This document shows positions 1-64,000 of a stretch of DNA of 64,000 nucleotides, one piece after another. Each line of letters starts with the position of its first letter. The first letter of the stretch is position 1. The translations under genes were made by a program, and so were the position numbers. Origin of the DNA: Sphagnum magellanicum (lineage: Eukaryota; Streptophyta; Sphagnopsida; Sphagnales; Sphagnaceae); NCBI GenBank assembly GCA_021904315.1, contig CM038914.1, positions 5,332,001 through 5,396,000 of the forward strand. Direction: 5' to 3'. The notes under the pieces are model-generated. The model saw nothing but the letters and a program-made list of their open reading frames with translations, did no database searches and was not told the origin of the DNA.

Positions 1-3000
1 GTAGATCACAAAACCAAAAATGGAAATAAATAATTTGTATGCAATTGAAAGAAATTCAAAAACACACAGCAAAATGCAACACAAAAGTATAGTAAAACAA
101 ATGCATTAAGAAACAAAAGTATTGTAAAATGTAAAAGTGCTATAGCGGAACACAAAAGTGCATACACCAAAATGCAATAGTGCATGTCAAAATGCTTCAA
201 AGGCACAATCACAAACTTTATGCATGATGACCATTTCAATAGGGGTGGGATTTTTATATTTCAAGATTTTTGAACATTAAATTGATTACACATAAATGGG
301 ATTTGCAGCAAGCTTGAAAGCATATACTATTGTCCATTAGAACTTCTCTTCATTAACAATTTTCTATTGGAGCTTTTGAAGCTAAATGCTTACCACTTTA
401 GGTAACCTCTTTGCAAGTTTAAAGGTCTAATGAAGATGAAAGTGACAATGATGACAAATTTGAAGGAGAAAGTGGCAACAACATACATTAGAGTAGGGTA
501 ATAATGGCGAGAAAAAGCTTTTGAATGCTACAAAACAAAGATGCAATGGATGTAGTTACCAAGGCAAATTCATGTGAATTGATTAACATCATAATCAAAT
601 TCTAGAATCTAATGGCCAAATCATTCTACAAAGGTGGCTATGATGGATTGAACTTTCATTAACAAAGTGGCTCATGTCACATCACAAGTCATCAATTGTT
701 GACAATTTCAACCCAAAGGTCTAAAGTAAACCTAGGTGCTCAAATGGCCCCTTTTTAACTAAAAAAATACTAAATTGTTCCAAAATAAAAAACACTACCC
801 TAATTTAGTCAGCCCCTATCAAGGTAGTCTCTTAATCTGTGTGACCATAATAGAGGTAAATCATAGTCTAATTTTTTAAAAAGCTAGATGATTACTTTTG
901 AAAATTCATTCTAAGTTTTGAAGAACAATATTCATCTTGATAAGCTTTATAAAGGAGGATGAGTGAATACAATGAGGACCAAAGTCAAGCCCAAAGTAAA
1001 GATTACTTTGAACTTTTTGGATACTTCAAATGGGAGGATAAACAAGTATAGTGAGGACCAAAGTCAAGCCCAAAGGATTAGATTAACAATAACTTTATTA
1101 CTTTTTAGCCAATAAATTGTGTTCTTCAGGTAGCAAATAACAGCATAGATATTCAAGTAAACCCACATAACCGCTTCTGACTCCTAGGCATGTGGGTGGG
1201 TCTCTTGTTGACTTTAAACTCTAAAATATATTAACTTGAGATTAATTGGGTTGTTAAAAGTCTATAAACTATGTCTTCATAATTCATGCCCTTGCCATTA
1301 GCTTAGGCCAAAAATGGTAAAGAAATGGCATATAAATTCTTGGCAACCAATGGGATGAGCCATCATGTACCCAAAGAACCCAATTTTTTTCCTTATGCGG
1401 AGGGTGGGGGTTGGGAATGGTTTTAGATTTTTTTGGTTCTCATTGTGTTCCCATCAAGTTCACATTATGTTCTCATCAAGTTTTCATTGAGTTCCCAACA
1501 TGTTCTTCAACTTCGCAATAAATTCCCTAACATGTCTCACTAGCACCTCACTTTGTCCCATATGCTTTGTCCAACACAGCTTTGTCTTGGAACCTACATA
1601 GGTGGGCCAATATTGGATTTCTATTCTTGGGGTGAATACTTCCATGCTGGGAGCTTTTAAATTTTCTAAAATTTTTGGGGATGGGCCAATCAAAGAGGCC
1701 ATCACCAACCAAAAAAACATACATTGAGCTCTGGGGATCCCTGTAAATCACAAGCGGGTTTATGACCAAAACTATGTATGTTTATTACATAGCTATGGAA
1801 ATTTATGTTCTTGTTTGCATAAATGTTTTTCATCTTTCTATTGTCTATGTATAATTAGTATGCCACATCATTCTCCTACCATGGACTTCACATAAATTAT
1901 ACCAAAACTTTTCAAAAACTAAAATATCAATTCCTTTCACAATTTTATTTCATAAAACTTTACATTCATACAACAACTTGTTTCTATCAAGTGAAATTAT
2001 TCCCAAAGGTCACAAACACCCATTTCCATACTAACCAAAAGGAAACTAAACAAGAAATTTCCTAAAATCTACACATCACATGGCTCCCCATGTGATTTCA
2101 CATGCATAATAACGTGAGAAAGACTTTTCACATGATTTTCACATAAATTATGATATGAAAATCAATACACTTTAATATGCCAAAGACTTTTCACATAACT
2201 TACTATGTGAAAATCAAACACCATGACCAAATCATAACTAAACTATGAAACCCTACCAACAAGTAAATCACCAAACTTACCCATTAAGTAATTACATAGG
2301 TAATAATTTAACTACATCAAATTACATCATCACAACTAATTAATATAATCACATTATACCAAAGTATTTTCAATTAAAATTTTATAATTTAATTTTAAAA
2401 TGATTTTTTCCCATCTTTCTTATAACTAATGAATACCATTCATCTTGGCATCAAACTTATGTCCACCCACGGTGACCTTGGTTTTACATTCAATTTCTTA
2501 CTATGGAAGCATAGTAAGAATTGAGTGCAAAGGTGACAGGGTAGCCAAGCTAGTCACCAAACACTTATTGTTTCAGAGGTCTATGAATTTTTGGAAAGTG
2601 ATTTTTTGAATTTCATGCCCAAAGAAGAATTGTGGCCCTATTATTTGCACACCCACATAAAGTTTAATGTTGAAAAAGATGAAGAAATGAATCAAATGCA
2701 ACCCTCCAAAGTGGGGGGGGGGCGGGGTGGTCAAATGGTGAAAACGAAAAACCACCCAACACTTGGAAGACTATTATCAAACACCCCAAAAAAAGTCTTT
2801 GAAAGTTGCTCTATTACTTTTATGGTTCAAAGATTATTTGTAGATCATAAAGTTGCACTCTTATAACACTTTAAATCACTTAAATTGAACAAGAAATGAG
2901 AAAGTTATGAGCATTGAAAGTAAGAAGGGTAGAACAAAAGAAAAGAGGAAAAAAATGAGTTTTATAAATTGGAAAAGATTATTTCTCTTCTTGCTCTTCT

Positions 3001-4683
3001 ATAATTACTCCTTTGCCTCTGTTGTTCAAAGACAAATTGGAGAGCTCAAGTTAGCGCTCCCATAACGTTTTAAATCATTCAAAATGAAGAAAAGATGAAA
3101 AAGTTATTAATAAAATGTTCGGTCATAGGGTAGGCTGCCCTACATCATGGCAGAGAGGATTGCATGAGGTTTTGTAGTTGATATCAATTCACTTTTCAAA
3201 AGTTTGTTTGTTGACCACCATCAAGGAGTGTGTGCTTCAGGATTTTGTGGGCTTTGCAAGATCATCTGAATTCCACTTAAGGCAATTTGGGTGTGATCAC
3301 AAGATGTATCACTAGGTGGTAATGTGAAGAATAAAAGTTGACACATAAAATTGCACTCAACTTCAGTTATGTTGAATTGTTACAAATGCAAAAAAGTTAC
3401 ATAGGTTCAGGCAAGTTAGAGCATACAGTATTAGGTCACACTCCTCACATTTAACCACCAAATTAGGGTTTAGATCTCCCAATAACTACAAAATCAAGGA
3501 CAAATGAAAGATAGGCATACTAGCATAGGAGATACACTTTGGAGCCTGTTATAGACTGTAACACACTGGTAGAGCCCCTTATGAACTAATGGAACACCAT
3601 CTTGCCCTGTGGTCTATATACACACAGGAGATACATTATTGGAGCCTGATTTAGATTGTAATTCTTGATTCATATTTAGGCACACTCAATTATTCCTTAC
3701 ATCATAAGTGTTGCTGTGTCTTGAAATCCGAATTGTCAACGTTCTGCAACGTCACAATAAACAATTAAAAATAATCATATATTTTTCAAAATCATTTGGT
3801 ATATTCTTTTTTTTTTCAGCACAAACGCCTTCAGTCTCCGTCAGGGTAATTGACATCACAAGTGGAAGTGGAAGAACCAGATGTAGAACCAGCAAATGAC
3901 ATGCACCTGCACTGGGACCCTGGTGAAAGCCCCAAAATTCATTAGAATTGGTTCTAGATATTATGAATATCATATGCTTAAACTAAATCAGGATCTCTGA
4001 GTTCAAATCTAATATTTCTTGGGTTCAATAAGGTCACTAATATGAGACCTCACTCAAGAAGGTGAAGGCACCAGTGTGGGTACTGCTTCACCCTGGCCAT
4101 GACTGGCTGTCTTGACCTTACCCAGCCCACCCAGGACAAAACCTGAAAAGGTCCCTGAATAGGACACCAAAACCGGTGACCTAATGGAAATATCATACTA
4201 ACCAGCATTGACTACCCCTCCGAATTTCAAACGACACTAGTTTGGCCTCTGCCTTTGGCCCAAGTGTTACCACGTCCGCAACTGATTTTTCCTTCCAAAA
4301 CCTGGTTTTTTGGAACTTATTTGAATTTTCAGTGGCAGAAATCACTTAAAAATCAATATCTCTCACATTCTGAATTCAAACCTTACCAAATAAATTTCAT
4401 TAAATCCTGCTCATCAAGATCTTTCCAACAACACCAAAGGCACATTCCAATTCCTCTAAAGATTTCAGCTACAATTTAATTTAATTTTCAGTGAAAAAAT
4501 AATTCAATATTCAAGAACTTCTACACCGCAAGTCCAAACGACATGAAACCAAGCTGATGCACCCCTCCTTGTCGAGAGCTTTCCAAAGAGACCAAGAACA
4601 CAATCTGAAGCATCCTGGTTCAGTGAATCTCATAAGTACAAAAGAAAACAAACAAACTACCTTCCATCATAGGTATAGATATG
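1..4683. other. AT-rich intergenic region without a recognised gene
   Basis: I see no conserved protein in any frame here. Small structure is visible. A near-perfect direct repeat of about 24 bases occurs at 973-996 and 1052-1075. A second direct repeat (GGAGATACA..TTGGAGCCTG) occurs near 3528 and 3627, about 97 bases apart. Two copies of AAAGACTTTTCACAT lie near 2120 and 2182. The stretch 1395-1510 resembles the reverse complement of 47880-47990, so it is probably an old dispersed repeat. Confidence 0.5.
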
Positions 4684-4686
4684 TAA

Positions 4687-5056
4687 GAGCATTCTCATCA
4701 GCAGTGCTCAGTATGGAACCCTGCAAAAATATTTTTCACATCCAAGTTTTGTTATTTACTTTTTTGCAACCCCACCCATAAAACTGGAACTGGGACAGCA
4801 AATAGGTGGGGGACTACGAATAGTGAACTACCTGGACCAATCATTATGATAGGCCAATCAGAAACACTGAGCAGCAGGCAGACCATATTTATTACACTCT
4901 TTTCTGCAGGTGCACACCGTCGCTGGGCAATTCACCAGCCACCGCAAACTGTTCAATTATGCTGATCCAAAACTATTTTCCGACATGCTTTTAATTTTCT
5001 TCATCTGATTTTACTGTACAGGATCACATACTGAGCACCGTTATACTGAGATGCTC
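4687..5056. mobile_element. MITE, PIF/Harbinger-like, with TAA target duplication
   Basis: The left end begins GAGCATTCTCATCAGCAG and continues into GTGCTCAGTATG. The right end, read on the other strand, begins GAGCATCTCAGTATAACG and also continues into GTGCTCAGTATG. These imperfect terminal inverted repeats of about 30 bases are flanked by TAA at 4684-4686 and at 5057-5059. A 3-bp TAA/TTA duplication and a GAGCATCTC terminus are usual for Tourist-like PIF/Harbinger MITEs. It is about 370 bp long with no coding capacity. Diverged single ends of the same type occur near 31781-31860 and 33485-33510. Confidence 0.72.
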
Positions 5057-5059
5057 TAA

Positions 5060-6859
5060 CTACCGTAAACACGTTTCTGGAGACTGGATTCTTTTCCTGG
5101 TGGTTCTTCATTTTTTAAGGATGATTCTCTTACTCTCACCACCTAGCCTCCCTCTTGTTTAACATGTTCTTAGTTCTAAATACAAAACGTCCCTAGAAGT
5201 TAGGTGTATCCATACTTCACAGCAAGTGATTTTCCCCCCACAAAGTTAGTCATTTTTTCAACAAAAAGATTGGGAGAATTTTAGGAAAAAACGTGCGTTC
5301 CTAGTGTAAATATGACTAATTTTGCACTTTTGCAAAACTTCTGATATCACAGAATAGAAAAAAGAAACCCTCTTCACAGCCTTTTTTTAGATTGGCTGTT
5401 ATTGTCAACAATAGATAGATTTGAGTATGCTATCTAATTACAATGTCAAGGTAATATTCAAGTTTGATTCTGAATGTTTAATTTGGAGGTGTGGCTTGTC
5501 TACAGGACACCAGATGGAGTAAGCATGACTGAGAGGCCTCTTCCTTGGGAAAGCCTGCCCCTACCTAACATCACAGATACGCTGTATATCCTTGGTCATT
5601 GGTTAACAACATGAGCCAAAATCAACACTGACTTGCCAAAAACTTCATTGATCCATTCAACACAAACAATGAAGTGTTGGTGTGGTCAATAAAACCAAAA
5701 TGGCCTGAGGCAGACAATTTTGTAGCACAACTGAGCTCATGTGTTTTCTTAGGGTGAACTCTTTTTTGGCTGCTATTGGCTAATTTTATTTAAATTTTTT
5801 GAGAATTACATGTGAAAAAGTTCCTTTCAGTCTAAAATGTGTTTTTCTCCAGGATTATCTGCCAAGCTTTATACATGCTAACCAGACTGGATATAAACTG
5901 CTTTGTTCCAAAAGCTCCATGACAGTCCGCGTGTGATATGGCCAATCCTTAACCCAAAGTCAAACCCTCCAGAAGTATCCATCTGCAACATAGGTACATA
6001 AAGTAGTCCTCCAATTTAATAGATAATTTAGGCAGATATTTCATGATAAAGAAAACCATTCAGCACTAGATTATCTGCCTTCTTCACATTGGAGAATTGG
6101 CATAGGAAAAATGCTATTTTGAGAGTACATGAGAAGCTTTAACCTAATAGGCAATGAAGCACTCTTGATTCAATGGTCCTCTCCAGCTAGGCCAGGAGAG
6201 GACTCATACTGTGTTTCCAGAGAATGACTTGACAAGTGGAATCAGGGTTCTCTGTTTCCACCTTGTATGAAAGTGAACCTAAGCTCCAGAAAAGAGTTTT
6301 TATACTTGCCTGAGACACCAAGTAACAATTGTAATTGAATGTGAGTTTTCCTTGATCAAACAATGTGTGGACTGGGTACAACCCTGGACAAACCTTGAAA
6401 AGCTACCAAAAAAGTGCAAAGCAACATAAAAATGTGTCTTGCAAGTCTGCAGTTTGAGGTGTGGCACTGCATATCTCTCTAACACACTAAGAATTTTCTT
6501 TCACATCCAAACATCAAGAGAGATGTTTGTAGCAAGGTTGATCAAAATCACCATTGAGTCACATGAAGGTCAGCTGGGTAATGATCCATACTGTCCAGAA
6601 CAGAAGTACTTGTCCCCGGCATGGTAGAACACTTGAAATTCCCATGTTTGCTGGAAATCAACCAGCAGAATCAAGGAAGCAGAATGATTGTGCCCGCAAA
6701 CAAACATGTGATGTAGGGTCGTTCAATTCACCATCTGGGCTACCACCTCCTTTTCAGATATAAACATACCTGGCAATTGCAGTTTGGTAATTTTGCACTA
6801 GCACTTGGAGGTTCCTAGGTTTCCAGGCCAGAAAATGTAATCACATATTACTAACAATT
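5060..6859. other. Intergenic region 3' of the PDCD2-like gene
   Basis: No coding region is supported. About 5250-5400 (TTTTTCAACAAAA..., then TGACTAATTTTG) resembles 40785-40925, so this is a dispersed repeat of unknown class. The last few hundred bases should contain the 3' untranslated region of the minus-strand PDCD2-like gene. Confidence 0.4.
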
Positions 6860-8227
6860 TCAGGTAACAGCCAATTGAACCCAAGGAAACTCTTCCAGAT
6901 AGCCCTTGTGTCCAGATGTTGCAATGCAACAGGAACTAGCACATGCATAGACTGCTATTGTTGCCCAGTCAAGTGAATCTGACTCTGGTGCATTGTGTAC
7001 TCCAAGAAAGTACAGCAGTTGTGGCATCAGTTGCAGCTCAAAAATGCGAGGACCTCCACAATTTGAGCAAGGAGGGATGTCACTGCTGCTGGGCACACGA
7101 TTTTCCACAGAGGGCCACAAGGGTTTTGCACCCACTACCCGGCTGTAGCGCAGAACTTGGTCTGGTGCCCTTGCAATATGGGCCTGGAAAGCAGCCCATT
7201 TCTGTTGCTCACTCAATGAACCCTCCACATCCTGCATATCACTGGCCGAAAACTCCTCACCATCCTCTCTGCTCTTCTCATACACATTTGGCAAATGCTG
7301 TGTCATGCTAGTGGAATTTTGTGAAACTCCAGTGGGCTCAAAATTCTCTTCCTCGTCAACTATCAGCTCCATCTCAGGCCACAGCTTTGCAATCCCAGGT
7401 CTTCTAGATGTTGTTGCAACAACTCTATTCAGAACATCATGGACCATTGTTTGCACTGGGTTTGATGTTTCAGTGGAAGGAGGTGTCAGAAGAGGCAATG
7501 TGAGTCCTCCATTAGGGTTTGCAGCCCCTGATGTCAATGGCCTTAGACCTAAACTAGATGGAGGCACATGTTGTGTTGCACCTGTGACTGCTTGGATCTG
7601 GCCACAGAATGCACTATGACCAGCAATCCAGTGCTCACGCTGATGAATCCCACAACAATACCTTTCTTGTCGGCATACTCCACAAACAATGTTCGCTTTC
7701 CACGTCTCACACCATGTACACAAAGGCGCACCTTCACAGGAAGAAGAATCCTGGAGTCCGTCAGAGCTAGGAGGCTGGTAAGAGTAGAACGGGTTGCTGC
7801 GAGGAAGCTGTGATCGGAACACCCTCACACTTCTGCACAGCGATTGCGAACTCCGCTCATACTGAAGATGCTGGTCTTGCTGCAAGCATGCCATGTTCTG
7901 ACACACGAAAACAAAGAGGGTTCTGTGAAACACATCCTCTCGCTGATCCAATCCTCCTCCTTCCTCACGAAGAGGTGCATACACTTGTAACAGAAACCCT
8001 AAAGGATTGCCACAGACGCCGCACCTGGTCTGATCTCCCTCGGGAATGTTTACAGGGTCTAACCATGCAGGCGCTCCTCCCACCTTGCTCGGAAACTGAT
8101 GTCGCTGCAACTTCCACTGATTCTCTGCTGCCTGCACAAACCCTAATGTCACCAAAACGTCTTCCTCGTCTTCCTCCTCCGAGTCAAACTCCGCATCTTC
8201 ACGCGGAACTCCGGAAGATAAATGCAT
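6860..8227 (-). CDS. MYND zinc-finger / PDCD2 C-terminal domain protein
   Basis: This is an intronless 455-residue protein of the programmed cell death 2 family. These proteins are known as dedicated chaperones of ribosomal protein uS5 (RPS2) in 40S assembly, in cytosol and nucleus; the same role here is inferred. In order from Met 8227: an acidic run (residues 10-22), the conserved LGFVQ and FPSKVGGAPAWLDP block (27-57), a zinc-binding CGVC pair (69-72) with more cysteines near 109-114, a MYND finger from CTWC (170-173) to Cys208, a variable linker, and the PDCD2 C-terminal domain from about 340 to 455, with LRYSR, a CSNCGG pair, an FELQLMPQLLYFL stretch and a cysteine-rich end. The frame stays open upstream to in-frame ATGs at 8284 and 8416. 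I prefer 8227 because plant homologues start just before the acidic run; the upstream residues look non-conserved. The gene appears intact. Confidence 0.9.
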   Translation of the reverse strand: MHLSSGVPREDAEFDSEEEDEEDVLVTLGFVQAAENQWKLQRHQFPSKVGGAPAWLDPVNIPEGDQTRCGVCGNPLGFLLQVYAPLREEGGGLDQREDVFHRTLFVFVCQNMACLQQDQHLQYERSSQSLCRSVRVFRSQLPRSNPFYSYQPPSSDGLQDSSSCEGAPLCTWCETWKANIVCGVCRQERYCCGIHQREHWIAGHSAFCGQIQAVTGATQHVPPSSLGLRPLTSGAANPNGGLTLPLLTPPSTETSNPVQTMVHDVLNRVVATTSRRPGIAKLWPEMELIVDEEENFEPTGVSQNSTSMTQHLPNVYEKSREDGEEFSASDMQDVEGSLSEQQKWAAFQAHIARAPDQVLRYSRVVGAKPLWPSVENRVPSSSDIPPCSNCGGPRIFELQLMPQLLYFLGVHNAPESDSLDWATIAVYACASSCCIATSGHKGYLEEFPWVQLAVT

Positions 8228-8707
8228 TGCTGCCAAGCCTGTTTCCAGCGCGTGATTGGCGTTGCATCTATTCCTTTCCCACATCGCCTCGCGACAATGC
8301 TCACGTCCACATTGGGAACCGCAAGGATTGAACGCCAAAGCCGTGCACTGGCAGTAAATATGACGAGGGCCAAACCCTAAAACAAACACCGTCAGCGCCA
8401 ATGGATGAAAACTCAAACTAGCCTACTTGTGGATGAAAATAAATGAAATATTACAATTAAATGTTAAAGTTAGCCTAGGAGATGCCCCAAAGATAGAAGT
8501 AAATTGACCGATATGCCCAATTTTGGATGAAGTCAGTTTCAATGGTGTGAAAATGTATAGGGGAAGGCACTGAAAATACATTATGTAGTATACACGTCTG
8601 CTGAGGATGGGGCAAGTTGAACACCCAGCCCCCCAATTGAACTTAGGCACCCGCCCCTCTCCCCCCAATTGAACTGAACACGGCTGCTCCTCCTTTTGTG
8701 CTTAGCA

Positions 8708-9112
8708 TTAGAGTTTTCCTTAAAGTCACCCTATCTTCACCCTGTCTTTGGGTCTCTTTTCACCCCCTATCCCGTGTTTGAGTGATGTCTGCAAAATAAG
8801 GAAGTTTTATTAAATATGGGTATGAGAAATGCTGAAACACAAGGTTCGAGGTAATTATAGTGGTTGTACAGGTGGGAACAGTCAAAATATATGCAGTAGC
8901 AGTGGAGGCGCTTAGGAAAAGCAAAGAGAGGGTCAAAACAGGATGAAACTCAGTTTACCACAAAATTGGCACATTTTTGGGTTTCATCCCCCGTTGATGG
9001 CTAATGTACTTTTCTAATGTACTTTTCTGCAGGTTTTTTTCCAATCTTACCCTGTTTTGGACCAAACTCAGGGTTCTGATAATGTGTTTTCCTGACTTTA
9101 CGGAAATGACTA
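8708..9112 (+). mobile_element. MITE copy A, upstream of the PDCD2-like gene
   Basis: This segment of about 405 bp matches 48682-49094 in the opposite orientation over its whole length. Shared blocks include TCACCCTGTCTTTGGG, GCAGTGGAGGCGCT and CCAAACTCAGGGT. The ends form an imperfect inverted repeat: TTAGAG followed by TCC and AAAGTCA. No open reading frame is conserved between the copies. It lies about 480 bases upstream of the chosen PDCD2 start, so it could affect that promoter. Confidence 0.6.
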
Positions 9113-11459
9113 TTGTTTACAAAACCCTAAACCCTTACAACCACCGCATGAGATTTGAACCCAACACAACAGGACTTTTAGTTACTACGATCTAGTTACT
9201 ACGATCAGCCTATTTCTTATTGCTTCAAACAATGGCAACAAATATAATAATTATTTTTTAATTTACTAGATTTTTACCCTGTGACAGATACAAGGTGTGG
9301 CAAGCCCAGTTTTTTAAGACCCTTACAAAGTTTGATTCAGGTGTTAAACATATAACAGGTGTATTCACCTTTTTTTGGTGCTTTGGCTTTTATATTATTG
9401 GCAGGGTTTTATCATTTAACATTCCACATGAAAATGGGCTTTTAGCTCATGTAAATTTGTGTTGGATATCATGAATGTCAAAAGTCTACCTTGAAAAGAA
9501 AATTGAATACTTCTAGTTGATCAATCATCATGATACATTGATTCATATTCATTGGTCAATCACAATGATTGATTAACATGTTAGACAATATGCAAGGGTT
9601 TTGGGTTTTGCTATTACTCATATTGTTAGATAATTCATTTGCAAAATCCTACTTGTCAATTTGACCCAAAAAGAATAAAATTGGATCTTATCTTTCAAAC
9701 AACTTATAATTTCATTTCGATCTTTGGATACATGTTGAAATAGTTGGGAATTTTAGTTCCAATATGGTCTTGTTGACTTTGTCTAATCTTGACTTGCACA
9801 TATCTAGTATGTCATGCATGTCAAAAGTGTTGGTTCCACCTCAAGAGTGATGGCTCAATAGTATAGGCCTTTTGGGGACCCTGGGATTACAAAAGGTCTT
9901 AGTTCAAATAGTGTTGGTTGGTTCTTGATTTTAGAAAGAACCTTTGGTCCCAATTCTACCTTTTTTTTCAGTTTTAATGGTTTTTTTAATCAAGTCTTCA
10001 AACCAAATTCTTTAATTTTAAAAGTTTTCAATTTCATTCATTTTCGGAAAGAATTTAAAATTGGTTCATTTTAAAATAATGTTTAATTCCATCTCCATTA
10101 CACACAACTAAACAAAAAATAAATTGTGTAATATAGGTTTCTTCAATTAACACATATGTGTAGTTCAAAATAGAGATTATGTAATATTAATATGTACAAC
10201 CAATTAAATACAATAACTTCTTTAAAATGTAAGCCCAAGCTTGTACTTTTTTTATATAAAATTATATTTATGTCCATGAAGAACTTGAACCTCTTTAAAA
10301 TGAAGCAACACCTTTAGTTTAGGTTTTAATTTAATTTTGAAAATAAATTGATTTTTCAATTAGGTTTCAATGACAGTTCCAAAAAACTTGGAACCTTCAA
10401 TCCAAAAACCTTAAAACTTGACCTCATTTAGACATTAACCTACTAAAATCCAAGAATCTACCAATTTTAGTGTTAGACAAATATGGTATTTCAGACCTTT
10501 CCAAAGAATATGAATAGTGGATTTTTTTTAAAAATTGACAAAAGATAAGCATCTAGATATTTCTGAAAAAAATGTCTAAAGATGTGCAAAATCAAAATCA
10601 AAATCCAAAATTGAAAATGAAATAACTTGTGGGAAAATTGAACCTTAATTCTATAAAAGAATTTGCCCATTGTAGCATAAGTTGCCTACAAAAACAAACA
10701 CTCACAAAAACAACCCAACCCCCACACCACACACCCATCTTACACCCCAACCTTGCACATTTCAAAGCTTGATATAGTTTAAATAGTAACAAAATCACAC
10801 CTAGATCCCCAAGAACCTTGTAGTATCAACATGGACAAAACTTAAGAATTAAAACATTTTTCAAAATAGAGTTAATTGAAGAGGGAAAAAATGTAAAATT
10901 GGTGAAGGTGAATTACTTTATCATTGTCAACTTTCATTTCTTCAAAATATTTAGATTCCTCAATCAACTCATAATTTTCTTTGGCTAAAACAACTTCAAC
11001 TTTAATATAATGTTTGAAGTTTACATTTACTATACAATTCAAATGTAGATTATTTGGCCAGTTCTTTACAATAATGATAATCCAATCAAGATTTTCAACC
11101 TATAAGCTATTACATCTCAAAGTTGTCAACAAACCAACCAAGCTATAAACTCAATTTGTTTCAATTTGAAACCTTGGAATTCCAAGAATTTATTTGGCAA
11201 GGAAACAAATGTTTGAAAACTAATTGTCATGGATTTGCCACCAAACAACACAATCTACACACTTGGATAAAAGGACATAATATATTTCCAAAATATGGAC
11301 AATTTTCTAATAAGAAATGCAAGCAAAGATTTTTCCATGGACATTCCAACACCAAAGATGTTGGTATCATCTTCTTCAATTTTAAAAATAAGTCCACCAA
11401 GTCCATCACCTAAAATTGTGAACATTGTTTGGACAATATGATTTAATCATAAAACTTCC
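9113..11459. other. AT-rich intergenic region, no gene seen
   Basis: Both strands are low in complexity and no conserved protein is visible. Part of this region may be the far end of the hAT element split by the CACTA insertion, but I could follow hAT-like residues only in the last few tens of bases before 11532. Confidence 0.4.
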
Positions 11460-11532
11460 ACACATGCCAAATTTAAATTCATACAACCTTGTCATCATTA
11501 ATTGCATACTTACATGCTTTAAACATCACATG
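11460..11532 (-). pseudogene. hAT transposase relic A, left piece
   Basis: Read on the minus strand, the sequence just left of the CACTA element continues the hAT coding frame that stops at the right border of that element (25029). The conserved block GTCFGH is restored across the junction if one ATG copy is counted, followed by about ten more matching residues (FKACKYAINDDKV). Stops follow within about 15 residues, so this piece is non-functional. The assignment rests on this frame continuity and on the same motif in hAT relic B. Confidence 0.6.
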
Positions 11533-12060
11533 CACTACTACATATTGTGCCTTTTTGCGAAGGGAAAAACAAAAAACCGGAAGGGTTTGCGAAGCAAAAA
11601 CAACCTGCCATATTTGCGATGTGACACGCATCACAACTTGTGGTTCACCAACAATCGCTAATATATAATGTACCTTAAATCATCACAGCACTTTTGCGAC
11701 ATATACCACAACCAAAACTTTGTGACCCTCTCAGTCTCCGTGCACCCTAGCAATATTACACAGTTCGCACCTCTTAATCATACTCACAACATCGCAAATA
11801 TTAAAATACACACAGTATCGCAAAACATTTTGAGACTCACAAGAAATTGCAATCTTGCGTTATTTGGAGCATCACATTTTGCGTTTGAATATGTATCGCA
11901 AACCTCATCACAAATTTTTACAAAAGTTTCCGATGTTGGACGTATCGCAAGTTACGATGTGCGTTAGTTCGCAAATTAGTAAAAAGGATCCTGGAGAAGG
12001 AAGTTTCGCAAAAGGTTTCGCAATGTCATCTGATTTATCACGGCCTTTTTTAAGTCGCAT
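11533..12060. repeat. CACTA left terminal and subterminal repeat array
   Basis: After the CACTA terminus, TTGCGA or its complement TCGCAA occurs at about 11555, 11587, 11614, 11694, 11792, 11818, 11896, 11945, 11969, 12006 and 12018. That is eleven copies in less than 500 bases, against well under one expected by chance. The first four copies are TTGCGA and the rest are TCGCAA. In En/Spm such short subterminal repeats bind the TNPA protein, so a similar role is likely here. Confidence 0.8.
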
Positions 12061-12247
12061 AAAATCTCGGTGACATTGAGGAGTACATGCAGTAGTGCAA
12101 AGGAGAGTAGTACAAAGTTCCTAAAGGGCCTACTCCTGGAACTATAAATGCTGAAATTCGCTAAAGACTTTGACACAATGAACATTGTGGAGTAATATAG
12201 AACCACAAGCCTCAATGGCAATTTGCATAAAAATAATGAGTAGAACA

Positions 12248-13694
12248 TTATACGTGGTCATCATCCACCTCAGAGGTTGTGAGCACAACCTCTGGTTTCT
12301 CACCTAGAATAGAACGAGACCGTGGCACATATGTGACAACAAGTGACCACTCCTTTGGGTTTGGGGGATAAGGAAGATAAAAACATTGTTCTACATGACT
12401 GGGAAAAATAAATGGCTCTGAAGTTTGCCAATGAGATGGCTAATAACTGGTGGCAGATGTCTTTAACCGTGTGTGTCCGCACTCATCCTAAACTAAAGTG
12501 CAATTTGCACCAGCAAGGTTCACTTTAAACCACTTGCACTTAAACACATACTCTTCAAACTTTGAATGTGCATCATAAGACACCACCAAGATCTCTTCCA
12601 GCTTTCCATAATGTGGCACAATATCTCGAACAATATTCTTATCATGTCGACTGCTTCTAGAGTCCTGAATGAATTGCCCTTGAACTTCACAGTCAAAGGT
12701 GCGGCCCCTCTTTTCATCCAAAATGGAAATCCTGAAATTAATATTGTGTTAGGCATTGCGAGTCAACAACTTATATGATAATAGAAACTTCATGCCCATA
12801 AAAATCATCCTAGAACTTTCTAAAAAACTTGTCTGGAATGTGAAGATGAGTTAATATGCCTAATGAAATATAAAAAATAAATACCTGAAATGTCTTCCTT
12901 GTGTCCACATTGCTAAACGTGTTGTCACAACTTTCTGTGGTCCATGAACAATGGTGCGAACATCATCTGTGATCTCTGGAAAACATGATATATTTTCTCC
13001 TTGTGCCAACAATTGATCCACTTCAGCCAACTTCTCTTTCATGTACTTATGCAACATAGGAAAAATCCTTGATCTCCCACTCATACTTTTGGCATCCTCA
13101 TATAAGTTCCTCCACTCTTCCATGACATTGCTATTATTCAACATGAATGTGGTCAGCTGAATTAACTCCGTAGGTAATAACATACGTGTTTGGATGGCAT
13201 CAGTCAAACGATCTTCCTCCTCTTCTCTTTCCTCCATCCAGACATGAGGACATGATGGATCTATAGTGGCCAAGATGTTGGTGCAATAAAACATGCTCTC
13301 TACTGCCAAGTGTCCTGTTGCCACGCTTCCCTCCACTCGTGCATGGTTATGGACATAACCTTTTAATACTGCCATATATCTTTCAAGCCAATACATCCAT
13401 CGACAATGCACAGGACCAGCAATGGCTATCTCATCCACAAGGTGAACTAGTAAATGCACTTGACAATCAAAAAATGGAGGGAAGGCCTTTTCCAACTTGC
13501 ATACCACCTCTGCTACTATTACCCTCATTCTTGGAATCTCCTCTGCAAATAACTCCTTTGAGCATACCCATTTCAACAGATATCCCAATGACCAAAGAGC
13601 ATTTTGTACTTTTGCACTAGCTAAGCCTATTATTGCCACAGGCAATATGTGTTGCAGTAAACGATGATAGTCATGTGTTTTCAGATACCTTGGC
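12248..13694 (-). pseudogene. TNP2-type CACTA transposase, C-terminal half, broken
   Basis: The 3' part of a CACTA transposase-like gene. One exon (12885-13694) encodes a DUF4218 domain: LKTHDYHRLLQ near its start, then LPVAIIG, FPPFFDCQVHLLVHLVDE and CRWMYWLERYM. An intron with GT/AG borders (12732-12884) keeps the frame after GRHFR. The next exon (12248-12731) encodes a DUF4216 domain (HYGKLEEIL, VFKCKWF) and a tail with FPSHVEQCFYLPYP and a natural stop at 12248. Two in-frame TAG codons, at 12488-12490 and 12440-12442, break the last exon. The 5' side is cut at 13695 by the solo LTR. The frame can be followed a short way past it (14713 upward) before a stop or splice site. The N-terminal catalytic Transposase_21 region was not found, so the gene is dead or internally deleted. 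Confidence 0.82.
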
Positions 13695-14712
13695 TGACGC
13701 ACTCCCAACTCCTTAAAGGGCTCAAATGTGAGCCCAAGTAGAAAGCAACGGATAAGGAGGAGTCGGAGCACGCTCCCTAGCTCATAACCCTTTGAGGGGT
13801 AGAGGGGCGGGTTGGAGCTCCGGGATGGGACTAGGAAGAGTTGACAAGCTTTAGTCACTCACACGGGCCTGCACACAACCCACACAAAGTGGTTAGTGCA
13901 AAGTTAGAGCACCTTTGGTGCTAGGACGAGCCACGGGCAACACGGACACACAAGACTCACCACGGCCCGGACTTGGGGGAAGCCACCACCTTCCCCCTTA
14001 TAGTATACTCTGTGACTCTCCACGGAGCCCACATCCAAATGGCTATTTTTCCCGAGACTCCCGCGCGGGAGTCCCGGAATCGCGCCAAATGGGACTCCCG
14101 GGACTTTGAAGCCCCATAACTTTGCGAGCAGATCTCCGATCGCGATGCGATCTAAAGCAAAGTTGTATCTCTCATCGAGAGCTTTCCAACGCCGTGTCGC
14201 ACTCCCGAATCGGACATCGGGAAGAGGTCGATTCCCGACTTTTAGTGGTCGGGAGTCAAATTGGCAGTTCGACTCCCGGCCCTTCTTTTGGCCATAACTT
14301 GTGTTACATATGTCTGAATGAGCAAGGCGAGCCCATTTTAAACATCTACGCTTCAAGAGCTTTCCATTGATATAAAGAACGCCACAATCCATTGAGGTTT
14401 GACCCCTGCAATCGCTCTCTGAAGTTTCGAAAGTCCACCGAGACTCCATCTCCCCAAGTGGGAGTTGCCTTGGGAGTGTGAGTGTTCACTCCCTCACACT
14501 CCCTAGCACTTTCTTGCACTCCCGGGAGTATGTGATGTGACTCCCAGGCTTCCTCTTGGTTTAACTCCCGGGCTTCCTCTTGCCTTAGCTCCCGGGCTTC
14601 CTTTTGGCTTAACTCCCGGGCTTCCCTTTGGCTTAACTCCCGGGCTTCCCTTTGGCCCGCACCCTTGCAATTCCCTTTGCCATGGTCGCGAGCCCAAGCT
14701 AGGGTTGCGACA
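13695..14712 (-). mobile_element. Solo LTR of a chromovirus-related element, TTGGC duplication
   Basis: This 1018-bp segment starts TGACGCACTCCCAAC and ends GGGTTGCGACA, like the 836-bp LTRs at 15652 and 21805. It shares long blocks with them (GCCACGGGC, CAAGACTCACCACGGCCCGGA, GAAGAGGTCGATTCCCGAC) but differs at many positions and is longer. It is flanked by TTGGC at 13690-13694 and 14713-14717, and no internal retrotransposon sequence is present. This is the usual outcome of recombination between two LTRs. It interrupts the TNP2-type gene. In transcript sense it reads on the minus strand (TGTCGC...). Confidence 0.88.
14541..14656. repeat. 24-bp minisatellite inside the solo LTR
   Basis: Nearly five tandem copies of a 24-base unit, CTCCCGGGCTTCC followed by TTTGGCTTAA, with a few substitutions. 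The full-length element's LTRs lack this array, and it accounts for part of the 182-bp length difference. Read on the minus strand it gives an arginine/glutamate-rich octapeptide repeat, which I take as chance. Confidence 0.85.
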
Positions 14713-15467
14713 TTGGCCACTTGTGGTCATTGTCCACGAGGAGAATGAAACACCTCTACCTGCGTATGAGCTGATGTGCCCTCATTTGAGGAGGATGAGT
14801 CACTAGTGGACACAACGGAAGAGGAAGACATATCATCTGTCACATTAATATAGCACAAGTGTAAGGCAAAGACCAAATTAGACTTTCAAAAATCATGTCA
14901 TATAGCAATATAAACCCTTGACTACTCATAAATTGAGACAACCTAAACAAAAAAAAAATGCATACTTGCATCTAATGTGGGCTCAACAATGCCTATAGGA
15001 CTGGTTGCTCAAATAATCCCAACACCAATTTCGAAGTAGGGGGCAATAATGTAAAAACCCTTTGGCATATGCAAAAAAAAACAACAAAATGTTAAAGCCA
15101 GAATAAATTAAAACTTTGCGAACTCCTTGCGAACCCCCCACCATCGCATCCCTCTTCACACCCAAGCCCTAAACCCTAAAACTTCCTCTTACATTAGCGA
15201 AGTCCCCGACTTTGCAACCCTCCAACGTTGCGAAAGTAACAGCATTGCATGGCCTTTGCGATAAAACCCGTATCGCAAGTTCCGATGCAGGTTACATTGT
15301 AAGACCTGAATTGCTGAAAGTCCCGAAGGTGTAGTGAAACGGAATCCCTTGAAGCTGGTGTAGTGAAATCTTTCTAGGGTCCTACAGTGAAACGACGTCG
15401 AAATTTGAATTCATTTTCGGCATTGCTCGAGAATTGTCGAAGGAAAGCTTGGGCAAAGTGGATTGCA
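14713..15467. other. CACTA central region between two divergent genes
   Basis: This lies between the minus-strand TNP2 relic and the plus-strand second gene, so it probably held both promoters unless an internal deletion brought them together. TTGCGA/TCGCAA motifs recur near 15117, 15127, 15229, 15256 and 15273, as in the terminal arrays. A CCCTAAACCCTAAA telo-box-like sequence lies near 15166. I recognise no transposase catalytic domain here. Confidence 0.5.
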
Positions 15468-15651
15468 ATGGCTAGGACTGGTGGAGGGGGTTCTAGGTCT
15501 GGAGGAGGTGACAACAATGAGGAAAGGTTAAGGAAGATGATTGCTAATCACTTGAGAGCTTCAGAGCTCTTTGCAATCGATACTAGGACACCTGAAAGGT
15601 TGACATCCTTGACAGCCATTTTAGGTCAAGCACTGCAAGCAAGGCTGACTG

Positions 15652-16487
15652 TGACGCGCTCCCAAGTCACGGGGTGAAACACACTCGAGGGTTTCACAAA
15701 GCCAAGTTGCGGAAAGTTGAACTTGGTAGCACGCTCCCGGCTTCCAACTCTAGAAAGGGGTAGAGGGTCGAGTTGGGAGCCCCGGGATTAGACTAGGAAG
15801 AGGGACTAGCTTAGCTTGTGTGATTCTGCATCCAAAAAAAAAACCAACCCCACGAGGTTAGTTTAGCATTCGGGACACCCTTTGGTGTTGGGACCTGCCA
15901 CGGGCACTTGGACACACAAGACTCACCACGGCCCGGACTCGGGGGAAGCCACCACCTTCCCCCATATAGTATTCTCTGCAGCTCGCCACCGAGGCTACAT
16001 CCAAATGGCACAAATTCCCGGGACTCCCAAGTTGGAGTCCCGAAATTGTCCCGAAATCGTCTCGGTTGGAGTCCCGGGACTTTGGGAGGTCATATCTTCT
16101 CGCCCTGACCTCCGATCACGACGAGGTCTGAAGAAAAGTTGTAGCGCTCGTCGAGATCTTTCCAACGCCATGTCGCACGCTCAAATCGGACGTCGGGAAG
16201 AGGTCGATTCCCGACTTTTAGTGGTCGGGAGTCAAACTGCCAATTTGACTCCCGGCCCTTCTTTTGCCCATAACTTGGGCTCCAGATGTCCGAATTGCCA
16301 ATACGAGGGCATTTTCGATATCTAAGTTTCAAGACCTTTCCAATGACACCAAGAACACCCCAATGCGAGGTGTTTTGCCCCTTGCTGTCGAGCTCTGAAC
16401 ATTCGGGAGTCCCGGAAGACTCCCAACCTCCCACTTTTCCAAGTGTTGGGCTTCACCCCCACACTTGGCCAAAGTGGGGTTGCGACA
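15652..16487 (-). repeat. 3' LTR of the chromovirus
   Basis: Read on the minus strand it starts TGTCGCAACCCC and ends CGCGTCA, the canonical TG...CA form. It matches 21805-22640 in length and, with one exception, in sequence. Being upstream of the reverse-oriented TNP2 relic and inside the plus-strand gene, it could supply a promoter or terminator to either. Confidence 0.95.
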
Positions 16488-16499
16488 CTCTCCCCCACT
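16488..16499 (-). promoter_or_regulatory. Polypurine tract (plus-strand primer site)
   Basis: Directly next to the 3' LTR the minus strand reads AGTGGGGGAGAG. A purine-rich run touching the 3' LTR is the expected primer for second-strand synthesis in LTR retrotransposons. Confidence 0.8.
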
Positions 16500-17273
16500 A
16501 GAAGAAAGAGGTCAATGTCCTCATTGACACTTAGCATTTTCCTTCGCACAATTACAATTGCTTCATTTTTGGATCCTTGGCCATTTGCCGACTCTTTGCG
16601 GCTTGGACCTTGTCTCAAGCTAACTTAGGCGTCCCCAAGATTCTAACACTTTCTTGACAAGTCCAAGAGGGTCTTGTGGAAAACCCTCTTCCCATGCTTC
16701 GTCAAAAGACTAAACTAGCCTAATTGACGAAGCCCTCATTTGGGAGGACTTTTCCCCATTTCTTCCCCTCATGAGGACTTAAGTCAAGTCTACTCTTGAC
16801 CTAAGCTATTTGACATGACTCCTTTTCTTATCTCGCGCCTTGGTCACAACAACCAAGCCTTAACTAAAAGGTTTGCTTATCAAGGTACGAGAAGCAACAC
16901 TTGGGCTTGCCAAACCCAAGTCCCAAACTACACTTAAAGTATGTGAGCGGGGTCATGACTCCCCGCGTTGGCCACACTACCAACCAACCCTTCGGGATGC
17001 ACCTCAAGGCATGTGCATGTCCCCGCAAGCTCACCTTGCTTGCCTCTTCTCTCGGGGCCAAGTTTCCTCAACCCCAAGGAGGAGTCCGATTTTGATTTGG
17101 GCCTACGCGGAATAGTTCCATTCGTCCCATGCCACTTTACAACTCTACTTGCCTTACCCAAATTTCTCATGATACAATCTCTTGGAAGTTTTAATGCCTT
17201 TATTCCACTTGCAACTTGATGTGGTACATTTTATGTGAGATTCTCCCCCACTAAAAGAAAGGTGATGTCCTCA
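16500..17273. other. Non-coding 3' region of the chromovirus with a second polypurine tract
   Basis: No reading frame is supported between the pol stop and the 3' LTR. At 17243-17260 the sequence TCTCCCCCACTA followed by AAAGAAAG repeats the polypurine tract and its flank at 16489-16508 (TCTCCCCCACTA followed by GAAGAAAG), and the matching continues into GATGTCCTCAT. The region may derive from a duplication of, or capture next to, the tract. Confidence 0.6.
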
Positions 17274-20200
17274 TCACACTCTACGTCTTTTCTTCTTTGC
17301 CGGTCTAGTGTGGAACTCTTCTATGGCTTCTTGGGCATGTTCCATGTCGGATTCATTCACCCAAGAAGCTTCTATCGGATGGTATCCTTTCCACTTAACT
17401 AGGTATTCCCGCTCTCGACCTCTAAGTTGCCTTGATTTGAGCACGGCCTCCACCTCAAACTCTGGTTCATTATGAACCAAGTCCGGTGGGGGCCTTGAGG
17501 TGTGCTCTCGATTAGGCCTTGAGGCATCACGGGCGACCGGCTTCAAGAAGGAAACATGAAATGTGGGGTGAACTCTAAGGTTTTCCGGTAGTTCTAACTT
17601 ATAAGTGTCGGAAAGTTTCTTTTCCAACACTTTGAATGGACCCGCATATGGGCCCAAAAACTTATGACTTAAACCTTCTGGCAACCGGAAGTTCTTGATG
17701 TTCAACCACACCTCGTCTCCCACTTGGAATTTCACCTTTCGTCGGGACTTGTCCGCAAAATCCTTGTACCTTTTGTGCGCCTTCTCCAAGTTGGTTTTTG
17801 CCAACTCCCAAAGGCGCCGTCTCTCTTCATCAAGTTGTGTGACCATTGGCACTTCCTCACTTGCATCACTTGGAGTTTGTCCTTGTGATGCCCAAGTCAT
17901 GGGCACAATTGGTGACTTGCCCGTCACCATTTGAAATGGGGTGGACCCGGTTGCGGAATGTGCCGAGTTATTGTAACAAAACTCGGCTAACTCCAAATGG
18001 TCCACCCAATCTTGTTGATCCGCCGCCACATAATTCCTTAGGAATTGTTGGATCACCAAGTTGACCCTTTCGGTTTGGCCATCTGTTTGGGGGCGGAACG
18101 AAGTGCTCATTTTGAGTTCCGACCCCATTCGCTTCCACAAGGCCCGCCAAAACTTACTTGTAAACTTCGGGTCTCGATCCGACACTATGTCTTTGGGAAG
18201 ACCATGATGCTTGAAAATGTGGGAGAAGAACAACCTTCCCGTCTCTTGGGCCGTGGCTTCATCTTTTGTGGGGATGAAGTGTGTCATCTTGCTAAAGCGA
18301 TCCACCACAACCATGATGGCATCAAACCCTTTTGAAGGGGGCAAACTTACCATGAAGTCCATTGACACACTTTCCCACGGCCCTTGAGGAATTGGCAAAG
18401 GTTTCAACAAACCCGCTTGCTTCTTGTTGAGGGTGCGGTTTTGTTGACAAGTTAAACAAGTCTTCACATACTCCTCCGCATCAAGCTTCAAGTTGGGCCA
18501 ATAGTAGGACTTCTTTAGGAATGTTGTGGTGCGCTTTGCACCACCATGGCCCGCAAGCGGTCCATCATGACATTCCTTCAAAAGTGTGTCCCTAATTTTC
18601 CCTTCCGGCACATAAAGTCTATTTTGCTTGTACCACAGCAATCCATTTCTCAAATGGAAGTGGGACTTGGCTCCATTTTGGATGCTTTGCCTCGTCTCCT
18701 TGGCAAAAGCATCCTGGCGGTTTGCTAACCTTACTTCCTTTTGAAGTTCCGACTCTCCCACATACACCACTCTAAGTTGGTGTTTTCGGCTCAAGGCATC
18801 CGGGACTATGTTTTCCTTTCCCGGCTTGTGACGGATGTCCACATTGAACAAGGCCAATGTGTCTTGCCACCTTTGTTGTTTTGATGACAACTTGGGTTGA
18901 GTCGCGAAGTACTTCAAGGTCACATTGTCGGTCCACACCACCACATCTTTGGATCCTATGTAGTGGCCCCAAGTCTTGAGACAATGTATGACCGCCCACA
19001 TTTCCTTCTCGTGTGTTGGCCACCTTCTCTCCGTCTCACTCAACTTCTTGTTTTCAAAGGCCACCGGCCTTCCATCTTGCACTAAGACACCCCCAATTGC
19101 AAAGTCGGAGGCGTCGGAATGGATTTCAAAGTCCTTGTCAAAGTCGGGCAACTTCAACACCGACGCCTTCACCAAAATGCCCTTCAATGCTTCAAAGGCT
19201 TCGTCGCATGCTTCATCCCAATCATAGGTGACGGCGGACTTCTTCAAGAGGTTTGTCAAAGGGGCTCCCACTTTCGCAAAGTTCTTGATGAACTTGCGAT
19301 AGTAGGATGCCAATCCTAAAAAGGATCTCAAGGCGGGAACCGACTTGGGCGGCTCCCAATCCAAAATTGCCTTGACCTTGTGATCATCCATCACCAAGCC
19401 CTCTTGAGTTATCCTATGCCCCAAAAAGTCAACCTCCGTCACCCCAAATTCGCACTTCTCGAGCTTCGCATACAACTTGTTTTCTCGTAGCTTTTGGAAC
19501 ACCTTGCGAAGGTGCTCCGCATGCTCCTCCATGGAGCTACTATAAATCAAAATGTCGTCTATGTAGACGACCACAAAATCATCAAGCCATTCTCGGAAAA
19601 TGTCATTCATGAGAGTGCAAAATGTTGCAGGTGCATTGGTGAGCCCAAAGGGCATCACCAAGAACTCATATGACCCATACCTTGTGCGACAAGCGGTCTT
19701 TTCTTCGTCCCCTTCTTTGATCCTTATTTGGTAATACCCCGAACGTAGATCAATTCTACTAAAAACCTTGGCTCCCGAGAGACGATCAAATAGATCATCG
19801 ATGCGAGGTAAAGGATACCGATTTTTCACCGTTGCCTTGTTGAGTGCTCTATAATCAACACACATCCTCAAAGTCCCATCCTTCTTGTGAACAAAAAGGA
19901 CGGGTGCCCCATATGGTGACTTACTTGGTTTGATGTAACCTTTGGCGAGGAGTTCTTCGAGTTGAACCTTTAACTCTTTCAACTCTTCATGGCTCATTCG
20001 GTATGGGGCCTTGGCGGGAGGTTCCACTCCCGGCATCACTTCAATCGCATGATCAACACGTCTTCTCGGGGGCAAGTCTTCGGGCAACTCTTCGGGCATC
20101 ACATCCGGGAACTCTTCCAAAACTCGCCTTATGCACTTGGCGGAAGTCACCAACTTGGTGGCTTCCTCGGGCTCATACTCATCTAACACCCGCATGACAC

Positions 20201-21098
20201 ACATCATGCCAAAACCTCCCACGCATTCTCTTTCCCAAGCTTTTCCCACCATGAAGTGGATGGTTGGCCCACCCACACAAGGCAACTCATGCGCCTTTAC
20301 CTTGACAATCCCACTTTTAGATGGGATCCTCACTAATCTATTGTGCCCTTCTATGAGCACATTGTTTTGGGTGATGAACTCCATTCCCAAAACACAATCC
20401 ATTCCACCCAAGGTGGAAACTAACAAGTCCACCTTTCCTCTCCAATTCCCCAATTGGAGAGGCACTCCCTTTGCTTGTAAAGTAGTTGGATGGGGAACCC
20501 CATCCGCGAAGTGCACCTCAATGGGTGCCTTGAGCTCCTCCAAGTGGAGCTCCATCCTTTCGGCGCTTTCTCGAGTCATGAAGTTGTGAGAAGCCCCTGT
20601 GTCCAAAAGACATAAAATTTCCCGCTTAGAAATCTTCCCTTTTAAGAAGATAAGTCGGTTGCATTCCTTTTGGGCTAAAGTGGCATTGAGAGCAAGTACC
20701 TTGGAGCCCCCAACACCCGATTTGGACTTGGGGCAATCTTTGGAGTAGTGCCCCACTTCATTGCAATTGAAGCATGCCCCCTTGGGCTTTGCTCCAAAAT
20801 CTCCCTTGGGTTGGCTCCCTTTTGAAGGAGCCCCCTTCTTCACGAAACTTCCTTTGGGTTTGAACCCCGAGCCTTGAAATGTTTTGGGCTTGTCCTTGGT
20901 TGGGCTACCTTGCCCCCGGTTCCATTCCCCCTCATGCCTTGGTTTCTTGTGAAGGAACTTGTTGTCCTTCTTGAACCCGGCTTTGTCACTCCGCCCCACA
21001 TCCGAGAAGTTCTCCACTTTCGTGATGGCCTCGGACAATGAGGCGGGCCAACTCTCCTCAAGCTTTCGCTTGGCCCAAGTTGGAAGCCCCATCACAAA
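17274..21098 (-). CDS. Chromovirus Pol: zinc knuckle, protease, RT, RNase H, integrase, chromodomain
   Basis: An uninterrupted frame of about 1270 codons. Residues counted from the GTG at 21095: end of Gag with a CCHC zinc knuckle ([14 protein letters not shown], 108-121), aspartic protease (LLDTGAS, Asp165), reverse transcriptase (YIDD near 510-513), RNase H (HSDASD, near 660), integrase with an HHCC zinc module (about 835-885), the D,D-35-E triad (MDFMVS near 911, SDRDPKF near 971, Glu of TDGQTERVN near 1008), and a chromodomain near the C terminus ([16 protein letters not shown], within about 1208-1262) followed by KKKRRRV. No ATG is needed at the start because the frame continues from Gag across a single TAA. 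All catalytic motifs look intact. The product would make virus-like particles and insert cDNA, with the chromodomain biasing target choice to heterochromatin (family knowledge). Confidence 0.96.
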
Positions 21099-21761
21099 TT
21101 AGCACACACGGTCCATCTCGTGCATGTGTCGAACCTCCAACATGAGTTCGGAATAAGCCCTCACATATTGCCTCAAGTTCTCATTTGTGGCATTCACAAG
21201 GTCACGGAGTTTGCACCTAGAAATGTAGTCGGAGTTCCTCGGTATGAATTCGGCCTCAATGCGATCCTTGAAAAACTCCCACGTATAGCCATGGCTCTTG
21301 CCCTCGTCTTGCCTCACCGTCCGCCACCAAGTGGCGGCATAGCCCTTCAAGTAGGATTGGGCAAGCTCCACGGCGGAATGCCGGCCAACCTTGGCGGCAT
21401 GTATGTAATCCTCCATTTCGGCAAGCCAAGCATCCACAACTTTTCGGTCTCGGGCACCATCGAAGTTCCCGGGCTTGGCCGGTTGAAACCTTTCACCCTT
21501 GGAGGTTCCCGTTTTGAGGGCCACCACCAACTCACCAAAGTCGGGCCTATTCATCTTGAGGAGGACTTCAAGTTGCTCCGGGGTGAATAGGACCGAGCTC
21601 CGTTGTTCCTCCTCACTTTGAAGCCCAACCTCGGGCTCATCTTGGTCCTCCCGGGAGTTTAGTTCCTCCTCCCCAATGGACTCTGGCGGGGCTACTAGGT
21701 CATCGACGGGTTCCTCGGGCCTAGTCTCGGAAGCTTGCTTACGGTTCTTCTTGGGAGCCAT
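21099..21761 (-). CDS. Chromovirus Gag, ended by an in-frame TAA
   Basis: The frame starts at MAPKKNRKQ, 44 bases inside the 5' LTR border and just after the primer site. An in-frame ATG at 21818 lies within the LTR and is less likely. After an acidic N-terminal region comes a retrotransposon Gag core: FTPEQLEVLLKM, FQPAKPGNFDGA, YLKGYAATWW and LRQYVRAYSELM. The frame ends at TAA (21101-21099) after MDRVC. The next codons in the same frame are typical Gag sequence ([10 protein letters not shown]), so the stop lies in the middle of Gag, not at a Gag/Pol border. It is either a recent nonsense change that disables the copy or, less likely, a read-through codon. About 220 residues are encoded before the stop. 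Confidence 0.9.
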   Translation of the reverse strand: MAPKKNRKQASETRPEEPVDDLVAPPESIGEEELNSREDQDEPEVGLQSEEEQRSSVLFTPEQLEVLLKMNRPDFGELVVALKTGTSKGERFQPAKPGNFDGARDRKVVDAWLAEMEDYIHAAKVGRHSAVELAQSYLKGYAATWWRTVRQDEGKSHGYTWEFFKDRIEAEFIPRNSDYISRCKLRDLVNATNENLRQYVRAYSELMLEVRHMHEMDRVC

Positions 21762-21790
21762 TCCAACCCAAGAAGTGAGCTTCACCACTT

Positions 21791-21802
21791 GCTCTGATAC
21801 CA
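21791..21802 (-). promoter_or_regulatory. Primer binding site, initiator tRNA-Met type
   Basis: On the minus strand, two bases inside the 5' LTR, the sequence is TGGTATCAGAGC. This is the classical plant LTR-retrotransposon primer site complementary to the 3' end of initiator tRNA-Met. Confidence 0.92.
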
Positions 21803-21804
21803 CG

Positions 21805-22640
21805 TGACGCGCTCCCAAGTCACGGGGTGAAACACACTCGAGGGTTTCACAAAGCCAAGTTGCGGAAAGTTGAACTTGGTAGCACGCTCCCGGCTTCCAA
21901 CTCTAGAAAGGGGTAGAGGGTCGAGTTGGGAGCCCCGGGATTAGACTAGGAAGAGGGACTAGCTTAGCTTGTGTGATTCTGCATCCAAAAAAAAAACCAA
22001 CCCCACGAGGTTAGTTTAGCATTCGGGACACCCTTTGGTGTTGGGACCTGCCACGGGCACTTGGACACACAAGACTCACCACGGCCCGGACTCGGGGGAA
22101 GCCACCACCTTCCCCCATATAGTATTCTCTGCAGCTCGCCACCGAGGCTACATCCAAATGGCACAAATTCCCGGGACTCCCAAGTTGGAGTCCCGAAATT
22201 GTCCCGAAATCGTCTCGGTTGGAGTCCCGGGACTTTGGGAGGTCATATCTTCTCGCCCTGACCTCCGATCGCGACGAGGTCTGAAGAAAAGTTGTAGCGC
22301 TCGTCGAGATCTTTCCAACGCCATGTCGCACGCTCAAATCGGACGTCGGGAAGAGGTCGATTCCCGACTTTTAGTGGTCGGGAGTCAAACTGCCAATTTG
22401 ACTCCCGGCCCTTCTTTTGCCCATAACTTGGGCTCCAGATGTCCGAATTGCCAATACGAGGGCATTTTCGATATCTAAGTTTCAAGACCTTTCCAATGAC
22501 ACCAAGAACACCCCAATGCGAGGTGTTTTGCCCCTTGCTGTCGAGCTCTGAACATTCGGGAGTCCCGGAAGACTCCCAACCTCCCACTTTTCCAAGTGTT
22601 GGGCTTCACCCCCACACTTGGCCAAAGTGGGGTTGCGACA
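21805..22640 (-). repeat. 5' LTR of the chromovirus
   Basis: It has the same 836 bp as the 3' LTR, with one mismatch seen by eye. It abuts the primer binding site, which fixes it as the 5' copy for the minus-strand element. It lies next to the resumed exon 1 of the broken CACTA gene. Confidence 0.95.
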
Positions 22641-23537
22641 GACTGTTAGGGAAGCACAAAGAGATGAGGAGGCAAGGAAGGTTGCAGAAGCCAAAGCAAC
22701 AGAAAAGAAGAGAAAGAGAGATGAGAGAGCAACAATAGGAGTTCTCTCACCTAGAACTCCCGAGAAGAAAAGGAAGAAGGATGAGAGGGATGCCATTAGA
22801 AAGGAGAAGTTCGACCTGAAGAAGAAGGAGGAGGAGAGGAAGAAGCTCCTTTTGATAACATTGGCAGAGGAGGGAATTCCAACTGAGCTGGCATACACTG
22901 GGGCGAAGAGCACCATTAGGCACATTGTCTCCACCAACTTTGCACGAGGAGTTGAGTAGGGCACTCTCTCAAAGGTAGAGCATAAAAGAGTGATAAATCA
23001 GGTCAAGGGAGCATTTCGAAATGGAGGAGAACTTGATTCTGGGTGGATTGCAAACAAGATCTCCAATTCAATGTCTCAAGCAAGATACCATGACAGGATG
23101 AAGATTCGTGCTCACCTGAAAGACCTAAATGTGTATAGGAACTTGGAGAGGCCGCTTCAGTTCTCAGAAGACATCTGGAATGCCTTTTACCTATCTGAGG
23201 TGCAGTTGAAAGCAACAAGGCAGCTGAAGGAGATCACAAAGCAGCTAGCCAAGGCCAAGAAGGCAAGAAAGTTTGGGAGGTCTGACCGTGACCTAAAGGC
23301 ACTGGAGCTAAAGCTCGCTGAATGCCAATCAGTGGTGGATGAGGTTGGTGATCCACCATTGAAGTTCCTCAAGGCAACAAAGCGAGTGAAAATGGTTCCA
23401 AACACCACCCACAAGCTAGGGCAAGGTGGCATTCCCGGCCTCAAAACAACATTTGTAAGTACCCTAAACCCTCTCCTCCATTTCTTTCCTGCAAAGACTC
23501 ACATGCTTCTGAATTTCTGTCCAGTCAAACTGGACTT

Positions 23538-23700
23538 TTTGCGATACCTTTGCGATGCGATACCTTTGTGATACCTTTGCAATGCGAATTGCATCGCAAA
23601 GACAGGTATATGGAGTTTTGGCCTTTTGGGTTGCGATAGTAGATGCAATGCGATTTGTTTCGCAAGCTGCTTCGCAAGTGTCAGTATGCGAAGGTCTGCA
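23538..23700. repeat. TTGCGA cluster inside an intron of the CACTA gene
   Basis: Several TTGCGA/TCGCAA copies lie within the first intron or at its end: TTTTTGCGATACCTTTGCGA near 23537, GCATCGCAAAG near 23591, GTTGCGATAG near 23631, and TTTCGCAAGCTGCTTCGCAA near 23658. It resembles the terminal arrays but sits more than 1.3 kb from the end. Confidence 0.65.
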
Positions 23701-24419
23701 CTTTGCAAAAGTGGTCAGAGACTTGAATAGATTCTTTATGCGTTTTTTTTACCTGTTGTATTATGGGGACAATACAAGAGGTACAAGAGGAAGATCACAA
23801 CTGCAGAAATGAATATGGGCCAGGAGCATGGCAAGGAGCATCTTTTTCAACATGTTGATGCACTATTGGTGAGTGGGTTTGGTTGGGATTCAATTTCTGT
23901 TTGTGTAGAAATTGTTTTCATTTGAATCAAGATTTTCATTTATGGTGTTGATTAAGCTTTGCATGTTGAAATGCAGGCATCTGAGGGTGAGAGTGAGAGC
24001 TTTGAGGGCAGCAGTGATGAGGAGGAGAGAGATGAGGAAGAGAGAGCAGGTAACACTGCTCCCAGTGTGCTACCACTAACAGTGGACCCGGTTCATTTGC
24101 TAATCGAAATGAAGGTTCTGCAGGGGGCAAAGATAAAAAGAATAGGGAGGAGGAGGAGGAGGAGGAGGAAGAGGGGCAGGGGGACGATGAAGAGAGGGAG
24201 GAGGATGAGCAGCCTCCCCCTCCACCAGAGAACACTAGGAAGAAAGATTCAAGGAAGAAATCCAAGAGGGGAAGGAGGTCTAGATAGACAGTTAGTGTGT
24301 TAGATACCCAAGGGTTGCAAACCCTTTTACATTATAAATTTTGAAATTTTGATATAAATTTTCTTTTTTGTGGCTTAAAGTGACCCAAATAAACCCTGTT
24401 TCCAAAATAAGAATACAGT

Positions 24420-25028
24420 GCCATGCTCTTGCGATACACAGTGCATCTCAAAACAATTTGCGAATCATGATTATTCGCAACACTACAAAAGCCAAAAGAG
24501 CAATAATACCATGTCACAGACATCGCTACACTCTTGGGGGTAAACTCATTCCAGAACACGTTTGCGAAATCTATGATTTCGCAACCTTTTAGCGGCATTC
24601 TGAGAATCCCAAAAAGTTTGCGTGAGATCTTAAAAGCCTATCGGTTTCCGATATAAGATCTAACGCAAACGTGTTGGGATTTTCAAAATGCCGCTAAGGG
24701 TTTGCGATAGACCTTATTTCAGAAACCGATAGACTTTTGAGTCGATTCGCTAGATCTTTGCGGCGATGGGTTTGTTGCAAATAGTGTCCGATGTAATGTT
24801 AATCGCAAACGGGATATAGAAGCAGTTATAATCGTAAAGGTTTTGTGATTTTATCAAGTTCGGGAGTTGTGAAGCATTTGCGATTGTACAGGTGCGAATG
24901 TTATGGTATCGTAAAGGCTTAATAGTTTGCGAGGAGTTATGGTTCGCAAATGCGGGTTTTCGGAAACTTCTTTCTTTGTTGTTTGCAATGATATGTGGAT
25001 CGCAAAATAGCCCCCTGTTGTTGTAGTG
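24420..25028. repeat. CACTA right subterminal repeat array and terminus
   Basis: TTGCGA/TCGCAA occurs at about 24429, 24459, 24475, 24562, 24579, 24701, 24803, 24879, 24927, 24944 and 25000, then the element ends ...TTGTTGTAGTG. As at the left end there are eleven exact copies, but here the two orientations alternate. Confidence 0.8.
24589..24697. repeat. Long hairpin in the CACTA right subterminal region
   Basis: The arm starting TTAGCGGCATTCTGA (24589) is the near-perfect complement of the arm ending AAAATGCCGCTAA (24697). Arms are about 44 bases and the loop about 20. Part of the loop (AAAAGCCTATCGGTTTC) is again inverted at 24722-24738 (GAAACCGATAGACTTTT), making a compound foldback. Arms carry TTTGCGT/ACGCAAA, one base off the TTGCGA motif. 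Confidence 0.85.
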
Positions 25029-25660
25029 ATGCCCAAAGCAAGTACCTTTGTAAGCCTAGAAAAACTTCACAAGTTCACATTCAATAATAAACTACAATAT
25101 TGCAGCCACAATTTTAAGGTTATTGCCCTCATCTTTCACAAAAGTAATCACATAGTGAATCAAGTCAATTTTTCCCAATAAAGATTGAAGTTGCAAAGCC
25201 ATGGCATTCCTAATAGTTCCATGCACTTTGAAAAACCCCACAATAGCACGCCTAGGTTTCCAAGTATCATCCAAACAATTAATGACCAATGCAAATGTGT
25301 CGACCCCACCTTTGGACATCCAAAGATCAAAACTAAAAAACACAATAGTTACAAATTCCAAATTCCAAATTTGGCAAGACATGCAAGTTCATGGTTTTTG
25401 TGACCATTGAAGAAAGAACCTAGTATTCCACAAGAGATGAATGAAATGGAAATACAACATTGAGATATTTGTGCAACACTAACCTATGTAACTAAATATT
25501 TTCACATGAAAATAGAGGTATGTAACCTTTGCAAATATAAAGCACAAGGTCCTTTAGAAACATTTGTTGTGCTTCATCACCATTTTTGTAAGGGATTGTT
25601 AAATCAAAATATTTAGTGATAGCAACCTTTGTTGGCCCGACCCTTTTCTTCCCATGTTAC
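25029..25660 (-). pseudogene. hAT transposase relic A, right piece
   Basis: The minus strand encodes the N-terminal to middle part of a plant hAT (BED-type) transposase. In order it shows VGPTKVAITKYFD, a GDEAQQMFLKDLV helix, GYIPLFSCENI, LHRLVLHK, FPFHSSLVE, SFDLWMSKGGVDTFALV, VGFFKVHGT and FVKDEGNN. At least two in-frame stops are visible in the first half. The frame runs into the CACTA border at 25029 and resumes in the piece ending at 11532. The same family is present at 49565-52560. Confidence 0.78.
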
Positions 25661-28098
25661 TAATTATGATTTGTTTCAGAAAGTTTAACCATAGGTTTTT
25701 CAATTAGTTATAACTTTATTTTTGTAACTAAACAAGAATGTGATGAATCAATATGTGTTTTCATAGGTGTAATACTATTTGTTTTGTTATATTAGATGAA
25801 CCCCTTCCTTAGAATAGAATTAGGTTGGTTTAGAATGTTACCAACTACCTACTCAAATCAACAAAGATACACTATAAGTTTTGTGGATTTTCAAAATCAA
25901 TTGGCAAGTTGTCATTGATTGTAAAGAAGCCCTAACAAATTGATGTCCTATTGTGTGGTTTCCATTCTCAAACTTTGAACTTCTATAATTTCAAGCTAAA
26001 CATCATCATTTTCTAATAGATTGTTTTTGCATTCTAGGAGTACAAATTCAACATCCAACAAACTATTAGTTGGATTTATGTTCAAACCACAAGTTGCTTC
26101 ATGGGCATCCAACCCACAATTTCAATAATAATCATTTCTCTTTTAAACATTGTAAAAGTGCCTTGAATAAAACAACCCTAAATGGAAGGAAGAAGACAAA
26201 CACATAAAATCACAATCCCAAGCTTCTACAAAATCCAAAATGCTCATAAAAAGAATTCTAGGAACAAAATGTAAAATCAAGAGGACGAAAAAAAGAAGGA
26301 AAACATAGTTATTGGATTTCTACAAATTTTGAAGTTGTTATGCATGAAATTTGGGAAAATAGTAGAATTTGTATCCAAAAAAACAAAAACATCAAAACTA
26401 AAGAAATGGAAAGGAAAAACCCATGCACATGTGTCGTTGAAACTTGAAACTTGAATGCAACAATAGAGCTTGATGCCTAAATTACAACAATGATTGTTGA
26501 GGCAATGTCAAGTTCAATGCAAACCTCCTATAACAAGTTCACACAATAACATGAAGCTCAATGCAAACCAAAGTTGTAGCTTGAAATGCAAGAATAAAAA
26601 GTAAAGCATGTTGAAGCAAAGTGAGATAAATTTGACAACACAAGATAATGAAATGACAATACAAAAGATCATAAGCTTCAAAAAACCACAAGCATTGCAT
26701 AGAGCCCCCACAATTAAGAAAGATTGAAAAAGCTTGCCAACAATGTAAAGCTTGACACATACAAAAAAAGCTTCACTTTCTTTATTCATCCCTAAACCCT
26801 ACTTTTGGCATATATTTCATATTCGATACCCTACCTATTGTAACAAACAGATACAATTAGCTATAGGTTAATGTCTTTGCTGATATGATTATGATAAGAT
26901 TATCCAAGTAGAAGACATCTACTGGTTGCAAATAAGGTCTGGTTAGAGGAAAAAAGAAGCAAAGTTTGAATATGACTTTGCTCATATTGGATGATTGTGC
27001 ATGTTCAAATCTATAAAAAACCACATATCCAACCGACACTAGTTCAAACCCAATGGTGTGAAGGTGAAACTTATCTCAACCCTCTGTCAATGTGTCTGAC
27101 TTGACGATCCCAGTCAAGTCAGGTCTGCTGTTGTGCCTCAAGATTAGCAAAACAGAAGGAAAGTGTTGGTTCAAGACTTAACAAAAAAGATAGCGATTCA
27201 ATAGGTTTAAAATGTTATGCTGCCAGCTTAATTGGGTCAGTGAACTAATGCTGGATCATGCTCAGAAGTGTTCACACAATGGTGACTGAGTTCAACGCAT
27301 ATTGGAACCATATGTCCCCAATCACTTGTAGTTGCTCATAAGAAACTACAAATGATCTAATAATCAAAGAAGGTGATATACAGAGGTCCAGGAATCTTTT
27401 TTGTGGTTGAAAAAGTGGCCACAAATGTCAAATAACAGCCAAATCTACTCAAATTTGCACAGTGCAAATATCTGTACAAAAAAGAGACACCACTAAGGTG
27501 CATGGCAATAATCAAGCTAGTGACATATATGATTATATAACTGAACAATTGTGCATTTTGTTTTTAAGAAATGGATTCAAACAAAATTACAAAAGTAAAC
27601 TAAAATACTTTTGTACAATATAGCAGCATGTGCAGCATTTAGTAGCATATATTGTCCACAACTATTAATGCAGCCTCCTCATGCCATACCTGGAGTTGTG
27701 ACTCTTTTCTCATATGATTACAGATTGTCTTTGTTGAAGTACACTTTAAAGCACTGTGATCCCTCACCAGTATGCATTTCAATTGTACTCAGGGCCAACA
27801 TACAAATATGTCAAGAAATACATTTTGCAACCTAATCCTTACAAACCCTAAATTGACCACCAGTAACTACGTACCTGGTTTGTAGAATGTGACGCATCAA
27901 TTGCACACCCACGTCACATATCAACCTTTGGTATCTTACTATTTCTTTTACACTGCCTTAAAAAACAATCATATTTTTCATATTGGTGACATTTTATGAA
28001 ACCCCTCATTCTCTGCTTTTGTACCTATTCATTCTTGTTGTCATTGCTGTTGATGGCAATTCCTCCAAATATGAAGTTGTTAGAGAAACTAATAGCCC
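25661..28098. other. Intergenic region 3' of the GH3 gene
   Basis: No conserved protein is visible on either strand. The last few hundred bases are expected to hold the GH3 3' untranslated region. I saw no MITE with paired ends here. Confidence 0.4.
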
Positions 28099-31000
28099 CT
28101 AAAGGCTACAATTAAAGGAAGCCACTGAAGGTTTTTCATGGCTCTGGAATGTGGCAACCACCAAAGAATTGAGAATTTCCAGAACTGAAGGTGCCTTGAT
28201 GCATCGAGGAGTCTTATATTGTCCTGGAGATATGCCTCTGCTCAGAACTGCCGAAGCCCTCAGCTGGTCAAATGATCCCTCCTTCAGAATCCGCAGCTCC
28301 AAAGCTCCAATCTGCCCTGTTGCTCTCCACTTCTTGTACAGATGATTGAAACTGATGTCAAGTGTATCGGCACACTTCTGCAACACTTCAGCATCCAAAG
28401 TCCCACTGTTTCCAATTGCATGACAACCATCAATCTAGTGTAAGTCATTATTACACAAGAAACCTTTTTTAGGATCACTTGTGGGACTATCAAGAAAAAC
28501 TTGAATTTCCCTTATGCAAACATGAAATGGTTTGTGTGACAATGGGAAAATTACAATAAAACATTGATATATTGGTCCCATGATTCCCTTAGGGAGCTTT
28601 CCCTATATTTTGTTAATTCAACTTTAATTTGTCAAAGCTTTCCACTCTTTTCCTTACAGGGAATGCCAAATAAGTTTCTTGTGTTATCTCTTGTGAAATG
28701 CAAAGTTTACTAACCTATGGGAGTATTGTGTCAAAAGAGAGGTTAATCTTCATGGCCACCACACAGGTATGTTTTAAGGTCAAATCCAGCCAGATGCCAT
28801 ATCCTCAATAACACAGTGTGTGACAAAGAGAAAGAGTTTTGAAATTTATCTAACCTTGACATACTTATAATCTCCCAAAACAGAATATAACGTCCTGGTA
28901 AAGAGACAATATCTGCAGTGCTGCTGAAGTCTGCAAGCTCCATCGAAGTTTCGACAAGGTGCTGAGAAGCCTTATTGACCACCTCTTGGAGTTCTTCTTC
29001 ATCAACTTTTTCCTCAAAGATGCACAGAACTACATTCTTTCTCTGGGCAAACTCAAAAATTGGTGCTTTCTTTCTGAAACCCTTCACCCGTAAGACATCA
29101 CCAACACAGTATCGATACAACCCTGACACAATCATCCCACTTCCAACAAGTCAGGACATAAGTTTAGCATCACTCAGTTTAGATGATACTGAATACATAC
29201 ATCCTAAACCCTAAACTAGCTCACTTTGGATATAAAGCATGGTAAATATGTTCCCAGTGTGCAATTTAGTTCAGAAAACTCTAAGTTCTGCTCAAGAGCT
29301 TATTTCTGCATGAATTGTTGCCCTTCTGGTTACTCCACAGACTGTGCTCTGTAAACAATTGGTTAGAGTGAACCTACCAGAGACATTTGTAACAACAATC
29401 TCATACTCTTTCCCAAGCTCAACATCAGCTGCATCAACCAATCGCAATGGCTGATCCTCTGTAGAATTGGAAAGGTCATGAGCCTGAGGAGTCCCAGAAA
29501 TTGGGATGAACTCAAAATAAGCTGATTCTGGCCAAATCATGTAGCTAATAGCATCAGGCGGATGATTAAATTGTACATTCAAGCCCATAATAGGGCATTC
29601 ACTGGCTCCATAAACAGGAGAAATCAATGGGATGTGTCCTGCAAAGTGCTTGAGAGCAGGTACATACTGCTGCATGGAACCACTCAGCACACAAGAGATA
29701 GACAGCATATTTGGCCAAATGCGTGGAATAATATGACCCCAGTCATGTGTTGAACACTGAATTTCTATCATGCTTGCAAGCTCAGGATCTCCTTTCATGA
29801 GTATCTGTTCCACAGCCTTTCTAGTTGCAGGATCTGAAACTTTTTGGTTCAATGTCCCATTTCGAATGTCATTGCACAGCTCAGGCCAGCACCTCTGCAG
29901 AAGCCGTACAGTTCCAACCACATTGACTGCAAACATGGCTTGCAACCTAGTGATTTCTGGTGCCTGAGCCAAAGCACACAAGAGATGGCAGTACATTGCC
30001 TGGTTGTAGTCACCACAAAAGATCACCTCATCAGGGCTGCTGTTTATGCTACGTGGATCAAAAGGCCGCTGCCTGAAGATTGCACTGTGTAGTGAGATGG
30101 TAGACATCTGCCCTGCTTTGATCCCGCTTGGTGTTTCTTGAAGAGGACCTGCAAAGCCCAAATTCAATATTTTGCCATTTGTGTCCTTGCCTCCTAGAAT
30201 TTGCCTATTCCACCCAGAAAAGGACAATTAAACCGTTAGCTGCACCACTGGCAAAAAATGTGTCAAGAAAAATTGACAATTTAAACTCAGACGGAGGAGA
30301 AATTAGATAGAAGTCCACCTACTTCCTGAACATTGCTTGGACAACACGTTGAAGACAGGGAACATTCTCAAATGCTCTCATTGTGGTGGGTATGAACTTT
30401 GCTTTCTCAGACGTTGTCCCTGTGCTGCAGTTATAATGTCACCCATGAGACCACAACATTGAATCAATACACAAAAAAAGTTCAAAAAGATCAAGACATC
30501 AATCTGCATTAATATCATCATAATGATGAGCTTGCATTTCTGTCTTCCAATTATACCCCCAATATTGCATTGCAGCAGGATATTCAAGTATGTAGAATCT
30601 AATCTAGAAAAACATGTCATGTATTTGTGGGCTTGATATTTTCTAAAGAAGCACCACTGCAAGGCAAGCAAGCATGTTGGACTTAGGGTCTCTTTCCATT
30701 AGGCTGTTGTGATCACCGTTAGGACATCTTTCCACTACTATGCTGTGATCACAGATTTTCCATTATGTTTTGTCAAGTAGCTATGCTCACAGTCATCTCA
30801 CGACTCTACAGGTCAAGGATTGCCCAACTGCAGAAGCTGTGAGTCAAACTGTGACTCCCCATACAATGACATCTCTCCTTTTTTATGAGAACATGAGTAC
30901 CCAGAGTTCCTAACATGATTAATTACATGTTTTCAACACAATTGCAGCTCTTTGATAGAAAGTGACTGTTCCTGCTGCAAATAACAAGGCCCTATGTCAG

Positions 31001-31621
31001 TGGTTTTCCATTAGGCTACCGTGAGCACAGCAGACTTTGTGTAATAGTAACTGTGATCACACCAGCCTGATGGATAGAGACCTTAACATCCTGACGGCTG
31101 TTTCCACAATTTGAACTTCAATAGTTGTACTTATCTTTGTACCTAAGAAAAAATGCGGAGATGGGCTCAGCATTGAAGATGGGAGTAGAGTCCCCATTAA
31201 CCAAGCGCAAGATATCGGGCTCCAGATCGGAATAGGTGACAACTGGCAAGCATTGCTTGAAGCTGGCAACGTCGGTACGCCCATTCAGTCCATGTCGCTG
31301 CAAGTACTCGACGTTGGCATTGCGAGTCAGAATCTCTTCCAGCTTCAACCGCTGAATTACCTCTAAGTTCTCCGCGACGGAATCAATAAACTCATCCGGA
31401 TCGAAACCTGAACCAGCACTGGTACTATCGTAGATAAATCCCAGCCGTCTCGAGGGCATCACAAAAGCCGCCGGCCGCTCATGGATAGAACCATCCGGAT
31501 GATCTAAAGCAGCCTGATCTTTGGATATTGTCGTGCCGCGAGTTATACAACTACTCTCCACAGAACTCTTTGCACGGTCTGCTCCGATACCATTATTCTC
31601 CAATACTACAGTCGATTCCAT
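28099..31621 (-). CDS. GH3 family acyl-acid amido synthetase
   Basis: GH3 enzymes adenylate a plant hormone acid (IAA, jasmonate or a benzoate) and join it to an amino acid, usually in the cytosol. Exons by GT/AG and phase: 31621-31143, 30424-30323, 30204-29378, 29122-28855 and 28405-28099. The sum is 1983 bases, 660 codons plus stop. Exon 5 could instead begin at 28434. Adenylation motif 1 (STGTTSEKAKF) is split by intron 1. Motif 2 is YGASECPIMGLN (near residue 389) and motif 3 is YRYCVGDVLRVKGF (near 472). The family C terminus has GALELRI and QYKTPRC (near 621). An in-frame ATG at 31459 would give 606 residues, closer to the usual 575-610, so the first 54 residues may be untranslated. No stops or frameshifts were seen, so the gene is probably functional. 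The substrate cannot be told by eye. Confidence 0.92.
30687..31082. mobile_element. MITE in intron 1 of the GH3 gene
   Basis: The left end is GGTCTCTTTCCATTAGGCTG and continues TTGTGATCAC. The right end read in reverse is GGTCTCTATCCATCAGGCTG and continues GTGTGATCAC. TTA touches or nearly touches both ends, so a PIF/Harbinger-type TTA duplication is possible. The block TTTCCATTA...GTGATCAC recurs inside (near 30727 and 31003), so the arms were partly duplicated. It takes up more than half of the 718-bp intron. Confidence 0.75.
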
Positions 31622-31677
31622 CTCGCAGATCAGTCTGCTCTACCCACCCTCAAATGCTCGACGAGTCTAAGCCAATG

Positions 31678-31691
31678 TATATACTATATAC
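31678..31691 (-). promoter_or_regulatory. Candidate TATA box of the GH3 gene
   Basis: The minus strand reads GTATATAGTATATA about 57-70 bases before the ATG at 31621 and about 220 before the ATG at 31459. This spacing fits the downstream ATG with an ordinary leader slightly better. No canonical TGTCTC auxin element was found nearby. Confidence 0.4.
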
Positions 31692-31699
31692 TCGCAGTG

Positions 31700-34430
31700 C
31701 AGGCTCTCAGCCGAACCGCTTTGAAACTCTAGTAAAATCGACAAGTTATACAACCAATTTACACTTGCTATGGACTCTTAGAACATCTCCAGCGGTGCTT
31801 GGTATGTGACCCTGAAAAAACGTTTCTCACACCCAAGTATTTGTTACTCACCAGTGTCATCAATCAGCTCACACTTGGTATTGTTAATATACTCTAGTGT
31901 GCACAAAGTTCTCTGCAGAGGGGAGGGAACTCAATGAGTGTTTTTTTTTTTTTTTGAGGGGCGAATTTTCGCACTGTGGCGACAAAGAAAAACCAGTAAG
32001 AATTGTTAAAGGAGGTTTTTTTTAGGAAAAAAGTGACATGTCGCACAGACAAAGAGTTTTATTAGTAGTCATGAGAACTAGGCAGAAATCCAGAAAATAT
32101 GTACTTTACCGTCTGGCGTCTTGCCTAGCGAAATGGTTCATTCCTCTGTTGGATGATCACGAGTCCACCTACTTGACAAAATTGAAAAAAAACAATTGAA
32201 ATTTCAGTTGGATTTACAGAAACAAAATTGTACTCATCAGTCTTTTTTTTTTATTGGCGAAATTCAAAATAAAAAGATTGAGAATGAAGTTATTTTGGAT
32301 GCTTTCAATTGCCAAAAGTGAGAGAAAAAATAGTAAAATCGCCAAATTTGAATATTTGGTTTTGAGTGTTTAGCCAAAGATATATAAGGGATGATTAAAG
32401 TTTTATACTTCATATCTGGTTTATAGCCAAATAAGGCTAAACTTCTGTCCATAATCGCCACTTTACGGATGATCACCACTTTGGCTACAAAACAAAAATT
32501 CTGGGACCCATGAAAGAAGCCTCATAACTGGGTCTCGTAAATGCTCGTGCCAGGATACATTGGGTTCATGATAATGCGGCCGGTGGAGTGAGTGTACAGG
32601 TTTGTGAAATAAATGAGCAGTGGTGTTTCTTGGAAGAATGCAGTGCAATAGTAAATGGGGGGGACGGGACGGGTAATCAAAACAAGGCAGGTGAGTGTGG
32701 CGTGGTACGTCATGAGCCACTAGAAAGCTGACAAGGTTATTTAGGTGATTTTGAGAGATGGGTATAGACTTTTGTTTTTGTGCAACAACCAATATTCGTT
32801 TTTCATATACCAACACTTGATACAAGAAAATAAAAGATCGCCTTACATCATAACTGGAGCTGACACAAGGTATGCTCACAATTACAACTTCAGTACATGA
32901 GCTTCTTGGACTCCACCATGAGCTTCTTACCAGGCAGTGGGCACTACAACTACCATCAATGTTCTTTTGGTCAATTTTGTGTACCAAAATTATGAAGATA
33001 GGAAGATTTAGTCAAATTTGGGTATGAGCTAAATATGAAAGTAAAAACATTTAAACATCTTGTGTTTTTGGCTACATACTTAACCCATGTGTAAAAAACT
33101 TGCGATTTAAAATTTTTTTTGATTAAATTCTGGCTATCGAAAATCTTTTAAAACACTTGATTTTGTATCCAATAATGGGAGTCCATAGTTGTGACAAATG
33201 CTGGTGTTGTATATTACACACAACGACAAACATGACTCATCAAATCAATCAAGCGGAAGCCTTTTTCACATCTAGTCATGAACATCATGATTTGGCACTC
33301 AACTGCTAAAGTTACTCATCAAAACAAGTGCAAATGCAAAGGAAGTTTCAGCATAAAGTGCTGAATTTTTTCAAAATTTTGGCAAAACTAAAATGAGTTT
33401 AATTCATGCAGAAGTTGCCCAAGTACTACGGTACCAGATGTGCTGTGGCCGTTTCTTTGGGTTGATCATCCTAGCTAACAACAACTCTACAGATGCTTAG
33501 TATGTGAACCAGAAAAAGAAAATTGGATGACAGAACATCAAATCATGCGATTTGGCTCAGCAAAATTATTTTCGCCTAGCATTTGTGCATACTGAGTTTG
33601 GTAAAGGCCACAGCAAATCCTAACACCTGCCCCAGAAGAGTTTAATAAATATGATCCGATAACTACTCCCTTTTTTTAATTAGCCAACCGTAATGTTTGG
33701 CTAATTGGCTAGTTGCAGTCATGGTCTTTATAGCTGGGGCGGGAAAAAAGTAAATAACCAAACTTGACGTGAGAAATATTTTTGCAAGGTCACACAGTAG
33801 TGATATATTATGGGCTACAACCAACATGTAGTGAAGTTTTGATGAATTATATATTTTGTGTTATGCGTCATGTTCTGTGGGAAAGATTTGCAAATATGAC
33901 TCCTCAAGGCGTTGCCTATCTAGAATAAGTACCATAGTCTTCTTTTTTCGGTGGAAAATCATGAAATTGTGACACAAGTGCCATAACATGTAGTTGGTTT
34001 TTTTTTCTGTTTTCTTTTTTTCAGCCACGAGGTACTAGTATGTTCATGTGTGGTTAATTCTTAGCAAGTTGTGTTTGCCTTCATAGCATAGTGGTAGTGT
34101 GGGAATTGGACTGAGGAGCAAGGAGCATGCAAGCAAGTGGAGGAGGGGAGTGTGGCGACTCAATGGGGACACTTGCAGACTATTGAACGCAAATGATAAT
34201 GAAGGCAAAGCCCATCAAGGTGGTAATGTTGCCTTGAAGGTAGTTCAAAGAAAAAAAATGCAAGATGGCAAGACAGTAAGGTAGAAGAGGCCAATGTACT
34301 TTAATGTGCAACAATGTCAATGTTTAGAGAGGCCTAGCATGGCTTGTGGTCAATGCCAAACAACATTTCCCAACTAATGGGTGAAGGAGAGGCATTGAGC
34401 AACCAAGCCAAAGTGCTTCAAGTCCATGTT
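31700..34430. other. Upstream region of GH3 with degenerate repeats
   Basis: No gene is supported. 31955-32190 resembles 43910-44115 (shared end CCACCTACTT.ACAAAATTG followed by a run of A). 32260-32500 resembles 47220-47500 (GGATGAT.GCCACTT..GCTACA). These look like an old short-repeat family. Poly-T runs occur at 31940 and 32241. A MITE-like single end (CATCTCCAGCGGTGCTTGG) lies at 31786. Confidence 0.4.
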
Positions 34431-36700
34431 GGGACCACTATGGAGATTGCTTAGCGACTACACTTTGCATGACCCCATACCAGAGATGCCAGATGAACCT
34501 TAAAGCACATTCTTTAAGGACATGAGCAAGGCCCCAAATCAACAACAAAACTCCTTTAACCCTCTAAAGAAGTCCCAAAGAATTGGGAACTCCAAGAGCC
34601 CACAAAAACATATCAAGAACAAGTGATTCAAAAAAGTCAACCTACCTCCAACAGCTCCCAACAAAATGCAAAGCAAAAAGGAAAGCTTTCAAAAAAGCTT
34701 AGAGTAATGTTGTTGTTTTGAGTCGTGATAGACCTCAAACAACATTGTTAGGAAATCTCCAAAGTCTCCCTAACTTGAAAATCCTAATTTGAGGTATATT
34801 GATTTGGAATGCTCACTATGAAGGAAAAGGGGTTTTTTCAAATCCAATTTGATGAAGAACAAGGAGAACAACCATTCTTAGGCCCACTACTCTAGGAAGA
34901 ACCAAATCACATTTTCAAACCAAAGACCACACATGGCATTTCCTAACTCTAATACAAGGGAACAATTCCAAATTACCCAATTTGATTCAAATTGTTTGCT
35001 TTAACTAGTTCATGTGAACATAATCATTTTTTGCAAACAATTGGGAGCCAAATAGGGACGATCATTTTCATTGACACAATATAAACTACAAAACAAAGAT
35101 GTTAGGCTCACGAATAAAGGCAATGGTGGAAGATTTAGAAAACTTGCCTATCATAGTGATTCTTCCTAAAATTGATAAAAAATGGGAAATAAAGATGAAG
35201 TTAGTTCACAATGGCCTTCCCAATTAATGTGCCAAATGTAAAGCCACAAATCACCCAAGTGTGAGATTACCCACAAACAAAATCAACAACATTAGAAGGG
35301 GAAAAGTTAGTAGGGAGGGAGAAAGCCAAAAAAAAAAGACCATAAGGAAAGTATTGTTATTAGATTTGAAAACCAACATGTTTATACATAATTTTAACAC
35401 TTGTTTTGAAGGTATTTTGCATAAAATTGGAAATTAATATTTACTAGTGGGGAACACAAATCTCATGTGGTGCAAGTCATAATAAAAATTATAATTTAAA
35501 ATGATTGAAAAATGTTAATAAAATTTTCACTTTTCTTTGAATTTTAGTGAGGTGGTCCTTAGTGATGCCACTCAAAGATAGGTTTGCCCAAGTCTGTAAC
35601 ACACCAATTTTTGTTGTGGAAAATGGAGGTGAAGGATACTTGGATCTCTTGGTGGAAAAACAAAGTAAAACATAGACACCCATAAACTTTACCAAAATCT
35701 TGGAACCAAAAAGGGGAAAGGCATGGAGGAAGATCACAACCATGACTCACATGACAAATCAAACAACTATGGACCTTCAAAAACTAGTCACCAATGACAA
35801 TAACAAGGTTAGCCTCTAAACCAATGGCAAGATGTTCAATGGGTCTATAAGTGGGAGGCGTCAAGAACTAGCAAAAGCATTTGTAGAATGTTCACAATTA
35901 TCAAGGTAAAGGAAGAAAACCTAGACTTAATAAAACCAAGTATATTCATTTCAAAAAAAATATGGAAAACATCAAACAATTCTTATAAAATTCAATAGAT
36001 AAATCAATTGAAATAACATCAATTGGAACCTTGGCTTCAAAAGATAGGATTTTTCAACCTTGTCCAACTCCACAACAAGGGATGTTGCACAACAACTTGA
36101 CAATTAATGAAGAAATCACAACCCACAAGGAAATAAAGGTCACTCAACCTCCCAAACCAAAAATAATACAACATGACAACATATGCTTAGCATCACTAAT
36201 TGTGTAAAGTTTAGTGACAAAAGTGGCAAGTGCTAGAAAAAGGAAATGCATCAAAGATTTTTTTATAAAGGTCTTTCCAAAGTTGACATAGATTTGTTGT
36301 ACGAATACAAGTTCTTAGCCTAAGACTACAAAAAATTAACTAGCTTGCAATTTCAAAAAAGGGAAGCATTTTGGAATGAAGTTACATATTCCATTATTAT
36401 AGACAAATTCAAAGGAGCGATCAGAATCTTCACCTTTTCATGTTTAGCACTATTAATCAAAAAACATGGAGTCATAGTGATAGGAATAACACAATTCAAC
36501 ACCATATAATTCAATAAGTCAAAATATGGGTGATCAACATCTATGGTCAAAATGTCACAACAACAAGAGCAAAGTTGTGAATACAAATTTAAGTAATTAC
36601 CCCCTACCGCAAGTGGATTGGATCATTGTTTGAGACTTCAATTTTGTCAAATCTTTAGAAGACAAACAAGGGTAAGCACCCATTACAAAAGTCAAACCAA
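34430..36700 (+). pseudogene. Decayed L1-type LINE (ORF1 and endonuclease remnants)
   Basis: The plus strand carries fragments of a plant non-LTR retrotransposon with many stops and frame changes. Around 34830-35290 are remnants of a DUF4283-type ORF1 protein (GFFQIQFDEEQGEQPFLGP, then a QTIGSQIGTIIFIDTI block, then LPIIVILPKIDKKWEI) ending in a partial zinc knuckle (CAKCKATNHPS). Around 36340-36680 are remnants of the endonuclease domain (INIYGQNVTT, LPQVDWIIV, DFNFVKSLEDKQG). The reverse transcriptase was not found. I rely on familiarity with the block order; no single motif is decisive. Confidence 0.5.
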
Positions 36701-39700
36701 AAAAAAAAAAAAAACACATGGGAATAACTAGTGTGAAAGTTTCAAATTCAAGACTCATTTATATTAAAGCAATTTTGAAACACTAACAAAGATTAAAGGT
36801 AGATGCATAATCAAATGGTTCACTTTTGTGATGAAATGGTGTTTTTTCCTTAGGTACCCTTTATTCAAATGCATATGGTGATTAATATATTCTAAATCTA
36901 CTAATTAAGACTAGGATGTAAATTAAAAATTTCATTATGAAGAGAATTATGTGGTTATTTATTGATAAAAAAACTCATTTGTTAGCAATGATGGACTTTT
37001 GAAATAAAAAAATATGGACAAGTCATCTAACTAGAACATCACAAAATGGAAAAATTAAAAATTTGTGTACTAATTATGTGTTTGATCATTTACAAGTTTA
37101 TGATATGCTTACTAGGTATGTATGTCTACCTTCTAATTCTTTTCCCTTTATTTAATTCATAAGTTCTTAATGTTTCAAATTGTATATTTATTAAATAATT
37201 ATATGGTGTTCATGAAGAAGATTTTTAGTCACCTAGTCATATCCATGGTTACAAGAATAAGACTAGGCACAAAAACATGGCATATGTAACTGTATGACTA
37301 GAAATGGTCACTAGTCATATTTATCTTAGTCATAAATGTCAAGTTTTGGCATAGTGTTGGCTCATTTTATTGTGATTACACCCAATATTTTATGACCGGA
37401 TATAAAAACCAAATGCAATTTGAATGGTACAATCACAATCCATATGATAATAAATTTTCAATATTAATTTCATTTTAAAGCTGGATATAATCACCAATGT
37501 TTTTGTTTTTGGAATTTTTTTGCAACTTGGTGAATTTTTTTTTAGAAAATGAAGAAAACATTGAAAATTTTGTGATTTTAAAGGATTTTTCACCACTTTT
37601 TGGAATTAAAAAAATTAGTCAAATTAAAACCTAATCAATTCTTAGGTCACTACTTGTAGTAGCACTTTTGTAAAAATGTTACAACCCACCTATGACAATT
37701 GACATTCAATCCTAATTATGTTGGGGATATTCATGAGTATTTTGAAAAATTTGAAAAGAAACCTAGAGGATCACATTGTAGTTTGATTGTAATGTGTTTG
37801 TGTCCACAAATGTCATAGGGAACACTTTAACACATCACATAATGTTAGTATTATCAACCTTTGATGTTTTGTCGAATATTGTCATCACCTTAGACTTCCT
37901 TATGTATCCAAGCATGTATAAATGGTAATTGTCCAAACTCACATTATATTCATTTAAAACAATTCATCAAAAATAATATCTTTAAAAAATGGTTTTCTGA
38001 AATGAGTAAATACATAATTAACATTGTAAATTAGAGATGAAATATCCACACAACTATCCTTGAGGGCATCGTCTTGTTAAATTTTTGTAAACCTCAATTT
38101 CATTACATGTTTGTGAATATTGTTAATTCATAAGCATAATGGGGTAATTTATTCAAAAGTTTCGTGTGTTTTGATGCTCACACCAAATTCACCCAAATGT
38201 AAATAGTCATTATTTATCATGATCTTAAGAAATATTTTGCCAAAATTTAACCTTGAATTCATTGAAAAAAAACATATATACAATGAACAATTTAACATCT
38301 TCAAAAAATACAATATGAACTTGCTTGAAAGCTCCAATTTGAGTACAAGCATCTACATGTAGGAGCAATGTAGTTTTCCTTGTAGGTCCATGTCACATGC
38401 TTTTTAAATCCAAGTCATTCATCAATAAACCCATTAACCAAAAAACACATTTCTTATTACTAGGCCCCTTTGTGGACACCAAGTGCATGCAAAAAATGTA
38501 CAAGCAATCATGCATCCATCCCAAGAATTGAATCGAATGAATCCTTAATTAAAAAAAATTTGGGCCAAGGCTGGAACATACAATATAATAGCTTCTTGTG
38601 GGACATACACAAAGAACTAAGATTAATGCACTGATTAAAGGTGTTGATTTTAGTTAAGGTATTGGAATTCTAGTTATGTTGCACCTTTGGCACACATTAA
38701 TTCATTGACTATTTGCTGCCAAATCTCACATTTTGTCTATTTTACATGTAGGACCTCCATGCAACAAATTCTTCACATTTTATCAAAACAAAAGTTCATA
38801 CATATTCATAGATCCTTTCCAAAGCTCTAGAATTGCCAATCCCCCAATAGTCAAGATAGCCCAAATACATGGAGCTCTTCCTCTTCATATTACTATCCTA
38901 CCTCCTACCCCAATGCATATGAGACATTTCACACAATCCTTGTCGAGAGTGCCTTGCCTAGCCTATCCCTGCATTGGGGTGGCCTGCTAATCCCAAAGGT
39001 AATTTAAGGTTAAGGCACCTAATGAAGTAGGGGCACCTAAAACGTTAGTGCACCCTAAACCACACCTTAGTTTTGCCTCTATAGCTGTTCAAATCTTTTG
39101 GGAATCTGAGACTGTAGTGACGAGTTAACCTGACTTACCCTTACTAGATTCAATCCTGCTCCAAACTGGGTCCAACCCTACTGCACTAAGGTCTGCGCCT
39201 ACTTCCCCCTCACATTAACAAAGTAGGTATCTATGTAAGTGGGTAAGCATCATAGATAAGTAGGTAGGAATTCTAAGTGGTTACTATGTAGGTAGGTATG
39301 TAGGTACTAACTTGGTGGTTATCAGGTAGGTAGATGCATGTGGATGGTTGGTAATTGGTTCAGATCTGACCACTCTTGTTTAGCTATGGGACAGGAATAC
39401 AACCAAAAACTATTTCCTGTCCACACACCATCCATCCTGCATGATGTGCTGGTGGGTGCAGTTTCAAGGTGGCCCAAAATGTTTGCATTGTCTGCCTGGG
39501 CTCACATGGGCTGCTACAACTATTGTGGTGGCTTCGTGTGTGTTGTAGTCGTCATGTATGTTGCTTTGCAATGCGCCTGAGTGTATTTGGTGTTCTTTAT
39601 TTTTTGTTGCAAGAGTGGGAGAGGTGTGATTGGTGTCCTGCTTTCATACTTACATGCACTATCCCTCTCCTCTAGTTGTTTTTGGCTTTTCGTCTTCTTC

Positions 39701-42320
39701 CTCCACCATACTTCTGCCACAAGTTTTTTCTCATTTGCCAAAGTTGTTTTACATATTCTTTGCCAATTTCACAAACATTCCTTGAACCAGGTCACCAAAT
39801 GTCACAAAACCTGTAGAGAGGCTAATCCAAGGATAAACCCTTGGCATTGGCCAAAGCCTTCTTTTTCCCTGGATGATTTTTTTTCCCCCTTCAACCGAGG
39901 TCACAGAAAACGGAGATACATGTTCTTTTGGGCAGCCCCAAAAATGCAGGAAATGTAATGGATCTTACCTAATGAGGCACAGGTGGTGCCCCGATGTCTC
40001 TCCATGTTTTTTGGGGCAGTTTCATACTAGATCCCTTATTAGGTTTAGAGTTTTCAGTTTAGGATTGCTGCTGGTTCAGGCAAGGTCTGGACTAGGTCTA
40101 GTTGAGTGCTGTTTTCTTCGCTTTTTTGTAAGTTGGCCTGGAGAATGCAAAAATTATGAGTACTCAGGCTGCTTGCCAGGGTTTTCTGTGACCCTGCCAA
40201 CAACATGGTAATCTAGCATGTTATACCATTTCTAGTAAAATCCCATTTCGGGATCCTTCAAGCTTCAGGCTACTTCTTTACACTTCCCTCCATCTTCAAT
40301 TTTGATTACAGTTTGCATTGGCCTGAGATAGGTTCCCCAAGGAGCAAGTTTTCTAGGGTTGTAATGTAGGAATTCAATATATTTCTAATATCATGTATTG
40401 ATACCTCTGCGTAAAGTGCATATTTTGGGTTTTTAATATGCATTTAAGATTATAACAGGGAGTCTGCAGTATACTACTTTGCTACCCACTTGATCAATGT
40501 CCCCTTGATGAAATACTCAGGATTGCTGTAGACAAGAGACTACACATCAGTGCAGGATTTGGGGATAAAATTTTTGCTCCATCTTGAACCAATTTGCAGG
40601 TGATAGTTATGCATATGATGGCAAGAGCATTTAGAGGTGTCCAATACAAAAGCATGAATAAAAGAAGTTCTAAATCCATTCAAATGGAAGTTTTAGTTTG
40701 AGCCTCTCCCTTGGGTGGATATAGGAGTTGCAGCTGTTTAATCCCTTAGTTCAATCTATTGAGATCAGTGTTTGTTTTTCCAATAGTTTTTTCAACAAAA
40801 CAGTGGGAATACTTTGGAGGGTTTAGTTTCTTGAGTGTAAATTTGACTAATTTTGGTATTTTTTGGAAAGTTTCCCCAAATTTTCAACATCAAAAGATTG
40901 AAAATAAAAGAGACCCTTATTGAGATGTGTAGTAAGCAATAAGTCAAGATATTAAATAAAGTACTTTTTGCACCCCCAATGAAACAAAAGAAAGAAAAAA
41001 CTCTAGTGGGACAAAGCAATTTATGTCATCCTGGGACAATGTTGCTTTGCCCTAAAGTGTTCATTTACTTTGTCACCCTTGAAATTCGCTTGGTCCAAGA
41101 GTGAGTGCAATGATCAAAAGTGTTAAACAGGTGACCTGATATATCACATCTAATTAAATAGTGCCTCAGTGGGGCCCCTCATCAGTGGTCTTCAAAATTT
41201 GCTTGGTCCAACTGTTGGTCCACTGTTCAAAAATACTACATAACTAGCATCTATCTCATCTAGAACACATTATGCCCTCAGTTCTGGCCTTGCACAGTCT
41301 CTGGAAGAGGATACTGGTTGGATCAGTGGGAAGAGAATAATGGCTGGATCCATAGGAAAAGGATAATGGGTGGATATTTAAAGGTTTTTTCTTTTTCTTT
41401 TTTCTTTTTTCTCAACAGGAGTGGTAGTTGATCATAGGCTCAAGGAAAGGATGTGGTGGTACGGTTGGTTCCCATAGAAAAAGGAGTTAGAGAAAACAAG
41501 ATGAGACGTGTGGGGGTGACATAGAGGGTTTAATCATGAGATCTCCAACTCTATGTCTTTACTTTTTGATGAACCACATATCATTCATCAGCCTCCACTC
41601 TCTCTGAGAAAGATTGCCAAGTTGAACCTCAATAACCAGCAGATCATTGGCACCCATACTTACAAAATATAGCTGCAAAATGCACCTATTTTGGTGCATA
41701 ATAATTAGCACCTCAGGTTCTTAAACTGTGAACCCAAAGGATTCAACCAAGTGTAGCTGGGTTCATGATTTTTGGTCACCAATTCAGACATCATATAAGT
41801 ACGAAGTTCAATACCAAGCAAGGTATAGACCCATCCAATTAGAAGCATGTCAACATCAGAAAAAGCTCTAGCTGCTTATCAGTGATTGTAATCAACTAGA
41901 TCAAATTTCAACATGTAGATCAAGACACCAGGATATTGTAATATGTACAAGAAGTTGCTTGAATCTAGATATGTTCTTTATTGCAGAAAAAGGGAAATTA
42001 ATTTAATCTCTGGGGCTGGAGTTGCTACAGTGCACTTGGCCCTGATCTTTTAGTTCATACATAGACAGAAGAATATATGTTGCTTGAGGAGGATTTCATC
42101 TTCCCATCAATAAGCTGCTGGTGTTGCGAAAGGAGAAATCTCATGACCACACGCAATTGATTATACTGCACAACTATCTGAATATGAACTTCTTAACCTT
42201 AGTGCGCTGAGCTACGTTTATATATAATTTGAGCCACAATATTATTGAAAAAGTGCTAGAAATTATACTTTAGCACTTGTTACTAACTTGTGACTAACGA
42301 GCAATATTGCACACTGCTGC
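36701..42320. other. Long intergenic region, no gene seen
   Basis: No conserved protein was recognised on either strand. 37200-37350 has several CTAGTCAT/ATGACTAG motifs like the small CACTA element at 59431, and CACTACTTGTAGTAGCAC occurs at 37649, but no partner end was found. 39225-39330 is a degenerate GTAG/GTAGGTA-rich simple repeat. 40785-40925 is a dispersed repeat also seen near 5250. The last bases before 42320 should be the carbonic anhydrase 3' untranslated region. Confidence 0.45.
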
Positions 42321-45300
42321 TTACTTGGAGGGCACAATGTCCCAGCATGTCAATTTGCCCTCGGTGAGATCGTAGTGCATACCATGGATCTGAAGCCTCC
42401 CATCCTTGACACGTTCCTCAATGAATGGGTAAGTCAGCAAGTTCTTTAGTGAAACATTGACGGCTTCCTGTCAAAAGTTTTGAAACAAATTTTTATTACA
42501 TAAATTATGCATGTTCTAATGAAACTCTTTACATATATACATTTTTTTATATCTTTAAATGTTTAAGTGCAGGAAAAATGAAAGTGTGACATTCCTAATA
42601 GTACCACCCAAGGATATTTTTGGCCAAAGTCCTTAATACAATTTCAACGTTTACCTACAATTTGTAACATCTGAAGTTTTCAACTTGGACATGCTCTGCC
42701 ATCCCTATTCAAGGAACATTATCTAGTCCATTTCTTCATCAGCATACATTGTATCACGGTGTCTTTCAAAGCTGTCAATTTCTGGAAGATCAGTTGCTTG
42801 AAGGATCTAAGGGTCATAGCAATGGAGATTTTGTGGTACACAAGATCACTTGCAGAACCACATATATATTGTCCTGCATAGATTGACCGTAATTCCAGTA
42901 CTAATATATCAGGTCTTCTGATGGATAATGGAAAGGAATGGTACCTTCTCGGCAAAGCTGATTTGTTCGTGGTGTGCTAACTCTCCATGGTGATGAGCCT
43001 GGTGCGAATGCAGGTGCGCCTTCTTCTTCGCTGGGAGTGCAATTTTCACCCAGCCTCCTATCAAGTCCCTGTTATCACAATCAACGATCAAAGTACACCA
43101 ATATTAATTAGCAGCTTCTTGAAGCAAAAAATATTCCCCCACACCAAGCAATTTTACCAATTGCATCCGGGCAGTCACACGGTGGAGCTTGCAGTTGAAA
43201 GGCAGACAGAATGCATGACTAGTGTGAGAGATAACAGTGATCATGAACGAAGGGTGTACGTTGTGAAGTCGTCGCGAGACATAAGTGCCTTAATACCGCC
43301 GCAACTGCTGTGTCCAACCACAACAATGTGCTCAACCTGCAGGCAATGAATCCAGCTGCTGGTCAGTGATCAGATCAAAATAATTACTGCAAGCAGATGA
43401 AATGCTGCATCCAGCTGCCAGCATGAAACAGATCCAATCCAAACTGCAGCTCGACGATAAGTAATGATCCAGACTAGTCGACAAGTCGCGACTAGCTTAA
43501 TTACCACCTGCTGCACAACACTGCAGCACGATCTAGCAGTCCTTGAAGGAAATTATGTAGAGATGGATAAAAAAGAGGCGAGATAGAGACACGAGCTGGT
43601 TGACTCTAGATCAGTCTACACTCAAATTGAACTTGGAAAGGATGCACGCACAAACTCAGAGACTCACGTTCATAACACTGACAGCAAATTGAGTGGCTGC
43701 TCCAATTCCATTTTCATGCTCCAAATGCTGCATTCACAACCAGATTAGGCAGACGTAAATATTAGAGACATTGCAACGGCCACACTGATCAGTTATGATC
43801 AAGACGTTGATCTAGAAGACCCAATGGGGCTTAGAAATTAGGAGTAGCAAACAAGCAGCCGTCAATTCAAGAGATTAGAAGCAAACACGTGAGATTGAAC
43901 TAAAGCGGTGTTTTTTTTGGGAGAAAAACATTCCGAATACAAAGGGTTTTCTGGGAAAAAATTGCGCCAAAGTCACCAAATTTAGACAATGAGTTCCTGG
44001 AGGTTCACCAAACTGGGTTCTAAGTTTTAGAAAAACATTCCTGTCTGACCTCTAGCCAGATTTGGCACATTCGTCTTGAGGATGAGATCGCCTATGGACC
44101 ACCTACTTCACAAAATTGGAAAAAAAAAAACCCTGAACTGTCTGACCCCTGAACTGTCTGACCTCGCAATTACAGTTCTACTAGCTTCGTCATCTAGCTT
44201 CGAACCGGATCATGTCTTAGAGAATATGTGATGAGTGCTGTGCTGGTGTACGCGGACCTGTTCGTGGAATGGGTGCACCAAAGCGGCCACATTGCGCACC
44301 ACGAAAGCTTCACCGGGTTCAAGTCCAAGGAGCATTGTGGGGTTACAGCGAGAATCGATGCATGCGATGAGCATCACCTGCAAAAACATTTTGATGTCAT
44401 TAGAATCTTCAAGTCTGGAGTCATCTTAAAAGACCAATGTTTATGAACACCAAATACAAAATGAAGAATCGTCGATGGTCATCGGTTCCTAGGCTTCTAC
44501 AAGACCCAACATCATAGTCCTAGTATTATCCTACCTTTGGCTCCTGTTTTTTGGCGAGCTTGTTGAATAGCTCTGGCTCAGCCCTGCAAACAAACCAGGG
44601 GGATCGAGAACATGTCAGGTGCGGTAACTGCTTATAGCTGGTCCCACCGCAATAGACTTGAGATACTAGCTCCTTGGACATACCCAGCTCAAAACCATCA
44701 CTAGAAGAGAATGGGGTTTTTTTCACACACAAAAAGCCTCACCTCATGACACACATTGTGTGAGGTAAACTGTGTGGTTTCATCTTTTACAATATACAAT
44801 ATGTGATGTTTATTGTGACATATATATTACATTAAAATGACAATTTCACATTGGGTATTAATGGCACATATAGCACCAATGAACTTGGAAATGAAGTCTT
44901 AAATTACTTACAAGAACTTGTCGGTCTTGAAGTTCTTGAATTTGTTTTTGAGTTGATTGACGACTTCATCGTGTTCAGAATTGACCTCCTCGGCGGAGAT
45001 GCTGTAGTTCTCATCCACCACAACGAGATTCTGAATCTCGTATCCGTGTTCCAAAAGTTGAGGCTCCTTCTGCACAAACAGATTCACAGAATGTTAAAGA
45101 AAAAATTCCAGCCCTGCACCAAGAAATCAGCAACCGAAACCTGGACAGAAACGCAGCACCCAAGAGCAAATCAGTGCCCAGATCCAAACCCCAATTAGTA
45201 GTACAGACCACCAAAAATACAACGCGGAGCTCCGAAATCCAAATCTCAAGATTCCCCAAATCCCAGAACAAAAGTGCAGGCTTCCCTTAGCACAATTCAC

Positions 45301-45455
45301 AAACTACTCAAATCCATGATCTCTCAATACAAATCATCTACATCCGAAAGCAGGACTCAAATTCGATGCGCCAGGGCCTCCCGATCCCGAATTCGATATA
45401 GGAATGAATCTACACGAGACTTCCAAGTTTGTAAACATACCGAAACTGTGCTCAT
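42321..45455 (-). CDS. Beta-carbonic anhydrase, eight exons
   Basis: The enzyme interconverts CO2 and bicarbonate with a zinc ion. Exons by GT/AG and phase: 45455-45441, 45069-44912, 44583-44535, 44377-44258, 43727-43668, 43336-43260, 43068-42945 and 42467-42321. The sum is 750 bases, 249 residues, and the frame is continuous throughout. Zinc and catalytic residues are present: Cys80, Asp82 and Arg84 in ACIDSRC, then His143 and Cys146 in GHSSCGG. Other family blocks are [32 protein letters not shown] and [15 protein letters not shown]. The 5-residue first exon (MSTVS) and lack of a transit peptide suggest a cytosolic form. A histidine-rich stretch at 178-193 is unusual: this family often has Cys pairs (HQCxxCE) there. 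An old repeat copy lies in intron 4 (43910-44115). No lesion was seen. Confidence 0.93.
43910..44115. repeat. Degenerate short repeat in carbonic anhydrase intron 4
   Basis: It shares its layout and its right end with 31955-32190 upstream of GH3: GGAGAAAAACATTCC..., later GATGAGATCGCCTATGG.CCACCTACTTCACAAAATTGG, then a run of A. It is probably an old MITE or SINE copy. Precise ends and a target duplication could not be fixed. Confidence 0.4.
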
Positions 45456-45647
45456 ATTCGCAGTCTAAGTCCTGCAAGAAGTTCAATCTCCAAGTTCTAG
45501 ACGCACAAATCGTTTCCACACCAACGAAGTGGGATTGAAGCCAAATCTCTTCAGCAAAACGGAGACGAGTCGACACGATGCTAATGACACAAGTACTCTA
45601 GTCCACTGACCAGCAACGAAGATATTGAGGAAGAAGGGATCATGGAT

Positions 45648-45657
45648 TATTATATAG
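45648..45657 (-). promoter_or_regulatory. Candidate TATA box of the carbonic anhydrase gene
   Basis: The minus strand reads GCTATATAAT about 190 bases upstream of the ATG at 45455. The distance allows a leader of about 160 bases. There is no other support. Confidence 0.35.
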
Positions 45658-45659
45658 CA

Positions 45660-48600
45660 AAATTCTGCAGCTTTTTTGCAACCACCATTTAGAAAAATAT
45701 TAAGGCGCAAAATTACCAGCCACCCACACTCCAAATCCCATTCAAAGATCTCTTGTGTGCACGGCTAATCTACTCACTCGCTCTAGTGCTATCTTAGATT
45801 AGACAGGTTCTGGAGCTTTGTTTGGATGAGTTCCAGTTCTTCAGTGCTGGATTCTTCAGAGAAGAGAAGGGTTTGATTGTCAAGTCTACTGGCATGACTT
45901 TGTTCCTTCGTTGTTCAGTGGATGGAATCAGTTTTTTATTTTGTGGTTTTTCATTTTGATTTTGTTTTGTCTTTGGTGTGAATAATTTTTTTCGTGGGGT
46001 TTTCTTTACTTTTCACTTCAGCCTACTGGTTGCATTGGAATCTTTTTCCCCCAACTACGCAGTTCAGTCACCCAGTTCAGTCGCGTGACTGGTTTTCAAG
46101 TTTGGTGTGCTATGACTTTCATCTATATAGACTTTTCTGGACATGTTATGGTGGGGTTTAATTTTTCTTGCTGCTGTTTTGGTTTTATAAAAAGGGAACT
46201 GTCACCCAAGAGGGCCCAGAGATTTTGCCCTTCACCCAAAGCTGCTTCTTAGGGTCAACTACATGCTCTTTCAAAATTGTATGCTGCCTGACACAAAGGA
46301 TTTTGTAAGGTCCAGCCCAGCAAATAGTCTACAAAAAATTCCTAATTTTGTAGCTGAATCTCCATTTGAGTGCCAATTATGGATGGTAAAGCCCAGCAAA
46401 TAGTCTACAAAATTCCTAATGTTGTAGCAGAATCTCCATTGGAGTGTCAATTATGAATGGTAATCGACAAGAGACTGCTGGGTATCCACAAGAGCCGAGG
46501 GTGCGGGCAGGGGGAGCATGGAGGATATTTCTGATAACGAACAGCCTCCAGTCGGTTACCAGACATATAAGAAGCATCTTTTACATCCATAACTTGCTCA
46601 GCAGGTGAATGTGGATCACTTTTTGTCCACACACAGAATCAGATACATGCAGCTTATTAATATGGGATACAACTGGTGCATATCATGTTCATTTTTAGCC
46701 TGGCCATTATCTAGTGCATACTTTCATTCTGTTGTGCTATTATTTAGATATTCTATTGGGGACCAAATAGGAGGTTAGTTTAATCAAGTGACATGTATTT
46801 TGCTTCATTGGTCATGAATAAATTTGTATATTGACTCAAATGGGAGGATAGAGTACACGGCTTTCTTGTGATGAAAGTCACCCTAGGACTTTCTAGGGGA
46901 GCATAGTTTGATTGGTGTGATAACCATTGAGTTTCTTTTCTCAATCCCAATCCTTGCACTCTTATGTCACTCCCCTTTTGTCCATCACTTTGAAATTTCA
47001 TAATTAGTCATAAGCATCTGGATGTCAAAGCGGGAATCAAATGAAAGGAGACTTAAAAAGTTAAACATGACCAAGTAAAATCATTTTATGCCTAGAAACA
47101 GGCAGCCCTTTTAAAATCCCGAAATTCTCATAGTTAAAAATCAACCCCTAATTTGGGTTGGCTGCATAAAGTTGGTTGGAGAGTTTCCACTCTCTCCTAA
47201 TCATAGTCAGCATTTTCTTTTGGCAAAATTTCACCAAAATTTTGACCTGAAAATTTTGATTTTGATCTATACAAAGGATTTTTCATGGAAAAAATGGCCT
47301 AGATTCGCCAGATTTTGAAGAAGAAATAATTCAAATTGCCAGATTTTTCTGATAAGTTCCAGCAGGTAGCTAAGAATATAGAAAGATTCTGGTTTTTTTC
47401 TGCTTTCATATCTAGTATGTAGCCTAATCTGTCTAAATCATCTTATGGATGATTGCCACTTCAGCTACATGACAATATCGAATAATAATAATAATAATAA
47501 TAAAATTCCTGGTCATAGTGTCAGGAAGAAATCCCACAAAGTCCCTAACACCAAGTGTGAATGTACCTTTACTATGGCTGCATGCCATGAATCTTCCAAC
47601 TGGCCATTGGAATCCCTCTGTTTGTGATTAGGTGATTCATATTAATTAGTTCATGGGTGCCCTCACACTTCTTCTCCTTTCAAGAAAAAAAGGGGGACTG
47701 TATTGATTGGCGCACCACCGATTTTTTTTAACATTGGGCACTCGCCTCTAGAAGCACCTCTTTGGACCTCAAGTCACAATAGAAACAAATGTGCTCCCCT
47801 CTAACCTAGCTTTTCAGTTAATATACATGGGAGTTGAACTTTGGGCAAACCACTTGGGATAAAACTGAGGTGCTATTGGGCACATCTAGGGAAACAAATT
47901 GGGAACTTGAGGAACCCCTTGGGAACATGATGGGAAAACATTGGGAACATGGAAAAAAAACAAAAAATCCCTCCCCCCTTCAAAAAGAAAATACAGTAAA
48001 CCCCTCATGAGTGCATACTGAGCCTTCTCATTGGCTGCATGAAACTTTTATTTTCAGGACTGTTTGTTACCATTTTTGGCCCGGGCTAATGGCAGGGGCA
48101 CAAACCATGGGACATAAAGCACACTGCAATAAAGACAACTGGCCATCTCTATGTACTTTTTTCATTTCTTTTTAAAGGACTTGATTGCTTCTTCGGTGAA
48201 CAAGTAGTTACCGGTGAGAAGGTGTTGAATTTGAGAGATATATAGGTACTGCATGCTTTGTAGAAGGGGTATCAGCTGAGGCAAAAAAAATGGGGGAAAC
48301 CATGGCTAGGACTAGAATATGCATGCAGCCAATGAGACAACTAGTTCTTGAATCAAATAAGAGAATACAATGCTCAAAACAGATTTGAATATGTTATTCA
48401 TCCTCTTGTTTAAGTTATATAATTGCATTATACTATTGAGCTTCAGTCTTGATTATCACAACTTCTTGAGTTTTAGTCTTGATTTCAAATTGTACCCTTT
48501 ACATAGCTTAACAATTTTGAAAGTTATCCTTCAAATTCATCAACACAAGTGGTAATCTTTTAAGGAGATTTTCAGCTAGAAATAAATCTCTAAGATTCTC

Positions 48601-48681
48601 ACTTCACTTGCCCATTGAATAGTCAAAAGCCATGGAAAAATATGAAAATGAGTTTTTGAAATCTTAAATTCTCTATTGATA
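45660..48681. other. Intergenic region with a 76-bp tandem duplication
   Basis: No coding sequence is supported. A 76-base unit is duplicated in tandem at 46314-46389 and 46390-46463 (AGCCCAGCAAATAGTCTACA at each start) with several mismatches. 47220-47500 belongs to the short-repeat family also seen near 32260. A trinucleotide ATA/AAT run lies at 47481-47502. 47880-47990 resembles the reverse complement of 1395-1510. Confidence 0.5.
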
Positions 48682-49094
48682 TTAGAGATATCCGTAAAGT
48701 CAGGAAGAGACAGCACCAGTACCCTGAGTTTGGTCATACGGGGGGTGAGATTTTAAAAAAACCTGCGAAAAAGTACATTAGCATTCAACCGGGGGTGAAA
48801 CTCAGGAAACCATTTTGATGGTTTCCTGAGTTTCACCTCGTCTTTCTTCTTTTCCTGAGCGCCTCCACTGCTGCTACATAGATTTTCACTGCTCCTACAT
48901 GTACAGCTACTATAATACCTCTCGACCCTTGTGCATTAAATGCTGAGATTCAGCATTTCGTACCGATTTTTAGCATTTCATACTGAGATTTTATAAAATT
49001 TCCTTACTTTGCGGACACCACTAAAAGAGGGGTTAGGAGGTGAAAGGAGGCCCAAAGACAGGGTGAAGACAGGGTGACTTTGAGGATTTCTCTA
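48682..49094 (-). mobile_element. MITE copy B, inverted relative to 8708-9112
   Basis: About 413 bp. The left end TTAGAGATATCCGTAAAGTCA and the inverted right end CTAGAGAAATCCTCAAAGTCA form terminal inverted repeats. The interior matches copy A in reverse, including AGCGCCTCCACTGC and the paired GGGTGAAGACAGGGTGA. The termini fit a TTA-inserting MITE better than a CACTA, although ACACTAGAG lies at the right edge. Confidence 0.6.
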
Positions 49095-49564
49095 GTGTAA
49101 CACCCATTGATGAGAAGGGGAAATACTGATCTTAATTTGTACATCCAACAATACAGGGTATTAAACGTTGGGTGGTTATCAATTTTTTGGATAACTGTCC
49201 ATGCCGGTTCTAGGATCTTTCTTTTAAAAAAACCAAGCCGGTTCTTTTCTCTTTTTTTTTCCAATTTTAATACTCAACCCAGTGTTTTTCCCTTATCCAA
49301 TTCTCTCGCAAACAGTTATCTCTCCATTTATATTAGTCGGTTATACTTGGCCGATTCTTTACCATTAATTTAATATTAAAACAGTTTTGAAATTATAATG
49401 GTTACCATTGATTTAAAATTAGTCTCATTATCATTATTTTATGATTAAATTGTTTTGAAATTTTTCAAAAATTTAATGGCCAAAAACATAACCAACAAAG
49501 TTCATTAAAAGGGGAAAAACTTGAAATTACAAAAGGAAAAACTTGAAATTAATTCTCATTTAAT
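49095..49564. other. Spacer between MITE copy B and hAT relic B
   Basis: AT-rich sequence with no recognised gene or paired repeat. Confidence 0.35.
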
Positions 49565-52560
49565 TCATCTCACTCAAGTGAGCCTTCAAATTCATTTAAC
49601 TCGTTGTCTAAATCTATTTCAGAATCTATCAATTCTACCAAATTAGAAAGGGCTTTGCAACCAACCTTTACATCATTTGACCAATTCTTATTCACAAAGA
49701 TGAGCTTTTCAAAGTTTTCTGGTTCCAAATGTCATCTTCTCAAATTGGTAAGTATACTAACAAAGAAAATATTCTTTCAATTTTAATTTGGGAACTTATA
49801 ATCCCCAATATTTATTTAACTAAAACACCAACAGTTGGGAACATAGATTTATGTTTTTTACATCACTTCAAAAGGCACTTGATTTTTTTACGTCCACCTA
49901 AAATCTTTGAAATATCATCAATTTTTTATTAACAAGCTCCTTTGCAAGTTCACCAATGCCTTCGGTCATCTCAAAAATATCCAAACTATTGTCTTTATCA
50001 TATCTATTAACAAAGGAACTTTCAATCTCAAGACAATGGATGCAAATGGTGATAAGATTTTAAGAACATAGGAAATAGAGATTTCCTATCATACTCTTCA
50101 GCTATAGTGACCCCAAGTTCACGACCAATAAATTTTTTTTTAAAATCTAAAACAACTTTTAAATCCAGGATTTAACATTAGGGTTAGCATATTGTGAGTT
50201 TTCTTTCTCATCATATCTTGTCAAGAAGGAGAGGAAAAATCAATGACCCCAACAACCTCCTCCATATTTTTTGCAAAAATTCCCAACTCAATATGTAGAT
50301 TAAAATCATCATCAAACAAAACATCCAACATAGGAAGATTATTCATTTCTTCCTTCTATCTAAGGTTCAAGGATATGGTTGTTTAGAAAGTAGCACTTAG
50401 CAACCAATGATTTGTGGACTAGTTTAAAACGCAAGGAGTTACAATTGTTAACAAAATATTTATAATGATCTACGATATATGCCATGTAAGGGGAGGAGGT
50501 ACATGGCCTATGATTTAAGGCCCAATCTACATGCTATAACATAAGAAAATAACCTTATGAAATTGAAATGCTTTTTGAAACATGATAATTTTGTTAGCAA
50601 ACCTACACAATAAAAATAGATATTTGACTAAAATTGATATTAACAATGAAAGCAGACTACAATGACCCCCTTTGTATAGTCACATTTTTTTTTCGGGTGG
50701 TCATTTTTAAACCTAAACCATGTCAAAACTACAAAAAAAATTCGCTATTTTTTTTGCATATTATGGTAAAGCATAACCCAATTTTTTTTTATAAAAATTA
50801 ATCATTTTTTCTTTATATTATGGTGGCTTTGAACATATTTGCATGAAAAAATTAATGTCATGACGTATTCAAAACTGAAAATATATTCCAAAAATGATTG
50901 AATTGATTTTTAACATCCATGAAATTTATTGTAGTTATTTCACATAATTTAAACCAAATTCGTGAACCATTTGAAAAGTTTGATAATTTTCATGTTATAA
51001 ATGGGTTTCTTTTATAGTCATGATCATAAGTATGTGGTAAATTGACATTTTCACAATCACTTGCAAATGGAATGTGACAAGTGTTTTGAAATGGGCTTAT
51101 TTATAGAGATTGTTTTTAAAAATATTTGTATTATTAATGAAATTGAATACTAGAGCAGTTTGAAATGAGAAAAAAAATTGTGTTATACTATCTATATAGT
51201 AATATACCAATGCACGATTCCTTTCCTTTACATTATTAAATTTATTTTGCATTTTATACCTTGTTTTCACTAGTGTATTTAATTTTCCAAGTCTAATGCA
51301 TATACTAATGTAAGCTTTCATCCATTCTTGTTTGCCTTTCCTTGATTTTTTAAGCCATGTAATACATTTTTGCAAATCTATTTGAACAGATTTTATGGAA
51401 ATATATCTAAAGCCTTTACACACTTTTTCATCAAAAGTTGAACGTTGACAAGCTTTAGAAAAGGCATGTCCAAAACATGTGCCCTTGAAACTTTCAATCA
51501 CAACTAATGCTTCATAGTTGGTAATTGACTTCAAAACATTTGTCATTGCATTTAGATTAGCCCCTTGATCTTTAATATAGGCAATTTTAGTTTTGGTCTT
51601 GAATCACATTACTCTAAAAGCTTTTTAAGTTTTTTTACCAATGCATGTTTTGAAGTTTCAAATGCCTCAAATAACTCAATTGTTACATGTTTAGGTACTT
51701 AATCTTGTCCTTAAAAATTAATGAAAAACCAACATGTGTGCCTTTGGACATCCATATATCAAAACTTGCTATTATAGACATGCATTTTCCTAAAACTGGT
51801 AAAACATATGTTTGTCTAGTTTTTTCCACTAGGTCCCATAACACATCTTGGTTAAAAGCTTTTCTAGAAGGAAAGACCACATGAGAGGACAACTACAATA
51901 CTAATTGTTTCAACCACATGCTCTCAACAAACTAAATGGGTAATGGGTTTTTACAATAAAAAAACCCAAATTCTCCAAAAATTCTTTTTGGTGTACATTA
52001 TTTTTTTTTGTAAAGATCTATGGCCCCAAAGAATTTAAAGATTTCACATGTGCACTAACTATAGACCTCTTCTTTGTAGGTTGGTTTTAATTCCACAAGG
52101 CTTTTTGCATTGTTGTTTATTTTTTCTTCAAATTTTCTTGTAATTAAATAATGGTTTCCATTTATGTGTTTTTTCAATGTAGTTATCCCATTATTTTTAA
52201 AATAAAAAACGAACCTTTTCTTAAATTTAGTTGTCTACCCTAGTATTATAGGGCTTATTGGTTTTTCATAATGCGACATATAATGCATAACTTGTGGGAC
52301 CTGCATATCAACTTTTGATTAATCATTAATACAAAAAAACCCCAAGTTGGAAAATTCTTTCCATGAGGTCTCCATTTAATTCTTTGTTCATGCAATTTCT
52401 TAAAGATTATTCCCATATTATCTTCATTTTTGAATAAGAACTTGGAATTGTTACTAGCTCTTCAACTTTTTCTTCACTTTTCTATTCACTAAAAAATTTC
52501 TCTCATTTACAAGCATATCATGTTGTTACTAGCAACAACATTTGGCTCCATTTCACTATA
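49565..52560 (-). pseudogene. hAT transposase relic B, about 3 kb
   Basis: Minus-strand remains of a BED-type plant hAT transposase of the same family as relic A. From the 5' side: DDVHQKEFLEN-like residues near 51990, a VVFPSRKAF block, LPVLGKCMSIIASFDIWMSK (51890-51740), ESFKGTCFGHAFSKACQ, LQKCITWLKKSRKGKQEW and KLNTLVKTR (51546-51230). A C-terminal piece near 49600-49760 reads SILTNLRR, EPENFEKLIFV and NKNWSNDVKVGC, the hAT dimerisation-domain end. Many stops and frame changes and a poorly matching middle (49.8-51.1 kb) show it is dead. Terminal inverted repeats and 8-bp duplications were not located. Confidence 0.75.
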
Positions 52561-52839
52561 ATTCAAGTTGTGTTAAAAGACTCGAGAAAAGGAAACTAGA
52601 CAAATGCATATTTTTAAAAAGTTTCAATTTAAAAAATAATTTGTGCAACTAATTGGTAAAAAGTTATCCTACAAAAACATAACAACCACGAAAAACATCT
52701 AAACAAAAACCACACACACAAAGCAAAGAATGAAAGAAAAAGGCTAATTGAATTGGAAAAGAAAATTGATTACCTTGAAACCTTGAACAACATCTCCACC
52801 TTGTGCAAGCAGTAGCTACAACACAATAAGGAGGCCCAA

Positions 52840-53470
52840 AAGTAATAACACAATGAGGAGGCCTAGAAATAATAGCATGGCAAGGAACACCTAGAAGCAA
52901 ACAAGAACACATCAAGGAATGCCCAAAACCAACATCAAGACGAGCAATGCTTAAAAGCAAGCAATAGGAAGATGAGGAGCACCAAAAAAAAAACATGGCA
53001 AGGAACACCTAGAAGCAAGCACTAGCATGGTGAGGAGTGCCCAAAAGCAAGCACTAGCATGGCGAGGAACGCCCAAAAGCAAGCAACATGGCAAAGAGTG
53101 CCCATAGTGCTTCATGGTGAAAGCACCCAAAAGAAAAAGCACAACAAAGAACACCAAAAAAAAAAACAATAGCATGGCAAGGAGCACTCAAAAGAAAAAT
53201 CACAACAAGGAACACCTAGAAACAAGCACAACATGACAAGGAGCACCCAAAACAACCAATAGCATGAAGAAGAGCACCCATAAACAACATCACAATGAGG
53301 AGCGTCCAAAAGCAAGCAAGAACACAATGAGGAATGCCCAAAAGCAACATCACAATGAGGTTTGTCTAGAAGCAAACAACATGGCAAAGAGCACTTAGAA
53401 ATAAACAACAACATGGTGAGGAGTAGCCATAAGCAACAATATGGCAAGGAGCTTCCCTTCTTACAACAAC
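52840..53470. repeat. Degenerate tandem repeat array
   Basis: Irregular repeats of about 30-45 bases built from AGCATGGCAAGGAGCACC, CAAAAGCAAGCA and close variants run through the region. Frames on the minus strand stay open over part of it and give a Cys/Phe/Leu-rich repeating peptide (for example LLGVPCHA). I take these frames as a by-product of the array and not as genes. Confidence 0.65.
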
Positions 53471-53479
53471 AAAAAATAA

Positions 53480-54540
53480 AATCACAAGTGCAAGAACACA
53501 AATGTGCGAAGCAAAAAACAAATGCACATAGTAAAACACTTACTTGTGCGATGCTAATCAAGTTGCCTCCGTATATGAATGGTAAACCCTAAACCTAAAC
53601 CACTAGCCTAAACCCTAATCCGCTTAATCCTCAACAATGCCTAACTTTAATCTAAACGGCTACCCTAAACTTAATTAAGAACCAGATCTGGGGTTATCAA
53701 TATGACCTCCTAAGTATATATATATATATATATATATATCCCAGTTCTAAAAGAACTGGTTCCCACCAAATTGATACCCTGAAAGGTGGGTATCATCTTG
53801 GGTATCCCTCTTCATGGTACCTATCCAGTTATGAGTGAGATAACCAACTGATACCTGACCCAGTTCTGGACTGCAATTCCATACCTGCCCAACACTGGTA
53901 ATAAAGGTATCACAGGAATATCACAACAAGATTATATGAATTTGGTCAATTTCTTGATATCAAGATTAGTCCTAGTTCCTACACAAGGGTTCCATCAATT
54001 TACCCACCCAACATTGATAAATGAAAAAGTTATGAAGGACACATACATGACAATGACCTCCCAGGGGGAGGGGACAAATGTTAGCTGATTATTCCTAATT
54101 GTTTTTTGGCAAGGCAATGTCTTTGTGAAATTAGTCTTTCTTCCCACACAAGGTATCAAATAACCAAAATTTGAAACTTTTTGAGATCCACATATTTTCA
54201 AATTTCTTTTTTAAGTAATATGTGCAATTACCAATTTCCCAAATTTTTCAAAGATAATATGCGCATATTATGCATAAAGGGTTGACCTTACAATAAAGGG
54301 TTTCACAACCACCAACCCTTTATGTATAATACATCAAGGTACGCTGTTTTTTGGTGAAACTTATCCCCAAAAGGAAAATCTTAATGTCATCTGAACTTCT
54401 CACATTGCCCCAATCAAATTCAAGTTAAAAGTGAAGCTGAAAGTGGAGCTAAACTTGAAAAAGTGTAGCCAAAGGAAAAGTGCAAGCTGAAATGAGGTTT
54501 TTGGGGGGTTTTTTGGGAAGCAGAACAGTAAAACTGATCC
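53480..54540. other. Intergenic; telo-box-like and TA repeats
   Basis: 53583-53625 holds several AAACCCTAA-like units in imperfect register. 53718-53740 is a TA dinucleotide run. No gene is seen. Confidence 0.5.
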
Positions 54541-54544
54541 TGTT

Positions 54545-54712
54545 GGTGACCCCAAGTCAGGCTCATTGGTAGAGGGCCAGCAGGACTTTCACCTGCAAAT
54601 CACTGGGTTTAAACAAGGACCTTCTGTGATTCCAGGGTTCCAGAAGGGGCTATACTCCTGTAGCCCAGGGTCAATTTCCACAATAACAAAACAAATTATT
54701 ATTATTATTTCA
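54545..54712 (+). mobile_element. tRNA-like SINE candidate
   Basis: A tRNA-like head has an A-box-like GGCTCATTGGTAGAGGGCC (54560-54578), a possible anticodon stem-loop GCAGGACTTTCACCTGC (54580-54596) whose loop would read TTC, and a B-box-like GGGTTTAAAC (54605). A tRNA-unrelated body follows, and an ATT-repeat tail ends it (54691-54712). This is the layout of plant SINEs. The tRNA boxes are diverged from consensus, so it is not a working tRNA gene. No target duplication was confirmed. Confidence 0.5.
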
Positions 54713-54715
54713 AAA

Positions 54716-55476
54716 AATGAATTCGTTTTTCAATTTTGAAATTATATAATTTTCCATAATTTACTATAATATTGTGATATCAATAGTGAAATTATTCCAA
54801 ATATAGCCTATGATAATTATGATGATTTTCAACATGACAACTTCATGTTTTTGCAAAATTTCATTCCACTATTTTGAGGATTATTTAATGACAAAACTGA
54901 CCTTAGGCTAAGGTAGTGAGCCATCATCCCTGGGGTGGAGGTTTCATGTCTAGCCCTTGAGGAAATTCAGATCCAACAGGTTACTTATGAACAAGCATAG
55001 CCTTGGAACCTTATTAAAACCATTTTCTCAGTAACCAACTAACAATTGTCATAACCTTTGTTATGGCCATTTTCTCAATAACCAGCTAACACAGCTGTGG
55101 CCTGTTCCCTTAATTCTGAATAATGAGAATTAGTGTGAGTGTTCACAAACATTTTTCACATTGCACAATATGGTTGCCCAAGATACATATAGTATTGAAC
55201 TTTTGCATTACCATTTACATAAGGAGGGAGGGGGAACAGATTAATATGTATACAGTTGTGGTGTGCTGTGATTTGGCAGTTGAATCAAGAGAAAATGGGT
55301 AGAAAAGGAATAGTTTCTTCTATTACATTCAGATAGAAAGTGTGGATGGTGTCCTTCTACCAGTACATCAGAAGAAGACATCATCGGTGGGGTCTTTCTG
55401 GACAATCAAAATTTGCAACACCTTTTTAATATAGCGGCTGTACAAATTTGAAAAAAGAGACTATAAATACAGTCAA
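54716..55476. other. Intergenic, no gene seen
   Basis: AT-rich sequence with no conserved reading frame. A local repeat, CCATTTTCTCAGTAACCA near 55021 and CCATTTTCTCAATAACCA near 55067, is the only structure noticed. Confidence 0.4.
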
Positions 55477-55888
55477 GAAACAAACTAGTGTGGATTCAAA
55501 AAATCCTTTCGTTCACACGTTACAGGCAGTACATTTATCAAATAGGGATAATGCGCCAAGGATGGGGATAAAAGTTGCACCAAGGCCAATGTATCTATGA
55601 GGTGTGACCTGAAGCCTTGCAGCAATTTTATCCCCATCATTGGAGAAAGAAACTATTGTGGATTCAAAAATACTTTGGATCACACAATATAGGGAGTACA
55701 TGTATCGAATGGGGATAATGCACCAAGGATGGGGATAAAAGTTGCACCAAGGCTGATGTATCTAAGGTGTGACCTGAAAGCCTTGTTGCAAATTTTATCG
55801 GCATGGTTGGTGCATTATCCACATTTGATACATGTACTCCCTATATTGTGTGATCCACAGTATTTTTGAATCCACAACGGTTTGTTTC
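55477..55888. mobile_element. Foldback MITE with internally duplicated arm
   Basis: The left end reads GAAACAAACTAGTGTGGATT and the right end in reverse GAAACAAACCGTTGTGGATT, both followed by CAAAAA. A second left-arm copy starts near 55649 (GAAACTATTGTGGATTCAAA). From there about 80 bases are the inverted complement of 55805-55888, including TACTCCCTATATTGTGTGATC. The first and second left arms are direct repeats of about 170 bases. It has no coding capacity. Confidence 0.7.
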
Positions 55889-56880
55889 CCCCTTAAAATG
55901 AAATATTATGCACAGTATGTGGACTCAAGACCGCCAAGATCAAATCACCTGAAAAGCTGATTTTAATTGCTTCAATTGTTCCAGAACCAGCAACCATAAA
56001 AACGCCAGTTTGGATGGATGGGCACTGAATGAATTGAGATTTTTTTCATTGGATTCCTGACCATGTTAAAAGACATGATTCTCACTGTAACACCTTTGGT
56101 GCTGACCCTTTCGGTCTCTAGATTTCTTGAATTTTGAAATTTGTTTTCTCTGAACTCTAATATCACTTACCTATTACATCCATCTTATCCTACATCAACT
56201 AAGAGCCTATCGCGCGGACACATATGCTAACATGTCTGTCTGCTTGCTTACTACCTACCCACCTACCTATGCACCTATCTTAAACAACCCAGCATCTCTC
56301 TCCCCCCCTTCTTACTCACCTAACTTAAATGGCCTATTATCTCTCCCTCACATATGTACATATTATCCATTTACTTACCCACCTATCTATCTAGTTACTA
56401 CCCACCAACCTAGGTACCTACCTAACCCCACCTTCATGCCTATTCATCACTTACAACTACTAAAGATGATGTAAAAATCAAACCAAATGCAGATATTGCC
56501 CTTCGAAGAAAAATTCAAATTTACAATTGTCATTTGCAATTTAAAATCACCTACTCTCCTTGGACAAGTTTCATGCATCCATAGTTGCAAAAGACATGTC
56601 TAGTCATCAAGGCATGGATGAAATCTTTAAAAAAAACTTCTTGTTGTCTTTCACTAAGTAATGAGAATATAGGCAAACCCCATATGTGGGTATTGCTTTT
56701 TCATGTAGCAGGCAACAGGTTTGACATTGCACTGTTGTTTAGCTTGACAGTGGGTTTGGCTTTTCATATCAACACATGATTATCATATCGTGAATGATAA
56801 TGACAACTTATAAGTACTGATCTTTGGTTTTAAGTATTCACGCATGAGTGAAAAACAACTAAGGAGATCACAATTGGAGT
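55889..56880. other. Intergenic with CTAC/ACCT simple repeat
   Basis: 56245-56440 is a degenerate CTACC/ACCTA-rich simple repeat, complementary in composition to 39225-39330. No gene is supported. Confidence 0.45.
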
Positions 56881-56889
56881 GAATTGTGA

Positions 56890-57141
56890 ATACAAGAAGT
56901 TGAAGATTGAGTTCAAGTTGAAGATAATTCTAAGTTCAAGATTATCAGGCCATAGTTCAAGATAATTCTAAGTTCAAGACTATCAGGCCATCGTTCAAGA
57001 TAATTCTAAGTTCAAGATAGAATTGAAGATTTCTAGAATTATCTTAGATGATTATCTTTGAATTATCTTGACCTCTTGTGTTCAAGTTCAGATAATTCTA
57101 AGTAAGTTCAAGATAATTCAAAGTAGAATTATCTAAGTTCA
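56890..57141. repeat. Minisatellite of AAGATAATTCTAAGTTC units
   Basis: At least five copies of a 17-40-base unit based on GTTCAAGATAATTCTAA are present, two of them separated by ATCAGGCCAT. Some units near 57030-57060 are inverted (AGAATTATCTTAGATGATTA, AATTATCTTGA), so the array can also fold back. Confidence 0.75.
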
Positions 57142-59430
57142 AAGGATATGGCCAGATAATGGAGTACAAATTCTTTTGCTTTTCAGAAGGAGAGCAATAT
57201 AAGTTGTGGTTGACATTTGAGTGCTTTTGCCATGGCCTATCACAACCTCCTGGTACCTTGCTCTTTGGATGAGACCATGGTAATGCCCATGAGCCTTTGT
57301 TTCAAGTGTAAACCTGAACTGGACCAAACAAAAGACCATAGGAAACCTCATAGTGATGTTGTGGGGGGAAAGCCACCACAGGTTCCTTTCAACTTTGCCT
57401 TCCGGGAAAAAAATGCTTTTTATAGTATGTGAAGCATTGGCCCGATTTTTTAACACTGGGGGGAGCCGGTCTTAAAAGTGTGATTTCCCTCCTGCCTCGT
57501 GGGAGGGAGTTTCAGTAAATTGTCAGGTATTTGCAAAACCCTCAGGCATTTCACAAAATCACTGGGCATTTGGCAGGTTGTCATCTGTTGAGTGTCTTTA
57601 CGCCAGGCAATGCCCCCCTTCCCACTCTGAGGGAGTTACCCTACTAACTTGATTGGCTCTTAACTTTGGGTTGCCATGAGCTGCAGCTAATTCCATTACG
57701 CACCTCTTTGAGGTAGGCCTGAAAAACTTCCCTAAAGCCCAAGACAACATTATCCACTTCAGCCATATAGGACTTCATCCGCTGCCATCTGCTTGGGCTG
57801 TGGCCTCAAACCACTCTAATGTAATTGAAAGTGAGAGAGTCCTTAGCATTATGAAGAAGAAATGATTTTAGATTTCAGTAGGCCAATGCCCAACCACTTA
57901 AGTGTAAACCACTTTTAGGAATCAAGAAGAACTTAGTGGCTTCTGTTTCTACTTTGTTGGCGGCCACACCATACTAGGCCCAGATTCATGTGTCTTGTGT
58001 GAGGCCACAATATTGCATCTAAAGCACTCGCTTTCTTTTTCCTTTGTTATTTGACAACCAATGGACCATGCAGAATAATTCAAGGGCTCTTTTTTGAGTT
58101 GTGAGACTTTTTCCACTCTATAGACTGTCCTGTTGGCTTTTTTCTCTTTCCAGAATTTCCTCATATTTCAAAGTTTTATTTGTCCTTTAACAACATCATC
58201 ATCACATGTACTGCAACCTGTTACAAACAAGAGAACAGCGCTCTTAAAACTACAGAAAAATCAGAAAAAATGATTATAGTGGTGGAGAGGGGATAGACAG
58301 CTGGACTAAAAGGACACTCAAAAGATAAAGAAAAAAGCCGGAACTTAACTTAACCCTTAACATTTGACCAAAACAGTCTCAATACAAAAGTTGGATCAGC
58401 CCTCACAAATGTGCTAAAAAGTCATGAAATTTTCTGGAATTTTAAAAATTCAATTTTGCAGAGTTGTAAAGGCCTTCAAGCTGAATCCTTTGGGTTTTAA
58501 AAAAAAGGATTCGGTTCAGATACAGAAGATCCTGAGGGTTTGATCCAATGCCATGCCTATCACCAAAACAATGCTACTGTGAAGAATTCATCCAAATCCA
58601 TGATGAGCATAGTAGGAGATTGCAGTGCAGAGGCTGAGTCGTCGTGTTGCCATTGCAAGAGTTCAAAAGTCTAATGTTGATAACATTGAATGACTCAAGC
58701 TTAATTTTTGTGCATCGCTTTGTATTGAACATGATGTTCTTCTTCAACCTTCAGACCTCCTATGTAGAAAGATTGTTTATTTAATTCATTAGTTGTTTCT
58801 TGAGTTGACAATCATTAGAGAGTTGTTATACATGTAAACCCAATACATGTAAAACCCAAACTTTGTGGAGTATATCACAAAAACAGTGGTTTGAGTTTAT
58901 TGTATTTTTGGGTTACACTGGAAGACAGATTTAACTTCCTTCTTATCTATTCTCTTTCTTTGTTTTCACTTTGTCTTGCATATTTTGCTCCTTTTTTTTA
59001 ACTTCAAATCTCTATTCATATACTTAATTGCATGTAGCTAAGGGCTCAATTATGTTTCTGAATTGTGTTTAATGTCATTGAAAAAATCCAAAATGGGTAG
59101 ATGCGAAATATCCCTAATTAGCATTACCCAAGTGTCAACACAGTGCAGTCAGTTCTGCATAGGATTGACTAATGTTCTACAAAACATGAAAGCAACATAA
59201 TAGAAGATCCTGAAATGGCAAGAAATAAGATGGTGGTGGGTAGTAAGTTCCTGCTTCCCGCAAGTCATGTTGGTGGTCTCGTAAGTTCTTGCTTCCTTCA
59301 AGTTATGTTGGTGGTGAGTACTAAGTTCTTTACTTGAGGGTGACGGGTACCAAGTTCTTGCTTGAACCGTGAAGTCATGAGTTTGAACCCAACAGAAAAC
59401 ATTGGAACATACAATTTTTTGGGTCCTTAA
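57142..59430. other. Intergenic with a local triplication
   Basis: No gene is supported. Near 59245-59335 a unit (AGTTC.TGCTTCC..CAAGT.ATGTTGGTGGT) occurs about three times. A B-box-like AGTTTGAACCCAA near 59380 may mark an eroded SINE. Confidence 0.4.
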
Positions 59431-61235
59431 CACTAGAAAAACATTTAAAATAATGACTTATTCTATGACTAGGTTTTTAGTCATAAAGGACACATATGAC
59501 TAGAGGTTTCAACGTCAAATTGGACAAGTCGTAAAGGACACGACGTGGTACAAACTATCCACTAATCATTAGGGACATTGGTAGAGTCATTTATGCCATA
59601 TAGGATACACATGGGCATATTCACAATCAGGGTACCACTTTTTGACCACATGACTCAAGGACTTTGTTTTTGGTATCTTCCAAATTTAAATTCTAAATGG
59701 AATAAATTTAATTGAGAGTTATTGGATAATTCAAATTATGATAATTTTTATGGTGGTGGTGATTTTTCACATGCGTATGTAATTATGCATAAATATTTTG
59801 GTAAAAACCAAAAAATGCATAAAATAAGTAGATAAGGTTTTATATACAACTTAACATGTTTTCTTGCATGAAAATTTCCTGCACATTTTGCCAACACTTT
59901 CTAAACCTAGTGAATATAAAAAATCAAGATGAATTCACAATAAAATGACCACTTCACATCGTAATCAATGCTTAATATTTCATATTTTATGTGACAATTT
60001 AAGCTGTTGTTGAAATTTTTAGATTAATCTATATAATAACATTCACATTATACCATGGGAACGGGTGAATAAATTTTAAATTAATCTAATAAATGAAAGA
60101 CACCCAAAAGCACTTTTAAAACACTTGTAACCATTCCTTTTACTATAGAAAAGACATGGTAATGGCCTTGAAAATATTTTTAAATGACATATTTTGGGCA
60201 AAGTTTGAATGTAAACCTTAAAATGATAGTATAAAGAAAATTTTAATGATTTTTGATGATACACTAACCATTAAACTTTAACTATTACAATGTATTTATA
60301 CACATGTTGCATACTAAATGAATAAAATATAACTATGAAAATACATGTTTTATGTCCACAATGACAACAATATGATTACTTATTCATGGCGTTAAATTTT
60401 GAATGATTATAATATGACCATGTAAATATTGATGTGTCATATCATGATTGAATAAGAAATGACTCATAATATATTTCTAAATCACACATGGTTGCTAAGT
60501 ATTGGTGCACTTGGTTTCAAGTGATCTGTCCATTTGTCTTTGCCATGTTTAACCACGTGGAAAAAGTTGATTTGCACGTGGAAGCTTGGAAAATCAATGT
60601 GGTAGTCATTTATTAGTGATTGGATTATTTTGCTCTTGTAATGGAGGATTGGTTAACTAGTCATTTAGAACCTTGGCAATGTCCCATGTCAACCCCATAG
60701 AAATCATTGTCTAGTTATTTCCTACCTTTCTTAGTAAAATAAAAGTTATTGTATACTTTTAATTCAACTTCAAAATGACTTCAATTGCAAACTTAATCTA
60801 TGTGAAATGTCATATACAAATCATACATTGACAATTTGAAATAACTAACTAACAGTCTATTTAGTTACAACTTAGAATTTCATTTCATGTATGACAATGC
60901 CATGGAAGTATTCAAACCACAACAGATCAAATGGATTGTTTAGCAATTGATACAACCCCAAACATATGTTTTGAAATATTAATGAATAAAGGAAAATCAT
61001 GCATTCAACATGAGTAATAACAAAATGAGTTGCCAAGTTCAACAAAAAATAAGCTCAAATCTTATGTTTGATTGTATAACATGATTAATCAAACATTGTC
61101 ATGCATGTACAACTTTGACATACTTCTAATTCCACAATGTGGAAGTTCCCACCACATCTTGCATTAAGGTGAAAACACATTGGGGTGTCACAATTTTGGC
61201 AAATTAGAATCCCTTTTCAAAGTCCTTTTCTAGTG
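59431..61235. mobile_element. Short non-autonomous CACTA element, TAA duplication
   Basis: The left end is CACTAGAAAAACATTTAAAA and the right end in reverse is CACTAGAAAAGGACTTTGAA, giving ten identical terminal bases. The target triplet TAA is present at 59428-59430 and 61236-61238. The left side is rich in GACTAG/TAGTCAT/AGTCGTAAAGGACAC motifs and the right side has ACTAGTCATTTAG and TCTAGTTATT, as expected for subterminal repeats. No coding region was found in the 1.8 kb interior, so it would need a helper. Confidence 0.72.
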
Positions 61236-61238
61236 TAA

Positions 61239-63068
61239 TTGAAACTAGTTTAAAATATGAATATTTAGATGATATTGAAAGTAACATTTTTTTCCATTTC
61301 CAATTTCAACTCATGATGTTATAAAACATAAAAAATATCATAAAAGATTTTTTTTAAATAATTTTTTTTAAATGATTAAAAGGGCTTTTAAAATAATTAT
61401 AGCTTTTGGGATTTTAAAAAGTCCATAACATAATAAATTAAAATCATGTTCCATTCATTTAACGGATCTTTAATTTTTTAAACATGATTCATCCAATATC
61501 CCAAAGTTTCAAACACATAAAATTAACACATTGTAAGATAAAAGTCCATATCCATGAGTTTTGCAGGTCTGACAAAAAGTGTGGGCAAAATTCAAAAGTT
61601 CATTACTTATTGGCTATCCACAATTTTTGATTTGATTTTTTCATTCTTGGAAAGTTGATTATGATAGTTTTAAATAAGTGAGTCCCTTTTTCTATTATTT
61701 CAATGAATTTTATTTTATTTATTTTTTTGTATCTAGGGAATACATGAAAAACTACCATTGTGACATCCATATAAGGTCACCGTAGTGTGCAAACACACCC
61801 ATTACAACATGGTCATTAGGTTCATGAAGGTGCATAAATAGCACCTTTGAAGAAAAAATTTGGGATAATGTGGCCATGGGACATGTCACATCCCTAAAAA
61901 CCACTTATTTTGTTCGATGCCACTTTTTGCCTTGGGTTTTTTGGATTGAAGAACATTGTAGATTGTCCTATAGCAAACCACAGCCCACACTAAACACAAC
62001 AGCAACCATTTTACACCAATTTCAACCAACAATATTTTTACCAATAAATGCAATTGGTGTGTGAAATCAAATTAAAGATATGAAACCAAGATCAAAAGGA
62101 AGTGTTTGCTTGTTGTGCATTTCCCTTTTTCTTGGTACCCTCTATGGGTGTAATCACCATTCCCCTCAATTATCACTAGGAAAAAAACCAAGGTTTTCAA
62201 CTATGTTTCAATTACATTTTGAACTTGAAAACATCACTTCCAATTGTAAAATGTTTTTTTCAACTCAAAATGATGTTTTCAATTGCCTACCAAAATAGTT
62301 GACAATGTTGAGTCGAGCCCACAACATAGTCGAAGCCTACTTACACATGTCAATTTTTCAACCAACATCAAGGTGACAAAATTTTAGTTGAAAGTGATGA
62401 ACCATTTTAGTTGACGGAACATTTTTGACTTCTAGATGAAGCTCATCCACCTTCATCTAGATTTCAAAATTGAACTTTCAACTATTTTCCAACTTCAAGA
62501 ATTGGCATCTAGGGTAACCTCCCATTGGATGAAGTTCATCCATTAATAAAAATTCAAAAGTCCATTACTTATTGGCTATCCATCATGTTGATTTGATTTT
62601 TTCATTCTTGGAAGGTTGATTATGATAGTTTTAAATAAGTGAGTCCCTTTTTCTATTATTTCAAGGAATTTTTTTTTGTTTATTTTCTTGTATCTAGGGA
62701 ATACAATAAAAATTGCCATTGTGACACCCATATAAGGTCACTGTAATGTGTAAACACCTTGAACTATAACTTGCCTAGGCCCTTTCTTGTGATAAGCCAT
62801 TCACCTTCATTTGAATAGAATTTGATATAATTCAACTTGCTTCTTCTTCCATGTAGTTGATCTGTAACATGATGTTGGTGGTGGCACTAGAAACAAAAAC
62901 ACAATAAGTGGCAAACCTAATACCTAGCAAGTCTTACTAGAATTTCAACAAATCACTGTAATGTAAACTTCATCATAAATTTAGTCATAAAATTCAAAAA
63001 TGGACATCTAAAGGACTGCAAAATTCACCTGAAATTAAAAATTAATATTATAACTCAATGGCTTACCT
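61239..63068. other. Intergenic with a 205-bp direct repeat
   Basis: 61591-61796 and 62552-62758 are near-identical direct repeats (TATTGGCTATCCA..., AAATAAGTGAGTCCCTTTTT, TAAGGTCAC) separated by about 755 bases. The segment between them has no recognisable protein and no LTR-type TG/CA ends were evident. Confidence 0.5.
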
Positions 63069-64000
63069 TATGCCATCCTCTGCATGTTTGGGTAGTTTAT
63101 ACACAAGATCATTTCCTTGGACTCTGTGATTTGTTGGAACCATTGAAAACTTGATTACCCGAACATGGCACTCATGAATGTAGGTAGTTTGAGAATCCTT
63201 CGATAAAACATAAGTAAACTTTGATCAACCCCACTTTTGGTAATACTTCCCAACCAATGCCATGTCACCAACATTGAATTGTTGCTGCCATCGACACTTG
63301 AATGATGTGGTGAAAGTGAAAAAAGGTTTTTGTGCACATCAAGATGTAGAAATCAACCCTTTCATCATTCCCTTCCTCTGAATTCATCGCAAAAATGTCA
63401 CCCAAAAAAATGCAAGAAGTTAAAATTTCACCATCAACTGCATAATCATCTTAGTCATCTTCCTAAAAGGCAATTTCCATGGCGCTATGTGCATACGCTA
63501 CATTGGTAAGAATTAATACTTCAACTTCCCAACATTGTGTCCATGGTAGATTCTTACAAGCTGAAAAGTTAAAATCCACACAAAAATAGCAAAAACAAGC
63601 TAAGTTTTTTTTTAAAAGCTTATTCACATCCATGGCACCAACAAAATTCATAGAATGAACATTCTTTGTCCCCTTTATGGTGGTACATGTGAAATCAATC
63701 ACCCTATCCACATTAATTGGTTGTATGTACCAGAAAATGTGGCTAATTGGTCTATGCTCCCCTAAATATGAAGTTTCTAGTTGATGACTTAGACATTCAT
63801 GAAGCAATATCACCACTTGTTCTACATTTTGAAGTTGAAAACTAGTTGTATTAAGTTGAACTTGTCAAATAAACCTTTTCAAAACCACACCAGCCCCATC
63901 ATGAGGACCTTTTCCATGTCCAAATCCAAAGAAACTCCAAGTGCAAATACACCCACTTGTCAAATGAGGGTAGCAACTGACAAAATAAAGTGGAATCTTG
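63069..64000 (-). pseudogene. Broken coding region with GHGKGPHDGAG motif, probably transposon-derived
   Basis: A minus-strand coding region enters from beyond the window and runs to a GT donor near 63069. It shows FFGFGHGKGPHDGAG (near 63920-63965), LKRFI, NVEQVV, a DFTCTTIKGTK block, a cysteine cluster (LACFCYFCVD...FSACKNL), later VDFYILMCTKTFF, a YYQKWG block, and HVRVIKFSMVPTNHRV near the end. The blocks follow one another, but at least four in-frame stops and one frameshift (near 63270) are present. The HGKGxxDGxG motif with a following cysteine cluster is one I associate with repetitive, transposon-linked proteins; I cannot name the family with confidence. Confidence 0.5.

Follow-up and report, generated by a model that had tools for sequence, protein, structure and literature searches.

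Do the transposable elements lying one within another in a stretch of a Sphagnum magellanicum chromosome (contig CM038914.1 of assembly GCA_021904315.1; 64,000 nt, hereafter the window) record successive insertions, and how far can the order of these insertions be read? The best explanation, to which we assign a probability of about 93%, is a plain stack of transposition events: a CACTA element sits in a hAT-like transposon, and a solo LTR and a chromovirus provirus sit side by side in the CACTA element. The nest is real; it is clean but ordinary, and it is built from known superfamilies. The original prediction had all three target duplications intact, and direct reading of the junctions found them exact: ATG at 11530..11532 and 25029..25031 (CACTA into hAT), TTGGC at 13690..13694 and 14713..14717 (solo LTR), and GACTG at 15647..15651 and 22641..22645 (chromovirus). 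At fixed ends such duplications are expected by chance with frequencies of 1/64, 1/1024 and 1/1024, respectively, by simple arithmetic.

Beyond these odds, the reality of the nest was settled by the empty sites found in paralogues. The check proposed with the prediction was that paralogues should match across the junctions, and they did at each of them. The CACTA site is empty in 7/7 fetched hAT-like loci (L002-L008), all of which run straight through; these are the best seven of 20 hAT-side matches among 31 other matches, the remaining 11 being to the CACTA end. The chromovirus site is empty in 29/29 other CACTA copies, and the solo LTR site in 2/2 longer CACTA copies (L039 and L040, which are L014 and L024 fetched at greater length and not extra copies), where TTGGC is present once. 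Every part of the nest is a multi-copy repeat, as would suit a mistaken joining of repeats in the assembly; misjoins, however, would not yield exact duplications at three sites together with precise empty sites, and on these grounds we rejected misassembly, giving it practically no chance.

The outermost layer is the hAT-like transposon, with the 3′ side of its gene at 10481..11532 and the 5′ side at 25032..27007 (both on the minus strand, by homology to L041 and L042; L041 is the same locus as L003). The nest was predicted to span 11460..25660; the hAT homology is wider, ∼10481-27007. With the CACTA element removed, the hAT frame is continuous across the joined site, KGTCFGH|VMFKACKYAINDDKV, and an open frame of the paralogue L006 ends in CFGHVMFKVC. 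The predicted restoration of this frame at the GTCFGH motif is thus true only locally, as the hAT frame contains many further stops. The C-terminal region of the hAT gene (∼11005-11374, minus strand) was located by tblastn matches of the L042 C-terminal frame, with stops in the window copy. The window's second hAT fragment (51097-51546) was tried as a paralogue; only 24 aa align, at 54%, and genome copies were used instead.

The assignment to hAT is weak: it is suggested by a sub-threshold Pfam match of Dimer_Tnp_hAT to the paralogue L042 (E 0.082; 13.2 bits, cut-off 21.4). Eight other proteins yielded no usable Pfam match (L006:1061-1522, L005:1945-2316, L008:1577-1915, P0129, P0130, P0132, P0138 and P0166), and a search for hAT ends and an 8-bp duplication yielded nothing beyond brief inverted matches between the flanks, of a kind that resembles chance. 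A precomputed PF27041 assignment is present on P0129, P0130, P0140 and P0149. A search of Rfam produced no match at gathering thresholds.

The CACTA element, including both of its inserts, occupies 11533..25028. Its ends read CACTACTACA at one side and the inverse of CACTACAACA at the other, with nine of the first 10 bases in agreement, and the left end is also found in L039 and L040. Inverted repeats starting with CACTA and a 3-bp target duplication, ATG on both sides, place the element in the CACTA (En/Spm) superfamily. The transposase gene is represented in the window by a remnant with the DUF4218 part only (12860..13690, minus strand; PF13960, E 5.1e-30), and no match to Transposase_21 was seen in the window pieces scanned with Pfam. 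The tnp2-type transposase domain is present in L039, a copy of the same family, with E-values of 1.8e-37 and 1.1e-7, in the very stretch that the window copy has lost. The window copy is a deletion derivative of its family, not a complete member; an autonomous copy was ruled out, the transposase core being missing.

The second CACTA gene lies on the plus strand, split by the chromovirus into a left part (15468..15651; no Pfam match) and a right part (22646..23571), the latter having relatives in several Sphagnum species. The original prediction had its frame restored on removal of the chromovirus; the frame is indeed open across the site from 15468, but one stop interrupts it at 22957-22959, where a sense codon stands in the 29 other copies.

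The solo LTR (1018 bp; 13695..14712) is gypsy-type, ends in TGACGC...GCGACA and is assigned to the minus strand, an orientation taken from the chromovirus LTR. It is a single full-length LTR that lacks any internal region and is immediately flanked by its target duplication. Copies of its family were found at 90-97% identity; the family is related to the chromovirus LTR (∼80-83% in matched stretches). In this sister family of the chromovirus LTR, solo LTRs are common, a perfect 5-bp duplication being present in 6/11 other copies.

The chromovirus (Ty3/gypsy) provirus occupies 15652..22640 on the minus strand, as defined by its ORFs, domains and junctions. Both LTRs are 836 bp long (3′ LTR, 15652..16487; 5′ LTR, 21805..22640), begin and end with TG...CA and are flanked by the 5-bp duplication. 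A gag frame (21099..21818; Retrotrans_gag, E 2.3e-12, profile positions 2-84 of 97) lies upstream of the zinc knuckle and terminates in a stop codon at 21099-21101, the next ORF being in the same frame. This ORF (17274..21095) carries zinc knuckle, protease, RT, RNase H, integrase, SH3-like region and chromodomain, with Pfam matches in the order RVT_1, RT_RNaseH, Integrase_H2C2, rve and, at the C-terminal end, Chromo (17304-17459; E 7.2e-14). A putative polypurine tract, read on the minus strand, adjoins the 3′ LTR (16488..16500), and a putative primer-binding site is at 21791..21802; we take the latter to resemble the complement of the 3′ end of the initiator methionine tRNA. The LTR family has 38 other scored places at 98-99% identity, and eight same-strand LTR pairs are 6118-6155 bp apart (6153 bp in the window), which fits recent activity of the family.

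Comparison with paralogues revealed two internal deletions, both invisible without them, so the prediction that the nest was readable to the base is not supported. In the hAT layer, L041 carries 641 bp more at 11439-11447, where the flanking matches in the window overlap by 9 bp (minus strand), and the extra piece has homologues in L042, L005 and L008. In the CACTA layer, base-level comparison with L039 and L040 identified a loss of 3261 bp, with CC common to both sides of the junction (14734..14736; break at 14735/14736). Neither deletion had been noticed originally, and the nest does not fix the time of either.

The CACTA deletion is private to the window among the copies compared: the sequence beside the break is kept in 39/39 other copies, and the junction is spanned by 0/39 other matches (the two sets of 39 only partly overlap). 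An old non-autonomous CACTA subfamily was rejected on these same counts. One copy, L050, has a match at the break that starts 10 bases to the left of where the matches of the other 38 begin; it still keeps the deleted stretch to within ∼30 bp.

A distance of 18 bp separates the break from the right-hand TTGGC of the solo LTR, and this closeness is the only mildly odd feature of the nest. Independent events do not explain this distance (by arithmetic made after the fact, the odds are ∼1 in 75 that one or other of two insertions would land this near within 5.5 kb). Since the solo LTR is 18 bp from the CACTA deletion, and the CACTA element likewise ∼85 bp from the hAT deletion, insertion and deletion might be coupled, each new insertion setting off an end-joining deletion close by and thereby disabling the element it had entered; we consider this unlikely. 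For the solo LTR and the 3.26-kb deletion, non-independence would mean a single break-and-repair episode, in the form of either a deletion from the flank of the new LTR element or an LTR insertion near a healed break. The same proximities speak for such an episode, but the target duplication and the 18 host bases are intact, so the insertion itself did not remove them, and the coupling was noticed after the fact at one locus; we regard a single episode, too, as improbable.

Returning to the plain stack of insertions, the predicted relations, hAT older than CACTA and CACTA older than both LTR insertions, are borne out by the empty sites and duplications. The further claim that every insertion is dated in order fails for one pair: the solo LTR and the chromovirus are siblings in the CACTA element, and nesting therefore gives no order between the two. 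Divergence does provide one. Changes per site, to be read as upper bounds for insertion ages where they are terminal branches, in layers that differ in composition, are 0.042 for CACTA (branch 0.042; 71/1697 sites differ), 0.015 for the solo LTR (branch 0.0146) and 0.0006 for the chromovirus, and the three intervals do not overlap. The LTR comparison recommended with the prediction gave one mismatch in 836 positions, making the chromovirus the youngest layer by divergence; the solo LTR is older than the chromovirus by divergence, not by nesting. On transversions alone (CACTA, 6/1697; solo LTR, 3/1018; chromovirus, 0/836) the layers separate poorly. The count of private sites in the CACTA copy is only 10/1697, since its C>T changes are mostly found in other copies as well, and branch length and difference counts were therefore used. 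Absolute ages would be a matter of inference; the order of divergence itself is a direct observation.

Two other readings of these values were weighed. The solo LTR could be younger than the chromovirus, with its extra differences inherited from the source element, as the length of a terminal branch sets no more than an upper limit and both elements lie directly in CACTA. Its tree, however, is star-like, the branches of all 12 copies being of similar length (0.0146-0.0304), and 12/15 changes in the window copy are C>T/G>A, as expected of decay in place; we consider this order unlikely. Alternatively, gene conversion could have homogenized the LTRs of the chromovirus and made it seem younger than it is, and PMC7251063 reports such conversion as frequent in plants; but the near-identity of the family's LTRs at its 38 other places fits recent activity, and the nest order requires only that the chromovirus be younger than CACTA. 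We hold this to be very unlikely.

The stack of transposition events was very probably built as follows. A hAT-like DNA transposon arrived first, decayed and, at some time, lost ∼0.64 kb; a CACTA element entered it, duplicating ATG. This copy lost 3.26 kb with the transposase core at a time that is not fixed, with a 2-bp CC overlap at the junction and probably by end joining or aborted gap repair. A gypsy-type LTR element entered at TTGGC, 18 bp from the deletion break, and presumably collapsed later to a solo LTR via LTR-LTR recombination. Last, a chromovirus from a recently active family entered the second CACTA gene at GACTG.

The original prediction called this a rare relative clock. The use of nested insertions as a chronology is standard in plant genomes: in PMC6911290 and PMC7251063, younger elements lie inside older ones, order is taken from interruption and ages from LTR divergence, and REANNOTATE (PMC2672092) and LTRtype (PMC5379124) belong to the same field. 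The window nest is ordinary in this respect; it adds a single moss locus whose layers can be cleanly ordered, and it changes no general view. Moss transposon nests seem little described in the literature searched, with no mention of Sphagnum among the matches listed. Decay in the CACTA element and the solo LTR is mostly C>T/G>A, in CACTA strongest at CHG sites, and the locus could therefore be used to illustrate how a methylation-driven clock works.

Compared with known systems, the hAT-like layer has homologous copies with a C-terminal region weakly resembling Dimer_Tnp_hAT; it differs from hAT transposons in that this match is sub-threshold, the ends and 8-bp duplication were not found on the flanks searched and the window copy is heavily decayed. 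The CACTA layer shares with En/Spm elements the CACTA...TAGTG ends, the 3-bp duplication, a tnp2-type gene (DUF4218 here, Transposase_21 in L039) and a second gene, and departs from them in having no transposase core. The provirus resembles chromoviruses with a group I chromodomain, such as the Tcn1 clade of mosses (PMC3350952), in its gag, protease, RT, RNase H, integrase and chromodomain, and YLVKWKG in its frame fits the chromo-box motif printed there; unlike in those elements, a stop codon parts the gag frame from the rest, and the likeness is one of domain content. With the published nests cited above, the window nest shares younger elements in older ones, order from interruption and ages from LTR divergence. 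Those papers treat mainly LTR elements in LTR elements, whereas in the window DNA transposons (hAT, CACTA) of a moss serve as hosts, and extra internal deletions complicate the reading.

The nest was confirmed: a CACTA element (11533-25028) lies inside a hAT-like transposon (homology ∼10481-27007) and carries two insertions of its own, a solo LTR (13695-14712, minus strand) and a chromovirus provirus (15652-22640, minus strand). Target duplications in these families are made by transposase or integrase, and the ends and duplications given in the original prediction proved exact when the junctions were read directly: ATG at 11530 and 25029 for CACTA in hAT, TTGGC at 13690 and 14713 for the solo LTR and GACTG at 15647 and 22641 for the chromovirus.

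We searched the genome (439 Mb, 31 contigs; the window is C8:5332001-5396000) for uninterrupted paralogues. The left CACTA/hAT junction had 31 other matches, 20 of them on the hAT side and stopping at the boundary, with 11 representing the CACTA end. Alignment of the joined hAT flanks with the seven best of the 20 hAT-side loci (L002-L008) showed the CACTA site to be uninterrupted in all seven. For CACTA itself, 40 of 128 candidate places were scored (the window and 39 others); the chromovirus site is uninterrupted in all 29 other copies fetched with flanks (L010-L038). The solo-LTR site is empty in L039 and L040, longer stretches of the copies L014 and L024, respectively; TTGGC stands there once, and the 18 window bases that come after it are present with 1-2 differences. 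Paralogues thus match across the junctions at all three sites, and the proposed nest stands.

By nesting, hAT is older than CACTA, and CACTA is older than each LTR insertion. Every insertion had been claimed to be dated in order; however, the solo LTR and the chromovirus are siblings within CACTA, and nesting gives no order between them. That order is supplied by divergence. In a star-like tree of 30 CACTA copies the window copy has the longest terminal branch (0.042; others 0.020-0.036), differing from the column majority at 71 of 1697 sites. The terminal branch of the solo LTR in a tree of 12 copies is 0.0146 (others 0.0164-0.0304), and the two chromovirus LTRs, 836 bp each, show one mismatch (A/G). 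The Poisson intervals per lineage are 0.033-0.053 for CACTA, 0.008-0.024 for the solo LTR and 0.00002-0.0033 for the chromovirus. The identity of hAT paralogues, 68-77% over the longest matches, fits hAT as the oldest layer.

At the Physcomitrella rate of 9.4e-9 per synonymous site per year, as quoted in PMC9247546, the ages become ∼4.5 (CACTA), ∼1.6 (solo LTR) and ∼0.06 (chromovirus) million years, the first two being upper bounds. The ages are probably overestimated, since C>T and G>A account for 62 of the 71 changes in CACTA; with transversions alone (six, three and zero, respectively) the layers are poorly separated. Gene conversion between LTRs, as raised in PMC7251063, adds caution to an LTR-based age. 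Changes in the window CACTA copy affect 20% of CHG, 11% of CG and 4% of CHH sites, and the decay looks as if driven by CHG methylation. Across 14740-15651 and 22646-23430, compared with L010-L038, C>T/G>A changes in CACTA copies are commonest at CHG. The pattern varies among the six copies shown; in L013, CG is slightly above CHG.

The nest had also been called readable to the base, which is too strong: comparison with paralogues revealed two losses beyond the sight of a sequence-only reader. Base 4310 of L039 corresponds to window base 13694, and the window picks up again at L039 base 7588; at base level, CACTA retains 18 bases past the right TTGGC, up to 14735, and then jumps. The deletion is 3261 bp, with CC common to both sides of the break. 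In L039 the lost stretch encodes Transposase_21 (E 1.8e-37; second piece 1.1e-7); DUF4218 is retained in the window. Homologous sequence is present beside the break in all 39 other copies checked (29 loci and 10 further fetched places). In a junction search (40 scored of 103 candidates, 39 besides the window, partly overlapping the CACTA copy set), none of the 39 other matches covers the full left side; in 38 the match starts at the break itself, and in one (L050) it starts 10 bases to the left. Within the reach of these searches, the deletion is private to the window copy. Its 2-bp overlap would fit end joining or aborted gap repair. It lies 18 bp from the solo LTR, a closeness expected at ∼1 in 75 by chance in a simple post hoc calculation (36 of 5479 bp for each of two insertions). 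The second loss is of 641 bp of hAT at 11439-11447, relative to L041 (at the L003 locus); the piece has homologues in L005, L008 and, at the L002 locus, L042. L004, L006 and L007, which showed no match there, are uninformative.

The hAT frame has many stops, and the CACTA tnp2 gene has lost its core. Among the 120 of 208 tnp2-remnant matches listed, Sphagnum supplies the nearest named relatives by identity (86-90% over 11-43% of the query); those from Calypogeia fissa, a liverwort, are longer but more distant (62-74% over 73-83%). Many listed matches span just 8-23% of the query; many of these are probably LTR-derived ORFs from metagenomes, because the first 55 residues, 16% of the query, are coded by the LTR (13695-13858). 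The second CACTA gene is open across the chromovirus site except for a stop at 22957-22959, a position at which the codon is a sense one in all 29 other copies; named relatives among the 120 of 290 matches listed are from S. jensenii, S. troendelagicum, S. balticum, S. tenellum and S. fallax. On the matches of both genes, we take the host to be a peat moss. The right subterminal region of CACTA (24560-24741) holds imperfect palindromes, with 73-bp arms at 77% and 42-bp arms at 86%. In the chromovirus, a stop at 21099 closes the gag frame ahead of the zinc knuckle; Retrotrans_gag, matched over profile positions 2-84 of 97, ends just before this stop. The frame 17274-21095 is open through zinc knuckle, protease, RT, RNase H, integrase, SH3-like domain and chromodomain.

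Solo LTRs arise by LTR-LTR recombination. For the solo-LTR family, a first look turned up 6406 candidates, of which 40 were scored. The family seems rich in solo LTRs, since six of the 11 other copies fetched (L058-L068) carry a perfect 5-bp duplication. One more agrees at four of five bases, and in four of the 11 the duplication is absent (at most two of five bases agree); in two of these four, L058 and L065, the adjoining bases resemble a polypurine tract read backwards. Within the window solo LTR, a 24-bp tandem repeat of ∼5 copies occupies 14540-14656. The chromovirus LTR gave 5217 candidates, with 38 other scored places at 98-99% identity. Eight same-strand pairs are spaced 6118-6155 bp apart (6153 in the window), the spacing expected between the LTRs of a single element; a ninth pair (C5, 6479 bp apart) lies on opposite strands and is ruled out as one element.

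Elsewhere in the window, hAT-like fragments with a KGTCFGH motif and a C-terminal-like stretch lie at 51097-51546 and 49758-49853. Exons of a GH3-family gene with N-terminal, central and C-terminal GH3 domains (28743-31621, minus strand) lie close to hAT, and an open frame at 6860-8416 (minus strand) has PDCD2_C and a sub-threshold MYND-finger match.

The anatomy and nested order originally read from the window are thus borne out, whereas the claims for its dating, legibility and rarity went too far. On the last point, nesting of elements is common in plants; PMC6911290 reports 1491 nested pairs in 12 genomes.
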